Of a stretch of 56,309 nt of DNA, positions 1 to 56,309 are shown one piece after another; the first letter of the stretch is position 1, and each line of letters begins with the position of its first letter. Source of the stretch: Clostridiales bacterium Firm_07. Lineage in GTDB: Bacteria; Bacillota; Clostridia; Oscillospirales; CAG-272. The translations under genes were made by a program, and so were the position numbers. The DNA is taken from the NCBI GenBank assembly GCA_001604005.1, contig LVAM01000009.1:1-56309 (forward strand), in the 5' to 3' direction. The notes beneath the pieces are model-generated. The model did no database searches, was not told the DNA's origin, and worked only from the letters and a program-made list of their open reading frames with translations.

Positions 1-1
1 C

Positions 2-1411
2 GGAATCATTGCCGCGGACACCTTTGACGTGGACAATATCCGGATGATTTACGGCGGCTATGATAACCTGACCATGAGCGTTACCCTGAATGCTGATGCC
101 ACCATCGACAAGGAAATCATCGCCTCCGTAGCGGAAGCCCTGGTCGCAAAACCGGAGGAGAAAGCGGACTGGAACCGGCTGCTGGACATCTTTGCCGCCC
201 CGTCCCTGCAGATTGTATCTTTCACAATTACCGAAAAGGGATACGCCCTGCGGCAGATGAACGGCGAGTACCTGCCGGCAGTGGCGGAAGACCTGAAAGA
301 GGGCCCCGGGGCCCCCCGGCATGCCATGACGATTGCGGCAGCGCTCCTGTATCACCGCTACCTGAACGGAAAGGCCCCGGTTGCAGTGGTGAGCATGGAC
401 AACTGCAGCCATAACGGCGAGAAGCTGCGGAACAGTATCTCGGAAGTGGCGGAAGCATGGAGGAACAACGGACGGGTAGCGGCGGATTTTGTTGCCTGGC
501 TGAATAATGAAACGCAGGTGGCTTTCCCCTGGAGTATGATCGACAAGATCACCCCCCGCCCCGCGCCTGCCGTGGAGAAGATGCTGGCGGATGCCGGAAT
601 TGAGGATATGGCGCCCATCCTGACACCCCGCGGAACCTTCGTGGCGCCGTTTGTCAACGCCGAAAAGCCGCAGTACCTGGTAGCGGAGGACCGGTTCCCC
701 AACGGGCGGCCCCCGCTGGAAAAAGCCGGAGTGTACTTTACCAGCCGGGATACCGTGAACCGGACGGAACGGATGAAAGTCACCACATGCCTGAATCCCC
801 TGCATACCGCACTGGCTGTATACGGCTGCCTGCTCGGTTATACCCTGATCTGTGAGGAAATGAAGGACGGGGACCTGGTGAAGCTGGTGCGCCGCCTGGG
901 CTATACGGAGGGCCTTCCGGTGGTGACCGATCCCGGAATCCTGAGTCCCCGGGCGTTTATCGACGAGGTGGTGGAGCAGCGCCTGCCGAATCCCTTCATG
1001 CCGGACGCGCCGCAGCGCATTGCCACCGATACTTCGCAGAAGGTGGGCATCCGCTTCGGCGAAACCATCCGCAGCTATGCCGCGGAAGGGCGTTCCATGG
1101 ATCAGCTGGTTGCGCTGCCGCTGGTGATCGCGGGATGGCTGCGCTACCTGCTGGGCGTGGATGACGAAGGGAACGCAATGCCCCTGTCCAGCGATCCGCT
1201 GCTCGAGGAACTGCAGAAACAGCTGCAGGGCATTGAACTCGGCAAACCGGAATCCGTGGGCAGCAGGCTGAAACCGATCCTTTCCAATGCCATGATCTTC
1301 GGAAGCGACCTGACCCAAACGCCCCTGGCGGAGCGCATCGAAACCTATTTCCGGGAAGAAATCACCGGGCCCGGAGCGGTCCGGACAACGCTTCAGAAAT
1401 ATTTGGAATAA
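2..1411 (+). CDS. Mannitol dehydrogenase family protein (fructuronate/mannitol oxidoreductase), N-terminus cut by window edge
   Basis: NAD(P)-dependent polyol or sugar-acid oxidoreductase of the long-chain polyol dehydrogenase family (UxuB, MtlD, DalD relatives), reducing fructuronate or a ketose, or the reverse. The reading frame is open to the first complete codon of the window; a GTG at 29 is in frame, but the protein already reads as the middle of the Rossmann domain, so roughly the first 60-70 residues (the glycine-rich NAD loop) lie outside. The family signature K-x5-N-x2-H is seen in KVTTCLNPLH around codons 260-270 from position 29; the lysine is the catalytic residue of the family. 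The C-terminal helical domain is complete and ends at TAA 1409-1411. Substrate cannot be set from sequence; fructuronate or mannonate metabolism is as likely as mannitol. Confidence 0.85.
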   Translation, partial: GIIAADTFDVDNIRMIYGGYDNLTMSVTLNADATIDKEIIASVAEALVAKPEEKADWNRLLDIFAAPSLQIVSFTITEKGYALRQMNGEYLPAVAEDLKEGPGAPRHAMTIAAALLYHRYLNGKAPVAVVSMDNCSHNGEKLRNSISEVAEAWRNNGRVAADFVAWLNNETQVAFPWSMIDKITPRPAPAVEKMLADAGIEDMAPILTPRGTFVAPFVNAEKPQYLVAEDRFPNGRPPLEKAGVYFTSRDTVNRTERMKVTTCLNPLHTALAVYGCLLGYTLICEEMKDGDLVKLVRRLGYTEGLPVVTDPGILSPRAFIDEVVEQRLPNPFMPDAPQRIATDTSQKVGIRFGETIRSYAAEGRSMDQLVALPLVIAGWLRYLLGVDDEGNAMPLSSDPLLEELQKQLQGIELGKPESVGSRLKPILSNAMIFGSDLTQTPLAERIETYFREEITGPGAVRTTLQKYLE

Positions 1412-1415
1412 CAAA

Positions 1416-1439
1416 GCGCGGCAGCCATGGCTGCCGCGC
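1416..1439 (+). terminator. Strong GC hairpin after the dehydrogenase gene
   Basis: Perfect 11-bp stem GCGCGGCAGCC / GGCTGCCGCGC with a 2-nt centre, starting 5 nt after the stop. There is no proper T-run behind it, so it may end transcription inefficiently or simply protect the 3' end. It also sits downstream of the convergent flavin reductase gene. Confidence 0.55.
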
Positions 1440-1489
1440 CGGTCTTTCCGGGAACAGCTGCATTTCAGGAAGCAGGCTGAATCCGGCGG

Positions 1490-2068
1490 TTACCGGTTCA
1501 GCTTTTTCCTGGGTTCGCCCCAGGCTCCGAGGTTGCTGCCGCTCCAGCTGAAATAACGTTCGCAGGTGGTCTGGACCGGGGCGATGGATGCCAGCTTTTC
1601 CGTAGACGAGCCGGTGCCGCTTGCCAGGGATTCGTCCTGCAGCACGTTGCGGATGCGGCACAGCATGACTTCCCCGTCTCCCATGGGGATAAACTGCTTG
1701 ACTTCCAGTTCATACGTGACAGGGGACGCAGCCAGCACCGGAACGGGCAGGACGCGGCCCTTTTCGATTTCGACGTCAATGTTCATCTTCTCCGGATCGC
1801 GGCCGTCGGTGGTTCCGAGATAATCTGCGAGGGGCAGGAGGGATTCGGTGACCAGGCCGGCGGAGAAGACTTTCTGCTTATGAATGTTATCCTTGGTCAG
1901 CTTTTCGCCGCCGATGCAGGCCATGACGCCCAGTTCATGTTCCCAGGTATAGCTGAACCAGCAGAAAAGTCCGAAATCCGCTTTGCCTACCTCATCATAG
2001 GTACCGTAGAGGAAAAGGGTCTGTGGGCAGTAATCGTTGTTCGCGGGATTAATACTGATTTTATTCAT
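1490..2068 (-). CDS. Flavin reductase-like FMN-binding domain protein
   Basis: 192 residues. The sequence resembles the flavin reductase-like (split beta-barrel) family that binds FMN and reduces flavin or acts as an FMN store; the N-terminal NKISINPANNDYCPQTLFLYG and the following GLFCWFSYTWE region fit that fold. Start is the ATG at 2068, preceded by AAGGAAA that lies inside the last codons of the MarR gene; a longer frame exists upstream but overlaps MarR and has no better ribosome site. The gene begins 1 nt after the MarR stop, so the two are translationally coupled and very likely co-regulated. Electron donor and partner are unknown. Confidence 0.7.
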   Translation of the reverse strand: MNKISINPANNDYCPQTLFLYGTYDEVGKADFGLFCWFSYTWEHELGVMACIGGEKLTKDNIHKQKVFSAGLVTESLLPLADYLGTTDGRDPEKMNIDVEIEKGRVLPVPVLAASPVTYELEVKQFIPMGDGEVMLCRIRNVLQDESLASGTGSSTEKLASIAPVQTTCERYFSWSGSNLGAWGEPRKKLNR

Positions 2069-2069
2069 T

Positions 2070-2549
2070 TCAATTTCCTTTCTGAGACGAATGCTCATCC
2101 ATGAATGTGTCCGGGTTCCGGTCGGCTTCACGTACGTTTTCCAGTACGCGCAGCAGGGATTGTTCGAAGGCGGTTATCTCTTCTTCCGTAAACCCGCGGA
2201 AGTAGATATCGGTCATTTTTTCGGACACGGCAGTATACTGGTCCCTGCATACCCGGGCTTCCTGATCCAGGAAAATCCGGATCACACGCCGGTCTTCCGC
2301 GGACCTTTTGCGGACGACCAGCCCGGCGTTTTCCATCCGGTCCAGCATGCTGGTCAGCGTACTGTTGGCCAATCCAGTCCGCTGACTGATCTCATTTGCC
2401 GAAAGACCGTCCTGCTGCCAGAGCGCGTCGAGAATCTTGCCCTGCGGGCCGTTGAACCTGTCCGCGCCCGAGGCGGACAGCAGTTTCTCAAATACGCGCC
2501 CGCCGATCAGGCGGATCTGGGCAATATAATCACCGCTGCGTGAAATCAT
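2070..2549 (-). CDS. MarR family transcriptional regulator
   Basis: 159 residues with a winged-helix DNA-binding domain. GLSANEISQRTGLANSTLTS is the helix-turn-helix and the DRMENAGLVVRKRSAEDRRV segment is the wing, with the DxR pair typical of MarR proteins. Start ATG 2549 follows AAGGAGGT at a good distance; an in-frame extension upstream would run across the promoter and is rejected. Expected to be a dimeric repressor released by a small ligand, oxidant or phenolic. It is the first gene of a two-gene operon with the flavin reductase-like protein, and its promoter carries an inverted repeat that is a natural own operator. Confidence 0.9.
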   Translation of the reverse strand: MISRSGDYIAQIRLIGGRVFEKLLSASGADRFNGPQGKILDALWQQDGLSANEISQRTGLANSTLTSMLDRMENAGLVVRKRSAEDRRVIRIFLDQEARVCRDQYTAVSEKMTDIYFRGFTEEEITAFEQSLLRVLENVREADRNPDTFMDEHSSQKGN

Positions 2550-2574
2550 CACGACCGACCTCCTTCTACATAGG

Positions 2575-2603
2575 ATATTACCATATAGTAATAATATTGT
2601 CAA
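2575..2603 (-). promoter_or_regulatory. Promoter of the marR-flavin reductase operon with overlapping inverted repeat
   Basis: On the minus strand a perfect -35 TTGACA (2598-2603) is followed after 17 nt by TAATAT (2575-2580). The spacer and -10 contain an imperfect palindrome, ATATTAC then CATAT then AGTAATAAT (2575-2595), which would place a bound MarR dimer directly over the polymerase site. This supports autorepression. Confidence 0.75.
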
Positions 2604-2613
2604 CTGATCGAAT

Positions 2614-2646
2614 CAAAAAAACGGGAATGAGCCGGAAGCTCATTCC
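2614..2646 (-). terminator. Intrinsic terminator of pepT
   Basis: On the minus strand, 15 nt after the pepT stop, the stem GGAATGAGC / GGCTCATTCC is followed by CG and a run of seven T. It separates pepT from the marR promoter just beyond. Confidence 0.8.
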
Positions 2647-2661
2647 TGTTGGTTGATCGAC

Positions 2662-3861
2662 TTATGCTTTTACCAGTGAAACCAGCACGTCCACCATTTT
2701 CTCCATCGCGGGGACGGGGATCAGTTCCTTCCGTCCGTGATAGTTGTATCCGCCTGTGGACAGGTTGGGGCAGGGAAGACCTTCGAAGGAAAGCCGGGCA
2801 CCGTCGGTTCCGCCGCGGATCGGCTGGATGACGGGCTCGACGCCGTTGGCTGAGAATGCTTTTTTGGCCCGGTCCAGGATCTCCGGATGCTGTTCCACGA
2901 TTTCCCTCATGTTCCGGTACCAATCCTTCAGCTCCACGGTTACGGTTCCTTCTCCGTAACGGCGGTTCAGCATTTCACAGACGGCGGTCATCATCGCCTT
3001 TTTGGCTTCCAGCTTTGCGCTGTCGTGATCCCGGAGGATGTAGCGCAGCTCCGCGGCTTCTTCGTTTCCGGACATGCCGGTCAGGTGATAGAACCCTTCA
3101 TAGCCTTCGGTGTGCTCCGGCCGCTCCCAGGGCGGGAGCATTCCGGCGAACTCCATGGCAACCAGGGACGCGTTGATCATCTGGTCCTTGGCACTGCCGG
3201 GATGGATGCTGACGCCTTTCACCCGCACGATGCAGGAGGCGGCGTTGAAGCATTCGTATTCCAGCTCGCCCAGGGCGCCGCCGTCCACTGTGTAAGCGAA
3301 ATCCGCCCCGAAGCCCGGAACGTCGAACAGGTCCGCTCCGCGGCCGATCTCCTCATCCGGCGTGAAGGCGATGCAGATTTTTCCGTGATCCGGCGCGTCC
3401 GGCGCCAGCATCCGCTCGCACAGGGTCATGATTTCCGCCACGCCGGCCTTGTCGTCCGCCCCGAGGACCGAGTCCCCGGAGGTGACGATCAGTTCCTGCC
3501 CCTTCAGGCTGTCCAGGAAATCGAACCCGCTGATTTCCACCCCGTTTTCCAGGCGGATCACGCCGCCGTCATAGGCGGGAATGACCCGGGGCTTTGTGGC
3601 CCCCGGTACCGCGTCGGAGGTGTCCATATGGGCGATCAGCCCGATGGCCGGCGCGTCCGTTTTTCCTTTGGCGGGGATAAAACCGTACACATAGCCGTGT
3701 TCATCCATAAAGGCGTCCTGTACGCCCATGGCTTTCAGCTCATCGGCCAGCATCTGCCCCAGGACCTTCTGGCCCGGAGTCGACGGACAGCATTCGTTTG
3801 CTTCGCAGGAGGTCGTTTCCACCTGCACATATCTCAGGAACCGTTCCTTTACACTGCTCAT
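2662..3861 (-). CDS. pepT: Peptidase T (tripeptide aminopeptidase)
   Basis: 399 residues, the usual length of PepT, an M20 family di-zinc enzyme that removes the N-terminal residue from tripeptides in the cytoplasm. Zinc ligands are visible: H78 in AHMDTSD, D136 in GADDKAG, E170/E171 in TPDEEIG (the glutamate pair gives catalytic base and ligand), D193 in YTVDGG and H375 in NYHGRKE. The dimerisation (lid) domain lies in the middle. ATG 3861 has AGGAGGAAG upstream. It follows the L,D-transpeptidase gene by 43 nt on the same strand, so the two may share a transcript; the terminator at 2614-2646 closes it. Confidence 0.95.
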   Translation of the reverse strand: MSSVKERFLRYVQVETTSCEANECCPSTPGQKVLGQMLADELKAMGVQDAFMDEHGYVYGFIPAKGKTDAPAIGLIAHMDTSDAVPGATKPRVIPAYDGGVIRLENGVEISGFDFLDSLKGQELIVTSGDSVLGADDKAGVAEIMTLCERMLAPDAPDHGKICIAFTPDEEIGRGADLFDVPGFGADFAYTVDGGALGELEYECFNAASCIVRVKGVSIHPGSAKDQMINASLVAMEFAGMLPPWERPEHTEGYEGFYHLTGMSGNEEAAELRYILRDHDSAKLEAKKAMMTAVCEMLNRRYGEGTVTVELKDWYRNMREIVEQHPEILDRAKKAFSANGVEPVIQPIRGGTDGARLSFEGLPCPNLSTGGYNYHGRKELIPVPAMEKMVDVLVSLVKA

Positions 3862-3904
3862 GATACTTCCTCCTGTCTTTCCGGTTTCCCGGTGATGATG
3901 TTCC

Positions 3905-5215
3905 TTACTTTTCCAGATAGTCCCAGTAATCCTGGCGCAGGGAATTCAGCAGTTCCTCGTGGTCCCCGCCTTCCGCATACAGCTCATTGATTTCCCGGAT
4001 TTCCTTCAGGCGGCGTTCCGGTGCGCAGTTCGGGCAGGATTTCAGGCTGCTGTACGGCGCTTCGTCCAGCTGGGAATAACGGAACGCAGTGAACGTGATT
4101 CCCTTGCCGTTGGAGCAGTGATCCTCGCGGTGGTAATAGGATCCTCCGTTCGGATTGTAATACAGCAGTGTGTCCGGATCGGGTTCGGGCAGCTGCCGGC
4201 CCTGCCAGTCTTCCCAGATGACAATTTTTACCTTGCCGCAAAGGTCTTCGGACTTGACCAGGTTATAGATCCAGGCCATGTTGATCCCGTCGGGAGTTTT
4301 CAGGCGCTGGACACGGATGCAGCCGTGGCTGCACTTGGTTCCGAGCTTGGGTTCGGTGCTCTTGTAGTTGTTGGTTCCGTCCTGGTTTTCCTGATGCGGG
4401 ACTTCATGCAGCTCATCCCCGCCGTTAAACCGGATCGCGTAGGAACAGATCAGACGGTCGCTGGTCAGCTGGCCGGTCATGTTGATCAGCAGGAATTCTC
4501 CCGACCGGGTTTCGTTATACGGCTGGTACTTGGAACCGTTCCACTGTACCAGGCCGGTGGAGCACAGGAGTTCAGCGATCATTCTGCCTTCCTGGAACAC
4601 ATACAGCCGCTGGGCCAGTTTGTCCACCACCAGCGCCAGCCGCGGCGTGGGCGTGACCTGTTTCAGGTATTTGGTCGGAATATAGCCGGTGACGAGCAGG
4701 TTCCAGGCCTGTGTTTTCGTCGCGGGCTTGGAGAAGAAGGAGCTGGAATAGCATTCCACCAGGGACCATCCGTTATCCAGGTTCTCAATTACGCGGACTC
4801 CCTGGGACAGATTGGATACTTCACCGACGATTTTGGACTTTGTATCCGGTTCCCGGTACAGGTATGTCTGGAGCTTTGTCAGCTGAGAATGGCTGTTCCC
4901 CTTCACTTTTCCCAGGTCCACCACGGTAATCGGCTCCATCAGCATGTTCCATACCGCTTCTTCATCGCGGATGTCCATGGGCGTTGTCCAGTAGGAGGAA
5001 GCGATATCATCCCGGTAAGGGCTGCCGTGGGAAGGGGTAAAAAACTCCTCTCCGTTTTCGGCGGAATCTTCGGACGGCTCATCCGGGGTTTCGCTGACGG
5101 TGCCTTCATCCAGGTCGATCCAGATGATCTCCACTTCGTCCTCTGCAAAGACAGGCATGCCGGAAGCGAGCAGCACAAGCGCGGACAGCAGACAGAAAAG
5201 GGACTTTATCTTCAT
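3905..5215 (-). CDS. Secreted L,D-transpeptidase (YkuD family) with C-terminal Cys/His module
   Basis: 436 residues. An N-terminal signal peptide (KIKSLFCLLSALVLLASG, cleaved near VFAED) points to export. After an acidic linker there is an SH3-like region (about 110-185), then the YkuD domain (about 195-335) with the catalytic SHGCIR motif: H297, G298, C299, R301. Such enzymes form or exchange 3-3 peptidoglycan cross-links, or attach proteins. Beyond the domain a short module around 352-399 has YY-x7-YH, H362, H366, C367 and a CPNC pair (C394, C397), a pattern that looks like a small metal-binding unit. ATG 5215 has AAAGGAG upstream. Transcribed toward pepT. Confidence 0.88.
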   Translation of the reverse strand: MKIKSLFCLLSALVLLASGMPVFAEDEVEIIWIDLDEGTVSETPDEPSEDSAENGEEFFTPSHGSPYRDDIASSYWTTPMDIRDEEAVWNMLMEPITVVDLGKVKGNSHSQLTKLQTYLYREPDTKSKIVGEVSNLSQGVRVIENLDNGWSLVECYSSSFFSKPATKTQAWNLLVTGYIPTKYLKQVTPTPRLALVVDKLAQRLYVFQEGRMIAELLCSTGLVQWNGSKYQPYNETRSGEFLLINMTGQLTSDRLICSYAIRFNGGDELHEVPHQENQDGTNNYKSTEPKLGTKCSHGCIRVQRLKTPDGINMAWIYNLVKSEDLCGKVKIVIWEDWQGRQLPEPDPDTLLYYNPNGGSYYHREDHCSNGKGITFTAFRYSQLDEAPYSSLKSCPNCAPERRLKEIREINELYAEGGDHEELLNSLRQDYWDYLEK

Positions 5216-5244
5216 TCTGAGAAAAAACTCCTTTGATCAGTGAT

Positions 5245-5273
5245 AGAAGGTGCTGTCATATACAGCGCCTTCT
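5245..5273. other. Inverted repeat between divergent genes
   Basis: AGAAGGTGCTGT, 5-nt loop, ACAGCGCCTTCT: a 12-bp stem with one G-T pair, between the L,D-transpeptidase and MATE starts. It could be an operator, or a leader hairpin of the leftward transcript. Its role is not known. Confidence 0.45.
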
Positions 5274-5322
5274 ATTTTAACGCATCAGCATGCTATTTTT
5301 CAACCGCCGCTTCCGGGATGAC

Positions 5323-5350
5323 TTGCCAAGGCAGAAACGGATGGTATAAT
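5323..5350 (+). promoter_or_regulatory. Promoter of the MATE-SDR-GGT run
   Basis: TTGCCA (5323-5328), 16-nt spacer, perfect TATAAT (5345-5350), about 40 nt before the GTG start of the MATE gene. Confidence 0.7.
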
Positions 5351-5390
5351 GATTCAGCAAAGAAGCAGAAGCCTGCGGGGAGGTGATGGA

Positions 5391-6761
5391 GTGGCGCGGA
5401 TGGATCTGGACATGACCGAGGGAAATATCTGGATGCATATGCTGCGGTTCTCCGTCCCGATGGCGATCGGGCTTCTGTTCCAGCAGCTTTACAATACGGT
5501 GGATACCCTGGTGGTCGGCCAGTTTGTCGGGCAGCAGGCCCAGGCAGCGGTAGGCTCCACCGGGCCGATCATCAACACAGTCGTCGGCTTTTGCGCCGGG
5601 CTGGCGACCGGCGCTTCCGTGGTGATTTCCCAGCGTTACGGCGCCCATGACCGGGAAGGCCTGGGCAAGGCGGTGCATACGACGGTGGCGCTGACATTTA
5701 TTGTCAGCCTGATCGCGACCGCCCTGGGCCGGCTCATCATCGAACCGATGCTGCGGTTTATGCAGACGCCGGAGGACGTGATGCCGGAATCCGGAACCTA
5801 TCTGTCCATTTACTTCGCGGGTGTTTCCGGAGTTCTGTTCTATAACCTGGGGAGCGGAATCCTGCGGGCAGTCGGGGATTCCCGGCGGCCGCTGCTGTTC
5901 CTGATTATTTCCGCGCTGCTGAATACGGCCCTGGACCTGCTGTTTGTCCTGGCCTTCGGCATGGGCGTGGACGGGGTGGCCTATGCGACGGTTCTGTCGC
6001 AGATTCTTTCCGCACTCCTGATCCTGATTACCCTGACAAAGGAAAAGGGAGATTACGGAATCCGGTGGCGGAAGGTCCGCATTGACCGGAAATCCCTTTC
6101 CCAGATCGTAAAGCTGGGCCTGCCCAGCAGTATCCAGGCGGCGGTGACGTCCTTCTCCAATGTGTTTGTCCAGTCCTATATCAACGCATTCGGCTCGGCC
6201 TGCATGGCCGGGTATGGTGTATATGGCAAGATAGACGCCTTTGCCCTGATTCCGGTGCAGAGTATTTCCATGTCCTCGACGACCTTTGTGGGCCAGAACT
6301 GGGGTGCGAATCAGCCGGGCCGGGCCCGGGAGGGCGTCCGGAAGGCGACGCTGATGAGCCTGATCTCCACAGCGGTGCTGGGCCTGCTGGTATTTGTAAT
6401 GGCCAGGCCGCTGATGGGCTTTTTCTCTCCGGAGGAAGAAGTGGTGGAGTACGGCATCCGGTTTATCCGGATTGTGACGCCGTTCTATATTGCCGTCTGC
6501 TTCAACCAGATCTATGCCGGGGCACTGCGCGGCGTCGGGGACGCCACCATGCCCACGGTGATTATGCTGGCGTCCTTTGTGGTGTTCCGGCAGATCTACC
6601 TGGCGGTGACCAAAGCGCTGGGTGCGGGATTTATCGCAATCGCCCTGGCCTATCCGGTGGGATGGATCCTGTGTTCCACCCTGCTGTTGATCCGGTATTC
6701 CCGCAGCGTGCTGGTGAAGAGAAGCCGGGAGACACCCCCGTGTCCCGCTTCCGAAGCATGA
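5391..6761 (+). CDS. MATE family efflux transporter
   Basis: 456 residues with about 12 hydrophobic membrane segments in two homologous halves, the layout of MATE (NorM/DinF) cation-coupled multidrug exporters. The start is set at GTG 5391, placed 6-8 nt after GGGGAGGTG; an ATG at 5400 is the alternative, and an ATG at 5349 overlaps the -10 box so cannot be used. Opening residues MDLDMTEGNIWMHMLRFSVPMAIGLLFQQLYNTVD show the conserved first helix. No substrate can be read from sequence. It is followed within 60 nt by an SDR gene with no terminator between. It is distinct from the second MATE gene at 21324-22694. Confidence 0.9.
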   Translation: MARMDLDMTEGNIWMHMLRFSVPMAIGLLFQQLYNTVDTLVVGQFVGQQAQAAVGSTGPIINTVVGFCAGLATGASVVISQRYGAHDREGLGKAVHTTVALTFIVSLIATALGRLIIEPMLRFMQTPEDVMPESGTYLSIYFAGVSGVLFYNLGSGILRAVGDSRRPLLFLIISALLNTALDLLFVLAFGMGVDGVAYATVLSQILSALLILITLTKEKGDYGIRWRKVRIDRKSLSQIVKLGLPSSIQAAVTSFSNVFVQSYINAFGSACMAGYGVYGKIDAFALIPVQSISMSSTTFVGQNWGANQPGRAREGVRKATLMSLISTAVLGLLVFVMARPLMGFFSPEEEVVEYGIRFIRIVTPFYIAVCFNQIYAGALRGVGDATMPTVIMLASFVVFRQIYLAVTKALGAGFIAIALAYPVGWILCSTLLLIRYSRSVLVKRSRETPPCPASEA

Positions 6762-6819
6762 AACACCTGCAAAGCCGGAAAGGAAACCGGAACCGAAGTG
6801 AAAAACAGGAGGCTTCCGA

Positions 6820-7530
6820 ATGAAGACGTTCAACGGAAAAGTCGCCGTGATTACCGGCGGAGCCCACGGAATCGGCCGGGCCGTTGCAGACGCACTGATC
6901 CGGGAAGGCGCGGCTGTCTGTATTATTGACAAAAAGCCGGGAGACTGGTTTGTCGGCGACGTGGCGGACAAGGAAGTACTGGAGCGCTTCGCGGAGTCAG
7001 TCATCGCCAGGCACGGCCATGTGGATTTCCTGGTCAACAATGCCCTGCCGCTGATGAAGGGCATGGACAGCTGCACCTGGGAGGAATTTACCTATGCGCT
7101 GGCGGTGGGGGTTACTGCGCCGTTCTACCTGACGAAGCTGCTGGCGCCGTATTTTGCCCCGGGGGCATCCGTGATCAATATTGCTTCTTCCAGGGACCGG
7201 ATGAGCCAGCCGCAGACAGAGAGCTATACGGCAGCCAAGGGCGGGGTTGCGGCGCTGACGCATGCCATGGCGGTCAGCCTGGCCGGAAAAGTGCGGGTCA
7301 ACAGCATCTCCCCCGGATGGATTGACACCACCGGCAGCGAGATCACCGGCGCGGACGCACTCCAGCAGCCCGTCGGACGGGTGGGGAAGCCGGACGATAT
7401 TGCAGAAATGGTGCTGTTCCTCTGTTCTGAAAAAGCAGGATTTATCACCGGGGAAAACATCTGCATTGACGGCGGTATGACCCGGCTCATGATCTACCAT
7501 GGGGAACACGGATGGACAAAAGACGAATGA
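6820..7530 (+). CDS. SDR family NAD(P)-dependent oxidoreductase
   Basis: 236 residues, classical short-chain dehydrogenase/reductase. Cofactor motif TGGAHGIG at 12-19, NN motif in FLVNNALP, catalytic serine in INIASSRD, and Y136-x3-K140 in YTAAKGG. The C-terminal SPGWIDT and ICIDGGMT segments are typical. AGGAGG lies 7 nt before ATG 6820. The substrate is unknown; a sugar, polyol or small ketone is usual for this class. The gene lies between the MATE exporter and the GGT-like protein with short gaps and no terminator, so the three may be one operon. Confidence 0.9.
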   Translation: MKTFNGKVAVITGGAHGIGRAVADALIREGAAVCIIDKKPGDWFVGDVADKEVLERFAESVIARHGHVDFLVNNALPLMKGMDSCTWEEFTYALAVGVTAPFYLTKLLAPYFAPGASVINIASSRDRMSQPQTESYTAAKGGVAALTHAMAVSLAGKVRVNSISPGWIDTTGSEITGADALQQPVGRVGKPDDIAEMVLFLCSEKAGFITGENICIDGGMTRLMIYHGEHGWTKDE

Positions 7531-7591
7531 ACGGGACAAAGCGGCAGGGAAGGAACTTCACTGAAGGGACATGGCCACAGAGGAGTATAAT

Positions 7592-9220
7592 ATGAAAACT
7601 GCTTTTGATCCGCTTGCGCAGCGCTATGTTTCCCAAAGGTTTCCGATATATGCCCGGGGCGGCATGGTGAACTGCTCCTGCCCGCAGGCAGCGGCAGCAG
7701 GACTCGGAATCCTGCGTGCAGGAGGCAACGCCATGGACGCGGCAGTAGCCGCCGCAGCGGCGCTGACGGTTACCGAGCCAACGGCGAACGGCATCGGCGG
7801 TGACGCTTTTGCCCTGATCTGGAGCGAAAAGGAACACCGCCTGTACGGCCTGAACGCCAGCGGACCTGCACCGGGACTGGCTTCCATTGATCGTGTTCTT
7901 GCGGACGGCAAGGACCGGAACGGCAAAATGCCGCTGACCGGATGGACTCCGGTGACTGTTCCCGGAGTACCCAGGGCATGGGCGGAAATATCCGGCCGCT
8001 TCGGCGCGCTTCCCCTGGTACAGGTTCTGGAACCGGCGGTCCGCTATGCCCGGGAAGGCTATCCGTGCGCGCCCAATATCGCCTGGCTGTGGCAGAGGTC
8101 GTTCGAGCGTTACCGGAAGACGTTGTCCGGGGAGTGCTTCAATGCCTGGTTTGATACTTTTGCCCCCGGAATGCATCCGCCTGCTGCCGGGGAGATGGTC
8201 CGGCTTCCCGATCATGCCGATACGCTGCAGGCAATCGGCGAGACGGGGGCGGAAGCATTCTATACAGGCAGCCTGGCCCGGAAGATCGATGCGTACAGCC
8301 GCAAGTATGGCGGTTACCTGCGCTATGAGGACCTGGCGGCATACAAAGCCGAGTGGGTGGAGCCAATCGGCGTGGATTACCGGGGATTCCGGGTATGTGA
8401 AATTCCGCCCAACGGGCAGGGAATCGCGGCACTGGCCGCACTGAATATCCTCAAGGAGTTTTCCTTTACAGAGAAGGATTGCCCTGAAACGGCGCACCGG
8501 CAGATCGAAGCCATGAAAATGGCATTTGCCGACGTTCTGGATACGGTGACGGATCCCGGACATATGCAGGCGGATTACCGGATGATGCTGGATCCGGCAT
8601 ACGGGGCGGAACGCGCTGCCCGGATGGAAGACCGCGCCCGGACATGGACGCGCAGTTTGCCGCCGCACAGCGGCACGGTATATCTCTGCTGTGCGGACGG
8701 GGAAGGGAATATGGTTTCCTATATCCAGTCCAATTATCACGGCTTTGGTTCGGGAATCGTTGTGGAGGGCACCGGGATTGCCCTCCAGAACCGCGGGGCC
8801 GATTTCTCCCTGGACCGGGGCGCCGCCAACAGCCTGGCACCCGGCAAGCGCAGTTATCACACGATTATCCCTGGTTTCCTGATGAAGGACGGCGAACCGG
8901 TGGGGCCTTTCGGCGTAATGGGGGGATATATGCAGCCCCAGGGGCATGTGCAGGTTGTGATGAACTATGCCGACTTTGCCATGGATCCCCAGCAGGCGCT
9001 GGACGCTCCCCGCTGGCAGTGGATGCGGGACGGCAGCGTTACGGTTGAGAGCCGCTTTGATCCGGAGATTGCCCGGGCGCTCCGGCGCATGGGGCATGAT
9101 ATCCGGATGGACCTGGATACACCCGGTTTCGGCAGGGGACAGATGATCGTGCGGCTGGATAACGGCGTACTGGTCGGCGGCACCGAATCCCGCACGGATT
9201 CCAATATTGCATGCTGGTAA
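7592..9220 (+). CDS. Gamma-glutamyltransferase family protein
   Basis: 542 residues, N-terminal nucleophile hydrolase of the GGT family. The large-subunit opening (ARGGMVNCSCPQAAAAGLGI, RAGGNAMDAAVAAAAAL, GIGGDAFAL) is conserved. The expected self-cleavage site precedes T362 in HSGTVYLCCADGEGN; this threonine would become the N-terminal nucleophile of the small subunit. No signal peptide is seen, unlike classical exported GGT, so it is more like the cytoplasmic YwrD type; it may act on gamma-glutamyl amides or glutathione adducts. Start ATG 7592 has AGAGGAG; an ATG 21 nt earlier lacks one. A strong terminator follows. Confidence 0.85.
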   Translation: MKTAFDPLAQRYVSQRFPIYARGGMVNCSCPQAAAAGLGILRAGGNAMDAAVAAAAALTVTEPTANGIGGDAFALIWSEKEHRLYGLNASGPAPGLASIDRVLADGKDRNGKMPLTGWTPVTVPGVPRAWAEISGRFGALPLVQVLEPAVRYAREGYPCAPNIAWLWQRSFERYRKTLSGECFNAWFDTFAPGMHPPAAGEMVRLPDHADTLQAIGETGAEAFYTGSLARKIDAYSRKYGGYLRYEDLAAYKAEWVEPIGVDYRGFRVCEIPPNGQGIAALAALNILKEFSFTEKDCPETAHRQIEAMKMAFADVLDTVTDPGHMQADYRMMLDPAYGAERAARMEDRARTWTRSLPPHSGTVYLCCADGEGNMVSYIQSNYHGFGSGIVVEGTGIALQNRGADFSLDRGAANSLAPGKRSYHTIIPGFLMKDGEPVGPFGVMGGYMQPQGHVQVVMNYADFAMDPQQALDAPRWQWMRDGSVTVESRFDPEIARALRRMGHDIRMDLDTPGFGRGQMIVRLDNGVLVGGTESRTDSNIACW

Positions 9221-9239
9221 CCGGAATATGCGGAAAACG

Positions 9240-9280
9240 AACCACCCTGAAGCTGCTTTACCGGACTTCAGGGTGGTTTT
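9240..9280 (+). terminator. Intrinsic terminator after GGT-like gene
   Basis: 13-bp stem AACCACCCTGAAG (9240-9252) / CTTCAGGGTGGTT (9266-9278), 13-nt loop, with TTTT at its end. It ends the MATE-SDR-GGT run. Confidence 0.88.
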
Positions 9281-9478
9281 CTGTTCCTGTTCCCGTTCAT
9301 GGAAGCTCCCTCTTTGCGTGAAGGGCAGAAGGCCGAAGCATTGAACGGGATTTTTGAAAATGAAGGAGACCATTGCATTAGAGTAAGCTTTATGGATTAA
9401 ACTGTTCCATAAGCAGCCGGTCAAAACAGGAGACGACAGAGCCCCGGAAAGGGGGTGCCCGGCGGAAAGGAGAAAACC
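9281..9478 (+). promoter_or_regulatory. Leader region of the TetM/EF-G-like gene
   Basis: About 200 nt without a gene. It must hold the promoter of the next gene, but no box pair is convincing. An imperfect hairpin, GCTTTATGG (9387-9395) and CCATAAGC (9407-9414), precedes the ribosome site. Ribosome-protection genes are often controlled by leader attenuation, but a leader peptide with its own ribosome site is not visible here. Confidence 0.35.
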
Positions 9479-11404
9479 ATGTCCTGCAGGAACATCGGGA
9501 TATTTGCGCACGTGGATGCCGGGAAGACGACGCTGTCGGAGCAGCTGCTGGTGCATTCCGGAAGGATCCGGGAAGCCGGAAGCGTGGACAGCGGCACGGC
9601 CCATACGGACGACCTGCCGGTGGAGAGACGGCGCGGCATATCCGTGAGAGCAACCTGTGTGTCGATCGACTGGAAGGGAACGACGATTCGGCTGATTGAT
9701 ACGCCCGGACATACGGATTTCTCGGCAGAGATTGAGCGGTCTTTCTGGGCGCTGGACGCGGCAGTGCTTCTGGTGGATGCGGTGCAGGGCGTACAGCCCC
9801 AGACGGAAACGCTGTTCCGCGCCCTGAAAGAGCAGGGCCTGCCTTTCCTTTTCTTCCTGAATAAAACAGACCGCCCCGAGGCAGATCCGGGACGGGTGCT
9901 GCGCCAGATCCGGAAACGCCTGACTGCAGACATATGCCCGCTGTGGGATGAAAACGCCATGACGGAATATGTCTGCGGCACGTCTGACAATCTGACGGTC
10001 CGGTATCTTGAAGGCGACCCGATCAGTTCGGAAGAAATCCGGAATCAGCTGGCCTGCCTGACTGCTGCCGGGAAAGTCTGCCCGGTTCTTTGCGGCTCTG
10101 CCCTGAAGGACCGGGGCATTCCGGAACTGCTGGACGCGATGACGGCATTCCTGCCTGAACCGGCGGTATCCGGAGACGAACTGTGCGGCGTAGCCTTTGC
10201 CATTGCCAGGGACAAGGTTCTGGGCCGCGGGCTCTGGGTGCGCCTGTTCGGGGGAAAACTGGAGAACCGGATGCCGCTGGAAATCCGGACCGGCACGGAT
10301 CGGGTGACCGGAGAACCGGTATTTGTACAGCGGAAAATCAGCCAGATCCGGAATACCGACGGGGAGGATTCCGGACTGATGTGCGCCGGAGACGTCGCTG
10401 TTGTTTACGGACTGGGGGACCTGAAGGCAGGCTATATCTTCGGCAGTCCGGAAAAACTGCCCCGGAAAGTGCGGCCAGGTTCACTGAAAACACCGCTGCT
10501 GATGATCCGGGTGATTCCGGACAAACCGGAGGAAACGCAGCCGCTGTGGGAAGCCTGTGCGGTGCTGTCCTCCGAGGATCCGCTGCTGCAGGCGCAGTAT
10601 AACCGGACCACGGGAGAGATCCTGCTGCAGATCATGGGAAAAGTACAGCTGGAAATCATCCAGGAGACACTGGCATCCCGGTTCGGTCTGCAGGCGTCTT
10701 TCGGGGAACCGGCGGTCATTTACCGGGAAACCATCCGGAAGAGAGCTGCCGGCTTTGTGGCCTATACCATGCCCAAACCCTGCTGGGCGATCCTGGAGTT
10801 TGAACTGGAGCCGGCTCCGCGGGGAAGCGGAATCAGCTATGCTTCCATTGTTCCGGGGAAGGATATCCTGCCCCGATACCAGCACCAGGTGGAGCAGGCA
10901 CTGCCAAGAGCACTGAACCAGGGCCGGCTGGGCTGGCAGGTCACGGACGTGAAAATCACACTGACCGGCGGGAACCATCATCTGGTCCATACCCATCCGC
11001 TGGACTTTATTGTGGCAACGCCGATGGCCATTCAGGACGGACTGCGCAAGGGAGGCAGCATACTGCTGGAGCCGATCCTGGAAATGCACTTTGTCGTCCC
11101 GTCCGCGCTGACCGGGAGAATTATCAGCGACGTACAGCTGATGCGGGGAGAAGTGATCGATACTGCCGCGGATGAAGAGACCGTAACCCTCAAGGCACTG
11201 ATTCCAGCTGCATCCAGTATGGATTATCCGACGCAGTTTGCATCTGTAACCGGGGGCAGGGGGAGCCTGAGCACATCCCTGTACGGCTATCGGGAATGCC
11301 CGATTGAACTGGGACATACGATGGCCCGGCGGGGAGTGGATCCCCTGGATACGGCGAAGTATATTCTCGCGGCCCGAAGCGCACTGGAGGGAGAAATATA
11401 CTGA
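9479..11404 (+). CDS. TetM/EF-G-like translational GTPase
   Basis: 641 residues, collinear with TetM/TetO/TetW ribosomal protection proteins across all five EF-G-like domains. GTPase motifs: G1 AHVDAGKT (about 10-17), RRGIS switch I, G3 DTPGH, G4 NKTD, and SALK as G5. Like TetM it lacks the EF-G G' insertion. In domain IV the loop equivalent to TetM YYSPV reads GGNHHLVHTHPLDF (497-510), closer to the EF-G tip with its conserved histidine, so tetracycline resistance should not be assumed. ATG 9479 has AAAGGAG; an upstream ATG at 9455 does not. The terminator upstream isolates it from GGT. Alternatives: an EF-G paralogue for stress or antibiotic rescue. Confidence 0.8.
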   Translation: MSCRNIGIFAHVDAGKTTLSEQLLVHSGRIREAGSVDSGTAHTDDLPVERRRGISVRATCVSIDWKGTTIRLIDTPGHTDFSAEIERSFWALDAAVLLVDAVQGVQPQTETLFRALKEQGLPFLFFLNKTDRPEADPGRVLRQIRKRLTADICPLWDENAMTEYVCGTSDNLTVRYLEGDPISSEEIRNQLACLTAAGKVCPVLCGSALKDRGIPELLDAMTAFLPEPAVSGDELCGVAFAIARDKVLGRGLWVRLFGGKLENRMPLEIRTGTDRVTGEPVFVQRKISQIRNTDGEDSGLMCAGDVAVVYGLGDLKAGYIFGSPEKLPRKVRPGSLKTPLLMIRVIPDKPEETQPLWEACAVLSSEDPLLQAQYNRTTGEILLQIMGKVQLEIIQETLASRFGLQASFGEPAVIYRETIRKRAAGFVAYTMPKPCWAILEFELEPAPRGSGISYASIVPGKDILPRYQHQVEQALPRALNQGRLGWQVTDVKITLTGGNHHLVHTHPLDFIVATPMAIQDGLRKGGSILLEPILEMHFVVPSALTGRIISDVQLMRGEVIDTAADEETVTLKALIPAASSMDYPTQFASVTGGRGSLSTSLYGYRECPIELGHTMARRGVDPLDTAKYILAARSALEGEIY

Positions 11405-11511
11405 ATATGCAGGGTGAAACAGTACTGCCCCGGCAGGCATTTATCGATATGAATTATGGATCGAAAAATGAAAAAGAGTTCCTGCAAAGCTCAGTTGCAG
11501 ACCCGGCTGTG

Positions 11512-11540
11512 TTGACTTAACCGTCATGGGGGAGTAAAGT
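11512..11540 (+). promoter_or_regulatory. Candidate promoter of tex
   Basis: TTGACT (11512-11517), 17-nt spacer, TAAAGT (11535-11540), 31 nt before the tex start. TTGACTT and AAGTCAA (11537-11543) are inverted repeats of each other flanking the spacer, so a repressor site is possible. The 100 nt before it hold nothing else I recognise. Confidence 0.5.
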
Positions 11541-11571
11541 CAATCCGAAAAATGTAAGGAGAAAACAACGC

Positions 11572-13728
11572 ATGGATTTTGTGAACAGACTGGCGGGAGA
11601 GTTCAAAATCCGGCCGCAGCAGGTGCAGGCGGCGGTGGAACTGCTGGACGCGGGAAATACGATTCCCTTTATTGCGCGGTACCGGAAGGAAGCGACCGGG
11701 TCCCTGGACGACCAGGTGCTGCGGGAGGTGGCGGAACGGCTGGAATACCTGCGGAACCTGGAAAAACGGCGGGAGGAAATCACCGCTTCGCTGGAAGAGC
11801 AGGGCGTGCTGACGGACGAGCTGAAAGCGCAGCTGGCAAAGGCAGCTACGCTGAGCGAACTGGAGGATATTTACCGTCCCTACCGGCCGAAACGGCGGAC
11901 CCGGGCCACTGTGGCCAAGGAGCGGGGACTGGAACCGCTGGCATTGTGGCTGATGCTGCAGCAGGCCGGGGATCCCGCGGCGGAAGCGGCAAAGTATATC
12001 GATGCGGAGAAGGACGTGCCGGACGCGGAAACGGCGCTGGCCGGCGCACGGGATATCCTGGCGGAAACGGTCAGCGACAGCGCGGAGATCCGGAAGGAAC
12101 TCCGGGCGCTGCTGAACCGGGAAGGCGTTCTCCGCAGCCGGGCCGCCAGGGAAGAGGACAGCGTATACAGTATGTATTATGACTTCCGGGAGCCGGTGCG
12201 GACCATCGCGCCCCACAGGATCCTGGCGGTCAACCGGGGAGAACGGGAAGAATTCCTGAAGGTAACGCTGGAAGTACCGGAAGAGAAGGCCCTGGACCTG
12301 ATCCGGAAAACTTTCGTACGGAACAGCACAGACGCCGCCGGACAGGTGGCGGAAGCCTGTGCGGACGCCTGGGAACGGCTGGTATTTCCGTCCCTGGAAC
12401 GGGAAATCCGGAACGACCTGACTGACCGGGCCAACGTCAGCGCTATCAAGGTGTTCAGCGACAACCTGCACCAGCTGCTGATGCAGCCGCCTATCAAGGG
12501 CAAGGTCACCCTGGGCGTGGATCCGGGCTTCCGAACGGGCTGCAAGCTGGCCGTGGTGGACGAGAACGGCAAGGTGCTGGATACCGGCGTGGGATACTTC
12601 ACCCTGCCCGGCAATGAGGCGGGGAAGGCTGCTTCCGCAAAGCTGATCAAGGGATTTGTCAGGAAATACGGCATTACCGCCATCGCGATCGGCAACGGAA
12701 CCGCCAGCCGGGAGAGCGAGCAGTTTATCGTATCCCTTCTGCCGGAAATGCCGGGCACGGCCTATATGATTGTGAGCGAGGCAGGCGCATCGGTATACAG
12801 CGCCAGCAAGCTGGCGGCGGAAGAATTCCCGGATTTTGACGTGACGCAGCGCAGCGCGGTTTCCATTGCACGACGGATGCAGGACCCGCTGGCGGAACTG
12901 GTGAAGATTGATCCCAAAGCGATCGGCGTGGGACAGTACCAGCATGACCTGAAGCAGAATGAGCTGACAGCGGCGCTGGACGGTGTGGTGGAACAGTGTG
13001 TGAACCAGGTGGGCGTGGAGGTCAGCACGGCTTCCGCGGAACTGCTGAGCCATGTGGCGGGCATCGGCCCGGCACTGGCGAAGAATATTGTGGCCTACCG
13101 GGAGGAGAATGGCATCGCCAGCCGGGCAGCCCTGAAAAAGGTGCCGAAACTGGGACCGAAAGCCTTTGAACAGTGCGCGGGCTTCCTGCGGGTGATGGAC
13201 AGCCGGAACCCGCTGGACGCCACGGCGGTGCACCCGGAAAGCTATGACGCGGCGAAACTCCTGCTGGAAAAACTGGGATACGATATGAAGGAAATCCGGG
13301 GAGGCGCGGCGGACGTGATCCTGCGGGCGAACCGGTACGGCCACGAAAAGCTGGCGGCGGAAATCGGGGTCGGCCTGCCGACGCTGAACGATATGCTGGC
13401 GGAACTGGCAAAGCCCGGCAGGGATCCCCGTGACGAACTGCCCAGGCCGGTGCTGCGCACGGACGTGCTGGAAATGAAGGACCTGAAGCCCGGCATGGAA
13501 CTGACGGGCACCGTGCGCAACGTGATCGACTTCGGCGCTTTTGTGGATATCGGCGTCCACCAGGACGGCCTGGTCCACATCAGCCGGATGGCGGAGAAGT
13601 TTATCCGGCACCCGTCGGAAGTGGTCAAGGTGGGGGACGTTGTCAAGGTCTGGGTAGTCAGCGTGGACGAGCAGAAGAAGCGCATCGCACTGACAATGGT
13701 CCCATCCCGGACGGCAGATAAGGGCTGA
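11572..13728 (+). CDS. tex: Tex/YhgF family RNA-binding transcription accessory protein
   Basis: 718 residues, the standard length. Order: N-terminal helical and HTH-like part (1-300), YqgF/RNase H-like fold beginning at D317 in GVDPGFRTG, helix-hairpin-helix repeats (about 480-560, HVAGIGPALAKNIV then KKVPKLGPKAFEQCAG), and a C-terminal S1 RNA-binding domain from about 639 (GTVRNVIDFGAFVDIGVHQ). Tex binds RNA and affects transcription and ribosome function in the cytoplasm. RBS AAGGAG precedes ATG 11572. Single gene with its own promoter by appearance. Confidence 0.95.
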   Translation: MDFVNRLAGEFKIRPQQVQAAVELLDAGNTIPFIARYRKEATGSLDDQVLREVAERLEYLRNLEKRREEITASLEEQGVLTDELKAQLAKAATLSELEDIYRPYRPKRRTRATVAKERGLEPLALWLMLQQAGDPAAEAAKYIDAEKDVPDAETALAGARDILAETVSDSAEIRKELRALLNREGVLRSRAAREEDSVYSMYYDFREPVRTIAPHRILAVNRGEREEFLKVTLEVPEEKALDLIRKTFVRNSTDAAGQVAEACADAWERLVFPSLEREIRNDLTDRANVSAIKVFSDNLHQLLMQPPIKGKVTLGVDPGFRTGCKLAVVDENGKVLDTGVGYFTLPGNEAGKAASAKLIKGFVRKYGITAIAIGNGTASRESEQFIVSLLPEMPGTAYMIVSEAGASVYSASKLAAEEFPDFDVTQRSAVSIARRMQDPLAELVKIDPKAIGVGQYQHDLKQNELTAALDGVVEQCVNQVGVEVSTASAELLSHVAGIGPALAKNIVAYREENGIASRAALKKVPKLGPKAFEQCAGFLRVMDSRNPLDATAVHPESYDAAKLLLEKLGYDMKEIRGGAADVILRANRYGHEKLAAEIGVGLPTLNDMLAELAKPGRDPRDELPRPVLRTDVLEMKDLKPGMELTGTVRNVIDFGAFVDIGVHQDGLVHISRMAEKFIRHPSEVVKVGDVVKVWVVSVDEQKKRIALTMVPSRTADKG

Positions 13729-13849
13729 ACCTTTCATCAGGACAAACTGCGGGCTTAATGCTGTGTCAAAAACACATACAGGCAAACTTGATGTATCCAT
13801 GGAAACCGGGATCGCGTAAACTCCATCCTGACGAAAGGAGGGCGGGACC

Positions 13850-14596
13850 ATGGGTTACCGAAATGCCCAGGAGATCTTTCCGGAGGATCTCCTGAAACAG
13901 ATCCAGCGGTATGTCTCCGGCGAGACGATCTATATTCCGGCCAGGGAAGAAAGAAAAGCCTGGGGGGAATCATCCGGATACCAGCGCTATATCCGGGAAC
14001 GAAACGACGGGATCCGCGCCGGGTATTCCGCCGGCCTGTCCATGGAGGAACTGATGGACAAATATGCGCTCTCCTATGACTCGATCAAAAGGATCGTGTA
14101 TACCAGGAGGGAGATTGAAATGCTGAAATACAGCGCGACATTATCATCCGCGAAGGCGTATGCCGAAGCGGGGAAGCTGGACGCCTGGATTCATCTGTAC
14201 CTGAATTCGGAAGGACACAATATTCCTTTTTCAGACGGCCTGAAGAAGTTCGACCGGCACTATATCAGCCCGGCACTTTTCCCGATCAGCCTGTTCAAAA
14301 GATGCACCGGGCCGGAGCCGGAAATGAAATACCGGCATGATCCGGAGTGGTGGGATATCCGCGTGGCGGAAACGGAGAAGCATATCCAGGCTGATCCGGA
14401 CATGCCGCCGCTGATCGTCCACTATGCGGAAGGGGAATTTGAACTGAACGACGGGAACCACCGCCATAAGGCCTATGAAAACCTGGGAATCGACAAGGCC
14501 TGGGTGATCATCTGGATTACGGAAGATTCAGAACTGGATGACTTTCTGGCAAAGTACGGCGAATACGTGAAAGACTGCAAAATCATTCGCAGATAA
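13850..14596 (+). CDS. CD3324-family HTH domain fused to a ParB/sulfiredoxin-like domain
   Basis: 248 residues. Residues 1-85 match the pattern of the short clostridial CD3324 family: opening GYRNAQEIFPEDLLKQIQ, YIPAREERKAWGE, then a Mor-like helix-turn-helix GLSMEELMDKYALSYDSIKR. Residues about 100-248 are a separate domain with a ParB-N/Srx-type core: PFSDGLKKFDRHYISP, a PPLIVHYAEG strand, and D201-G-N-H-R205 followed by HKAYE, the position of the ParB nucleotide-binding motif. CD3324 proteins are normally the first part alone. AAAGGAGG precedes ATG 13850. The P-loop kinase follows 17 nt later. Function unknown; a DNA-bound NTP-dependent switch or an enzyme directed by the HTH are both possible. 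Confidence 0.65.
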   Translation: MGYRNAQEIFPEDLLKQIQRYVSGETIYIPAREERKAWGESSGYQRYIRERNDGIRAGYSAGLSMEELMDKYALSYDSIKRIVYTRREIEMLKYSATLSSAKAYAEAGKLDAWIHLYLNSEGHNIPFSDGLKKFDRHYISPALFPISLFKRCTGPEPEMKYRHDPEWWDIRVAETEKHIQADPDMPPLIVHYAEGEFELNDGNHRHKAYENLGIDKAWVIIWITEDSELDDFLAKYGEYVKDCKIIRR

Positions 14597-14613
14597 GACG
14601 GGAAGTGAACACA

Positions 14614-15141
14614 ATGAGACTGTTTGTCATTACCGGGACCTGCGGGTCCGGAAAATCAACGATGCGGGACGTGCTGCCGGGGTTCCTGGATCCCGAACGG
14701 TTTGCCTGTATCGATTCAGATGAAACAGGCCTGAACTGGTGGGATTACGCCGGGACAGACCATCCGGAAAAATACGCGGAGGACGGCCTGAATATCGCGG
14801 TCGGGCGCGCAGCAGGAAAGGACCTGGTATTCGTTTCCTGTATGGCGCCCCATGATTACCTGACGCAGGTGGCGGTTTCCGGCGAGGTGGGCGCGACCTA
14901 TTTCATCGCGCTGGGCCCTTCGGACGAAGAGATTTACCGGCGGCTGCGAGCCAGGCCTGCGGAACGGGGATTCACCTCGGATGAGGTGATCCGGCCGCAT
15001 ATCGAATACAATCAGTGGATCCGGAGAAACAGGGGCAAGTACCAGCTGTTTATCGACAATGAGAAACAGACCCCGGAGGAAACCGCGAGCCGCATTGCGG
15101 CGTATATCATGAGCATACCGGAGATTGTTCCGGAGGATTGA
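14614..15141 (+). CDS. P-loop NTPase, nucleotide kinase-like
   Basis: 175 residues. Walker A GTCGSGKST at about 8-16; the IDSDE stretch and the lid-like RRLRARPAERGFTSDEV resemble small nucleoside or shikimate-type kinases. ATG 14614 is chosen over GTG 14605 because GGGAAG lies 7-8 nt before the ATG and would touch the GTG. Substrate unknown. It is 17 nt after the CD3324-ParB fusion gene, so the two are probably co-transcribed and may work together. A strong terminator follows. Confidence 0.7.
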   Translation: MRLFVITGTCGSGKSTMRDVLPGFLDPERFACIDSDETGLNWWDYAGTDHPEKYAEDGLNIAVGRAAGKDLVFVSCMAPHDYLTQVAVSGEVGATYFIALGPSDEEIYRRLRARPAERGFTSDEVIRPHIEYNQWIRRNRGKYQLFIDNEKQTPEETASRIAAYIMSIPEIVPED

Positions 15142-15149
15142 TCAAAGAA

Positions 15150-15184
15150 GCCCTGAAGTCAGCGAAGTGACTTCAGGGCGTTTT
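15150..15184 (+). terminator. Intrinsic terminator, end of left flank
   Basis: 12-bp perfect stem GCCCTGAAGTCA (15150-15161) / TGACTTCAGGGC (15168-15179), loop GCGAAG, then GTTTT. It begins 8 nt after the kinase stop. Confidence 0.92.
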
Positions 15185-15216
15185 ATACAGGGTAATAGAT
15201 TTTGGAATTAAACAAT

Positions 15217-15247
15217 GAATGGGAGTGAGCTTTGCTCACTCCCATTC
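15217..15247. repeat. 14-bp perfect hairpin at the outer edge of repeat copy 1
   Basis: GAATGGGAGTGAGC, TTT, GCTCACTCCCATTC. The right arm is the first 14 bases of the dispersed repeat; the left arm is its exact inverse and is absent beside copy 2. This could be the end structure of an inserted element or a second terminator. Confidence 0.7.
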
Positions 15248-15476
15248 TATGCAATCTAACGCTTTTAGCTTAATTTTCGTTTCTCCTGTTCGTTCTCGTG
15301 ATTCTGATTCTACAGATTATTTGTATTCTCCATGCTCTACAGCCTCAGTTTATCATTTCTTTATCAGCGTGATAAAGAGACTGTTTTGCTGTGGATTACG
15401 GGAATTATTCCCCTGGAATCATTATACCCTATCTCTCCCTGCCAAGCATGATACTATTCAGATTATTCAATAGATA
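15234..15476 (+). repeat. Direct repeat copy 1 (~243 bp), left border of the island
   Basis: Aligns without gaps to 53056-53298 (constant offset 37822), about 14 differences in 243 bases by eye. Not coding: short open frames exist but have no ribosome site and no recognisable product. It contains two small palindromes kept in both copies: CTTTATCA-GCG-TGATAAAG (15359-15377) and GGGAAT-T-ATTCCC (15400-15412). Its right end lies 10 nt from the stop of the leftward GH78 gene. With the terminator before it, this explains the 344 nt between 15142 and 15485. Confidence 0.92.
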
Positions 15477-15485
15477 TTTATATGA

Positions 15486-17735
15486 TTATTTTGTAATAGA
15501 CAGCTGCCCTTTTACGTGCGTTTGTGTTCCATCGGGCGCGATCAGACATCCTTCCGCTTGCTCCGGCAGTATCAACTCATAGCGTATAGTGCCGTTGGCA
15601 TTGCGCTGATAATGATATTGCACAGGCCCCAAGGGCGTAATGGCCGTGCCGGACAAGCCGGGCAGATCTAGCAGCCGGGGTGAAATGATGATCCTTCCGT
15701 TCTCCTGCCGGATGCCCGCCAATGTCCGCATGAATTCATACAGCGGCAGCGCGCTCCAGGCATGGCATTCGCTGCGGGGATGATGGGGCTCCTCCGGGCA
15801 GGTGGTGCTGCCCCGTGAAAGGAGGCCGATCCAGGCGTCCAGATCCCGGCGCATCTGCTCCTCCATCCCGGCCTTTTCCAAGGCCCGGAACCACTCATAG
15901 GATGTGGAAAAAGAACAGGGCGGACAGCTCAGGGATGCTTGCAGCGCGCGCCTGCTTTCAGCCACCGTAAACATTCCGTTGACCACCGCCCAGGCCTGGG
16001 CGTGGCGGGTGAACTGCCGGCAGGCCGGGCCTTCCCGCACCATGCCCTGATCAGGATCAAAGCACAATTCTTTTACTTTAGACAGAATATCTTCCCGCCG
16101 CTGACGATATTCCTCCGCCGTACCGGGGCGGCCTGTGACCTCATACAGCTTCGCCCCGCATTCCAGCGCGTAGGCGTACATCAGATTGATGATCGTGCTT
16201 GGGCCTACAAAATAGGCGGGCGATACGCCCCAGGTTTCCTTCCAATCGTCCTGCCAGTCGATGAAGGGCCAGAAGCCGATGGCGCCTACCAGGCCGGTTT
16301 CATCCCGCTTGCCATCGTAATAATCCAGGATACGGTCAATGTCCGGGCGGTACAGGCGGCCCAAGGCCGTATCGCCCGTATGCTCCACATATTCCCACAG
16401 GGCGAAGGCATAATGGAGGGAGAAGGTGGAAATGACCTGGGTGTAAGCGCAGGGCGCTTTGCCGGTGAGCAGCCCGCCCGGCTGCATACCGCAGTGAAAA
16501 TCAAGCAGGGCTTTTTTGACCAGGCCCGTGTCGTTGCTGACCGCATAAGTAAACAGCATTTGCAGCCGGGTATCCATGATGTATTGGAGATGCTCGTAAT
16601 ACGGGCAGTCCATATAGGTTTCCATCATGCAGTTTTTTAGCGTGCGCAGGCTTATATCCCACAAGGATTTCACCCAGGGTGCAGAGGACGAAACGGCCGA
16701 TTGTACAGGCAAAGGATAGCCGGTTTTACGATAAACGGGGGACTGGGAGAATTGCCCGCCGGAAACCACGATGTAGCGGAACGTATGCACCCAGAAGGGT
16801 TCATAGCAAATGGGATCGCCATTTAAAATGATTTTGTCTTCCCAGCCGGCTCCTGTGCCGCTTGGATCGTCAATGCGATGTCCATCCATGCCATCGCCGA
16901 AGCGCTCCAGATAGGTGATCGTGACCTGGGTACCTGCTTTTCCCTGGAAATAGAACCGGGGATAGCCGTTTGTATGAGCGCCTGCGTCCAGAATCACATC
17001 GTTGTCCCTTGGAATGATCCGGGGAAAGGTCGTTTCCTTTTCATCCAGGAGAGGAATTACTCTGGGCATCACATGGGTGCGTGGAATCAGCCCCACTGCT
17101 TGGGAAAAAACGTTGGGAAGAACGGGACCGTAGGGGAGCGCCTTCATCCAGGCGGAAGCGTCAAAACCAATGGTTTTCCATGCGTTGGGAGACAGGCGAA
17201 AATCAATGCTTTCCTCCACAGCGCCAAGCAAATTGGTATACTGGGTAGAGTGCAGACAGAAGGTATTGTCTAACCAGACGAGCCAATCCGCCTGACCGGT
17301 GGTGACGGAAAAAAGAACCTTGCCATCAGGATCCGTGATGTCCCCATCCACCGCCAGAGCGTGGCAATTGCCGGGGCTTACCACGCCGTTGATTGCCGCC
17401 CGGGTATCCATTTGATCCCTGGCAATATCCGGGTCGTTGAACAGCACCTGCACGGCGAACACGTTCTTCCCCTCTCGCAGGTACGGCGTCAGCTCCACGG
17501 TTTCATAATACTGCCGGTTCAGATCGCCCTTGCAGGGGCCGGACAGCACGGGCGTTCCGTTCACCCACAGGCGATAGCGGGAAACAGCCGTGATGCTGGC
17601 CGTCAAACGAGCGTCTGCGGGAAGCGTCTGTTCACAGCGAAAATAGGCGAACCGTCCGCCCAGATCGCCGTGGAAGATCTGCTTTCGCGCCAATTCTTCC
17701 TGGGGAATCCGAATCCATTGCGTCTGTTCTCTCAT
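15486..17735 (-). CDS. GH78-type alpha-L-rhamnosidase-like protein (divergent clade)
   Basis: 749 residues, no signal peptide, so cytoplasmic. N-terminal beta-sandwich domains (FRCEQTLPADARLTASITAVSRYRLWVNG) lead to an (alpha/alpha)6 barrel starting near 370. The barrel carries MDCPYYEHLQYIMDTRLQ, the counterpart of the DCPxRDERLGWTGD active-site segment of GH78, in the form seen in a separate GH78-like clade; CHAWSALPLYEF is the usual C-terminal barrel motif. It would remove terminal rhamnose or a related sugar, but this clade is poorly characterised. GAGGAT precedes ATG 17735. Last gene of the leftward operon MATE-GH3-GH1-GH78. Confidence 0.78.
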   Translation of the reverse strand: MREQTQWIRIPQEELARKQIFHGDLGGRFAYFRCEQTLPADARLTASITAVSRYRLWVNGTPVLSGPCKGDLNRQYYETVELTPYLREGKNVFAVQVLFNDPDIARDQMDTRAAINGVVSPGNCHALAVDGDITDPDGKVLFSVTTGQADWLVWLDNTFCLHSTQYTNLLGAVEESIDFRLSPNAWKTIGFDASAWMKALPYGPVLPNVFSQAVGLIPRTHVMPRVIPLLDEKETTFPRIIPRDNDVILDAGAHTNGYPRFYFQGKAGTQVTITYLERFGDGMDGHRIDDPSGTGAGWEDKIILNGDPICYEPFWVHTFRYIVVSGGQFSQSPVYRKTGYPLPVQSAVSSSAPWVKSLWDISLRTLKNCMMETYMDCPYYEHLQYIMDTRLQMLFTYAVSNDTGLVKKALLDFHCGMQPGGLLTGKAPCAYTQVISTFSLHYAFALWEYVEHTGDTALGRLYRPDIDRILDYYDGKRDETGLVGAIGFWPFIDWQDDWKETWGVSPAYFVGPSTIINLMYAYALECGAKLYEVTGRPGTAEEYRQRREDILSKVKELCFDPDQGMVREGPACRQFTRHAQAWAVVNGMFTVAESRRALQASLSCPPCSFSTSYEWFRALEKAGMEEQMRRDLDAWIGLLSRGSTTCPEEPHHPRSECHAWSALPLYEFMRTLAGIRQENGRIIISPRLLDLPGLSGTAITPLGPVQYHYQRNANGTIRYELILPEQAEGCLIAPDGTQTHVKGQLSITK

Positions 17736-17754
17736 GGCCGTATCCTCATTTTAA

Positions 17755-19017
17755 TTATTGTCTAAGTTTCCCCAGGGCGTACAGGCTTTCCTTGGGGAAG
17801 CGCTTCTGTGCAGCACGGTCAACGCCCACCAGCCCAAAGGTCATGGCATAGCCCTTCTGCCATTCAAAGTTATCCAGCAGGCTCCAATACAGGTAGCCCT
17901 TGACGGGCAAGCCTTCAGCCAAGCAGTCAGCCACCCCTTGGGTCGCCGTTTCGATAAAGGCAGCGCGGCGGCTGTCGTCAGCGGTGGCGATGCCGTTTTC
18001 CGTTACGATCAGATCCCCGTGAAATTCTTTCGCTGCCCGGCGCAGCACATGGGCGATGCCCTCGGGATAGTATTCATAATCCATCTGGGTCTTTTCCTTG
18101 CCTTCGGGTACGGGCAGGGAACCGTTCGGGCCGATGATCGTGCGGGAATAGTTCTGCACGCCCAGGAAATCATCCTCCATCATGACGGGCAGATAGTGGG
18201 TGAATTCCTGATCCCATTCCTCCTGGGCTTTTTCTTCCCCGCCAGGGACGGATTGCACGTCATGCAGGCTCAGGGTCCAGCCGACTTTGATATGCGGAGC
18301 GGTTTCCCGGATAGCCTGACGCGCGGCGGCGTGGGCCTGCATGACAATTTTATCGCCATGGGCGGAGCGGGGAGACACGAAGGTGGCGGGCTTTTCGGTG
18401 CCGAATGCGTTCCTGTTTTCCTGGGCAAAAATGGGATTGCCCTTCATTAAATCCTCTAAGTTCACACCCACCTGCACCTTGCCGGCCGCCACCATCTGCT
18501 GGAAAATCTGCCGGGCCACGGCGGCGATCTGGATGCCCATGTTGGCCTCGTTGATGGTACAGATATAGTGAAGTTCGCTGCCAAGTTGCTCCGCAATATA
18601 GCGGGTATACCGGGCGAAATCGGCAGGGGTGGTATCGGCTTCCCAGCCGCCCTTGCGGATCAGCCACACGGGGCTGGTGAAGTGGTGCAGGGTGACGATG
18701 GGTGTAATTCCGTTTTCCTTGCAGCAGCGGATCACGTCCCGGTAGTGCCGGGTTTCCTTTTCGCTGAATATGCCCTCCTCCGGCTCGATCCGCGCCCACT
18801 CGATGGAGAAGCGGTAGGCATTCAGCCCGGCCTTCGCCATCAATTTGATATCTTCTTCATAGCGATTGTAATGGTCGCAGGCGATGCCGCTGGGCTCCAC
18901 AAAGCTGGAATGCGCCATCTGCTCCTGGGCCCAGTTATCGCTGTTCGTATTATTGCCTTCTACCTGATGGGCAGCGGTGGCCGCGCCCAGCAGGAAACCT
19001 TTATCAAAGCGTGCCAT
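17755..19017 (-). CDS. GH1 beta-glucosidase/beta-glycosidase
   Basis: 420 residues, cytoplasmic, GH1 TIM barrel. Acid/base E157 in CTINEAN and nucleophile E340 in VTENGIA; the N-terminal FLLGAATAAHQVEG signature is present, as is the DNFEWQKGY segment near the C-terminus. The likely activity is exo-removal of beta-glucosyl, -galactosyl or -fucosyl residues; the absence of phospho-glycosidase markers cannot be judged firmly. ATG 19017 has AAAGGAG; an upstream in-frame start overlaps the GH3 gene. It lies 17 nt after the GH3 stop. Confidence 0.93.
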   Translation of the reverse strand: MARFDKGFLLGAATAAHQVEGNNTNSDNWAQEQMAHSSFVEPSGIACDHYNRYEEDIKLMAKAGLNAYRFSIEWARIEPEEGIFSEKETRHYRDVIRCCKENGITPIVTLHHFTSPVWLIRKGGWEADTTPADFARYTRYIAEQLGSELHYICTINEANMGIQIAAVARQIFQQMVAAGKVQVGVNLEDLMKGNPIFAQENRNAFGTEKPATFVSPRSAHGDKIVMQAHAAARQAIRETAPHIKVGWTLSLHDVQSVPGGEEKAQEEWDQEFTHYLPVMMEDDFLGVQNYSRTIIGPNGSLPVPEGKEKTQMDYEYYPEGIAHVLRRAAKEFHGDLIVTENGIATADDSRRAAFIETATQGVADCLAEGLPVKGYLYWSLLDNFEWQKGYAMTFGLVGVDRAAQKRFPKESLYALGKLRQ

Positions 19018-19034
19018 GCTTTCCGTCTCCTTTA

Positions 19035-21278
19035 TCATGCGTTCAGGGTGGCAATCAGGTCCTTGAGCTGTTTCCGGGTCAGGCGGCCATAGCTGACCAG
19101 CGCGCCCAGCTGAATACCCATCATCATGCCCTGCATCATGCGTTCGCTGCCCTCGCCCATGGAGTCGGTCTGATCCACGTGGCTCATGGCGGAGGAGCGC
19201 ATCATGTTTCCGATGATTTCCTTGCCCTTGGGGTGCTTGAGGAGCTGGCCGATGGTGGTGCTTTCGGTGACCGTGAAGGGAAGCACGACCGTGCCTTCCA
19301 CCTGGACGGGCTGCGCCATCCGGATATCCCGACTGCTCTCGCCGATCTCGATCACAAATTCTCCGCTTTCCACAAAAAAGTCATGGCATTTAGGCTCCCA
19401 GTAAGCGAAGGCCCGCTTATCCAAAGTGTAGGTGACAGTTTTTGTTTCATCAGGCTGGAGAGCCACCTTTTCAAAGGCCCGCAGTTCCCGGACAGGGCGG
19501 CGCACGGCGCATTCCACGTCGCGCACATACAACTGCACGGCAGCCTTTCCGGCGACAGCGCCGACATTCTTCACATCCACGGATACGGTCAGGGTGTCCT
19601 GATCGGTGAGGCTTTCTTTATCCAGCTTCAAGTTTGCGAATTCAAACCGCGTGTAGCTCAGCCCGTGGCCGAAGCAGAAGTTCACGGGCATTTCCTTTTT
19701 GTCGTAATACCGATAGCCCACAAAAATGCCCTCGGCGTAGGTCACGACGCCTTCTTCGCCGGGGAAGTTGAGATAGGAAGGATTGTCCTGCAGGCGGATG
19801 GGCCAGGTTTCGGCCAGATGGCCGCCGGGATTTACCTTGCCATACAGCAGATCCACCGTGGCAGCGCCCACCTGCTCGCCGCCCAGATACATGCACAGCA
19901 CAGCATGCACATTTTGCAGCCAGGGCAGTTCCACCGGGGAGCCGCCATGCAGCACCACCACGGTGTGGGGGTTTGCGGCGGCAACCGCGGCGATCAGTTC
20001 GTTCTGATTGTCCGGCAGGCGCATATGATCCCGGTCCGCGCCTTCGGTTTCAAAGGCGTCCGGCAGGCCTGCGAAAATCACGGCCACATCAGCTTTTTTC
20101 GCCGTTTCGACGGCTTCCTTCAGCAACACTTCATCGATGGTATCGCCGTGGGCGTCGTAACCCCGGGCATAGGTTACGGCATTGCCCGCCGTTTCCAACG
20201 CGCTGACGGCATGAGGCACGTTGATGTGGCTGGAGCCCGCACCCTGATAGCGGGGCTTTTCGGCAAATTCTCCGATGAACGCCACCTTTTGATTTTCTTT
20301 CAGCGGCAGGAGATTGCCCTCGTTTTTCATCAGCACGGCGCATTCGCCCGCCAATTTCCGGGCCAGCTTCCGGCATTCCTCCCGGTCGATGGTTGTGTCG
20401 GGCCTGCGCTGTTCCACGGAATCCTTCACGAATTGCAGCAACCGCAAAACGGCTTTGTCCAGATCAGCCTCGGAAAGCGTTCCGGCCTTTACCGCTTCCG
20501 CGATCTCCTCGCCGGTGGCGTTGGGACCACCGGGCATTTCCAGATCCAGGCCCGCGGCCACGCCTTTGGCCCGATCCTTGACAGCGCCCCAATCGGTGAC
20601 TACGAAGGCGTCGGAATGCCACTCGTCCCGCAGGATATCGGTGAGCAACATTTTGTTTTCGGCGCAGAAGGTGCCGTTGATGGCGTTGTAGGCGCACATG
20701 AGGCTGCGGGTCCCGCCCTTTTTGACCACCGCTTCAAAGGCGGGCAGATAGATCTCCCGAAGCGTCCGCTCGTCCAGGTTGCTGGAGCCGCTCATGCGCA
20801 GCGTTTCCTGATCGTTGCAGGCAAAGTGCTTGGCGCAGGCGGCAATACCTTCGCTTTGCAGCGCCTGCACGTAGGCAGCGCCCATTTCGCCCGCCAGATA
20901 GGGATCTTCGGAAAAGTATTCAAAGTTCCTGCCGCACAGGGGGCTGCGCTTGATGTTGAGGCCGGGCCCCAGCAGCATGGCCACGTTTTCCGCCTGGCAT
21001 TCCTTTCCCAGCGCTTCGCCCAACTCAGCCATCACATCCCGGTCAAAGGAAGAAGCCAGGGCAGCGGCGGTGGGATAGCACACCGTTTCGATGCTCTTGT
21101 TGATGCCCAGGTGGTCGCCCTCGCCCTCCTGCTTGCGCAATCCGTGGGGGCCGTCGCACATCATGACGGCGGGCACACCTAGCCGTTCAATTGCCTTGGT
21201 GTGCCAGAAATCATGGCCGGAGCAGAACGCCGCCTTTTCTTCCAGTGTCATTTGTTTCAGGATTTCCTGCGGTTTCAT
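19035..21278 (-). CDS. GH3 beta-glycosidase with C-terminal fibronectin III-like domain
   Basis: 747 residues, no signal peptide. N-terminal (beta/alpha)8 domain with DGPHGLRKQ and RNFEYFSEDP; nucleophile D229 in FVVTDWGAV. The alpha/beta sandwich follows (VAFIGEFAEKPRYQGAGSSH), then the Fn3-like domain (LSVDVKNVGAVAGKAAVQLYV). A short unusual tail after 680 (TTIGQLLKHPKGKEIIGNMMRS) is a known extra on some clostridial GH3 enzymes. Typical reactions are release of beta-glucose, or xylose/arabinose in some members. AAAGGAG precedes ATG 21278. Second gene of the leftward operon, 45 nt after the MATE stop. Confidence 0.93.
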   Translation of the reverse strand: MKPQEILKQMTLEEKAAFCSGHDFWHTKAIERLGVPAVMMCDGPHGLRKQEGEGDHLGINKSIETVCYPTAAALASSFDRDVMAELGEALGKECQAENVAMLLGPGLNIKRSPLCGRNFEYFSEDPYLAGEMGAAYVQALQSEGIAACAKHFACNDQETLRMSGSSNLDERTLREIYLPAFEAVVKKGGTRSLMCAYNAINGTFCAENKMLLTDILRDEWHSDAFVVTDWGAVKDRAKGVAAGLDLEMPGGPNATGEEIAEAVKAGTLSEADLDKAVLRLLQFVKDSVEQRRPDTTIDREECRKLARKLAGECAVLMKNEGNLLPLKENQKVAFIGEFAEKPRYQGAGSSHINVPHAVSALETAGNAVTYARGYDAHGDTIDEVLLKEAVETAKKADVAVIFAGLPDAFETEGADRDHMRLPDNQNELIAAVAAANPHTVVVLHGGSPVELPWLQNVHAVLCMYLGGEQVGAATVDLLYGKVNPGGHLAETWPIRLQDNPSYLNFPGEEGVVTYAEGIFVGYRYYDKKEMPVNFCFGHGLSYTRFEFANLKLDKESLTDQDTLTVSVDVKNVGAVAGKAAVQLYVRDVECAVRRPVRELRAFEKVALQPDETKTVTYTLDKRAFAYWEPKCHDFFVESGEFVIEIGESSRDIRMAQPVQVEGTVVLPFTVTESTTIGQLLKHPKGKEIIGNMMRSSAMSHVDQTDSMGEGSERMMQGMMMGIQLGALVSYGRLTRKQLKDLIATLNA

Positions 21279-21323
21279 GGCAAAACTCCTTTCTTCGATC
21301 AGAACGTGGGGATCTGCTGATCT

Positions 21324-22694
21324 TTACCATTCCCTGAGATCCTTCAATTCATTCCGGTAATCCTTATAGCAGAAGATCAGGGCAACGACCGCGGACAGAA
21401 CGGTAGTTACCGTGGCAGAATAGATAATGCCGTACATACCGAATATCCAGCTCATCAGGAACAGAACCGGGATATAAAAGATCCCTTTCTCCAGCAGAGA
21501 AACGATCACTGCCCGGGTAGACTTGCCGGATGCCTGGAGATAAGTGGTACAGATCTGGTAAAAGCCGAGGAATGGGCCGATCACGATGGAGGCCAGCAGG
21601 CAGACCCGGCCGATCTCCAGAACTTCAGGATTGTCCAGGAAAGCGTTGAGCAGCGGATCCCGGAAAAGCAGGCACAGGAGCGACAAGACAGTGCCGGCGA
21701 TCACAGCAAGGCCGGTTGTCTTCGCCAGAATCTCCGTCAGCCGCTTATGGTTCTTTGAACTGTAATTGAAGGAAATGGCGGGCTGCATACCCATGCAGAT
21801 CCCCATGACGGTCATGGAGATCATCTGCGCGATACGTCCTGCCACGCTCTGCCCGGCCACTGCCACGGAACCGTACTGCATCATCAGATTGTTGACGATG
21901 GTGCCGGACACACTGCCAAGTACCGTGGCGCAGCTCATGGGAAGGCCCAGACTGATGACAGGCCGGATGACATCTTTCTTCAGGGAAAGGTCCTTTGGAA
22001 AGGCTGAATAAATCTTCCCCTTCGTGCGGAGGAAATATATATAGTAGCAGAGGCTGACCGCATTTGCTGCCACAGTGGCAATAGCCGCACCGGATACGCC
22101 CATGCCGAGCACGGAAATCAGCAGCGGGTCCAGAGCAATGTTCAGCACTGTTCCCAGCATGTTGCCGATCATGGAATCGGTGGTGGAGCCGTCGGCCCGG
22201 ATCAGAGCCGGCACAACGTTGGTCAGCATGATTACCGGCGCACCGATGGCGATGACCCGCAGGTATTCAGCGGTGAACCCCCGGGTCTCTTCGTTGGCAC
22301 CCAGCAGGGAACAGATCGGATTCATGAGGGGAAGTACCACGCCAAGGAAGACCAAGCCGATGACGATTGCTCCCCAGACGGAAAAAGCGCTGATTTTACG
22401 AATCCTGCCATACTCTCCTTTGCCCAGAGCCAGGGAGATCGCGGTACAGCCGCCGTTGCCCAGAAGCACGCCCAGGCCGGACAGAATGGAGAACATAGGG
22501 GAGGCCAGCGTGACGGCGGCAACTTTATTGGGGTCGCCGGTCTGACCGATAAAAAACACGTCCGCCATGTGATAGAGAACCATCACCAGCATGATCAGAA
22601 CCGCCGGGACGCAGAGCTTGCCCACCAAGGTCCGGAACGGACCGGAGCGAAGCATTTCCTCATTTGTATTTGAAACTTTTTTCTCTTTTGCCAT
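21324..22694 (-). CDS. MATE family efflux transporter, first gene of a glycosidase operon
   Basis: 456 residues with about 12 membrane segments; a NorM/DinF-like cation-coupled exporter (opening LRSGPFRTLVGKLCVPAVLIMLVMVLYHMADVFFIGQ). Start ATG 22694 follows GGGAGGAAG; a longer frame to 22811 runs over the operator half-sites and promoter and is not translated. It is the promoter-proximal gene of the MATE-GH3-GH1-GH78 operon under a TGTCGGAT-type promoter. Uptake is covered by the ABC genes, so an exporter here may remove something released by the glycosidases, such as an aglycone. That is inference. Confidence 0.9.
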   Translation of the reverse strand: MAKEKKVSNTNEEMLRSGPFRTLVGKLCVPAVLIMLVMVLYHMADVFFIGQTGDPNKVAAVTLASPMFSILSGLGVLLGNGGCTAISLALGKGEYGRIRKISAFSVWGAIVIGLVFLGVVLPLMNPICSLLGANEETRGFTAEYLRVIAIGAPVIMLTNVVPALIRADGSTTDSMIGNMLGTVLNIALDPLLISVLGMGVSGAAIATVAANAVSLCYYIYFLRTKGKIYSAFPKDLSLKKDVIRPVISLGLPMSCATVLGSVSGTIVNNLMMQYGSVAVAGQSVAGRIAQMISMTVMGICMGMQPAISFNYSSKNHKRLTEILAKTTGLAVIAGTVLSLLCLLFRDPLLNAFLDNPEVLEIGRVCLLASIVIGPFLGFYQICTTYLQASGKSTRAVIVSLLEKGIFYIPVLFLMSWIFGMYGIIYSATVTTVLSAVVALIFCYKDYRNELKDLREW

Positions 22695-22746
22695 TTTTCT
22701 TCCTCCCGGGTTTGTCCGCTTTCCGGATGAGTCTGTTTCAGCCTCT

Positions 22747-22810
22747 ATTTTATAGATTTCCTTTTTCCCCGTCTTTTTCTCATCCGACAAATACTTCCAC
22801 AAATCCGACA
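22747..22810 (-). promoter_or_regulatory. TGTCGGAT tandem operator and promoter, leftward (MATE-GH3-GH1-GH78)
   Basis: On the minus strand TGTCGGAT cores at 22805-22810 and 22784-22789 (TGTCGG positions) lie 21 bp apart, same orientation. TAAAAT (22747-22752) begins 31 nt after the second core. No -35 box is needed if the second site places an AraC-type activator against polymerase. Candidate binder: the response regulator at 33503-34273. Confidence 0.8.
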
Positions 22811-22833
22811 TTTTACAGGAGCTTTCGGAAGAA

Positions 22834-22897
22834 TGTCGGTTTTCTGTTATTTTTTGTCGGATAACACAAAGATTTTCGCTGAACGAATTGGTATCCT
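22834..22897 (+). promoter_or_regulatory. TGTCGG tandem operator and promoter, rightward (yesL-like operon)
   Basis: TGTCGG at 22834-22839 and 22855-22860, 21 bp apart; extended -10 TGGTATCCT with hexamer at 22892-22897, again 31 nt after the second core. It lies back to back with the leftward site; the inner cores of the two pairs are 23 nt apart, so four monomer sites fill the divergent intergenic region. Confidence 0.8.
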
Positions 22898-22927
22898 TTT
22901 TTCAGACAAGGCAGAGGAGGACCCTAT

Positions 22928-23614
22928 ATGCAAATATTCAATCCGGACAGTAAGTTCTCCCAGTTTATTTACGGTGCCGCGGATTATGTGAAACTTGGAC
23001 TGGTTTTCCTGCTGTTCTCGATTCCCGGGATCACCGCCGGAGCCGCTGCGGCAGCCGTAATGACAGTGGGTATGCGCATCGAACGGAAGGAAGCACCGAC
23101 GATTTTCCGGCCTTTCTGGCAGGCATTTAGGGACAATTTCAGGCAGGGAACGGTACTGACGCTGATTTTCATGCTTGTATTCGGCTTTCTGGCGGCGGAC
23201 TGGTACGTGCTGATGCAGACCGAGCAGACGCTGCTGATCCGCCTGATCTGCGCTTTCATTTTCGTGCTGGCTCTGCTGACCGCGAGCCTGATGCTCTGGG
23301 TGTTTCCCACACTGGCAAGGTTTTCCCTGACAAACCGGCAGATCATCCACAACGCGGTAATCCACATGCTTTCCCGTTTTCCCCAGACGCTGCTGGCACT
23401 GGTCGCGGCAGTGGGCGGATTCATTCTGGCCGCTTTCTTTCCGCAGGTGCTGCCGGTTATTACCTTCTTCGTTCCGGCGTTTGTGGTGTGGTATATGTCC
23501 CGGACGTGTGTGAAGCGTTTCCGCAAGTTTGACAGAAGCTTGGAGGGGGAACAGGAAGAAGCGGCGCGGGAAAAGTCGCCTCAGGAAAATTTACAGACGA
23601 ATCAACTGAATTGA
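22928..23614 (+). CDS. YesL-like DUF624 membrane protein
   Basis: 228 residues with about five hydrophobic segments and a charged C-terminal tail; matches the DUF624/YesL pattern (opening FNPDSKFSQFIYGAADYVKLGLVFLLFSIPGITAGAA). YesL proteins are found next to YesM/YesN kinases and LplB-type permeases in glycan loci, as in the Bacillus subtilis rhamnogalacturonan region; their exact task is not settled, though an accessory role in sugar uptake or sensing is likely. GAGGAGG precedes ATG 22928. First gene after the rightward TGTCGG promoter; GH78 follows about 40 nt on. Confidence 0.85.
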   Translation: MQIFNPDSKFSQFIYGAADYVKLGLVFLLFSIPGITAGAAAAAVMTVGMRIERKEAPTIFRPFWQAFRDNFRQGTVLTLIFMLVFGFLAADWYVLMQTEQTLLIRLICAFIFVLALLTASLMLWVFPTLARFSLTNRQIIHNAVIHMLSRFPQTLLALVAAVGGFILAAFFPQVLPVITFFVPAFVVWYMSRTCVKRFRKFDRSLEGEQEEAAREKSPQENLQTNQLN

Positions 23615-23653
23615 CGCGCTGCACGGAACAGTCCCATGAGAGGTTTTGATAGG

Positions 23654-25909
23654 ATGATCAGAAATGCCGTCCTGCCTGCCTGGCAGGCAAAATGGATCGA
23701 CCCGGAATTGCCCCATGAACCGGAAAAGAAGCAGCCCGCTTCCTATCTGCGCCGACGGTTCACCACAAAAATGCCCGGCAGCGCATGCCTGTATATTACC
23801 TGCCACGGCTTGTATGCCGCTTATCTGAACGGACAGCGGGTGGGCGATTTTGTGCTGGCTCCCGGCACCGGGGATTACAGACAGCGGCTGACGGTGCAGT
23901 GCTACGATGTGACCGAGCTGCTGAAAGCGGGCGAAAACGAACTGACCGTTATTCTGGGCGACGGCTGGTATCGCGGCGGCGTGGGCGTGGACGGACTGCG
24001 AAACTATTGCGGCTCCGACATTGCTTTGCTCTGCCAGCTGGAAATGAACGGGCAGCCTGTTCTTTTTAGCGATGAGCATTGGGAAGCCTCCCAGCAGGGG
24101 CCGATCCGGGAAAACGACCTGGAAATCGGGGAGAATTATGACGCGCGGCTGGAAGCGATTTCCGAGTGGCACGGCGTGACTGTGCGGGACTTCGGCTTTG
24201 CCCATCTGGCTCCCACCGAAAGCGTACCCATCCTGGAGCAGGAGCGCTTCCCCGGCAAGCTCATCAAAACACCCAATGGGGAAACGGTCATCGACTTTGG
24301 ACAGAACCTGGCGGGATATACGGAGCTGTGTGTACAGGCGAAGGCCGGACAGAAAATTACGATCTGGCATGGCGAGACCCTTGATGAAAATGGTAATTTC
24401 ACACAGTCCAATTACAACCCCACCTGGCGCAGCCAGAATGGCGGCGTACCTCAGCGGATCGATTATATCTGCAAGGACGGCCTAAATGAATACAAGCCAA
24501 GCTTTACGATCATGGGCTTCCGATATGCCAAAGTGGAGACCGACGCCGATCTGACGGATGCCCGGTTTACCGCTATCGCCGTGTATTCCTATATGCCGCA
24601 GGTGGGCTTCTTTACCTGCGGCAGCGCGGATGTGAATCAGCTGTTCCACAACTGCCTGTGGAGCATGCGCTCCAATTTCTGCGATATTCCCACCGATTGC
24701 CCCACCCGGGAGCGCGCGGGCTGGACGGGCGACGCCGGGCTGTTCGCCCCCACCGCCGTCTATCTGGCGGACTGTTATCCCATCCTGCGCAAGTGGCTGG
24801 GCGAATGCCGCCTGGCCCAGGAGGAAAACGGCCTGGTGGCCAACATCGCGCCCATCAACGATAAGCGCGACCAGATCGCCCTGATGCTCCAGGGCAGCGC
24901 GGGCTGGGGCGACGCCTGCATTCTGGTGCCCTGGGCGCTGTATCAGGCCTATGGGGACAAAACGATTCTAAAAGAAAACTATGGGATGATGACCGGCTGG
25001 CTGTCCTTCTGCGAAAACCGCGCGAAGGAGACCCGGCCCCGGAACGAAGCGAACCCCTGGAAAGAATTCCTGATCGACACGGGCTTCCATTGGGGAGAAT
25101 GGCTGGAGCCGGGCCATGTGATGCCGGAGGAAATGCGGAAAAACATGATGGAGGGCGTGCCGGACGTGGCGACGGCCTATTACTTCCGTTCCGCTTCCCT
25201 GCTGTCCCAGATCGCTGAAATCCTAGGAAAGCCCAAGGACGCCGCGCGCTTTGCGCACATCGCCGAAAACGCGAAGAAAGCCTTCCGTTTTACCTGCACG
25301 GACGGCGGTAAAATCACCTCTGACCGCCAATGCCAGTGTGTGCGGCCCATTGCCTTTGGATTGCTGAATGGAGAAGAAAACCAACAGGCGGCGGACGCGC
25401 TGAACGAGCTGGTGATCAAAAACGGGTATCACCTGAACACCGGCTTCCTGTCCACGCCGGACCTGTGCCGGGTGCTGGCTGATTACGGGCACGTCGATAC
25501 CGCCTATCGTCTGCTGCTCCAGGAGAGCTGCCCCGGCTGGCTTTACGCTGTCAAAAAAGGCGCTACCACCATCTGGGAAACCTGGGACGGCGTGCGGCCC
25601 GACGGTACGGTACACGATTCCCTCAATCATTATGCTTACGGAGCCATCTGCGGCTGGCTGATGGGCGGCGTGTGCGGTATTCAACTGGAAGGGAGCAAGC
25701 TGACCATCCATCCCTATCCACACCCCTCCCTGGGACATGCGGAGGCGACATGGCTGTCTCCGGTGGGCGAGATCCGCAGCGGATGGCGCTATGCCGATCA
25801 TCGGCTCCATTTTGAATTCACCGTCCCGATTCCCGCTGAAATCATCCTGCCAGGCAGCGGAATGTATCAGGTGAAAGCAGGCACGTACAGCTTTGAGGTG
25901 CTTCAGTAA
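23654..25909 (+). CDS. GH78 alpha-L-rhamnosidase
   Basis: 751 residues, cytoplasmic. N-terminal accessory beta domains (YLRRRFTTKMPGSACLYITCHGLYAAYLNGQRVGD), then the (alpha/alpha)6 barrel with the active-site stretch DCPTRERAGWTGD (D348, E353) and the C-terminal TIWETWDG with E642, matching the catalytic acid and base regions of GH78. It would release terminal alpha-L-rhamnose by inversion. Start ATG 23654 is preferred because GAGAGG is 9 nt before it; ATG 23636 has only a weak site. A paralogue lies at 40604-42769, and a rhamnose pathway at 49026-52549. Confidence 0.93.
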   Translation: MIRNAVLPAWQAKWIDPELPHEPEKKQPASYLRRRFTTKMPGSACLYITCHGLYAAYLNGQRVGDFVLAPGTGDYRQRLTVQCYDVTELLKAGENELTVILGDGWYRGGVGVDGLRNYCGSDIALLCQLEMNGQPVLFSDEHWEASQQGPIRENDLEIGENYDARLEAISEWHGVTVRDFGFAHLAPTESVPILEQERFPGKLIKTPNGETVIDFGQNLAGYTELCVQAKAGQKITIWHGETLDENGNFTQSNYNPTWRSQNGGVPQRIDYICKDGLNEYKPSFTIMGFRYAKVETDADLTDARFTAIAVYSYMPQVGFFTCGSADVNQLFHNCLWSMRSNFCDIPTDCPTRERAGWTGDAGLFAPTAVYLADCYPILRKWLGECRLAQEENGLVANIAPINDKRDQIALMLQGSAGWGDACILVPWALYQAYGDKTILKENYGMMTGWLSFCENRAKETRPRNEANPWKEFLIDTGFHWGEWLEPGHVMPEEMRKNMMEGVPDVATAYYFRSASLLSQIAEILGKPKDAARFAHIAENAKKAFRFTCTDGGKITSDRQCQCVRPIAFGLLNGEENQQAADALNELVIKNGYHLNTGFLSTPDLCRVLADYGHVDTAYRLLLQESCPGWLYAVKKGATTIWETWDGVRPDGTVHDSLNHYAYGAICGWLMGGVCGIQLEGSKLTIHPYPHPSLGHAEATWLSPVGEIRSGWRYADHRLHFEFTVPIPAEIILPGSGMYQVKAGTYSFEVLQ

Positions 25910-25962
25910 CAGCGCAAACCGGCAAAGCGAAAACAAAAAACATGGTTTGAGGAGGAATCAAC

Positions 25963-28083
25963 ATGGCCAAGACGATCTATGACCCCAAACAGGATGCCCG
26001 TTTCCAGTATCCGATAATCGACCAGGACGAATGGCGGGAGCGGCATCTGCCGGGCGGCGAAACCATTCCCTTCCGCTATCTGCACGGATATTTTGAGGGG
26101 ACGGATGTAAAGTTCTCCTTCTGCTTCCCGCCTGCAGACCGGTATGAAGGCCGGTTCCAGCAGTATCTGTCTCCCTTCCCCGGGCCGGATGAGGAAGTGG
26201 CTTCCCTGGGTCACACCGGCCTGGAAGACCGCGTCGGCTTCGCGCTCAAATGCGGCGCTTACTATGTGGAAACCAACATGGGTTCCCATTCTCAGTTCGG
26301 CGGAGACCGGGACGATAAGCTGACCTGGCAGTCCTCCGCGGCGGCGGCGGAATTCTCCCGGGTAAAGGCCATGGAGATTTACGAAACATCCCAGCGGCCT
26401 TACGGCTATGTCTATGGCGGCAGCGGCGGCGGCTATAAATCCATGGCCTGCATCGAAAACACTTCCGCCTGGGACGGGGCCGCGCCCTTCGTGATCGGCT
26501 CTCCCGTCAGCCTGCCCAACACCATTACCATGCACGTGCAGGGCCAGCGAGTACTGCGCAACGCTTTTGCCAAAATCCTGGATGCCCTGGATGCGGGTGG
26601 CAGCGGCGATCCCTACAAAGAGCTGAACAAGGACGAAGCGGATATGCTGCGGGAGCTGACGAAGATGGGCTTTCCGCCGCTGGCCTGGTACATGGAAGCC
26701 AAGGGTGTCATTGATCCCGGTGCGCTGCCGGTGCTGCTGCCTGCCATGAGAGGCCTTGACCCCACCTATTTCACTGATTTTTGGACCAAGCCGGGCTATG
26801 CCGGGGCCGATCCCCAAAGCAGCGCTTCCAAGGATCGCATTTATTTCCGTACCAAAGTAAAGTCCGTGCACCTGACTGAGAAAACGGAGAAACGGGATGC
26901 CGAGGACGGCCAGAACGGCGTGGACGATTCCTATAAAAAGCAGGCGGTCAAGGGCGACGGGGCTTATCTGGAATTGGAAACGCTGCCGCTGGGGGACAAC
27001 CTGTATCTGGAAGGCCTTTCGATGATTTTCCAAACCGGGGACGCCCAGGGAGCCGCCCTGCTCATGGACAAGATGATGCGCTTTAACGACAGCGAAGGCG
27101 GCATCGTGACCATCGGCGAATGCTATGGCATGAGTGACCTGGATGAAACCCTGCGGAAAGTGAAGCCCGGTGATGAGATCCTGCTGGACAATTCCGATTA
27201 TATTGCCGCCCAGAGCTATTATCGCCATCAGGTGCCGGCGGACCTGTCCTTCCATGCCTGGGATCAGTTCCGCAATCCGGACGGCACGCCCAAAACGCCC
27301 CAGCGTGCCCCCTTCCCGGTGCCGTTTACAGGCGTCGGACTGCCGCAGGACGGCGATATTCAGGGCAAGGTCATCAATATCCAGGCTCTGATGGATGAAA
27401 GCACCTGCCCCTGGTGCGCCGATTGGTGGCGGAACAAGATCATCGAGACCAAGGGCACCGACGAAAACCATCGCACCTATTTCATGGAACGCTGCATGCA
27501 CGGCGATATCAACGCCATTGGCAATTACGTGGTGGTCAATTATGTGGGCGCGCTGCGTCAGGCGCTGATCGACCTCTCTGCCTGGGTGGAAAAGGGAATC
27601 GCGCCGCTGAACCGCACCACATATACCCTGGGTGAAGACGGACAGATCCACACGGAGCTGGATGTGAGCAAGCGCTACGGCATCCAGGGCATCCCGACCT
27701 TGAAGGCCAACGGAGAAAAATGCGCCCATGTGAAGGTGGGCCAGTGCGTGCGCTTCACCGTGGACGTGGAAGTACCGCAGGACGCGGGCGTCGTGACGGA
27801 AATCCTCTTCGCCCAGAAGGAAAAGGAACTGGCTGCCAAGGATACGGAAAGCAACGGTGTGGCTCGGCTGATGCTGGGCGAGGATATGTGGGATGGCGCA
27901 CTGACCTTTGAAAAGGACGAAAAGAACGGAATCCATACTGCCCATGCGGAGACCGTTGGCTGCTATGACAAGCCCGGAACATACTTTGCCACTGTGCGTA
28001 TTGCCACCAACCGGGAAGGAGATCCGTCCAGGGTGTTCACCCAGGTACTGAACCTGGACCGGGCACGGATTGTCGTTTCATAA
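25963..28083 (+). CDS. Putative large alpha/beta-hydrolase, uncharacterised family
   Basis: 706 residues, no signal peptide, no family I can name with confidence. A nucleophile elbow GGSGGGYKS gives S154. Far downstream, D478 in ALMDESTCPW and H513 in RCMHGDINAI, followed by ALIDLSAWVEKGIAPL, resemble the acid-histidine end of tannase/feruloyl-esterase-like hydrolases. If right, a ~320-residue insert separates Ser from Asp and would form a big lid. A C-terminal beta-rich domain (about 550-706) follows. It sits after the GH78 gene in the rightward operon, suggesting an esterase or lactonase for acylated glycosides. GGAGGA precedes ATG 25963. Substrate unknown. Confidence 0.5.
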   Translation: MAKTIYDPKQDARFQYPIIDQDEWRERHLPGGETIPFRYLHGYFEGTDVKFSFCFPPADRYEGRFQQYLSPFPGPDEEVASLGHTGLEDRVGFALKCGAYYVETNMGSHSQFGGDRDDKLTWQSSAAAAEFSRVKAMEIYETSQRPYGYVYGGSGGGYKSMACIENTSAWDGAAPFVIGSPVSLPNTITMHVQGQRVLRNAFAKILDALDAGGSGDPYKELNKDEADMLRELTKMGFPPLAWYMEAKGVIDPGALPVLLPAMRGLDPTYFTDFWTKPGYAGADPQSSASKDRIYFRTKVKSVHLTEKTEKRDAEDGQNGVDDSYKKQAVKGDGAYLELETLPLGDNLYLEGLSMIFQTGDAQGAALLMDKMMRFNDSEGGIVTIGECYGMSDLDETLRKVKPGDEILLDNSDYIAAQSYYRHQVPADLSFHAWDQFRNPDGTPKTPQRAPFPVPFTGVGLPQDGDIQGKVINIQALMDESTCPWCADWWRNKIIETKGTDENHRTYFMERCMHGDINAIGNYVVVNYVGALRQALIDLSAWVEKGIAPLNRTTYTLGEDGQIHTELDVSKRYGIQGIPTLKANGEKCAHVKVGQCVRFTVDVEVPQDAGVVTEILFAQKEKELAAKDTESNGVARLMLGEDMWDGALTFEKDEKNGIHTAHAETVGCYDKPGTYFATVRIATNREGDPSRVFTQVLNLDRARIVVS

Positions 28084-28115
28084 CGGCGCCGATTCGGACA
28101 AAACGAGTCCGATCA

Positions 28116-28179
28116 TGTCGGATTTACTGTATTTTTGGTCGGATTTCTCAAAGAATAATTTTTTTCGATTGAGTATGAT
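28116..28179 (+). promoter_or_regulatory. TGTCGGAT tandem operator and promoter of the ABC importer
   Basis: TGTCGG at 28116-28121 and GGTCGG at 28137-28142, 21 bp apart, each followed by AT; -10 TATGAT at 28174-28179, 31 nt after the second core. A small hairpin (28092-28114, GGAC/GTCC core) without a T-run precedes it, so read-through from the upstream operon is also possible. Confidence 0.8.
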
Positions 28180-28246
28180 GGTCATATCGGCAGGATATTT
28201 ATGAGTTCAATAACCTGAAGGATTCGGAAAGGAGACGGAAACGAAG

Positions 28247-30031
28247 ATGTCCATTCGTGCAAAATGGATCGCGCTGATGGCGGCTGTGGTGGTACTGCTG
28301 GTCGGCATGCAGGTGTACTACGGCAATATCGGCGGTACAGGCGACCAGAGTGCGTCCCCGGAAACCACCTTTGACTGGTGGATCTATTCCGGTACGTCAT
28401 CAGAATACTACGGAAACTATGCTGAGAATCCGGCGATCCAGTATACCTTGCGGAAAGGCTGGGGCCCGGAGGAGAAGGGAATTGCCCTGAGCTTCCTGCA
28501 GCCGCCTCCCGGTTCTGAAGCTGATAACTATGCCACCATGATCGCTTCCGGTGACCTGCCGGACATCATTGACGCCGTGATCTGCGACCCGCCGCAGATT
28601 ATGGTGGAGAGAGGCTACGCGATCGAGCTGACTGATTATGTGGAAGCCCATATGCCGAATTACAGGGAACTGGTGCATTCCAACAACGAAGTGTATATCA
28701 ATACGGTTGTTGTGGATGATGACGGCAAGGAGCATTATTATAACCTGGCGGTCGTTCATGAGGGATACGATACCGTGTTCCAGGGTTATATGTACCGCAG
28801 GGACTGGATCGTAAAATACGGCACCAATCCCGTTACCGGCGCTGCCTTTACCGGCGGCTATACCGATCCCGCCGATGTGGACAGCTGGGTGGATGACGTG
28901 GTTTTCCCCTCCGGCGGCAAAGATCCCATCTATATTTCCGACTGGGAATGGATGTTTGAGATCTTTACCCGGGCGCAGGCAGACCTGGGCATTACCGGAA
29001 AGTACTGCATGAGCCTGTATTATCCCGGGTTTACCTGGTCCGGCGGCCTGCTGAGCTGCTTCGGAGGCGGCGTGAACGTGTGGTACCAGGACGCGGATTC
29101 AAAGGTGCATTTCGGCGGCAACGAAGAACCTTTCAAGACATACCTGGAGTGTATGCATGCCTGGTATGAAAAGGGCTGGCTGGATCATGATTTCAACCAG
29201 CGCACTTCAGACGCTTTCTACCAGATCGACTCCACTTCCGTGCGCCAGGGTATGATCGGTATGTGGAACGGCCAGCAGAGTGAACTGGGCGGCCGACTGG
29301 ATATGCATGACGGCGGATATACCGAAGGTATTTTTGTGGCAGGTACACCCTATCCGATCAACGACATATACGGGCCGGAAAGCTGCCGGAACGTGGTACC
29401 CAACTGCCTGATGGGCAGCGGACTGACCAGCGGAGGCATCCTGATTACCCCCAAAGCCGCGGATAAAGACCTGGCTGCCCTGTGCAGCTATCTGGATTAC
29501 TTCTACACGACAGAAGGCGCGCTGATCAAAACGCTGGGACTGAATGCGGAGCAGGCAGCAGATTTCAGCGAAAACACCTTCTATGCCGACAATGGCCTGA
29601 CGGGCGGCGCGTATCACATCGGCGCTGACGGACGGTATCGCAAGGATGACGTGCTGGTCCATGACAGCGGCCAGCTGAACACCGCCGTGGGCTTCAATAA
29701 GGCGCCGGGCCTGCACCTTGTCAACAGTGTGGACCTTGGCTATGCAGACAGTTACCAGGCTTCCCTGGATACGTGGATGAAATATCCCAATACGGGTTTC
29801 TTCTGGGGCAGCCGTACCACCAATGCTTTCAGCCAGGAGGATGCCAAAACGATTACGGATATCCAATCCAAAGTGCTGGAATACATGACCAAGAACTGTG
29901 CCAACTTTATAACCGGCAAATCCAACTTCGACAAGGACTGGGACAAATGGAGCACAGTCATCAAAAAGTATAAAGTAGACAGCATTTCCGAGCTCCTGCA
30001 AACTTATGTTGACAAATATCCTTTCCGATAA
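28247..30031 (+). CDS. ABC transporter extracellular sugar-binding protein (LplA/YtcQ type)
   Basis: 594 residues, the size of the large clostridial solute-binding proteins paired with LplB/YtcP permeases. The N-terminus (KWIALMAAVVVLLVGMQVYYG) is one hydrophobic segment, but there is no cysteine, so no lipobox; it is probably held by an uncleaved anchor. The body has many aromatic residues (FDWWIYSGTSSEYYGNY, DWEWMFEIF) as in oligosaccharide binders. RBS AAAGGAG precedes ATG 28247. First gene of the importer operon, directly behind a TGTCGGAT promoter. Ligand is inferred to be a rhamnose-containing oligosaccharide. Confidence 0.88.
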   Translation: MSIRAKWIALMAAVVVLLVGMQVYYGNIGGTGDQSASPETTFDWWIYSGTSSEYYGNYAENPAIQYTLRKGWGPEEKGIALSFLQPPPGSEADNYATMIASGDLPDIIDAVICDPPQIMVERGYAIELTDYVEAHMPNYRELVHSNNEVYINTVVVDDDGKEHYYNLAVVHEGYDTVFQGYMYRRDWIVKYGTNPVTGAAFTGGYTDPADVDSWVDDVVFPSGGKDPIYISDWEWMFEIFTRAQADLGITGKYCMSLYYPGFTWSGGLLSCFGGGVNVWYQDADSKVHFGGNEEPFKTYLECMHAWYEKGWLDHDFNQRTSDAFYQIDSTSVRQGMIGMWNGQQSELGGRLDMHDGGYTEGIFVAGTPYPINDIYGPESCRNVVPNCLMGSGLTSGGILITPKAADKDLAALCSYLDYFYTTEGALIKTLGLNAEQAADFSENTFYADNGLTGGAYHIGADGRYRKDDVLVHDSGQLNTAVGFNKAPGLHLVNSVDLGYADSYQASLDTWMKYPNTGFFWGSRTTNAFSQEDAKTITDIQSKVLEYMTKNCANFITGKSNFDKDWDKWSTVIKKYKVDSISELLQTYVDKYPFR

Positions 30032-30050
30032 GCGACAGGAGGTGTGACAC

Positions 30051-31007
30051 ATGGCAAAAAAGAATTCCTATGACCTGGCTGCGTCCTCCCGCCGGAGCTG
30101 GAAGACGGAGCTGAAGCGGGACTGGGTCGTGTATATGCTGTTCCTTCCCATCATCATTTATGAGATCGTACTGCATTACCTGCCCATGTTCGGCATTGTG
30201 ATGGCCTTCCAGGATTACAACGTAGTGGATGGTTACTTTCATTCTCCCTGGGTAGGACTGAAGCACTTTATTGATCTGTTCAGCGGCGAAGACTTCCTTC
30301 AGGCGATCCGCAATACCGTGGTTATCGGTGTGATGCGTGCAACCTTCGGTTTTGTCGCACCTATTATCTTCGCGCTGATGCTGAGCCTGATCAATTCCAA
30401 GAAATTCAAACGCACTGCCCAGACTATGAGCTACATGCCCAACTTTGTGGCGGCGGTCATCGTCTGTTCCCTGTTTACCCAGTTCCTGGCCAAGGACGGA
30501 CCGCTGACACTGCTTTTGTCAAAGGTATTCGAAGCGGAAAATCAAAACTGGTTTGCTAACGATAAACCTCCTGTCTTCTGGATTATTTACCTCCTGATGG
30601 GCATCTGGCAGAGCATCGGCTGGGGATCCATCATGTATGTTGCAGCTATTTCCCAGGTCAGCGGGGACCTGCATGAAGCGGCTGCCCTGGACGGAGCAAC
30701 CCGTCTGCAGCGGCTGTTCAGAATTACCCTGCCCAGCATCCTGCCCATGATCCTGATGATGTTTGTGATCAATGTGGGCACCGCGCTGGCGGCAGGTTAT
30801 GACAATATCCTGCTGCTGTACATGCCCAGCACCTACAACGTGTCCGATACCGTGTACACCTACACCTACCGCCAGGCTTTCGGCGCGGGCAACAGCAATT
30901 ACTCCCTGTCTGCAGCCTCCGGCCTGTTCCAGTCCGTCGTTTCCACGATTCTTCTGGTGGGTTCCAATGCGCTGTCGCGTAAGGCCGCCGGAAGCAGCCT
31001 GTTCTGA
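30051..31007 (+). CDS. Sugar ABC transporter permease, LplB family
   Basis: 318 residues, six membrane segments, with the permease EAA loop (HEAAALDGATRLQRLFRITLP) that contacts the ATPase. Opening motif FLPIIIYEIVLHYLPMFGIVMAFQDYN is typical of LplB. AGGAGG before ATG 30051, 19 nt after the binding protein. It forms a heterodimer with the next permease. Confidence 0.95.
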   Translation: MAKKNSYDLAASSRRSWKTELKRDWVVYMLFLPIIIYEIVLHYLPMFGIVMAFQDYNVVDGYFHSPWVGLKHFIDLFSGEDFLQAIRNTVVIGVMRATFGFVAPIIFALMLSLINSKKFKRTAQTMSYMPNFVAAVIVCSLFTQFLAKDGPLTLLLSKVFEAENQNWFANDKPPVFWIIYLLMGIWQSIGWGSIMYVAAISQVSGDLHEAAALDGATRLQRLFRITLPSILPMILMMFVINVGTALAAGYDNILLLYMPSTYNVSDTVYTYTYRQAFGAGNSNYSLSAASGLFQSVVSTILLVGSNALSRKAAGSSLF

Positions 31008-31021
31008 GAGGAGGAATCACC

Positions 31022-31933
31022 ATGGCAAGAAAGCAAAGAAAAAAGGAAGAATGGGAAAATAACATGGTTGAAACCAAGTCCGTGGCGGATCGGGTCGTGG
31101 ACGTCATCGTGTATGCCTGCGTGGCACTGGTTGCGCTGTGCAGCGTGATTCCCATGTGGCACGTACTCATGTCCTCCTTCTCGGACGGAAAATCCCTGCT
31201 GGCGCATGTCGGCCTGGTGCTGTGGCCTGTAGGAGGTTTCACACTGGACGGTTATTCCCTGATCTTCCAGAACTCCAGCATTGTAGGCGGCTACATCAAC
31301 ACCATCATTTATACCGTTGCCTTCGTCACCATCGGTTTCCTGCTCTCAGCCGTAACAGGCTACGCCCTGAGCCGGGATACCAAACTGAAGAAGCCGGTGA
31401 CCATGGCGCTGATGATCACAATGCTTTTCGGCGGCGGCATGGTGCCCACCTACATGGTGATCCGTGCCCTGGGCTGGGTCGGCACCCCATGGGCGCTGGT
31501 TATCCCGGGCTGCACCAACTCCATGTACTGCATCATGATGATGAACGCCTTCAATTCCATTCCCAAGGAAATGTATGAAGCCAGCCACATCGACGGAGCA
31601 GGCCACCTTTCCACCCTGTTTGAAATCACCCTGCCCCAGGCGATGAATATGGGCAGCGTGATCATCCTGAACCTGACCATCGGCCAGTGGAATTCGTGGC
31701 TGCCTGCCAGCATCTATGTGCCCAACAAGAAGGTTCTGTGGCCGCTGCAGCTGGTCATCCGCCAGATCACAAGTGAAAACGCCGATTTCCTGAACTCCTC
31801 CAATCCCAACTACAGCCGTTACCTGATTCAGTTCGCGGTGATCATCGCCGCTATCGCCCCCATTATCATCGCGTTCCCGTTCTTCCAGGACAAGATGGAA
31901 AAGGGCGTGATCCAGGGCGGTGTCAAAGGCTGA
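31022..31933 (+). CDS. Sugar ABC transporter permease, YtcP/LplC family
   Basis: 303 residues, six membrane segments; EAA loop YEASHIDGAGHLSTLFEITLP. GAGGAGG before ATG 31022, 14 nt after the first permease. No ATPase gene is in the window, which fits this class: they borrow a shared MsmX-type ATPase encoded elsewhere. A terminator follows. Confidence 0.95.
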   Translation: MARKQRKKEEWENNMVETKSVADRVVDVIVYACVALVALCSVIPMWHVLMSSFSDGKSLLAHVGLVLWPVGGFTLDGYSLIFQNSSIVGGYINTIIYTVAFVTIGFLLSAVTGYALSRDTKLKKPVTMALMITMLFGGGMVPTYMVIRALGWVGTPWALVIPGCTNSMYCIMMMNAFNSIPKEMYEASHIDGAGHLSTLFEITLPQAMNMGSVIILNLTIGQWNSWLPASIYVPNKKVLWPLQLVIRQITSENADFLNSSNPNYSRYLIQFAVIIAAIAPIIIAFPFFQDKMEKGVIQGGVKG

Positions 31934-31945
31934 AGCCTTTTCCGG

Positions 31946-31978
31946 AAAGCAGTCCGTTCGCGGGCTGCTTTTTTTGCT
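31946..31978 (+). terminator. Intrinsic terminator of the importer operon
   Basis: 11-bp stem AAAGCAGTCCG (31946-31956) / CGGGCTGCTTT (31961-31971) with one G-T pair and a TTCG tetraloop, then a T-run. Confidence 0.92.
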
Positions 31979-32007
31979 TTGCAGGAAACCGGGATTCCAG
32001 GTATAAT
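31978..32007 (+). promoter_or_regulatory. Constitutive-type promoter of the kinase-regulator pair
   Basis: TTTGCA (31978-31983), 18-nt spacer, perfect TATAAT (32002-32007), 57 nt before the kinase start. No TGTCGGAT sites here, so the sensor genes look independent of the regulon they are thought to control. Confidence 0.65.
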
Positions 32008-32063
32008 AAACATTGACAGTTCCCTGGATCAACCGGATATTTACCACATGGGAGGATGCTTGC

Positions 32064-33506
32064 ATGAAGGAGCATTCAGCCTTATATCGATGGCTCTGGT
32101 TCCGGCCTGTGTTTCGGCGCCTCCGCCCACGGCTGATGACGATGATCTTTGCGCTGGTTCTCCCGGTCAGCCTGGTCTGCCTGGCACTCTCCGCAGTCTC
32201 TATCATCCAGTCCCGCGAAGCTGTTAACAGCATGAGCCAGAATGCCCTCAGCTTTTATCTGGACCAGGTGGCGCTGCGCCAGGAGCTGGGCGATATCGAC
32301 GTGATGACGGATTTCCCCGCCGGCCTGGCACCCAGCCTGACACTGCTGCACTGGAACGCGGATCAGCCTGACGCCCGCGTGGACAACGGCAGCAGCGTGT
32401 ATGTTTCAAAGGACGGAGAACAGGCGTTCCTGATCCTTTCGGACGGGACATGGCGGGAGGAAGAACGGCCTTTTGCTTCCCTGAAGCAGGAGCGGAACAG
32501 CTTCCTGTGGGAAAAGGATGGTGAGCCTTTCCGGGTACTGGTTACTTTCCCCTATGATTTTTCCCTGCAGAATATCCCTGCCTGGTTCTGGATCGCCCAG
32601 GGGATTGCCCTGCTGACAATCCTGGTCAGTCCGGTTCTGTACGGAAGACTGAAAAAGGATATTCTGGAGCCGATGGAAACAATGCATGACGCCATCTCCG
32701 CCTTCCAGAGAGACCGGTCCTACAGGATTCCGCAGGCCCCCCTGGCCGTGAGCGATGACTTCCGACGGCTGTTCGACCATTTCAACGCCATGGCCGCAGA
32801 AGTGCAGCAGGGATATGAGAAAGATGTGAAGCTGCTGGAATCAGAAATGGACAATCTGCGCCTGCAGGTGAACCCGCACATGCTTCTGAATTCTTACAAT
32901 ATGATTTACGCTCTGGCTGAATCGAAAAACTACACCACCATCCAGGATTACACCCTGTGCCTGGCGGATTATTTCCGCTACGTGCTGCGGAAGGGACAGC
33001 AGATGGTGACAGTACGGCAGGAACTGGAGTTCGTGGAGAACTTTATCCGCATCCAGCGCATCCGCTTCCCAGACCGGTTCTCTTACGTATACCAGGCGAA
33101 GGAGGACTGCCTGTCCGCCCTGATCCCGCCGCTGCTGATTGAAAACTTTGTGGAGAACGCCATCAAGTACGCGCTGAACCCCAAGGAACCCATTGAAATT
33201 GTGGTGTCCGTTCACCGGGAGGAAAACGAGGCCGGAAAGGATACCCTGCATATCGCCATCATGGATACGGGCAGCGGCATCCGTCCGGAGGTATTGGAAA
33301 AGCTGCAAAAGAAGGAACCCTACATTGATGAGGCGGGACAGAAACATATCGGCATTTATAACTGCCTGCGCCGGGTGGAGCTGTTTTACGGCGATGAGGG
33401 CGATATTCATTTTTCCAGCGCGGTGGGCGGCGGCACGCAGGTTTATTTGATCATTCCATTTTCTCTCTCTGCTGATCTCAGCACAGGACGGGAGGCGCGC
33501 GCATGA
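32064..33506 (+). CDS. YesM-type sensor histidine kinase
   Basis: 480 residues. Two membrane segments (about 23-47 and 172-193) flank an external sensor part of about 125 residues, then a HAMP-like linker, the His_kinase domain with H272 in QVNPHMLLNS, and an ATPase domain with N-box LIENFVENAIKYAL and GSGI. It phosphorylates the response regulator encoded next. The sensor part is short compared with the large dCache domains of many YesM proteins. ATG 32064 follows GGGAGGATG; an in-frame start at 32013 is too close to the promoter. Its stop overlaps the regulator start by 4 nt (ATGA). Confidence 0.94.
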   Translation: MKEHSALYRWLWFRPVFRRLRPRLMTMIFALVLPVSLVCLALSAVSIIQSREAVNSMSQNALSFYLDQVALRQELGDIDVMTDFPAGLAPSLTLLHWNADQPDARVDNGSSVYVSKDGEQAFLILSDGTWREEERPFASLKQERNSFLWEKDGEPFRVLVTFPYDFSLQNIPAWFWIAQGIALLTILVSPVLYGRLKKDILEPMETMHDAISAFQRDRSYRIPQAPLAVSDDFRRLFDHFNAMAAEVQQGYEKDVKLLESEMDNLRLQVNPHMLLNSYNMIYALAESKNYTTIQDYTLCLADYFRYVLRKGQQMVTVRQELEFVENFIRIQRIRFPDRFSYVYQAKEDCLSALIPPLLIENFVENAIKYALNPKEPIEIVVSVHREENEAGKDTLHIAIMDTGSGIRPEVLEKLQKKEPYIDEAGQKHIGIYNCLRRVELFYGDEGDIHFSSAVGGGTQVYLIIPFSLSADLSTGREARA

Positions 33507-34273
33507 ATATTCTGATTGTTGACGATGAAGAACTGGCTGTTCAGGGTATCCTGGATGGGGTCAACTGGGAACAATTAAGCTTTGACAAGGTGCTCACGGC
33601 CCGGAGCTATGAGGACGCGGTGAGCATATTCGGCAATACCTATATCGACATCCTGGTCAGCGATATTGAAATGCCCGGGGAAAGCGGCCTCAAGCTGATC
33701 GAATACGTGAATACCCACAGTCCGAACACCGAATGCATCATCCTGAGCTGTCACGATGAATTTGATTACGCTCAGGCGGCCGTACGGCTCAACTGCATGG
33801 AGTATGTGCTCAAACCCATCCGCTATCAAAAGCTGACGGAGATCCTGATGCGCGCAAGGGAACGGTCTGCCCAGCGGCGCAGAACGGAGCAGATCCAGCA
33901 CTATGGGCAGCAATATATCGACGCTCTGGCGAAAGAATCCCGCAGTGATTCCGCCAATGCCCTGGATACAGCCGTGCAGTATATTGACAGCCACCTGACG
34001 GACGAGCTGTCCGTGCGGGAGCTGGCTTCGGTATGCTTTATCAGCGCCGATCATCTGACGCGGCTGTTTAAAAAGAAGTTTGGCGTGTCGGTTTCCGAAT
34101 ACATCCAGGAGCGGCGCATCCGCCTGGCGGGAGAACTGATGCGCCATCAGGATATGACGATTTCCATGGTGGCCAACAAGGTAGGCTTCGGCAATTATTC
34201 CTACTTTACGGAGCAATTTAAAAAGTATTTCGGCGTCACGCCCAGGGAGTATCAAAAGAAGATGCAGGAATAA
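33503..34273 (+). CDS. YesN-type response regulator with AraC DNA-binding domain
   Basis: 256 residues. Receiver domain 1-120 with acidic pair DD7-8, phospho-acceptor D54 in SDIEMPGESG and the switch lysine in VLKPIRY. AraC-type double helix-turn-helix at about 150-256 (LSVRELASVCFISADHLTRL and ISMVANKVGFGNYSYFTEQF). There is no long middle region, so it is the compact form. The start ATG overlaps the kinase stop. The nearest TGTCGGAT site starts 5 nt after its stop; AraC proteins bind two tandem sub-sites about 21 bp apart, exactly the spacing seen at four promoters here. Predicted activator of the island. Confidence 0.94.
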   Translation: MNILIVDDEELAVQGILDGVNWEQLSFDKVLTARSYEDAVSIFGNTYIDILVSDIEMPGESGLKLIEYVNTHSPNTECIILSCHDEFDYAQAAVRLNCMEYVLKPIRYQKLTEILMRARERSAQRRRTEQIQHYGQQYIDALAKESRSDSANALDTAVQYIDSHLTDELSVRELASVCFISADHLTRLFKKKFGVSVSEYIQERRIRLAGELMRHQDMTISMVANKVGFGNYSYFTEQFKKYFGVTPREYQKKMQE

Positions 34274-34277
34274 AACA

Positions 34278-34341
34278 TGTCGGATTTATGGGATTTTATG
34301 TCGGATTTCGTACAGAATTCCAGGGCGGGAAATGGCATAAT
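34278..34341 (+). promoter_or_regulatory. TGTCGGAT tandem operator and promoter of the secreted protein/GH/rhamnose operon
   Basis: TGTCGG at 34278-34283 and 34299-34304, 21 bp apart, both continued as GATTT; extended -10 TGGCATAAT with hexamer 34336-34341, 31 nt after the second core. This is the best-conserved pair in the window. Confidence 0.82.
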
Positions 34342-34406
34342 GCAGGCAGAAGGAAGGAAAGAGAATCGGGAATGCCTTCCCCAAAAAGGAAAAGGAGATT
34401 ACGAAA

Positions 34407-35471
34407 ATGATGAAAAAGATCGCTGCCCTGCTGCTCTGCATGATGCTGTGCCTGTCCGCTGTATCTTTCGCCGCGGCGGAGGACGTGCCAAACCTGGCCG
34501 GCACCTACTATTCCTACGGCTATGACGTCGGAACCATGTTCATGAACTACTACTTCCATTTCTATGATGAAATCCCCGGACTGGGCAAGGTTTTCCATGC
34601 CGGTATGTGCATGGACCAGATCTGCTTCGACGGTACCTACGAGGTGCTGGCTGAAGAACGTGCTTATAATGTGGCGATGGACCGCGCTGCCAGCGAAGCA
34701 GGCACCCTGACCGAGGGCACCGCACCTTACACCGTCGTCTTCTATGATTTTGCCGGCAATGAGCTGGATCGGTGCGCCATGGATGCTGAGCATATCTACA
34801 ATGATATGGTGAATATCACCGGTATCGGCGGCGGAAACTGCGCCCTGAATCTGGATACCGATCCTGAGAACAGCAAGTTTGCCGCCCAGTATGCCGGCGA
34901 ACCCGCTGTCTCTTTCCTCTCCCTGGTCAATCCCGAGGACGATACTGCCACCCTGGAACTGAAAGTCAACGGCAAGTATGACGACCTGGTGGTGCTGTTT
35001 GTGGAAGGCACCTACGCCATGAACGAGGATCAGACTGTCATCACACTGACCCCTGATTCCGAAGATGACTCCGGTGCTACTGTGACCAAGAACGAGGATG
35101 GCACCTACACCTACGTTTCCACTGACGGCGACGAAGTAACCCTGGCGGAAGTGAAGGGTGTGGAAGTGGCCTATGCCCTGAAGGGCGAGATTCCTGTACC
35201 CGGCATGGATGGAACGAACGCAGACTTTATCTGCAACCTGTACAGCGACAACACCGTACGCCTGTATGCTGACTTCATGGGCAACCAGATGGATGTGGAC
35301 AAGGGCACCTATGAAATCGACATGGCCACCTATTCCTTCATCCTGCACTTTGAAAACGCCGGCGATATGACCACCGAAGGCTATGCTGCCGATATGGTGC
35401 TCAATTACAAGGTCGCTGAGGTAGCTCCCTTCGGCGCTATCGAGCAGACCCTGAAGTTTGTGACCGAATAA
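34407..35471 (+). CDS. Secreted acidic protein of unknown function
   Basis: 354 residues. Signal peptide (MMKKIAALLLCMMLCLSAVSFAAAED) with a likely cut after AAA. The mature part is acidic, rich in Thr, Tyr, Gly and Asp, with beta-strand-like repeats; the last ~85 residues (NADFICNLYSDNTVRLYADFMGN onward) read as a small beta-barrel-type unit. No known domain recognised. It is the first gene after the strongest-looking TGTCGGAT promoter, and a leaky terminator follows, so it may be made in large amounts. Possible roles: glycan binding at the surface, or help for the binding protein. AAGGAG before ATG 34407. Confidence 0.7.
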   Translation: MMKKIAALLLCMMLCLSAVSFAAAEDVPNLAGTYYSYGYDVGTMFMNYYFHFYDEIPGLGKVFHAGMCMDQICFDGTYEVLAEERAYNVAMDRAASEAGTLTEGTAPYTVVFYDFAGNELDRCAMDAEHIYNDMVNITGIGGGNCALNLDTDPENSKFAAQYAGEPAVSFLSLVNPEDDTATLELKVNGKYDDLVVLFVEGTYAMNEDQTVITLTPDSEDDSGATVTKNEDGTYTYVSTDGDEVTLAEVKGVEVAYALKGEIPVPGMDGTNADFICNLYSDNTVRLYADFMGNQMDVDKGTYEIDMATYSFILHFENAGDMTTEGYAADMVLNYKVAEVAPFGAIEQTLKFVTE

Positions 35472-35512
35472 CCGCAACAAAACAACCTGCGCACAGCGCG
35501 GTTGGAAGAAGT

Positions 35513-35542
35513 GCCGCCGCCCGAATTGGACGGCGGCCTTTT
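35513..35542 (+). terminator. Leaky intrinsic terminator between secreted protein and GH operon
   Basis: 10-bp stem GCCGCCGCCC (35513-35522) / GGACGGCGGC (35528-35537) with one mismatch, then CTTTTC. Four T only, so partial termination is likely. No new promoter is seen before 35561, so the downstream genes seem to depend on read-through. Confidence 0.65.
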
Positions 35543-35560
35543 CAGAAGGAGGGCCTTTCC

Positions 35561-36625
35561 ATGCAGCACGCATTTTATCCCGGTCGGGAATGGCTGGATA
35601 CCAACGGTAAGCCCATCCAGGCCCACGGCGGCAGTATTCTGATTTCGGATGGCTGCTATTATTGGTATGGCGAAAACAAGGAAAAGACCGATGGAAAAAA
35701 CAGCATCTGGCACTGGGGCGTGCGCTGCTACCGTTCCAACGACCTGTATAATTGGGAAGACTGCGGGCTGATCATCCCGCCGGATGAGAAAGACGAGCGT
35801 TCGCCCCTGCATCCCGCCAGCATGATGGACCGGCCCCATATCCTCTATAACGCACGGACGAGAAAGTATGTGTGCTGGCTGAAAATCATGGAGAAGAACG
35901 GAGAACAGACCGAAACAGTGCTGACTGCGGATCATCTGTCTGGACCGTATACGATTGTCCGCAAAGGACTGCGCCCGCTGGGCATGAGCGCCGGGGATTT
36001 CGACCTGTCCGCTGCGCCGGATGGGAAAGGCTACTATTTCTTTGAGCGGGTGCACAGTGAAACCATCATCGCCGATCTGACGGAGGATTATACCGATGTG
36101 ACGGGGTATTATTCCACCCATTTTCCCCAGCCCCAGCCGCCCCTTGTGCGGGAAGCTACGGCTCATTTTATCCGTCATGGCAAGCATTATCTGGTCACCA
36201 GCGGTACCACAGGTTACCTGCCCAATCCTTCCCAAATCGCCGTAGCGGATACCTGGCATGGGCCGTATCGGGTGCTGGGAGACCCCCATCCGGGCGACGA
36301 AAGCCAAACCTCCTTCCATTCCCAGATCACCTCAGTATTCAAAGTACCGGGCAAAAAAGATCTGTATATTGCTTTGGCGGACCGCTGGGCACCGGCATTT
36401 ATGCACCTGCGTTATCAGGATTACGGCGAATGGTTCCGTCTGCGGTTTGCGGAAGAAAGAACGCCTGCGGAAGAAGCCCGCATGGCGGAATTGCAGAAGC
36501 TGCTGCCTCCCGACAGTGCAATGGATACCTCCAAAGCGCGCTATGTGTGGCTGCCTTTCCGCTTTGAGGGGGAAATGGGTATCCTGGACTGGCGGGAACA
36601 ATGGAGCCTGGATGAATTTGAATAA
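35561..36625 (+). CDS. GH43-like glycosidase (exo-galactanase-like)
   Basis: 354 residues, cytoplasmic, five-bladed beta-propeller pattern of GH43: YYWYGENKE, RSNDLYNWEDCG, MDRPHILYN, then FDLSAAPDGKGYYFFER (the pKa-tuning Asp region) and REATAHFIRHGKHYLVTSGTTGY with the probable acid Glu. The N-terminal catalytic Asp of classic GH43 is not evident, as in GH43 subfamily 24 exo-beta-1,3-galactanases, which the EAxAxF-SGTTG stretch resembles. GAAGGAGG precedes ATG 35561. Substrate is inferred as a galactose- or arabinose-containing side chain. Confidence 0.72.
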   Translation: MQHAFYPGREWLDTNGKPIQAHGGSILISDGCYYWYGENKEKTDGKNSIWHWGVRCYRSNDLYNWEDCGLIIPPDEKDERSPLHPASMMDRPHILYNARTRKYVCWLKIMEKNGEQTETVLTADHLSGPYTIVRKGLRPLGMSAGDFDLSAAPDGKGYYFFERVHSETIIADLTEDYTDVTGYYSTHFPQPQPPLVREATAHFIRHGKHYLVTSGTTGYLPNPSQIAVADTWHGPYRVLGDPHPGDESQTSFHSQITSVFKVPGKKDLYIALADRWAPAFMHLRYQDYGEWFRLRFAEERTPAEEARMAELQKLLPPDSAMDTSKARYVWLPFRFEGEMGILDWREQWSLDEFE

Positions 36626-36639
36626 GGGGTGTGGCAGAA

Positions 36640-38175
36640 ATGAAACAGTATGAATTATTTGAACTCATTTTCCACGGTGAAGCGCTGACGGACCATTGGG
36701 CGCAGATCAATCTGACGGCGGAATTTATCTGCGGTGATACCTTTAAAACCGTCAGGGGCTTTTATGACGGCGACGGGCGGTACATCGTTCGTTTCCTCCC
36801 GGAAATTGCCGGGGAATGGCATTGGAAGGTTAATGGCGCGGTGAACGCCGAGGGGACGGAAAGCTGCGAACCGGCGGAGGACGCCCATGGCCTGGTAAAA
36901 GCTGTGGATACCCATTTTGAATATGAGGACGGCACGCTGTTCGCCCCCGTCGGCACCACGGTTTACGCACTGGCCCACCAGGAGGATACACTGGTGGAAC
37001 AAACCCTGGAAAGCCTGAAAGCAGCGCCCTTCAACAAGGTGCGCATGTGCGTGTTCCCCAAGCATTACAATTACAATCACAACGAGCCGCCCTGCTATGC
37101 ATTTGAAAAGAATCCGGATGGCAGCTGGGATGTGAACCGGCCCGGCATCGCCTTCTGGCATCGGTTTGAAAAGATATTGAAACGAATAGCGGAAATGGGC
37201 ATCCAGATCGACTTGATCCTGTTCCATCCCTATGACCGGTGGGGTTTTTCCGGGCTTGCTCAGCGGGACAACCTGATTTATCTGGATTACCTGCTGCGCC
37301 GGCTGTCCGCCTGGCCCGAAATCTGGTGGAGCCTGGCCAACGAGTACGACCTGAATATGAGAAAAACGCTGGCTGATTGGCAGGAGATCGAGGAATACGT
37401 CGCACAAAACGACCCATTCCATCATCTTCTGTCCAACCACAACTGCATGTGCTTCTGGGATGCCACCCGGCCCAACATTACCCACGCCAGCCTGCAAACC
37501 AAGGGACTTTCCGAGATTCCGCGCTGGATCCGGGAATACAAAAAACCCGTGATCATTGACGAATGCTGCTATGAGGGCAACCTGCCCCACTTCTGGGGCA
37601 GCATCAGCGGGCAGGAAATGGTGCGCCGTTTCTGGCGCTGCTATGCTTCCGGTGCATACTGCACCCACGGGGAAACCTTCCTTTCCGATGATGAAATCCT
37701 CTGGTGGGCCCGGGGCGGCAAATTGAAGGGCGAAAGTCCCAGACGCATCGCTTTCCTGAGGCAAATCATGGAAAGCCTGCCGGGCCCGCTGACCCCCAAG
37801 GATGGCGGCTTCCTGGACCTGGCCAGGTCGGATGATCCGGTGGATATGGAGATGGTCCCCGAGGAGATGCGCAGCTTTTTCAAAGCTTTTTCAGACAGCA
37901 TCCACCGCATGCCCGAGCAGGACCGCACAGCCCATTTGGGCGGGGAACACGCCTGGGAGTCCCATTGCGGCGAGGAAGCGTACCTGACCTATTTCGATCT
38001 GCAATGCTACGGCGAGCAGACCGTTCAGCTGCCCAAAGACAAGATTTACAAGGCCGAGCTGATCGACGTGTGGAACATGACCCGCGAGGTCATTGCCGAA
38101 AACATCAGCGGCGAAACCAAGCTGACCTTGCCCGGGCGGGACAACCTGGCTCTGCTGATCACGCGAATCAAATAA
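36640..38175 (+). CDS. DUF5060/DUF5605-type putative glycoside hydrolase
   Basis: 511 residues, no signal peptide. N-terminal beta-sandwich (about 1-75, DUF5060-like), a TIM-barrel core (about 85-400, DUF4038-like) and a C-terminal beta domain (DUF5605-like). Within the barrel WWSLANEYD supplies a clan GH-A acid/base Glu and VIIDECCYEG a strand-7 nucleophile Glu. Related barrels act on rhamnogalacturonan side chains (for example GH140 apiosidases share DUF4038), but this subgroup has no assigned activity that I know of. ATG 36640 is preferred over GTG 36631, which would sit on the AGGGG ribosome site. 14 nt after the GH43-like stop. Confidence 0.72.
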   Translation: MKQYELFELIFHGEALTDHWAQINLTAEFICGDTFKTVRGFYDGDGRYIVRFLPEIAGEWHWKVNGAVNAEGTESCEPAEDAHGLVKAVDTHFEYEDGTLFAPVGTTVYALAHQEDTLVEQTLESLKAAPFNKVRMCVFPKHYNYNHNEPPCYAFEKNPDGSWDVNRPGIAFWHRFEKILKRIAEMGIQIDLILFHPYDRWGFSGLAQRDNLIYLDYLLRRLSAWPEIWWSLANEYDLNMRKTLADWQEIEEYVAQNDPFHHLLSNHNCMCFWDATRPNITHASLQTKGLSEIPRWIREYKKPVIIDECCYEGNLPHFWGSISGQEMVRRFWRCYASGAYCTHGETFLSDDEILWWARGGKLKGESPRRIAFLRQIMESLPGPLTPKDGGFLDLARSDDPVDMEMVPEEMRSFFKAFSDSIHRMPEQDRTAHLGGEHAWESHCGEEAYLTYFDLQCYGEQTVQLPKDKIYKAELIDVWNMTREVIAENISGETKLTLPGRDNLALLITRIK

Positions 38176-38188
38176 AGGAGAAACGACC

Positions 38189-40588
38189 ATGAAGGAATAC
38201 ATGAACGCGTCCCAGGCCCCCCGCAAACGTGCGGAACTGCTGCTCAAGGAAATGAACCTGGATGAAAAGATGGCCCAGCTGGTAGGCGTGTTCGCCATTA
38301 AAGGGGCGGAGGACCGGATGGCCGCCTTCTTCAGGCACGGCATCGGCCAGATCAGCAGCCTGGAATTCCGCTCCTGCGGCAGCCTGGAGGAAGCCGCCGC
38401 CTGGCAGCGGCAGCTGCAGACCATCGTGATGGAGAGCAGCCGCCTGCATATTCCCGCCGTGTTCCACATGGAGGGCCTGTGCGGGCCGCTGATGCAGGAT
38501 ACCACCACCTTCCCCTCCGGCGTGTCCCGGGGCTCCTCCTTTGACCCCGCATTGGAGCGGAAGATCGGTGAAACCGTATCCCGCCAGGAAGCGGCGGTGG
38601 GTGTTACCCAGGTTTTGGCGCCTGTATTGGATATTTCCCGGGATTCGCGCATGGGCCGCCAGTGCGAACCTTACGGCGAAGACCCCACCCTGGCTGCCGC
38701 CATGGGCACGGCGTATACCCACGGCATCCAGGAAACGGAAACCGCAGGCCGTACCCCGGACGCTTCCGCCAAGCACTTCTTTGGTTTCCACAATTCCGCC
38801 GGAGCCATCCATGGTGCGCATGTGGACGCCGGGGACCGGCTGCTGATGGAAATCTACGGAAAGCCTTTCCAGGCGGCCATCACCGAAGCGGGGCTCAAGG
38901 CCGTCATGCCCTGCTACGGCTCCCTGAACGGCTTGCCCATCCATGCCTCCAAGCATTACCTGAACGGCATCCTGCGGGGCGAAATGGGTTTTGAGGGCGT
39001 CACCGTGTCCGACTACGGCGGGGCCAGTAACGCACATGAGTATCAGGGAATCGGCGAAACCATGGGCGACACGGGCCTGCGCTGCCTGGCCGCCGGGCTG
39101 GACATCGAATTGCCCATGCCCAAAGCCTATGCCGATGAATTAAAGCAGAAGTTTGCCAACGGCGAAGCCGATATGGCCCTGCTGGATAGCGTCGTGACGC
39201 GGGTGCTGGAAGCCAAATTCCGCATGGGCCTGTTCGAGCATCCCTTTGCTCTGGCAGGAGAAGAACTGGACAAGACTGTGCACCATGCGGAGGATGAACA
39301 GCTGGCTGCCCAATCTGCCCGGGAATCGCTGGTGTTGCTGAAAAATGACGGCGCGCTGCCCCTGACCGGCAGAGAAAAGACCATTGCTGTTATTGGTCCG
39401 GCGGCTGCCAATGCCCGGTATTATTTTGGCGGCTACACCCATCTGTCCATGGTGGAAGCCAAGCACGCCGCCCGCAATTCCATGGCCGGCGTGAACGGGA
39501 ACGGCGTCAAGAACGAAGTGCGTTTTGTGCCCGGCACCAACGTGGAGGATGACGAAAACGAAGAATTTGCCGGTGTGCTGACCAAATTGAAGCCGGACTG
39601 CAAAAATCTCTTGCAGGTATTGACGGAAGCCCTGCCGGATATCCGTATCCTCTATGCCCAGGGCTATCACAAAGCGGGCGCGGATGAAAGCCTGTTCCCG
39701 GAAGCGCTGGAGATTGCCAAGCAGGCTGATGTGATCCTTTTGACCCTGGGCGGGAAGAACGGCTCCGGCTCCATCGCCACCATGGGCGAGGGCGTGGACG
39801 GCACCGACATCAACCTGCCTGCCTGCCAGGACACCTTTATCCGGGAAGTGAAGAAGCTGGGCAAGCCTTTGATCGGTATCCATTTTGACGGACGCCCCAT
39901 CTCCAGCGACACGGCGGATGAGTGCCTGGACGCCATCCTGGAATGCTGGAATCCTGCTGTGTATACCGCCGAAGCCGTCACCGACGCGCTGCTGGGCAAA
40001 TGGAATCCCTCCGGCAAGATGCCCCTGTCCACCGCCCGGTGCGCAGGCCAGATTCCTGTGTATTACAATCATCCCAACGGCTCCATGTGGACCCAGGCTC
40101 CCAGCATCGGCTTTGCCGATTATGTGGACTGTCCGCACCGTCCCCGTTACTGCTTCGGCCACGGCCTGAGCTATACCACCTTTGCATACAGCGATCTGAC
40201 GCTGGACAAAAAGGAGACCAAACCCTTTGAAACGGTGAATGTTTCCCTGAGGGTGAAGAACACCGGGAAATGCGCCGGAACGGAAATCGTGCAGATGTAT
40301 ATCCGTGACGTCCGCGCTTCCATGACCCGGCCTTATAAAGAATTGCAGGGCTTTGCCCGGGTGGAATTGCAACCGGGCGAGGAAAAGGCCATTTGTTTCC
40401 CGCTCCAGCCCAGCCAGATGGCTTTCCTGGATGAGGATATGCGCTGGAAGATCGAAAAGGGCGAATTTGAAGTGCAGCTTGGTTCTTCCTCTGAGGATAT
40501 TCGGCTCAGGGAATCCTTCCAGGTAACGGAAAATGCCTGGCTGGCAGGCAGAACCCGCGCTTTCTACTCCCTGGGTGAAATCAAATAA
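38189..40588 (+). CDS. GH3 beta-glycosidase (xylosidase/glucosidase type)
   Basis: 799 residues, cytoplasmic. N-terminal barrel with MDLEMLAQLVG-like opening (NLDEKMAQLVG), DSRMGRQCEPYGEDP, KHFFGFHNSAGAIHGAHV, and nucleophile D275 in VTVSDYGGAS. The alpha/beta sandwich (TIAVIGPAAANARYYFGGYTHLSMVEAK) and a C-terminal Fn3-like domain (VNVSLRVKNTGKCAGTEIVQMY) follow. This form is frequent among beta-xylosidase or broad beta-glucosidase GH3 enzymes. AAAGGAG before ATG 38189. It differs in sequence from the other GH3 at 19035-21278. Confidence 0.93.
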   Translation: MKEYMNASQAPRKRAELLLKEMNLDEKMAQLVGVFAIKGAEDRMAAFFRHGIGQISSLEFRSCGSLEEAAAWQRQLQTIVMESSRLHIPAVFHMEGLCGPLMQDTTTFPSGVSRGSSFDPALERKIGETVSRQEAAVGVTQVLAPVLDISRDSRMGRQCEPYGEDPTLAAAMGTAYTHGIQETETAGRTPDASAKHFFGFHNSAGAIHGAHVDAGDRLLMEIYGKPFQAAITEAGLKAVMPCYGSLNGLPIHASKHYLNGILRGEMGFEGVTVSDYGGASNAHEYQGIGETMGDTGLRCLAAGLDIELPMPKAYADELKQKFANGEADMALLDSVVTRVLEAKFRMGLFEHPFALAGEELDKTVHHAEDEQLAAQSARESLVLLKNDGALPLTGREKTIAVIGPAAANARYYFGGYTHLSMVEAKHAARNSMAGVNGNGVKNEVRFVPGTNVEDDENEEFAGVLTKLKPDCKNLLQVLTEALPDIRILYAQGYHKAGADESLFPEALEIAKQADVILLTLGGKNGSGSIATMGEGVDGTDINLPACQDTFIREVKKLGKPLIGIHFDGRPISSDTADECLDAILECWNPAVYTAEAVTDALLGKWNPSGKMPLSTARCAGQIPVYYNHPNGSMWTQAPSIGFADYVDCPHRPRYCFGHGLSYTTFAYSDLTLDKKETKPFETVNVSLRVKNTGKCAGTEIVQMYIRDVRASMTRPYKELQGFARVELQPGEEKAICFPLQPSQMAFLDEDMRWKIEKGEFEVQLGSSSEDIRLRESFQVTENAWLAGRTRAFYSLGEIK

Positions 40589-40603
40589 GAGGAGGCCTTT
40601 TCA

Positions 40604-42769
40604 ATGAAAATCAAGACCGGCTCCTGGATCACGGTATCCCGGAATACGGACGACGTTTGTCCTGTGTTCAGGAAACTGTTCGCTGCTGAAAAAGCAATTG
40701 AAAAAGCAGAATTGCAAATCACCGCCCTGGGTGTCTATCAGGCGGAAATTAACGGTCGGCGAGTAGGCGATTATGTACTGGCTCCCGGCTGGACCAGCTA
40801 TGATCACCGTTTGCAGGTACAGATCTATGATGTGACAGTGTTGCTGCAAAAAGCAAACGACCTGCGCGTCACCGTGGGCCGGGGCTGGTTCCGTTCGCCC
40901 ATGCCCGGCTGGCTGAACAGCGAGGACAAACAGCGGCGGACGAATCAACCCTGCGGGCTGATCGCATTCCTGCATATCTGCTATGCTGACGGCACGGAAG
41001 AAACCGTCGTTACGGATGAATCCTGGCAGTGGGCGAAAAGCCGGGTGCTGTTCAGCGAAATCTATGACGGCGAAACCTGCGACGCCAGGATTGAGCCGGA
41101 GGATTGGCAGCCGGTGCAGCCGCTGGAATGGTCCAAGGACATCCTGATTCCCCAGGAAGGCGAAGAAATCCGGGAGACCGAGCGTTTCTCCGCGAAACGT
41201 ATTTTCAAAACGCCCCAGGGCGACACCGTGGTGGACTTCGGCCAGGAGGTCACCGGCTATGTGGAAATCACGCTGTATGCCCATGCCGGGGACGAAGTGC
41301 TTTTCGATCACGCCGAGGTGCAGGACAGGGACGGCAACTGGTACAACGAAAATTACCGCAGCGCCAAGGCCCGGGCAAGGTATATCTGCCGGGACGGTCA
41401 GCAGACCTGGCATCCGGCGCTCACCTTCTTCGGCTTCCGCTATATCCGGCTGCTGTCCTGGCCGGGGGAGGCCAGGCCGGAATGTTTTACCGCCATTGCC
41501 GTACATTCCGACATGAAGCGCACCGGCTGGCTGAAATCGGGCAATGCCGAACTGAACCAACTGTTTTCCAACATCGTGTGGGGGCAGCGGGGCAACTTCC
41601 TGGACGTGCCCACCGACTGCCCCCAGCGGGACGAGCGCCTGGGCTGGACAGGAGACGCCCAGGTGTTCATCAAAACCGCCAGCTACCTGTTTGACACCGA
41701 GCGCTTCTTCAGAAAATGGCTCCACGATATGGCCGCCGACCAGCGGGAAAATGGCGAGGTGGGCCAGGTGATCCCCGACCTGATGCCGGAAGGAGACAGC
41801 AGCGCCGCCTGGGGCGACGCCGCTGCCATCTGCCCCTGGCAGGTGTATCAGACCTATGGGGGCAGGGCCGTGCTGGAAGATCAGTTTGAGAGTATGAAAA
41901 AATGGGTGGATTTTATCACCTCCGTCACTAAAACCCCCAGCCTGTGGATCGACCATTTCCACTTTGGCGACTGGCTGGGCCTGGACGCGCCCAGCGGCAG
42001 CTACAAAGGTTCTTCCCGGGATGACTTTATCGCCAGCGCGTTCTATGCCCATTCCGCCGAGCTGGTGGTCAAGGCGGGCAAGCTGCTGGGCAAGGATGTT
42101 TCCGCCTATGAAAAGCTGCATCGGGACATCGTGGCCGCCTTCCGCAGCGCCTTCCCGGAATACAAAACCCAGACCGAACATGTGCTGGCTGTGCATTTCG
42201 GGCTGGCGGAGGATGCGCAAAAGACCGCTGACACCCTGGCCGGGATGGTCAGGGCTGACGGCGTACAGCTGCGCACCGGATTCGTAGGCACTCCCTACAT
42301 CCTGCATGTGCTGAGCAATTACGGCCACGCGGATTTAGCCTGGTCGCTGGTACTGCGGCGGGAATATCCCGGTTGGCTGTATCCTGTCACCAAAGGAGCC
42401 ACCACCATCTGGGAGCACTGGGACGGCATCAAGCCTGACGGCTCCTTCTGGTCTGCCGACATGAATTCCTTCAATCATTACGCCTATGGCGCAGTGGCCG
42501 ATTGGGTATTTGAGCAGGCGGCGGGCATTCTGCATGATGAAACCCATCCCGGTTTTTCCGAATTGATTTACACGCCTCATCCCGACGCCCGCCTCGGCTG
42601 GCTGCAGGCCAGACTGGATACCCGTCATGGCACGGTCAGCGCCCTGTGGGTGTACCGGGAAGGCGGGATCTGTTATGAACTGGAAACGCCTGTACGGACA
42701 AAGGTCTGCCTGAACGGGATTGAAACCTGGGTGAACCCCGGCAAATATACCTTCTGGACAGAAAAATAA
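40604..42769 (+). CDS. GH78 alpha-L-rhamnosidase
   Basis: 721 residues, cytoplasmic. Accessory beta domain (LQITALGVYQAEINGRRVGDYVLAPGWTSYDHR), a middle beta domain (FKTPQGDTVVDFGQEVTGYVEI), then the (alpha/alpha)6 barrel with DCPQRDERLGWTGD (D338, E344) and TIWEHWDG (E604). These are the catalytic regions of GH78. AGAGGAGG precedes ATG 40604. Same family as 23654-25909, in a different operon, so linkage or position preference may differ. Confidence 0.94.
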   Translation: MKIKTGSWITVSRNTDDVCPVFRKLFAAEKAIEKAELQITALGVYQAEINGRRVGDYVLAPGWTSYDHRLQVQIYDVTVLLQKANDLRVTVGRGWFRSPMPGWLNSEDKQRRTNQPCGLIAFLHICYADGTEETVVTDESWQWAKSRVLFSEIYDGETCDARIEPEDWQPVQPLEWSKDILIPQEGEEIRETERFSAKRIFKTPQGDTVVDFGQEVTGYVEITLYAHAGDEVLFDHAEVQDRDGNWYNENYRSAKARARYICRDGQQTWHPALTFFGFRYIRLLSWPGEARPECFTAIAVHSDMKRTGWLKSGNAELNQLFSNIVWGQRGNFLDVPTDCPQRDERLGWTGDAQVFIKTASYLFDTERFFRKWLHDMAADQRENGEVGQVIPDLMPEGDSSAAWGDAAAICPWQVYQTYGGRAVLEDQFESMKKWVDFITSVTKTPSLWIDHFHFGDWLGLDAPSGSYKGSSRDDFIASAFYAHSAELVVKAGKLLGKDVSAYEKLHRDIVAAFRSAFPEYKTQTEHVLAVHFGLAEDAQKTADTLAGMVRADGVQLRTGFVGTPYILHVLSNYGHADLAWSLVLRREYPGWLYPVTKGATTIWEHWDGIKPDGSFWSADMNSFNHYAYGAVADWVFEQAAGILHDETHPGFSELIYTPHPDARLGWLQARLDTRHGTVSALWVYREGGICYELETPVRTKVCLNGIETWVNPGKYTFWTEK

Positions 42770-42782
42770 GGAGAAAGCAGCC

Positions 42783-45287
42783 ATGCGCATCATGAAAACC
42801 AATCAGGGCTGGGATTTCGGTCTGGGCCCGGTGGATCTTGGAAACCGCCTGCGGGGAATCTGGGGAGACAGAAAGGTGAATCTTCCTCACGATTACATGG
42901 TCGAGAGCGACGTATACGCTGACGCACCCTCAGGCGGGGCCAGCGGTTATTACAACGCGGGTGTGGCCCATTACGCCAAAGAGATCGATATCCCGGCGGG
43001 CTGGAAAGACGACCGGGTTTTCCTGCGCCTGGACGGGGCGATGATGAACGCCACCGTCGAAGTGAACGGCAATCTGGCCTGCTTACAGCATTACGGTTAC
43101 GCACCCTTTGAAACGGACATTACCCGACTGGTGTATCCGGGGCAGCAGAACCGCGTTGTCATCACCGTGAACCCCAGCATGCAGCCCAACTCCCGCTGGT
43201 TCTCCGGCGCGGGCTTGTTCCGGGGTGTCGAATTGGTACACATGCCCAAGCTGCATATAGCCTTCGGCGGGCTGGCCGGGTATACGAAAAAGATCGAATA
43301 CAAGGCTGATGGAACGCCTGAAACTGCTTACATGCAAGTGTCTGCAGAAATCAAAAACGAATATGCCGAAAACCGCCTGGCGGAAGTGACCTTTGCCATG
43401 ATTGACGACAAGACCGGCGAAACGGTGAAAACCAGCAGGACCCTGACCCAGGTGCAGCCCATGAGCGTCGGCACAGCCTATATGACCCTGACCGTAGATG
43501 ATCCGAGGCTTTGGGATGCCGAGCATCCCAACCTGTACCGGCTGCAGGCTACCGTCAGGGATGCGGGCACTTTCAGGACCCATATTATTTCCAATGATCA
43601 GCCCACCGAGGATACGGAAAGCGTGCTGTTTGGCATTCGCACCATTGAGGCGGACGTGAAGCACGGTTTACGGATCAATGGCAAAGAAGTCAAGCTCAAA
43701 GGCGGCTGCCTGCACCACGACAACGGCCCCATCGGTGTGGTGACGGTATACGACGCAGAGGCACGCAAGGTAAAAAAACTCAAGGACGTGGGCTTCAACG
43801 CCATCCGCACCACCCACAATCCGCCATCTTCGGCCCTGATTGAGGCCTGCGACCGGTTGGGCATGTACGTGTTCGACGAGGCTTTCGACGCCTGGGGCAT
43901 GGGCAAGCAGCCCGGCGACTACAACCAGTATTTCGCCACTGACTGGGAAAAGGATCTGACCGCCTTTGTGAAGCGCGACCGCTGTCATCCCTGTGTGACG
44001 ATCTGGTCCACCGGCAATGAGATCACCGAGCGCGGCGGCCTGAACGACGGCTATGTGTGGGCGGTCAGGCTGGCCGAAACCGTCCGTGCCCTCGATCCCA
44101 GCCGTCCCGTCTCCAACGGCATCTGCTCCTTCTGGAACGGGCTGGATGATTTCATCATGGCCGAGCAGATGAAAAAGCGGATGGAAAGCCTTTCCGGCGG
44201 CCTGCAGAACGCTGATATCGGCGGCAAGAAGGATTTGCTGTGGGAGCAGTACACCGAGGGCTTTGCCAACGGCCTGGACGTGGTGGGCTACAACTACCTG
44301 GAGGGCAAATACGAGCAGGATCACGCATTGTTCCCCGAGCGGGTGATCCTGGGCAGCGAAAACTATCCCAAGGAAATTGGCATGCACTGGCCTATGATCG
44401 AAAAGACTCCCTGGATCATCGGCGATTTCACGTGGACGGCCTGGGATTACATCGGCGAAGCAGGCATCGGCAAGGCTACCTTCTATGAACCCGGCGACCC
44501 CAACATCGGCAACCCATGGGGCGCGCCTTCGCCCTTCCCCTGGCGCACTGCCAACGACGCGGACTTTGACGTGACCGGCCAGATTCGTCCCCAGGGCGTC
44601 TATCGCCGCATCGTGTGGGGCAGCCGGGAAACCGGCCTGTTCAGCTATGACCCCGCGGTGATCGGCAAGGTGGAAACATTGTCCAGCTGGGGTTTCCCCG
44701 GCGTATGGCAGCGCTGGAACTGGCAGGGCCAGGAAGGCAAGCCCGTGGACATCGCTGTGTTCAGCAGCGCGGAGGAAGTGGAGCTCTTTATGAACGGAGT
44801 CAGCATTGGCCGCAAAAAGGCCGGCGAAGCGCTGATCCACGATATGCCGCTCACTTTCCTGTTCCGGGCGGAATACCAGCCCGGCGCAGTGGAAGCAGTA
44901 AGCTATACGAACGGCAAAGAGGTTTCCCGCACAAGGCTTGCAACCACGGGAAAGCCCGCTGCCATCCGCCTGACCGCCGAAACGGAAGCAATGACCGCCG
45001 ACGGGGTATCCCTGTGCTATGTGAACGCGGAGCTGATTGATCAGGATGGAAACGTGGTACCCGACGCCGACGCGCTTTTGAAAGCCGAAGTCACCGGCGC
45101 GGCGGAGCTGCTGGGTTTTGGCAGCGGCAATCCTATCACAGATGAGAATTACAGCAAAGGCCGGTTTACAAGTTATCAGGGCAAAGCGCTGGCGGTGCTG
45201 CGCGCGGGCTGTGAAGCGGGCGAAGCAAGGCTGACCGTGTCCGCCGATGGTTTGGGCAAGGCTGAAATCTGCCTGCAAGTGAAATAA
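42783..45287 (+). CDS. GH2 glycosidase (beta-galactosidase-like) with C-terminal DUF4982/Ig-like domains
   Basis: 834 residues, cytoplasmic. Sugar-binding jelly roll (1-180), Ig-like (to about 280), TIM barrel with acid/base E413 in TIWSTGNEIT and nucleophile E526 in ILGSENYP, then DUF4982-like (YDPAVIGKVETLSSWGFPGVWQRW, about 615-700) and a C-terminal Ig-like domain. Typical activities: beta-galactosidase or beta-glucuronidase. The R-x-SHxPP-type barrel opening reads IRTTHNPPS. AAGGAG before ATG 42783. Part of the long operon. Confidence 0.93.
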   Translation: MRIMKTNQGWDFGLGPVDLGNRLRGIWGDRKVNLPHDYMVESDVYADAPSGGASGYYNAGVAHYAKEIDIPAGWKDDRVFLRLDGAMMNATVEVNGNLACLQHYGYAPFETDITRLVYPGQQNRVVITVNPSMQPNSRWFSGAGLFRGVELVHMPKLHIAFGGLAGYTKKIEYKADGTPETAYMQVSAEIKNEYAENRLAEVTFAMIDDKTGETVKTSRTLTQVQPMSVGTAYMTLTVDDPRLWDAEHPNLYRLQATVRDAGTFRTHIISNDQPTEDTESVLFGIRTIEADVKHGLRINGKEVKLKGGCLHHDNGPIGVVTVYDAEARKVKKLKDVGFNAIRTTHNPPSSALIEACDRLGMYVFDEAFDAWGMGKQPGDYNQYFATDWEKDLTAFVKRDRCHPCVTIWSTGNEITERGGLNDGYVWAVRLAETVRALDPSRPVSNGICSFWNGLDDFIMAEQMKKRMESLSGGLQNADIGGKKDLLWEQYTEGFANGLDVVGYNYLEGKYEQDHALFPERVILGSENYPKEIGMHWPMIEKTPWIIGDFTWTAWDYIGEAGIGKATFYEPGDPNIGNPWGAPSPFPWRTANDADFDVTGQIRPQGVYRRIVWGSRETGLFSYDPAVIGKVETLSSWGFPGVWQRWNWQGQEGKPVDIAVFSSAEEVELFMNGVSIGRKKAGEALIHDMPLTFLFRAEYQPGAVEAVSYTNGKEVSRTRLATTGKPAAIRLTAETEAMTADGVSLCYVNAELIDQDGNVVPDADALLKAEVTGAAELLGFGSGNPITDENYSKGRFTSYQGKALAVLRAGCEAGEARLTVSADGLGKAEICLQVK

Positions 45288-45307
45288 AAAATAGGAGCGT
45301 GACGGGT

Positions 45308-48286
45308 ATGCGTACAATTATTCCTTTCTGTAACGATTGGTTGTTCACCAAACCGGGTGAGGATCGCGTGCCCGTCACGCTGCCCCATACCTGGAACAAT
45401 CTGGACGGCCAGGACGGCGGCGGGGACTACTGGCGGGGCGAATGCGTGTATGAAAAGACCTTTGCTGCGCCGGACAGGAAAAAGGATGAAGAAGTTTATC
45501 TGGAATTTGACGGTGTATCCGCTTCTGCCAAGGTATCGCTGAACGATCATTTTGTCGGGGAGCATCACGGGGGTTACAGCCGGTTCCGGTTCAATATCAC
45601 GGCATATCTGAATGCTGGCGAAAACCGTCTGGCCGTCGCCGTCAGCAACGCCGCCTGCGATACCGTGTATCCCCAGAACGCTGATTTTACATTCTACGGC
45701 GGCATCTACCGGGCGGTCCGGCTGATTGTGCTGCCGAAAGTCCATTTTGACATGGATACTTTGGGCGGCTGCGGCATCCGGGTAACGCCCAAGGTGCTGG
45801 ATGACGGGGCCGCTGACGTGCGGGTTTCCGCCCGCGCCACCGGCGGTCAGGCCGTGTTTGACTTGAATGGGGAAACACTGACAGGGAACGAAGTCACCTT
45901 CCGTGTGGAAGAACCCATCCTGTGGCAGGGCCGGAAGAATCCCCATCTGTACACGCTGAAAGCCTGTCTGTACGACGGCGATACACTGTGCGATTCTCTT
46001 GACATCCTCTTCGGCATCCGTACCTTCCGCATCGACCCTGATGAAGGGTTTATCCTGAACGGCGAAAGCTATCCCCTGCGGGGCGTGGCCATGCACCAGG
46101 ACTGGCTTGGCAAGGGGAATGCCATCACAGAAGCAGACATGGAAGAAAGCATGCGCCATGTGTACGATATGGGCGCTACCACCGTGCGCCTGGCCCATTA
46201 TCAGCATGATCAGCATACCTATGATCTGTGCGACAAGCTGGGGATCGTGGTGTGGACGGAAATCCCTTACATCAGCGAGCATCTGGACAACGCGCGGGAC
46301 AATGCCCTGAGCCAGATGCGGGAACTGATTGAACAGAACTACAACCATCCGTCCATCGTGGTGTGGGGCCTGAGCAATGAAATCACCATGGCCCGCGGTG
46401 ACCAGGAAACCCTGGTGCCCTTCCACCAAAAACTGAATGAACTGTGCCACCAGATGGACGCTACCCGCCTCACCACGATGGCATGTATTTCACCCCTGCC
46501 GACGGATCATCCGCTGCTGGACGTACCGGATGTGCTGAGCTATAACCACTATTTCGGCTGGTACGGCGGACGCCTGGAGGATAACGGTCCCTGGTTCGAT
46601 CGTTTCCATGCCCTGCATCCCAATCTGCCCGTGGGCGTATCGGAATACGGCTGCGAAAACAGCTTATGGCATGCCTCGCACCCTGAACCCGGCGATTACA
46701 GCAACGAATACCAGATGATCTACCACGAAAGCCTGATCAAGCAGCTGTATTCCCGGAAATACCTGTGGGCCACCCACGTGTGGAACATGTTCGACTTCGC
46801 CGCCGATGCCCGGGAAGAGGGCGGAACCAAGGGCCGCAACAACAAAGGGCTGGTGACCTTTGACCGAAAGACCCGCAAGGATGCTTTCTATGCTTACCAG
46901 GCCTGGCTGACGGATGAACCCATGCTGCATCTGTGCGGTAAGGAGTTTGTGAACCGGGACGGGAGCACCACGGAATTTGTGGTATACAGCAATCTGCCGG
47001 AGGTGACGCTGACGGTGGACGGAGCGGAATACAAAAAGCAGGCGGAGGATCATTTCTTCCATTTCACCGTACCGCAGCCGGAAGAAACCTACACCGTTAC
47101 CGCGTCCGCGGGCGGTTTGTCCGAGCAGGCACAGTTTACTCATGTTGCTCAGCCCGATCCCGCCTATCGCTTCCAGCAGGGCACAGTGCTCAACTGGTTT
47201 GATATTGACACGCCGGACGGGTTCTATTCCGTGAAAGACCTGCTGAAGGACATATCCCAGTCGCATGACGCCGCGGCGTTGGTGCAGCCCTTCCTGGCTG
47301 AAATGATGGCAGCCCGGGCCGCGAAAGCTGCGCAGAAGGAACAGGAAACCGGACGGGAAACAGTGAAAAGCGGCGAGGGTATGAGCGCCGAGGACCGCAG
47401 ACGGACGACGATGCAGTTCAGCCTTCTGCAGCTCATCCGTATGGGCGCCCCGGACATGCCCAAAGAGCGTATCATCGCAATCAATAAGCAGCTGAATCAG
47501 ATCCCCAAATATGTGCCGCCCAAGGACATGGACATGGAGCAGGCGGAAAAAGATGCTCACCATGAAAACGCCTACGAACTGGACGAGCGGTTTGTCATCC
47601 GGGACGGGAAGCGCCATCCATTTGCAGTCATCTGCCCCGGCGGCGGCTATACCATGGTGTGCAGTTACATCGAGGGTGTGCCCTACGCCAGGAAGCTGAA
47701 TGCCATGGGCATTTCTGCCTTCATCGTGTATTACCGGGTGAAGGACAAGGCCCGCTTCCCCGCGCCCCAGGACGATCTGGCCCGGGCTGTGCGGGACATC
47801 TTCACGAAAGCAGATGAATACCTGCTGGACACTGCCCACTGGTCCGTGTGGGGCTCATCCGCAGGCGGACACCTGGCAGCCAGCTTCGGTACCGCCAATA
47901 TGGGCTATCCCCATTACGATCTGCCCAAGCCGGAAGCGCTGGTGCTGACCTATCCCGTCATCAGCATGCGCCCGGACCTGACCGAGCAGCAAACCCATAA
48001 TATGCTGCTGGGCGATCCCGCCGATGCATCCATGGAAGCCTTTGCCAGCGTGGACGAGCAGGTGAACGCCGACTATCCGCCTACCTACATCTGGTGCGGC
48101 GACACGGACAAAGTCGTAAAGCCAGACAACACCCGACGCATGGCGGAAGCTCTTGAAAAAGCAGGGATTCCGTGTCAGTGCGAAATCTTCTCCGGCGTAG
48201 ATCACGGTGTCGGCCCCGGCACGGAGACTGCCGCGGAAGGGTGGATCGACCACGCGGTGGCCTTCTGGAAGCAGCAGATGAAATAA
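45308..48286 (+). CDS. GH2 glycosidase fused to a C-terminal alpha/beta-hydrolase esterase
   Basis: 992 residues in one frame. Residues 1 to about 560 are a GH2 enzyme: jelly roll, Ig-like, TIM barrel with acid/base E358 in VVWGLSNEI and nucleophile E446 in GVSEYGCE. An Ig-like piece and a linker rich in Ala, Glu and Lys (about 560-760) lead to an acetyl/feruloyl-esterase-like domain (about 765-992) with oxyanion CPGGGY, nucleophile S851 in GSSAGG, D934 in CGDTDKVV and H966 in GVDHGVG, a full triad. One protein may thus cut both glycosidic and ester bonds. ATG 45308 has AGGAG 10 nt before; GTG 45299 lies almost on it. No signal peptide. The junction is uninterrupted, so it is not an artefact of a frameshift between neighbours. 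Confidence 0.9.
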   Translation: MRTIIPFCNDWLFTKPGEDRVPVTLPHTWNNLDGQDGGGDYWRGECVYEKTFAAPDRKKDEEVYLEFDGVSASAKVSLNDHFVGEHHGGYSRFRFNITAYLNAGENRLAVAVSNAACDTVYPQNADFTFYGGIYRAVRLIVLPKVHFDMDTLGGCGIRVTPKVLDDGAADVRVSARATGGQAVFDLNGETLTGNEVTFRVEEPILWQGRKNPHLYTLKACLYDGDTLCDSLDILFGIRTFRIDPDEGFILNGESYPLRGVAMHQDWLGKGNAITEADMEESMRHVYDMGATTVRLAHYQHDQHTYDLCDKLGIVVWTEIPYISEHLDNARDNALSQMRELIEQNYNHPSIVVWGLSNEITMARGDQETLVPFHQKLNELCHQMDATRLTTMACISPLPTDHPLLDVPDVLSYNHYFGWYGGRLEDNGPWFDRFHALHPNLPVGVSEYGCENSLWHASHPEPGDYSNEYQMIYHESLIKQLYSRKYLWATHVWNMFDFAADAREEGGTKGRNNKGLVTFDRKTRKDAFYAYQAWLTDEPMLHLCGKEFVNRDGSTTEFVVYSNLPEVTLTVDGAEYKKQAEDHFFHFTVPQPEETYTVTASAGGLSEQAQFTHVAQPDPAYRFQQGTVLNWFDIDTPDGFYSVKDLLKDISQSHDAAALVQPFLAEMMAARAAKAAQKEQETGRETVKSGEGMSAEDRRRTTMQFSLLQLIRMGAPDMPKERIIAINKQLNQIPKYVPPKDMDMEQAEKDAHHENAYELDERFVIRDGKRHPFAVICPGGGYTMVCSYIEGVPYARKLNAMGISAFIVYYRVKDKARFPAPQDDLARAVRDIFTKADEYLLDTAHWSVWGSSAGGHLAASFGTANMGYPHYDLPKPEALVLTYPVISMRPDLTEQQTHNMLLGDPADASMEAFASVDEQVNADYPPTYIWCGDTDKVVKPDNTRRMAEALEKAGIPCQCEIFSGVDHGVGPGTETAAEGWIDHAVAFWKQQMK

Positions 48287-48335
48287 AAGAGAGTTTTCAT
48301 GCAATTGAACAAGGATATAAATCGAGGTGAGAGAA

Positions 48336-49016
48336 ATGACTGAACGGGAACAAATTACCGAGGAAGTGCGCTGCCAACTCATACAGGAAATGATGGCGAA
48401 TTTCAATCATGAGAAGGAAAGAAAGCTGGCGAATTTTCGCAGTCAAAACGCTTACGTTCAAAAAGGACAAATCCTGTTTACCGGTTCTTCCCTGATGGAA
48501 CAATTTCCTGTCGCTGAATTCTGCCTGAACGAAGGCCTGCCCATCGTATACAACCGGGGCATCGGCGGCTATACAACGGACGAGTTTTTGACGGCAATCG
48601 GCCCGATGCTGCTGGACCTGGAGCCGGCCAGGCTGTTTATCAACATCGGCACCAATGATATCCGCGAAATGCCGGAGGGAGAGAACTGGTTTTCGCATCT
48701 GTCCGTCAATTACAGGAAAATCTGTGAAATCATCCGGGAAAAACTTCCGGAAACCATCGTTTATATGATGGCCTATTATCCCGTCAATCCCCATCGGAAC
48801 AGCCCGGCGCTGCGGGTGCGTACCAACGAGGCTGTTGCCCGCGCCAATGAAATGGTCTGCGCGATGGCAAAGGAGTTTGGTTTTCAGTATATCGATGTAA
48901 ACGATGGCCTGAAGGACGAACAGGGAAATCTGCTAATCGAGCATACCCAGGATGGCATTCATTTTGATGCCGCCGCGTATCGCACGGTGTTTGAACGATT
49001 GAAGCAATATCTGTAA
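48336..49016 (+). CDS. SGNH/GDSL-type esterase
   Basis: 226 residues, cytoplasmic. Block I ILFTGSSLMEQ (S52 takes the place of the GDSL serine), block II NRGIGGYTT, block III INIGTNDI, block V DGIHFD with catalytic Asp-His. Such enzymes remove acetyl or other acyl groups from sugars. ATG 48336 is chosen with GAGGTGA 6 nt before; GTG 48327 overlaps that site. Its codons are visibly AT-richer than those of the rhamnose genes next door. Together with the fused esterase and the 25963 protein it points to an acylated substrate. Confidence 0.88.
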   Translation: MTEREQITEEVRCQLIQEMMANFNHEKERKLANFRSQNAYVQKGQILFTGSSLMEQFPVAEFCLNEGLPIVYNRGIGGYTTDEFLTAIGPMLLDLEPARLFINIGTNDIREMPEGENWFSHLSVNYRKICEIIREKLPETIVYMMAYYPVNPHRNSPALRVRTNEAVARANEMVCAMAKEFGFQYIDVNDGLKDEQGNLLIEHTQDGIHFDAAAYRTVFERLKQYL

Positions 49017-49025
49017 GGTGGTTTT

Positions 49026-50306
49026 ATGAAGTATTATCTTGCGATTGACATCGGTGCTTCTTCCGGCAGGCACATCGTGGGCTGGCGGGAAAACGGAGAA
49101 CTGCAAACGAAGGAGGTTTACCGCTTTCCCAACGGTGTGAAAGAACAGGACGGACACCTGACCTGGGACGTTGACGCCTTGGAAAGCCACGTGCGGGCGG
49201 GCATCGAGGAAGCGTTAAAGCTGTATCCCCACATTGAAAGCCTGTCCGTCGATACCTGGGGCGTGGACTACGTGCTGCTGAATGGGGAGCAGCCCATCCT
49301 GCCCTGCTACGCCTACCGGGACGGGCGCACCGAAGCGGTCATTGAAAAGGTCCATGAAAAAATGCCCTTTGCGGAGCTGTACCGCCGCACGGGCATTCAG
49401 TTCCAGCCCTTCAACACCATCTATCAGCTGTATGCCGACAAGCTGGCCGGGCGGCTGGCGCAGGCCACCGATTTTCTGCTGATCCCCGAATACCTGATGT
49501 ACCGCCTTTGCGGCGTCAAGAGCCACGAATACACCAACGCCACCACCGGCGGCATGGTGAGTGCGGAGACGGGAGAATACGACGCGGAGATCTTCGAAGC
49601 GCTGGATTTGCCAAAGCAATTATTCCAGCCTCTGCAGCAGCCGGGCACGGTGATCGGCGAGTACAAGGGCATCCGCGTGATGCTCTGCGCCACCCACGAT
49701 ACCGGCAGCGCCGTGGAGGGCATCCCCATGGAGGGGAACGAGCTCTACATTTCCTCCGGCACCTGGAGTTTGCTGGGGGTCAAGGTGCCAAAGCCCATCA
49801 CCGACGAAGGCAGCTTGGCCGCCAATTACAGCAACGAGGGCGGCGTGGGCTATACCCGTTACCAGAAGAACATCATGGGCATGTGGCTGGTGAACCGCCT
49901 GCGGGCCGAGCTGTGCCCGGATACGCCCTGGAATGAGATCACCGCTGAAGCCGAAACCAAGCATTTCGATCACCTGGTGGACGCCAACGACCCCATTTTC
50001 CTGGCCCCGGAGAGCATGAAGGCCGCCTTTGACGCCAAGCTGCCCCATCCTCCCAAGTGCGTGGGTGGGTATTTCCGCTGTGCCTATCGCTCTTTGGCCC
50101 AGGGCTACCGGCAGGCCATCGAGGAGATCGAGCGCAACACCGGCAAAACCTACGAAAAGCTCTATATCGTGGGTGGCGGCGCGAAAAACCAGTTTCTGAA
50201 TAAGCTGACCGAGGAGGCCGCCGGCAAGCAGGTCATCGCCCTGCCCATCGAGGCCACGGCCATCGGCAATCTGATGATCCAGATGAAGGAGGACACCGCA
50301 TGTTAG
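49026..50306 (+). CDS. rhaB: Rhamnulokinase (FGGY family), short C-terminus
   Basis: 426 residues. FGGY kinase opening AIDIGASSGRHIVGW, SVDTWGVDYVLL, QFQPFNTIYQL, THDTGSAVEGIP, SSGTWSLLGV and VGGGAKNQFLNKLT all match RhaB, which phosphorylates L-rhamnulose at O1. The family is usually 460-490 residues; here it stops just after the conserved ATAIGNLMIQ, so the last helices are missing. The stop overlaps the next start by 7 nt, allowing coupled translation. AAGGTGG before ATG 49026. Strong preference for C- and G-ending codons. Confidence 0.92.
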   Translation: MKYYLAIDIGASSGRHIVGWRENGELQTKEVYRFPNGVKEQDGHLTWDVDALESHVRAGIEEALKLYPHIESLSVDTWGVDYVLLNGEQPILPCYAYRDGRTEAVIEKVHEKMPFAELYRRTGIQFQPFNTIYQLYADKLAGRLAQATDFLLIPEYLMYRLCGVKSHEYTNATTGGMVSAETGEYDAEIFEALDLPKQLFQPLQQPGTVIGEYKGIRVMLCATHDTGSAVEGIPMEGNELYISSGTWSLLGVKVPKPITDEGSLAANYSNEGGVGYTRYQKNIMGMWLVNRLRAELCPDTPWNEITAEAETKHFDHLVDANDPIFLAPESMKAAFDAKLPHPPKCVGGYFRCAYRSLAQGYRQAIEEIERNTGKTYEKLYIVGGGAKNQFLNKLTEEAAGKQVIALPIEATAIGNLMIQMKEDTAC

Positions 50307-51724
50307 TCAACACCAAAGCGAAGATCGGCGTGTTCGCCATCGCACTGGGGGCATACCTGCCCCAGTTTCCCAGCCTGGTGCCCGAGTTTGAGGGCCAGTA
50401 CAAGGAATTCAAAAAGCTGATCCCGGATTCCGTGGAGCTCATCGACGGCGGCATCGTGACTACCAAGGAAAAGGCCATGGAGGCGGGCGACAAATTCCGC
50501 GCCGCGGACGTGGACTTGGTAATCCTGCAGCTGCTGACCTACGCCACCAGCTACAACATGCTGCCCGCCGTGCGGGATCTGGATGTGCCCGTGGTGCTGG
50601 TGAACGTGCAGAAGAAAAAGGCCCCGGATTACGCCACCACCGACACCCCCACCTGGCTGGGCGAGCTCTACGCCTGCGGAGCCGTGGGCGAGATGGTGGC
50701 CGACCTGGAGCGTGCCGGCAAACGCCATGCGGTGATCACCGGTGTCGTCGAGGGCGGCGACCCCGAGGTGGAGCGCGAGATCGCCGACTGGTGCAAGGCC
50801 GCCCAGGTGCGCCGCCGCTTCCGGGACACCAACATCGCCCAGATCGGCCGGCCCTATCCCGGCATGATGGATCTGTACATCGACGAAACCAACCTGTACC
50901 ACCGCATGTGGCTCTACACCAAGCAGTTTGACTGGGAAAAGATGTGGGCTATCGCCGACAACATCACCGACGAAAACGCCATTCGTTTGAAGGCGCAGGA
51001 CATCCTGGACACCTTCGACATCGAGGGTGGCGCGACGGTGGAGACTGTGTGGGACATGGCGAAATACGTGGTCGCCTTTGAGCAGTGGTGCAAGGATGAG
51101 CAACTGGGCTTCGTAGCCTCCCACTATGACGGCTTCGCCCAGGGCATCGCGGGAAAACTGGACAGCATGCTGATCCCAGCCTTCTCCATGCTCATCAAGC
51201 AAGGCACCGCCTGCGCCGTGGAGGGTGATATCAAGGTGGCCATGGCCATGGGCATCCTGAAGGTCATCGCCGGCACCGGCCAGCTGAGCGAGATGTACTC
51301 CATCGACTTCAACGAGGACATCTGCATCATCGGCCACAGCGGCTCCGGCGACGCGGACATCAGCCAGGCAAAGAAGCCCACCATGAAGATCGTACCGGTG
51401 TTCCACGGCAAGACCGGCGGCGGGTATCTGACCCAGTTCTATCCGCCCACCAACAGCCCCATCACCTTCCTGGGCATCACCCAGGACAAGGACGGCCGCT
51501 TCAAGTTTGTGGTGGCGGAGGGCGTCAATGAGGAAGGCCCCATCTTCATGTTTGGGGACACCAACATGCGGATGCGCTTCACCTGCGGGGCCCGGGATTT
51601 CTGCAACCGGTGGAGCGAGGCCGGCCCCACTCACCACATGGCCGCGGCCGTGGGCCGTCACATCGACACCATCCTGAAGGTCGCCAAGATCTTCAACGTG
51701 CCCGTGGACATCATCACGAGATAA
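50300..51724 (+). CDS. L-fucose/L-arabinose isomerase-fold protein, predicted L-rhamnose isomerase
   Basis: 474 residues. The sequence fits the fucose/arabinose isomerase fold (VFAIALGAYLPQFPSL opening, DLVILQLLTYATSYNMLPAVRDLDVPVVLVNVQ, CAVEGDIKVAMAMGILK, IIGHSGSGDADIS), not the TIM-barrel RhaA or RhaI. Placed exactly between rhamnulokinase and rhamnulose-1-phosphate aldolase and starting inside rhaB, it is the only candidate for the aldose-ketose step of L-rhamnose breakdown here. Function is inferred from position; fucose or arabinose isomerase activity cannot be excluded. Same GC-rich codon choice as rhaB and rhaD. Confidence 0.8.
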   Translation: MLVNTKAKIGVFAIALGAYLPQFPSLVPEFEGQYKEFKKLIPDSVELIDGGIVTTKEKAMEAGDKFRAADVDLVILQLLTYATSYNMLPAVRDLDVPVVLVNVQKKKAPDYATTDTPTWLGELYACGAVGEMVADLERAGKRHAVITGVVEGGDPEVEREIADWCKAAQVRRRFRDTNIAQIGRPYPGMMDLYIDETNLYHRMWLYTKQFDWEKMWAIADNITDENAIRLKAQDILDTFDIEGGATVETVWDMAKYVVAFEQWCKDEQLGFVASHYDGFAQGIAGKLDSMLIPAFSMLIKQGTACAVEGDIKVAMAMGILKVIAGTGQLSEMYSIDFNEDICIIGHSGSGDADISQAKKPTMKIVPVFHGKTGGGYLTQFYPPTNSPITFLGITQDKDGRFKFVVAEGVNEEGPIFMFGDTNMRMRFTCGARDFCNRWSEAGPTHHMAAAVGRHIDTILKVAKIFNVPVDIITR

Positions 51725-51736
51725 GGAGAACACAAC

Positions 51737-52549
51737 ATGAAAGACATTCTCACCGCGCCCTTCATGATCGAAATGATCCGCACTGCCACCAACATGTACG
51801 ATCACGGCTGGGACGAGCGCAACGGCGGCAACATCTCCCTGATGCTGGATGAAAACGAAGTGAAGGAGTACCTGGACGCGGAAAAGGTGCTGCGCACCAT
51901 CCCCACGGGCTTCACCGCGCCGGAGCTGGACGGCAAATACTTCCTGGTCACCGGCACCGGCAAATACTTCAAGAACGTGCAGTATGCTCCGGAGGTGAAC
52001 CTGGGCATCGTGCGCCTGAAAGACCATGGCTGTCAGGCCGACCTGCTGTGGGGCTACACTGATGGCGGTCAGTTTACCAGCGAGTTCCCGGCCCATATGA
52101 TGAGCCACGTGGCCCGCTTGAAGGTCGATCCCAAGAACCGCGTCGTGATGCACTGCCATCCGGCGAACCTCCTGGCCATGACCTACGTGCACGACCTGGA
52201 CGAGAAGAAGTTCACCCGCACCCTGTGGCAGATGTGCACGGAATGCATCGTGGTGTTCCCGGAGGGCGTGAACGTGCTGCCCTGGATGCTCTGCGGCACC
52301 AACGAGATCGGCGAAGCCACGGCTGAAAAGATGCTCACCGCCCGCTTGGTGGTCTGGAGCCAGCACGGCATTTACGGCGCGGGCAAGGATCTGGATGAAA
52401 CCTTTGGCCTCATCGAAACCGCTGAAAAGGCCGCGGAGATCTACATGAAGATCGCTCATCTGCCCCTGGTCAACACCATCACGGACGAGCAGATGCACCA
52501 GCTGGAAAATCGCTTCAGCATCAAGGCCCGGGAGGGGTATCTGGACTAA
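51737..52549 (+). CDS. rhaD: Rhamnulose-1-phosphate aldolase
   Basis: 270 residues, class II aldolase of the RhaD/FucA group. Motifs: ERNGGNISL near the N-terminus, FTSEFPAHMMSH with the catalytic Glu, VVMHCHPANLLAM with two zinc His, and WSQHGIYGAG with the third. It splits L-rhamnulose 1-phosphate into DHAP and L-lactaldehyde. AAGGAG before ATG 51737, 12 nt after the isomerase. Last gene of the operon. Confidence 0.95.
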   Translation: MKDILTAPFMIEMIRTATNMYDHGWDERNGGNISLMLDENEVKEYLDAEKVLRTIPTGFTAPELDGKYFLVTGTGKYFKNVQYAPEVNLGIVRLKDHGCQADLLWGYTDGGQFTSEFPAHMMSHVARLKVDPKNRVVMHCHPANLLAMTYVHDLDEKKFTRTLWQMCTECIVVFPEGVNVLPWMLCGTNEIGEATAEKMLTARLVVWSQHGIYGAGKDLDETFGLIETAEKAAEIYMKIAHLPLVNTITDEQMHQLENRFSIKAREGYLD

Positions 52550-52704
52550 CCGGATACGGGCGGATCAGGTTTTCCTGTAAACGAGCAAGAAGAATAATAC
52601 GAGCTAATGGTAACAGGCATGAAGTAGCTGTAGTTGTGAATACAGAGAATCAAAATAATGTGTCCAGAAAAAAGTGGGTCAAAAGTTGGTCACGAGACAA
52701 AATG

Positions 52705-52740
52705 AAAACCCGGATCCGGTAGACGGGATCCGGGGTTTTT
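52705..52740 (+). terminator. Intrinsic terminator after the rhamnose operon
   Basis: AAAACCCGGATCC and GGATCCGGGGTTTTT pair with one bulge around an 8-nt loop (52718-52725) and end in T5. The 155 nt between rhaD and this hairpin hold nothing recognisable. Confidence 0.85.
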
Positions 52741-53055
52741 GGTTACTTTAACGCAGGGAGCGAATTTTGACTTTCGCACCGCAAGCTCAATGGTCGCAAC
52801 TCCCCACCGGGGAGCAAGGAATCGCACGCGCACCGCGGAGTCGTGGTCACGACTCTCACGCACCGCGCGCGGCAGCGCTCCCTTTCGCTTGAGAATAAAT
52901 TTTTCGAAATTTCCGCCGCAGGCGGTCGAAAAATTTATTCCCTGTGATCGTCGCAACCGCTCTGACTTCGTACTTCGCACTCGTCAATCGCGGGCTCCTG
53001 TAACAGGGGTGGCGTTACCTGCTCTGACTTCGCCTGCGGCTTGTCAATCGCAGAC
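52741..53055. repeat. Non-coding region with long palindrome and degenerate tandem units
   Basis: No gene. A 48-bp near-palindrome at 52893-52940 has perfect 15-nt outer arms (GAATAAATTTTTCGA and its inverse) and an inner CCGCC-GCA-GGCGG stem with a 5-nt bulge. Two ~62-bp degenerate units follow, each starting CTCTGACTTCG (52960 and 53022) and ending GTCAATCGC. The region reads directly into repeat copy 2. Open frames across it have no ribosome site. Confidence 0.7.
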
Positions 53056-53298
53056 GCTCACTCCCACTCTATGCAAACTAACGCTTTTAGCTTAATTTTT
53101 GTTTCTCCTGTTCGTTCTCGTGATTCTGATTCTACAGATTATCTGTATTCTCCATGCTCTACGGCCTCAGTTTATCATTTCTTTATCAGCGGGATAAAGA
53201 GGCTGTTTTGCTGTGGACTGCGGGGATTATTCCCCTGGAATCATTATACTCTATCTCTCCCTGCCAAACAAGATACTATTCAGATTATTCAACAGATA
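53056..53298 (+). repeat. Direct repeat copy 2 (~243 bp), right border of the island
   Basis: Gap-free match to 15234-15476. Both internal palindromes persist, with changes that keep most pairing (GGGGAT-T-ATTCCCC here). Unlike copy 1 it has no inverted arm at its left edge, and its right edge runs 14 bases into the lipase gene, supplying its last codons and stop. Confidence 0.92.
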
Positions 53299-54409
53299 AT
53301 TGCACATTACTCACTGCTGCCATCCATGCACCGTAGGTTGCAGGCATGTGCATACAAAGGATCCAACTGGCACAATCTGCAGATTGTATTGTCATCAGCA
53401 ACGGCGCAAAATCATTCTCCACTTGCATCATGTCAGGGATGTTGACCGTTGTTCCGCTTCCCGCGAAAAGATTCTCTCCAAACAGCGTCAGCATAAAATC
53501 ACTGGCAGTTATACCCTTCTCATTTACTGATACTTGACCGGGATGGCTTAATGCGTGTGGGACGGTTGCGCTCGAAGCCGGATCGGGTGCCAGCTCAGCC
53601 ATGGTTCTGACAATCCGCTGCGTCGCGGAAACAGTATCGGACGAGACGGGAAAAGCTCCAAACTGATCCGCTCTGGTGGCATAGGCTGTCTGAGCGGCCT
53701 CCAGGAGGGCTGTGTTTTCCACGGGCAGCTCTATATCGATGCCATAGCGTGAAAAGCCCCACTGTGGAAGCGGCAGGTACGTGACGAGATCAGCAGGATT
53801 GATGATGTTGTAAATGTTACCGTAGGCTTTGTATTCTCCGCGGACCGTGCGAGGCGTGGCGAAGGTATATACGAATACGTTGCTCGCACCGAATCGTTCC
53901 GTCAGTTCAGCTCCCAGGATGTTGGCCACCGCTGCTCCACGGCTGTGCCCTGTTACCAGAAAAGCCGGAGATGAGAGCCCAGACAGGTAATCCGCCTGCG
54001 TCGTCAGAATATCCTCAGCAGCCAGAAAGAAGTTTTCCGCATACGGAAGATCATAGTTTTCTGAGGGCATCAGGTCCATATTCAGCTTCCATTCTCCGCT
54101 GCCGGTGCCGCGGATAGCTATGATTACCTCGGTAGCACCTGTCTCTACCGTACGATCATAGACCGCATAAGTGACGACGTGTCGGCTGTCATTTTCGGAG
54201 CGTTCCGCGTTGAACACACCAACCTGACGGTAGCTACCGATGCTCAGCATGCTTTCCTGCATGGATGGAGTGTAGCACAGCTCAGCGATTTGCAGAGCGT
54301 ACTGTGCCAGTTCCGGATCGTAAACCATGCTGCTCTCAGAAAAATCCGCGCAAGCGCTGAAAGGGACAAGCATCACGCACAGCAAGAGAAGCAGCCGCCC
54401 ATGTTTCAT
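53285..54409 (-). CDS. Class 3 lipase family protein, probably lipid-anchored or secreted
   Basis: 374 residues. Signal sequence HGRLLLLLCVMLVPFSAC, where FSAC could act as a weak lipobox. Lipase class 3 fold: IIAIRGTGSGEWKLNMD (oxyanion region) and nucleophile S156 in VTGHSRGAA; IINPADLVTYLP carries the catalytic Asp. ATG 54409 has AGGTGAG 7 nt before, better placed than for GTG 54421. The last four codons and the stop lie inside repeat copy 2, so the original 3' end may have been replaced. A TATAAT box is upstream. Confidence 0.85.
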   Translation of the reverse strand: MKHGRLLLLLCVMLVPFSACADFSESSMVYDPELAQYALQIAELCYTPSMQESMLSIGSYRQVGVFNAERSENDSRHVVTYAVYDRTVETGATEVIIAIRGTGSGEWKLNMDLMPSENYDLPYAENFFLAAEDILTTQADYLSGLSSPAFLVTGHSRGAAVANILGAELTERFGASNVFVYTFATPRTVRGEYKAYGNIYNIINPADLVTYLPLPQWGFSRYGIDIELPVENTALLEAAQTAYATRADQFGAFPVSSDTVSATQRIVRTMAELAPDPASSATVPHALSHPGQVSVNEKGITASDFMLTLFGENLFAGSGTTVNIPDMMQVENDFAPLLMTIQSADCASWILCMHMPATYGAWMAAVSNVQLSVE

Positions 54410-54437
54410 TTCACAACTCACCTACCTGGTATTATCT

Positions 54438-54443
54438 ATTATA
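54438..54443 (-). promoter_or_regulatory. -10 box of the lipase gene
   Basis: Perfect TATAAT on the minus strand, 29 nt before the start. The -35 is poor (ATAAAG at 17 nt), so control is unclear. It lies in the short gap after degV. Confidence 0.45.
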
Positions 54444-54463
54444 CGAGAAGCCTGTGAAGGCCT

Positions 54464-55327
54464 TTATCGTCCGCGCAGCGCCATGGCGATCGCAAGGGAA
54501 TCACAGCCTACATGGCAGGCGATGGAACAGGAAAGCTCCTGGTATTCGACCTGATATGCCGGAAAAGCCTTCTGCACCCGATCGTTCCATGCGGCGGCGT
54601 CTTCCGCGTTCACAAAGGTTCCGGCCGTGCAGAGCGAGATCTCATCCGGCGGAATATAGCGGAAGCGGTCCTCCAAATCATACTCCATCAGCTTGATCAG
54701 CGTTTTCTGCGTATGTTTTTCACCGCGCACGACGCATTGCGCGTCCAGCTTCCCGCCTCGGATGTTCAGCACCGGCCGTAAATTCAGTGCAGTGGCGAGG
54801 GACGCGCCGGCCGCGGTGATCCGGTTGCTGCGCTTCAGATATTTCAGCGTAGTGACACAGATATAAATGCTGGCATCAAAGGCGCTCTTTTCCAGCACCT
54901 GTTTGATCTCCTCACCGGTTTTTCCCTGCCGGGAGAGATACAGCGCATCATAAACACTGCTCCGTTGAGTCACACTGATCCGGTGATTGTCCGCCACATG
55001 AACCTTTCCGTCGTAATCCTGAGCGAGCATGGCGGCCATTTTGCAGGAGCCGCTGAGCTCACTGCTCATGGGAATGTAGACGATCTCATCCGCGCCTTCC
55101 GCCAGGATGCGATCCCACAGATCGGTTACCTCTCCCGGGGCCGGCTGCGATGTGTGCACGGCCCGATCTGCCCTGAGCGCTTCATACAGCTCCGCATGCG
55201 TAATGTCGATCCCTTCCATGAAGCAGTGATTATCCACAATCACTGGCATCGGCAGCACATAGATACTGTTTTCCCGACCTTCCTGGACCGTGATGCCGCT
55301 GTTGGTATCTGTCATGATCGCGACCAT
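54464..55327 (-). CDS. DegV family fatty acid-binding protein
   Basis: 287 residues, full length. DegV/FakB fold with the conserved TSQPAPGE segment, IPMSSELSGSCKMA, and the C-terminal SIACHVGCDSLAIAM, where most family members have an HxGPGxxG type loop. FakB proteins hold a fatty acid for the kinase FakA; no FakA gene is nearby. GGAAGGAGC before ATG 55327. Likely separate from the lipase, which has its own -10 box, though only 54 nt lie between them. Confidence 0.92.
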   Translation of the reverse strand: MVAIMTDTNSGITVQEGRENSIYVLPMPVIVDNHCFMEGIDITHAELYEALRADRAVHTSQPAPGEVTDLWDRILAEGADEIVYIPMSSELSGSCKMAAMLAQDYDGKVHVADNHRISVTQRSSVYDALYLSRQGKTGEEIKQVLEKSAFDASIYICVTTLKYLKRSNRITAAGASLATALNLRPVLNIRGGKLDAQCVVRGEKHTQKTLIKLMEYDLEDRFRYIPPDEISLCTAGTFVNAEDAAAWNDRVQKAFPAYQVEYQELSCSIACHVGCDSLAIAMALRGR

Positions 55328-55382
55328 GGGATGCTCCTTCCGAAAAGCCGGCGGTGATGCATGGCAGCACGCCGCCGGATGA

Positions 55383-56309
55383 TCATGCCTGTTTCCGCTT
55401 CTTTGCCTGCTTTGCCCGAAGGGCTTCCTCCCGCGCGGCCAGTTTCTCCTTCTTCGCGGCCCATTTTTCCGGACCGCCGCTCTGCTCCCAGAGCTCCTGA
55501 CTGGTTACAGCCCAGCAGTCGGCGGCGGCCTGGCATTTGGCGCAGAGGGTATGCACGTCCTCGGGATGCTGCAGATCGGTGGAATGGGCCCCGGAAGCGT
55601 CCACCATCTCCGCCAGGCGGCCCTGGTTGTCCAGCAGCGGACAGGGGCGGAGCATATTTTCATTGAAGGGCTGGCCCCGGTGATAGGCCATAAACAGCGG
55701 ACTCTGCAAGGCTTCCAGCAGCGTTTTCTCCCGGATGTTGGAATCGCTGTAGTGGATGAAGGCGCAGGGCTCCACATCGCCGTTGGCGTTGATATGCAGA
55801 TAACGCCGTCCGCCGGCAATGCAGCCGTCGGCATACTCGCCGTCGTTCCAGAAGTCCAGGGTGAAGAGCGGCTTCCTGTCCCGCATGGCCCGGACAAAAT
55901 GATACATGTATTCCCGCTGCTCCGCGTTCACCATCAGCTCCGGCACCGCGTCCGCTCCTACAGGCATATAGGTGAACAGCCACATGAACTTCGCACCCAG
56001 CTCGATCAGGCTGTCATAGTAGGCTTCGCTGCCGATCACCTCGACGTTTTTGCTGGTGTAGCAGCAGGACGCTCCGAAGAGCAGTTTCCGCTCCTTCAGC
56101 AGGTTCATGGCCCGGACGACAGCCGCGTAAGTGCCCTTGCCACGGCGGAAATCGGTGGCCTCCTCAAAGCCCTCGATGGAAATGGCCGGCACGAAGTTTT
56201 TGACCCGCAGCATCTCGTCCGCAAAGGCCTCGTCGATCAGCGTGCCGTTGGTGAAGGACAGGAAAGCCGCCTCCGGATGCCGCTCGCACAGGGTGATGAT
56301 GTCCTTCTT
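55383..56309 (-). CDS. Radical SAM/SPASM domain protein, N-terminus beyond window
   Basis: At least 309 codons; the frame is open to the right edge, so the CxxxCxxC cluster for SAM lies outside. Visible parts: a barrel region (FLSFTNGTLIDEAFADEML, AISIEGFEEATDFRRGKGTY) and a C-terminal SPASM-like cysteine set (DGCIAGGRRYLHINANGDVEPCAFIHYSD, RPCPLLDN, CAKCQAAADCW) expected to bind one or two extra iron-sulfur clusters. The tail is very rich in Lys and Ala. An internal ATG at 56213 is not the start. Activity unknown; no peptide substrate gene is visible beside it. Confidence 0.85.
   Translation of the reverse strand, partial: KKDIITLCERHPEAAFLSFTNGTLIDEAFADEMLRVKNFVPAISIEGFEEATDFRRGKGTYAAVVRAMNLLKERKLLFGASCCYTSKNVEVIGSEAYYDSLIELGAKFMWLFTYMPVGADAVPELMVNAEQREYMYHFVRAMRDRKPLFTLDFWNDGEYADGCIAGGRRYLHINANGDVEPCAFIHYSDSNIREKTLLEALQSPLFMAYHRGQPFNENMLRPCPLLDNQGRLAEMVDASGAHSTDLQHPEDVHTLCAKCQAAADCWAVTSQELWEQSGGPEKWAAKKEKLAAREEALRAKQAKKRKQA

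Follow-up and report, generated by a model that had tools for sequence, protein, structure and literature searches.

In the window, by which we mean the whole 56,309-nucleotide stretch of DNA analysed here, a two-component system probably activates a glycoside-utilisation regulon that is AraC-like in geometry, as judged from sequence comparison. Four tandem sites lie upstream of four transcription units, and we put a probability of roughly 0.88 on the reading that they are bound by the response regulator encoded at 33503-34273, which would activate all four units. By their domains, the sensor histidine kinase and the adjoining regulator are a YesMN-type two-component system: the regulator, a receiver joined to an AraC-type double HTH, matches a solved yesN HTH as well as receiver domains of AraC-type regulators. 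The context of a candidate phospho-Asp, D54, was read from its translation.

The locus (Table 1) resembles the importer-centred type of glycan utilisation locus in Firmicutes, with a binding protein (assigned by position), two permeases, glycosidases and a local regulator. The putative binding protein, named from its place before the two permeases, had no Pfam or NCBIfam match. For p706 there was no Pfam match, one chance-level NCBIfam match and no PDB sequence match, and its predicted structure is poor (mean pLDDT 58); its homologues lie directly 3' of a tandem site in L082 and G579. The predicted structure of p354 is usable (79.5), with no Pfam family assigned; the 50 fold matches listed have TM values of 0.10-0.18 by query length and carry no meaning. 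Two gene starts were revised: the exporter reading frame, as listed from 22811, overruns its own site and likely begins at ~22694, after GGAGG, and that of the kinase, listed from a TTG at 32013, was placed at ~32064 from the promoter position and the onset of homology. Across the rhamnose gene run (49026..52549), TIGR02627 scored below and TIGR02624 above cut-off. We infer that these genes belong to the regulon because they close an 18-kb run of genes in one direction, which a terminator-like hairpin follows; hairpins of this kind occur in the region at chance level. A simple scan may have missed promoters towards the distal end of the large operon.

Table 1 Features of the locus, in window positions; mismatches are counted against TGTCGGAT-N13-TGTCGGAT.
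Feature	Position	Strand	Evidence or remark
MATE-family exporter	21324..~22694	-	PF01554; TIGR00797 above cut-off
Tandem site 1, TGTCGGAT-N13-TGTCGGAT	22782..22810	-	MATE exporter promoter; -10 TAAAAT 22752-22747; 0 mismatches
Tandem site 2, TGTCGGTT-N13-TGTCGGAT	22834..22862	+	DUF624-GH78-p706 operon promoter; -10 TATCCT 22892-22897; 1 mismatch
DUF624 protein	22928..23614	+	PF04854
Alpha-L-rhamnosidase, GH78 type	23636..25909	+	PF17389, PF08531, PF05592
p706, conserved, family unassigned by Pfam	25963..28083	+	invariant GGSGGGYK in alignment
Tandem site 3, TGTCGGAT-N13-GGTCGGAT	28116..28144	+	binding protein/permease operon promoter; -10 TATGAT 28174-28179; 1 mismatch
Putative sugar-binding protein of ABC importer	28247..30031	+	
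ABC permease 1	30051..31007	+	PF00528
ABC permease 2	31022..31933	+	PF00528
Terminator-like hairpin, importer operon/kinase gap	31944..31973	+	13-pair stem, then T run
Kinase-regulator promoter, TTTGCA-18-TATAAT	31978..32007	+	without tandem site
YesM-type sensor histidine kinase	~32064..33506	+	PF06580, PF02518
YesN-type response regulator	33503..34273	+	PF00072, PF12833, PF00165
Tandem site 4, TGTCGGAT-N13-TGTCGGAT	34278..34306	+	p354-to-aldolase operon promoter; -10 CATAAT, preceded by TGG, 34336-34341; 0 mismatches
p354, first gene of large operon	34407..35471	+	predicted mostly beta, probably exported
GH43 glycosidase	35561..36625	+	PF04616
Apiosidase-like glycosidase	36631..38175	+	PF13204, PF16586, PF18310
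GH3 glycosidase	38189..40588	+	PF00933, PF01915
Second alpha-L-rhamnosidase	40604..42769	+	PF17389
GH2 glycosidase	42783..45287	+	PF02836
GH2 glycosidase fused to BD-FAE/alpha-beta-hydrolase domain	45299..48286	+	
GDSL esterase	48327..49016	+	PF13472
Rhamnulokinase-like gene	49026-50306	+	
Atypical sugar isomerase	50300-51724	+	
Rhamnulose-1-phosphate aldolase	51737-52549	+	
Terminator-like hairpin, large operon end	52709..52734	+	9 pairs, 7 G-C

A preliminary description of this DNA had reported tandem cores at four promoters in three places, and direct reading and a pattern search confirmed all of them. Its further details also held at each of the four sites: the cores are 21 bp apart, a -10-like hexamer begins 31 nt past the second TGTCGG or GGTCGG core, and an AAAGA-like stretch is present (as AAAGAC, AAAGAT, AAAGAA and ACAGAA). 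Allowing up to 3 mismatches, the pattern matched five times in the window; 100 dinucleotide shuffles averaged 0.51 matches, and no shuffle gave as many as five. The single 7-mer TGTCGGA was not enriched in the window (9 found, 6.8 expected, at least 9 in 25 of 100 shuffles), and since the tandem pair was, the signal lies in the tandem geometry. The fifth match, at 8547 with 3 mismatches, looks like chance.

Promoter geometry was analysed over 59 sites, 55 from relatives and 4 from the window. A -10-like hexamer (at least 4 of 6 matches) stands 31-32 nt past the core in 59/59, and in 49.8 of them (ties split) it is the best -10 match anywhere within 10-61 nt; over 500 shuffles the corresponding mean was 5.4 and the largest value 8.4. 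The -35 boxes are poor, the best match reaching only 1 or 2 of 6 positions at 43 sites, 3 at 11 and 4 at 5. The proximal sub-site reaches into the -35 region, at a fixed distance from the -10. Box A is found in both sub-sites; box B is clear proximally and weak distally except at the exporter promoter, with a nearly invariant A at 15 nt and G at 16 nt, counted from where the proximal core begins. An initial set of 54 sites gave the same -10 picture; it omitted the importer sites of L071, L073, L076 and L078 (4-5 mismatches), the exporter-side site of L080 and the p706 site of L082. The set of 59 restores the four importer sites and the L080 site and excludes the L082 site, which has AATAAT at 32 nt and TGTAAT at 29. 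L077 was dropped from the site tables as the same genome and region as L076.

We infer phosphorylation, binding, activation and co-transcription of the large operon through to its last gene in the following manner. The membrane kinase would sense a plant-glycoside signal and phosphorylate the regulator, presumably on D54. Two regulator molecules in head-to-tail orientation would then occupy the same face of the DNA, each on a sub-site of about 17-18 bp consisting of box A (TGTCGGAT) and the AAAGA-like box B, the 21 bp between sub-sites corresponding to two helical turns. As the -35 element is missing, the promoter-proximal box B would stand in for it and make RNA polymerase dependent on the regulator, a class II activation like that of araBAD. 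The MATE exporter, the DUF624-GH78-p706 unit, the ABC importer and the 18-kb run of glycosidase and rhamnose genes would be co-induced, and the kinase-regulator pair would stay outside the circuit, on its own promoter behind a terminator-like hairpin. AraC-type proteins can also repress, as is possible for the family in general, and the regulator might bind these sites as a repressor that phosphorylation releases. We consider this very unlikely, as the sites stand in front of the -10 with constant spacing, just where the -35 is missing. Moreover, excerpts of a study on Caldicellulosiruptor bescii (PMC8579813) describe 3 of 5 AraC-type two-component regulators with tandem sites as inferred activators, from 5'-end mapping.

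Comparison with relatives carrying the regulator, a check proposed in the preliminary description, showed the pair to be conserved in every orthologous region: it precedes the binding-protein gene in 18/18 regions and p354 in 21/21, and divergent exporter regions carry it on both strands in 8/8. Among 51 same-strand core pairs 8-80 bp apart in 421 kb (21 loci including the window), 48 had the 21-bp spacing, and the backwards pattern gave 0 matches in the same 421 kb. These relatives are not mutually independent, L067, L068 and L086 being nearly identical, as are L076 and L078. The host lineages appear to be gut Clostridia, mostly from ruminants, with the site pair kept across the related loci.

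The preliminary description had also left the kinase-regulator promoter out of the regulon, and here too the comparison agrees: the gap before the kinase has no tandem site in the window or in 21/21 loci (regulator identity at least 71%). Instead, it holds a -35/-10 pair with 9-11 of 12 matches in the window and 20/21 loci, usually TTTNCA or TATACA plus TATAAT; only L080 has a weaker one. For the hairpin at 31944..31973, one was found against 0.5 expected in shuffles.

Genome-wide, the motif is not random. A relaxed pattern search of 20 genomes with a regulator orthologue (those of L072 and L084 were left out) gave 48 matches, of which, by our reading, 39 are sites of this locus. One further match lies on the same contig, 24 kb on, before a gene that shares 29% identity over 123 aa with the window isomerase and so is called a sugar isomerase-like target rather than an orthologue (G057). 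Of the remaining 8, found elsewhere, 5 belong to a single repeat; the relaxed pattern read backwards had 0 matches in these 20 genomes. In the window's own assembly, only the four window sites were matched at zero mismatches. This assembly carries two Tex genes, 59% identical to each other. The one in the window is 85-86% identical to those of G055 and G047, both with a regulator orthologue, and the one on contig 13 is 77-79% identical to those of two congeners (rows for G004 and G042 were left out). The kinase was not found in any of 20 congeners (E 1e-40). Such comparisons suggest that the contig holding the window was probably placed in the wrong bin; little weight therefore goes to the test within its own assembly, and the genome-wide claim rests on the 20 regulator-bearing genomes.

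Among another 393 genomes sampled from the order to which the window's assembly belongs, 64 had scattered matches; the regulator was found in none of the 393 (E 1e-55; at most 6 candidates scored per listed genome). Of 143 family genomes lacking a regulator of at least 75% identity, 15 had a match. A repeat family in G046 mimics the tandem pattern. The scattered matches and the G046 repeats, like the match at 8547, could suggest that the tandem sites arose by chance or from a mobile repeat. This is exceedingly improbable given the shuffled and backwards controls and the lack of any Rfam match in 22000-35000, and it is already contradicted by conservation at a fixed promoter distance (59/59 sites).

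The motif also travels with the regulator into other lineages, as far as homology searches tell. Five of 7 genomes with 47-62% regulator homologues (two of these known from partial matches only) carry tandem sites before homologous genes. Together these comprise 10 sites, 6 of them previously unseen, before binding-protein, p706 or p354 homologues, with the -10 at 31-32 nt. Aligned regulators from genomes with the motif retain the recognition-helix strings D(H/Y)LTR.FKK and NYSYFTEQFKK, which are different in the 47% (L085) and 33% (L088) homologues. It is very unlikely that a different AraC-type protein from elsewhere binds the sites while the local regulator acts on other genes. These genomes do encode many AraC-type proteins, and the window's assembly by itself gives 12 regulator matches; G547 has an importer-type site and no regulator detected at E 1e-40; and two genomes with 47-55% homologues gave no motif match (G580, that of L085, and the 2.6-Mb G577, whose L083 homologue, at 55%, has the same recognition helices). 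However, the sites sit in operons beside the regulator gene, the p354 site beginning at most 20 bp from the end of the regulator match in 19/21 loci. Homologues of the same importer, p706 or p354 genes also follow the sites in the more distant genomes, and no such site was found in the 5 genomes with 33-38% homologues. Assignment of the sites to the local YesN-type regulator, as first proposed, is therefore supported by conservation, near-confinement to the targets, the kinase gap and co-occurrence with the regulator.

Few binding sites seem to be known for AraC-type response regulators in Firmicutes. Here half-sites, spacing and -10 distance can be taken from sequence alone, as can the division into regulated and unregulated promoters, and all of this holds across lineages; for uncultured rumen bacteria the regulon can thus be predicted from each genome. 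The regulon places a MATE exporter in one glycoside-utilisation programme with two proteins of unassigned family. One tentative and rather doubtful reading is a 'glycoside in, aglycone out' circuit, in which small plant glycosides would be imported and stripped stepwise of rhamnose, apiose-like and acyl groups, with MATE export of the aglycone. In that circuit p706 (hydrolase-like GGSGGGYK) and p354 would represent undescribed families, core parts in Lachnospiraceae and rumen Clostridia.

AraC-type proteins use two tandem sub-sites about 21 bp apart. At araI1-I2, AraC occupies same-strand sub-sites at this distance, each with an A and a B box and the proximal one at -35; the window sites share the same-strand 21-bp geometry and the position of the proximal sub-site. 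AraC is a one-component sugar-binding protein, whereas the N-terminal part of the window regulator is a receiver domain fed by a kinase. YesMN of Bacillus subtilis, a YesM-type kinase and YesN-type regulator in a rhamnogalacturonan-type locus, is alike in the types of kinase and regulator and differs in gene content. In C. bescii, AraC-type two-component regulators have tandem repeats with large spacers upstream of promoter elements (excerpts of PMC8579813). Compared by geometry and gene content, that system shares the AraC-type domain in a two-component regulator, the tandem sites and the local control of importer and glycosidases; it differs in lineage and, in the examples described, in the sugars concerned (glucuronoxylan, cellulose and mannan). 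For the Xua system of Ruminiclostridium cellulolyticum, the authors could not identify conserved sites, according to the available part of PMC12175519. The XydS/R system of Clostridium (Ruminiclostridium) cellulolyticum pairs a kinase with an AraC-type response regulator in a plant-polysaccharide cluster; the portion of PMC3572039 at hand mentions that direct repeats and similar sequences precede predicted -35 boxes, describes the AraC/XylS family as having no known consensus site and finds the shared sequences unlike the predicted logo. Among the papers listed there was nothing relevant on the motif letters, which does not prove the motif unpublished. The type of system is already known; this well-defined instance of it is new and, in contrast to XydS/R, has a site defined across genomes.

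Domain searches of the window's open reading frames identified a glycoside-utilisation locus, whose features are collected in the table below. As the preliminary description had reported, the window sequence carries four tandem sites, each made of two same-strand TGTCGG-type cores 21 bp apart, upstream of the exporter, DUF624, binding-protein and p354 genes. In a shuffle comparison such core pairs exceeded chance in the window, with single cores at chance level. The exporter carries the same motif as the importer. The GGSGGGYK motif of p706 resembles a hydrolase nucleophile elbow, and p354 is probably exported. In loci L076-L079, which have a regulator homologue, the match to the GH2-esterase fusion ends at residue 737 with a separate gene next to it; fusion to the esterase part is therefore not universal in these loci, and genome G057 (L149) retains it.

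Features of the window and of two related genomes
Feature	Coordinates	Strand	Remarks
Gene with weak Mor-activator-like match	13850-14596		E 3e-4, below cut-off; then an AAA_18-type gene
MATE exporter	21324-22694	minus	divergent from remainder of locus
DUF624, GH78 rhamnosidase, p706		plus	first plus-strand group
p706	25963-28083	plus	706 aa; no Pfam match; invariant GGSGGGYK
Putative binding protein, two ABC permeases		plus	
YesM-type kinase, YesN-type regulator	33503-34273 (regulator)	plus	
p354	34407-35471	plus	mostly beta protein of unknown family
p354, GH43, apiosidase-like, GH3, GH78, GH2, GH2-esterase fusion, GDSL esterase, rhamnose genes		plus	long run
GH2 glycosidase fused to BD-FAE/alpha-beta-hydrolase domain	45299-48286	plus	
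Terminator-like hairpin	52709-52734	plus	longest-stemmed on this strand in the 18-kb run; behind aldolase gene
Extra tandem site in G057	L149:1143-2669		then Fucose_iso_C-type isomerase gene, then transketolase-like gene
Short repeat in G046	G046:C4:59285-59544		21-bp related units (GGTCGGATCGACCGGCGG); yields false motif matches

Scanning a genome collection with the regulator as query returned 76 loci, 27 of which (L061-L087) encode proteins 47-98% identical to it (L087 over partial length), and most of these retain the gene order near the regulator. Comparison of the same regions, judged by flanking genes on the fetched stretches and leaving out L077 as a copy of L076, showed that the sites are kept: a tandem site lies upstream of the binding-protein gene in 18/18 regions and of p354, always the first gene past it, in 21/21, and divergent exporter regions carry one on both strands in 8/8. 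In L082 the p354 region spans 2.1 kb, which is longer than a single gene. Together with the window's four, this gave 59 sites, 54 with 0-3 mismatches to TGTCGGAT twice and five with 4-5. Both arms keep CGG in 59 sites, TCGG in 58 and TCGGA in 52; the first arm of DUF624 sites is mostly TCGGT. An unbiased count of core-pair spacings in 21 loci found 21 bp 48 times, and 30, 37 and 51 bp once each. The distance between the two divergent sites varies, from about 12 to 25 bp by their coordinates, and they are therefore probably independent sites rather than one complex. L079, L087 and L091 also have MATE homologues next to their regulator genes.

All 59 sites are followed, 31 or 32 nt past the second core, by a hexamer with at least 4/6 matches to a -10 element (A at 2, T at 6). 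This hexamer was the best within 10-61 nt in 49.8 of the 59 sites (ties split), and any neighbouring position pair reached at most 8.4 in 500 mononucleotide shuffles. The -35 hexamers were poor, with 1 or 2/6 matches in 43 sites, 3 in 11 and 4 in 5. A second conserved block, AAAGA/C-like, occupies positions 13-17 nt from where the proximal core begins and overlaps the -35 place; we take this block for box B of the proximal sub-site. It recurs in the distal arm at the exporter promoter of L063 and L064, in an identical register (TGTCGGAT-N5-AAAGA twice), pointing to a single repeated 18-bp sub-site. If the -10 element is numbered -12 to -7, the two cores fall by arithmetic at roughly -49 to -44 (proximal) and -70 to -65 (distal).

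The kinase-regulator promoter, which had been proposed to lie outside the regulon as unregulated, is unlike these. In the window it reads TTTGCA-18-TATAAT, 3' of a terminator-like hairpin. Among the 21 loci with regulator identity of at least 71%, the kinase gap held no tandem site in any, a -35/-10 pair with 9-11/12 matches in 20 (usually TTTNCA or TATACA with TATAAT) and a run of at least five T in 19; L080, where the importer genes are missing, has a weaker pair (9/12). At the sequence level the proposal is supported. No clear promoter was seen in the kinase gap of L081 or L082, whose regulators are only 53-54% identical; that of L081 holds one weak tandem-like match.

At genome scale, the relaxed pattern KRTCGGAW-N13-KRTCGGAW gave 48 matches in 19 of the 20 genomes behind the loci, and the same pattern backwards gave none. 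As read off the list, 39 matches were sites of this locus (on the same contig or, in broken assemblies, identical in sequence). One more, in G057, lies on the same contig 24 kb from the importer site, upstream of a sugar-isomerase-like gene and with its -10 at 32 nt. The other eight fell elsewhere: five in the G046 repeat, two in G054 and one in G058. Across the order of the window's assembly (394 genomes), 64 of the 393 others had matches, at 71 places by our own count, which is background; the backwards control also gave scattered matches, and none of these 393 genomes yielded the regulator. In the family of genome G055 (150 genomes), seven encode a regulator at least 75% identical; the strict pattern recovers the locus sites in six of them, and a relaxed one does so in the seventh (G046, L071). 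A match occurred in 15 of the remaining 143, including one in G547 identical to an importer site; the regulator was not found in G547.

The strongest evidence that the sites belong to this regulator came from a transfer test. Five loci with homologues 47-62% identical (L079, L083, L085, L087, L091; L087 and L091, partial matches, were left out of the alignment) lie on contigs without convincing sites, and their genomes were searched with those of L081 and L082. Ten sites, six of them new, were found in G576, G578, G579, G053 and G054, preceding binding-protein, p706 or p354 homologues, with a -10 of at least 5/6 at 31-32 nt; no such sites appeared in G577 or G580. The p354 homologue of G578 is a partial 32% match, but its ORF start does fall behind the site. 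A p706 homologue follows a tandem site of its own in L082 and G579. Five genomes with 33-38% homologues gave nine matches, none of which combined a -10 of this kind with a neighbouring gene of this kind. The genes preceded by these sites suggest a regulon core of importer, p706 and p354, with glycosidases more variable.

The window contig is probably mis-binned in its assembly, since the assembly holds two Tex genes of different kinship, that on contig 13 resembling its congeners' and that of the window resembling the Tex gene of genomes with a regulator orthologue, and since a search of 20 congeners did not find the kinase. The source species is probably related to the MAGs returned by the regulator scan, most of which come from ruminants, and not to the assembly's genus. 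This leaves the tandem-site finding untouched.

The sites, their geometry, their conservation and their co-occurrence with the regulator are shown by sequence and fit a model in which an AraC-type response regulator acts by class II activation. The phosphorylated regulator would bind the tandem sites and activate transcription, and the 18-kb run would be co-transcribed; promoter-like and terminator-like matches across that run are at chance level in number. According to PMC8579813, the sites of AraC-type two-component regulators in C. bescii are tandem repeats located upstream of promoter elements, and three of five regulators were inferred to be activators. PMC3572039 mentions repeats upstream of -35 boxes for XydR, with no consensus for the family, and PMC12175519 states that conserved sites could not be identified in the Xua system of R. 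cellulolyticum. Our search of open-licence papers did not meet this particular motif or regulon; the kind of system is already known, from the C. bescii and R. cellulolyticum precedents and from the comparable xyloglucan locus described in PMC4780118.
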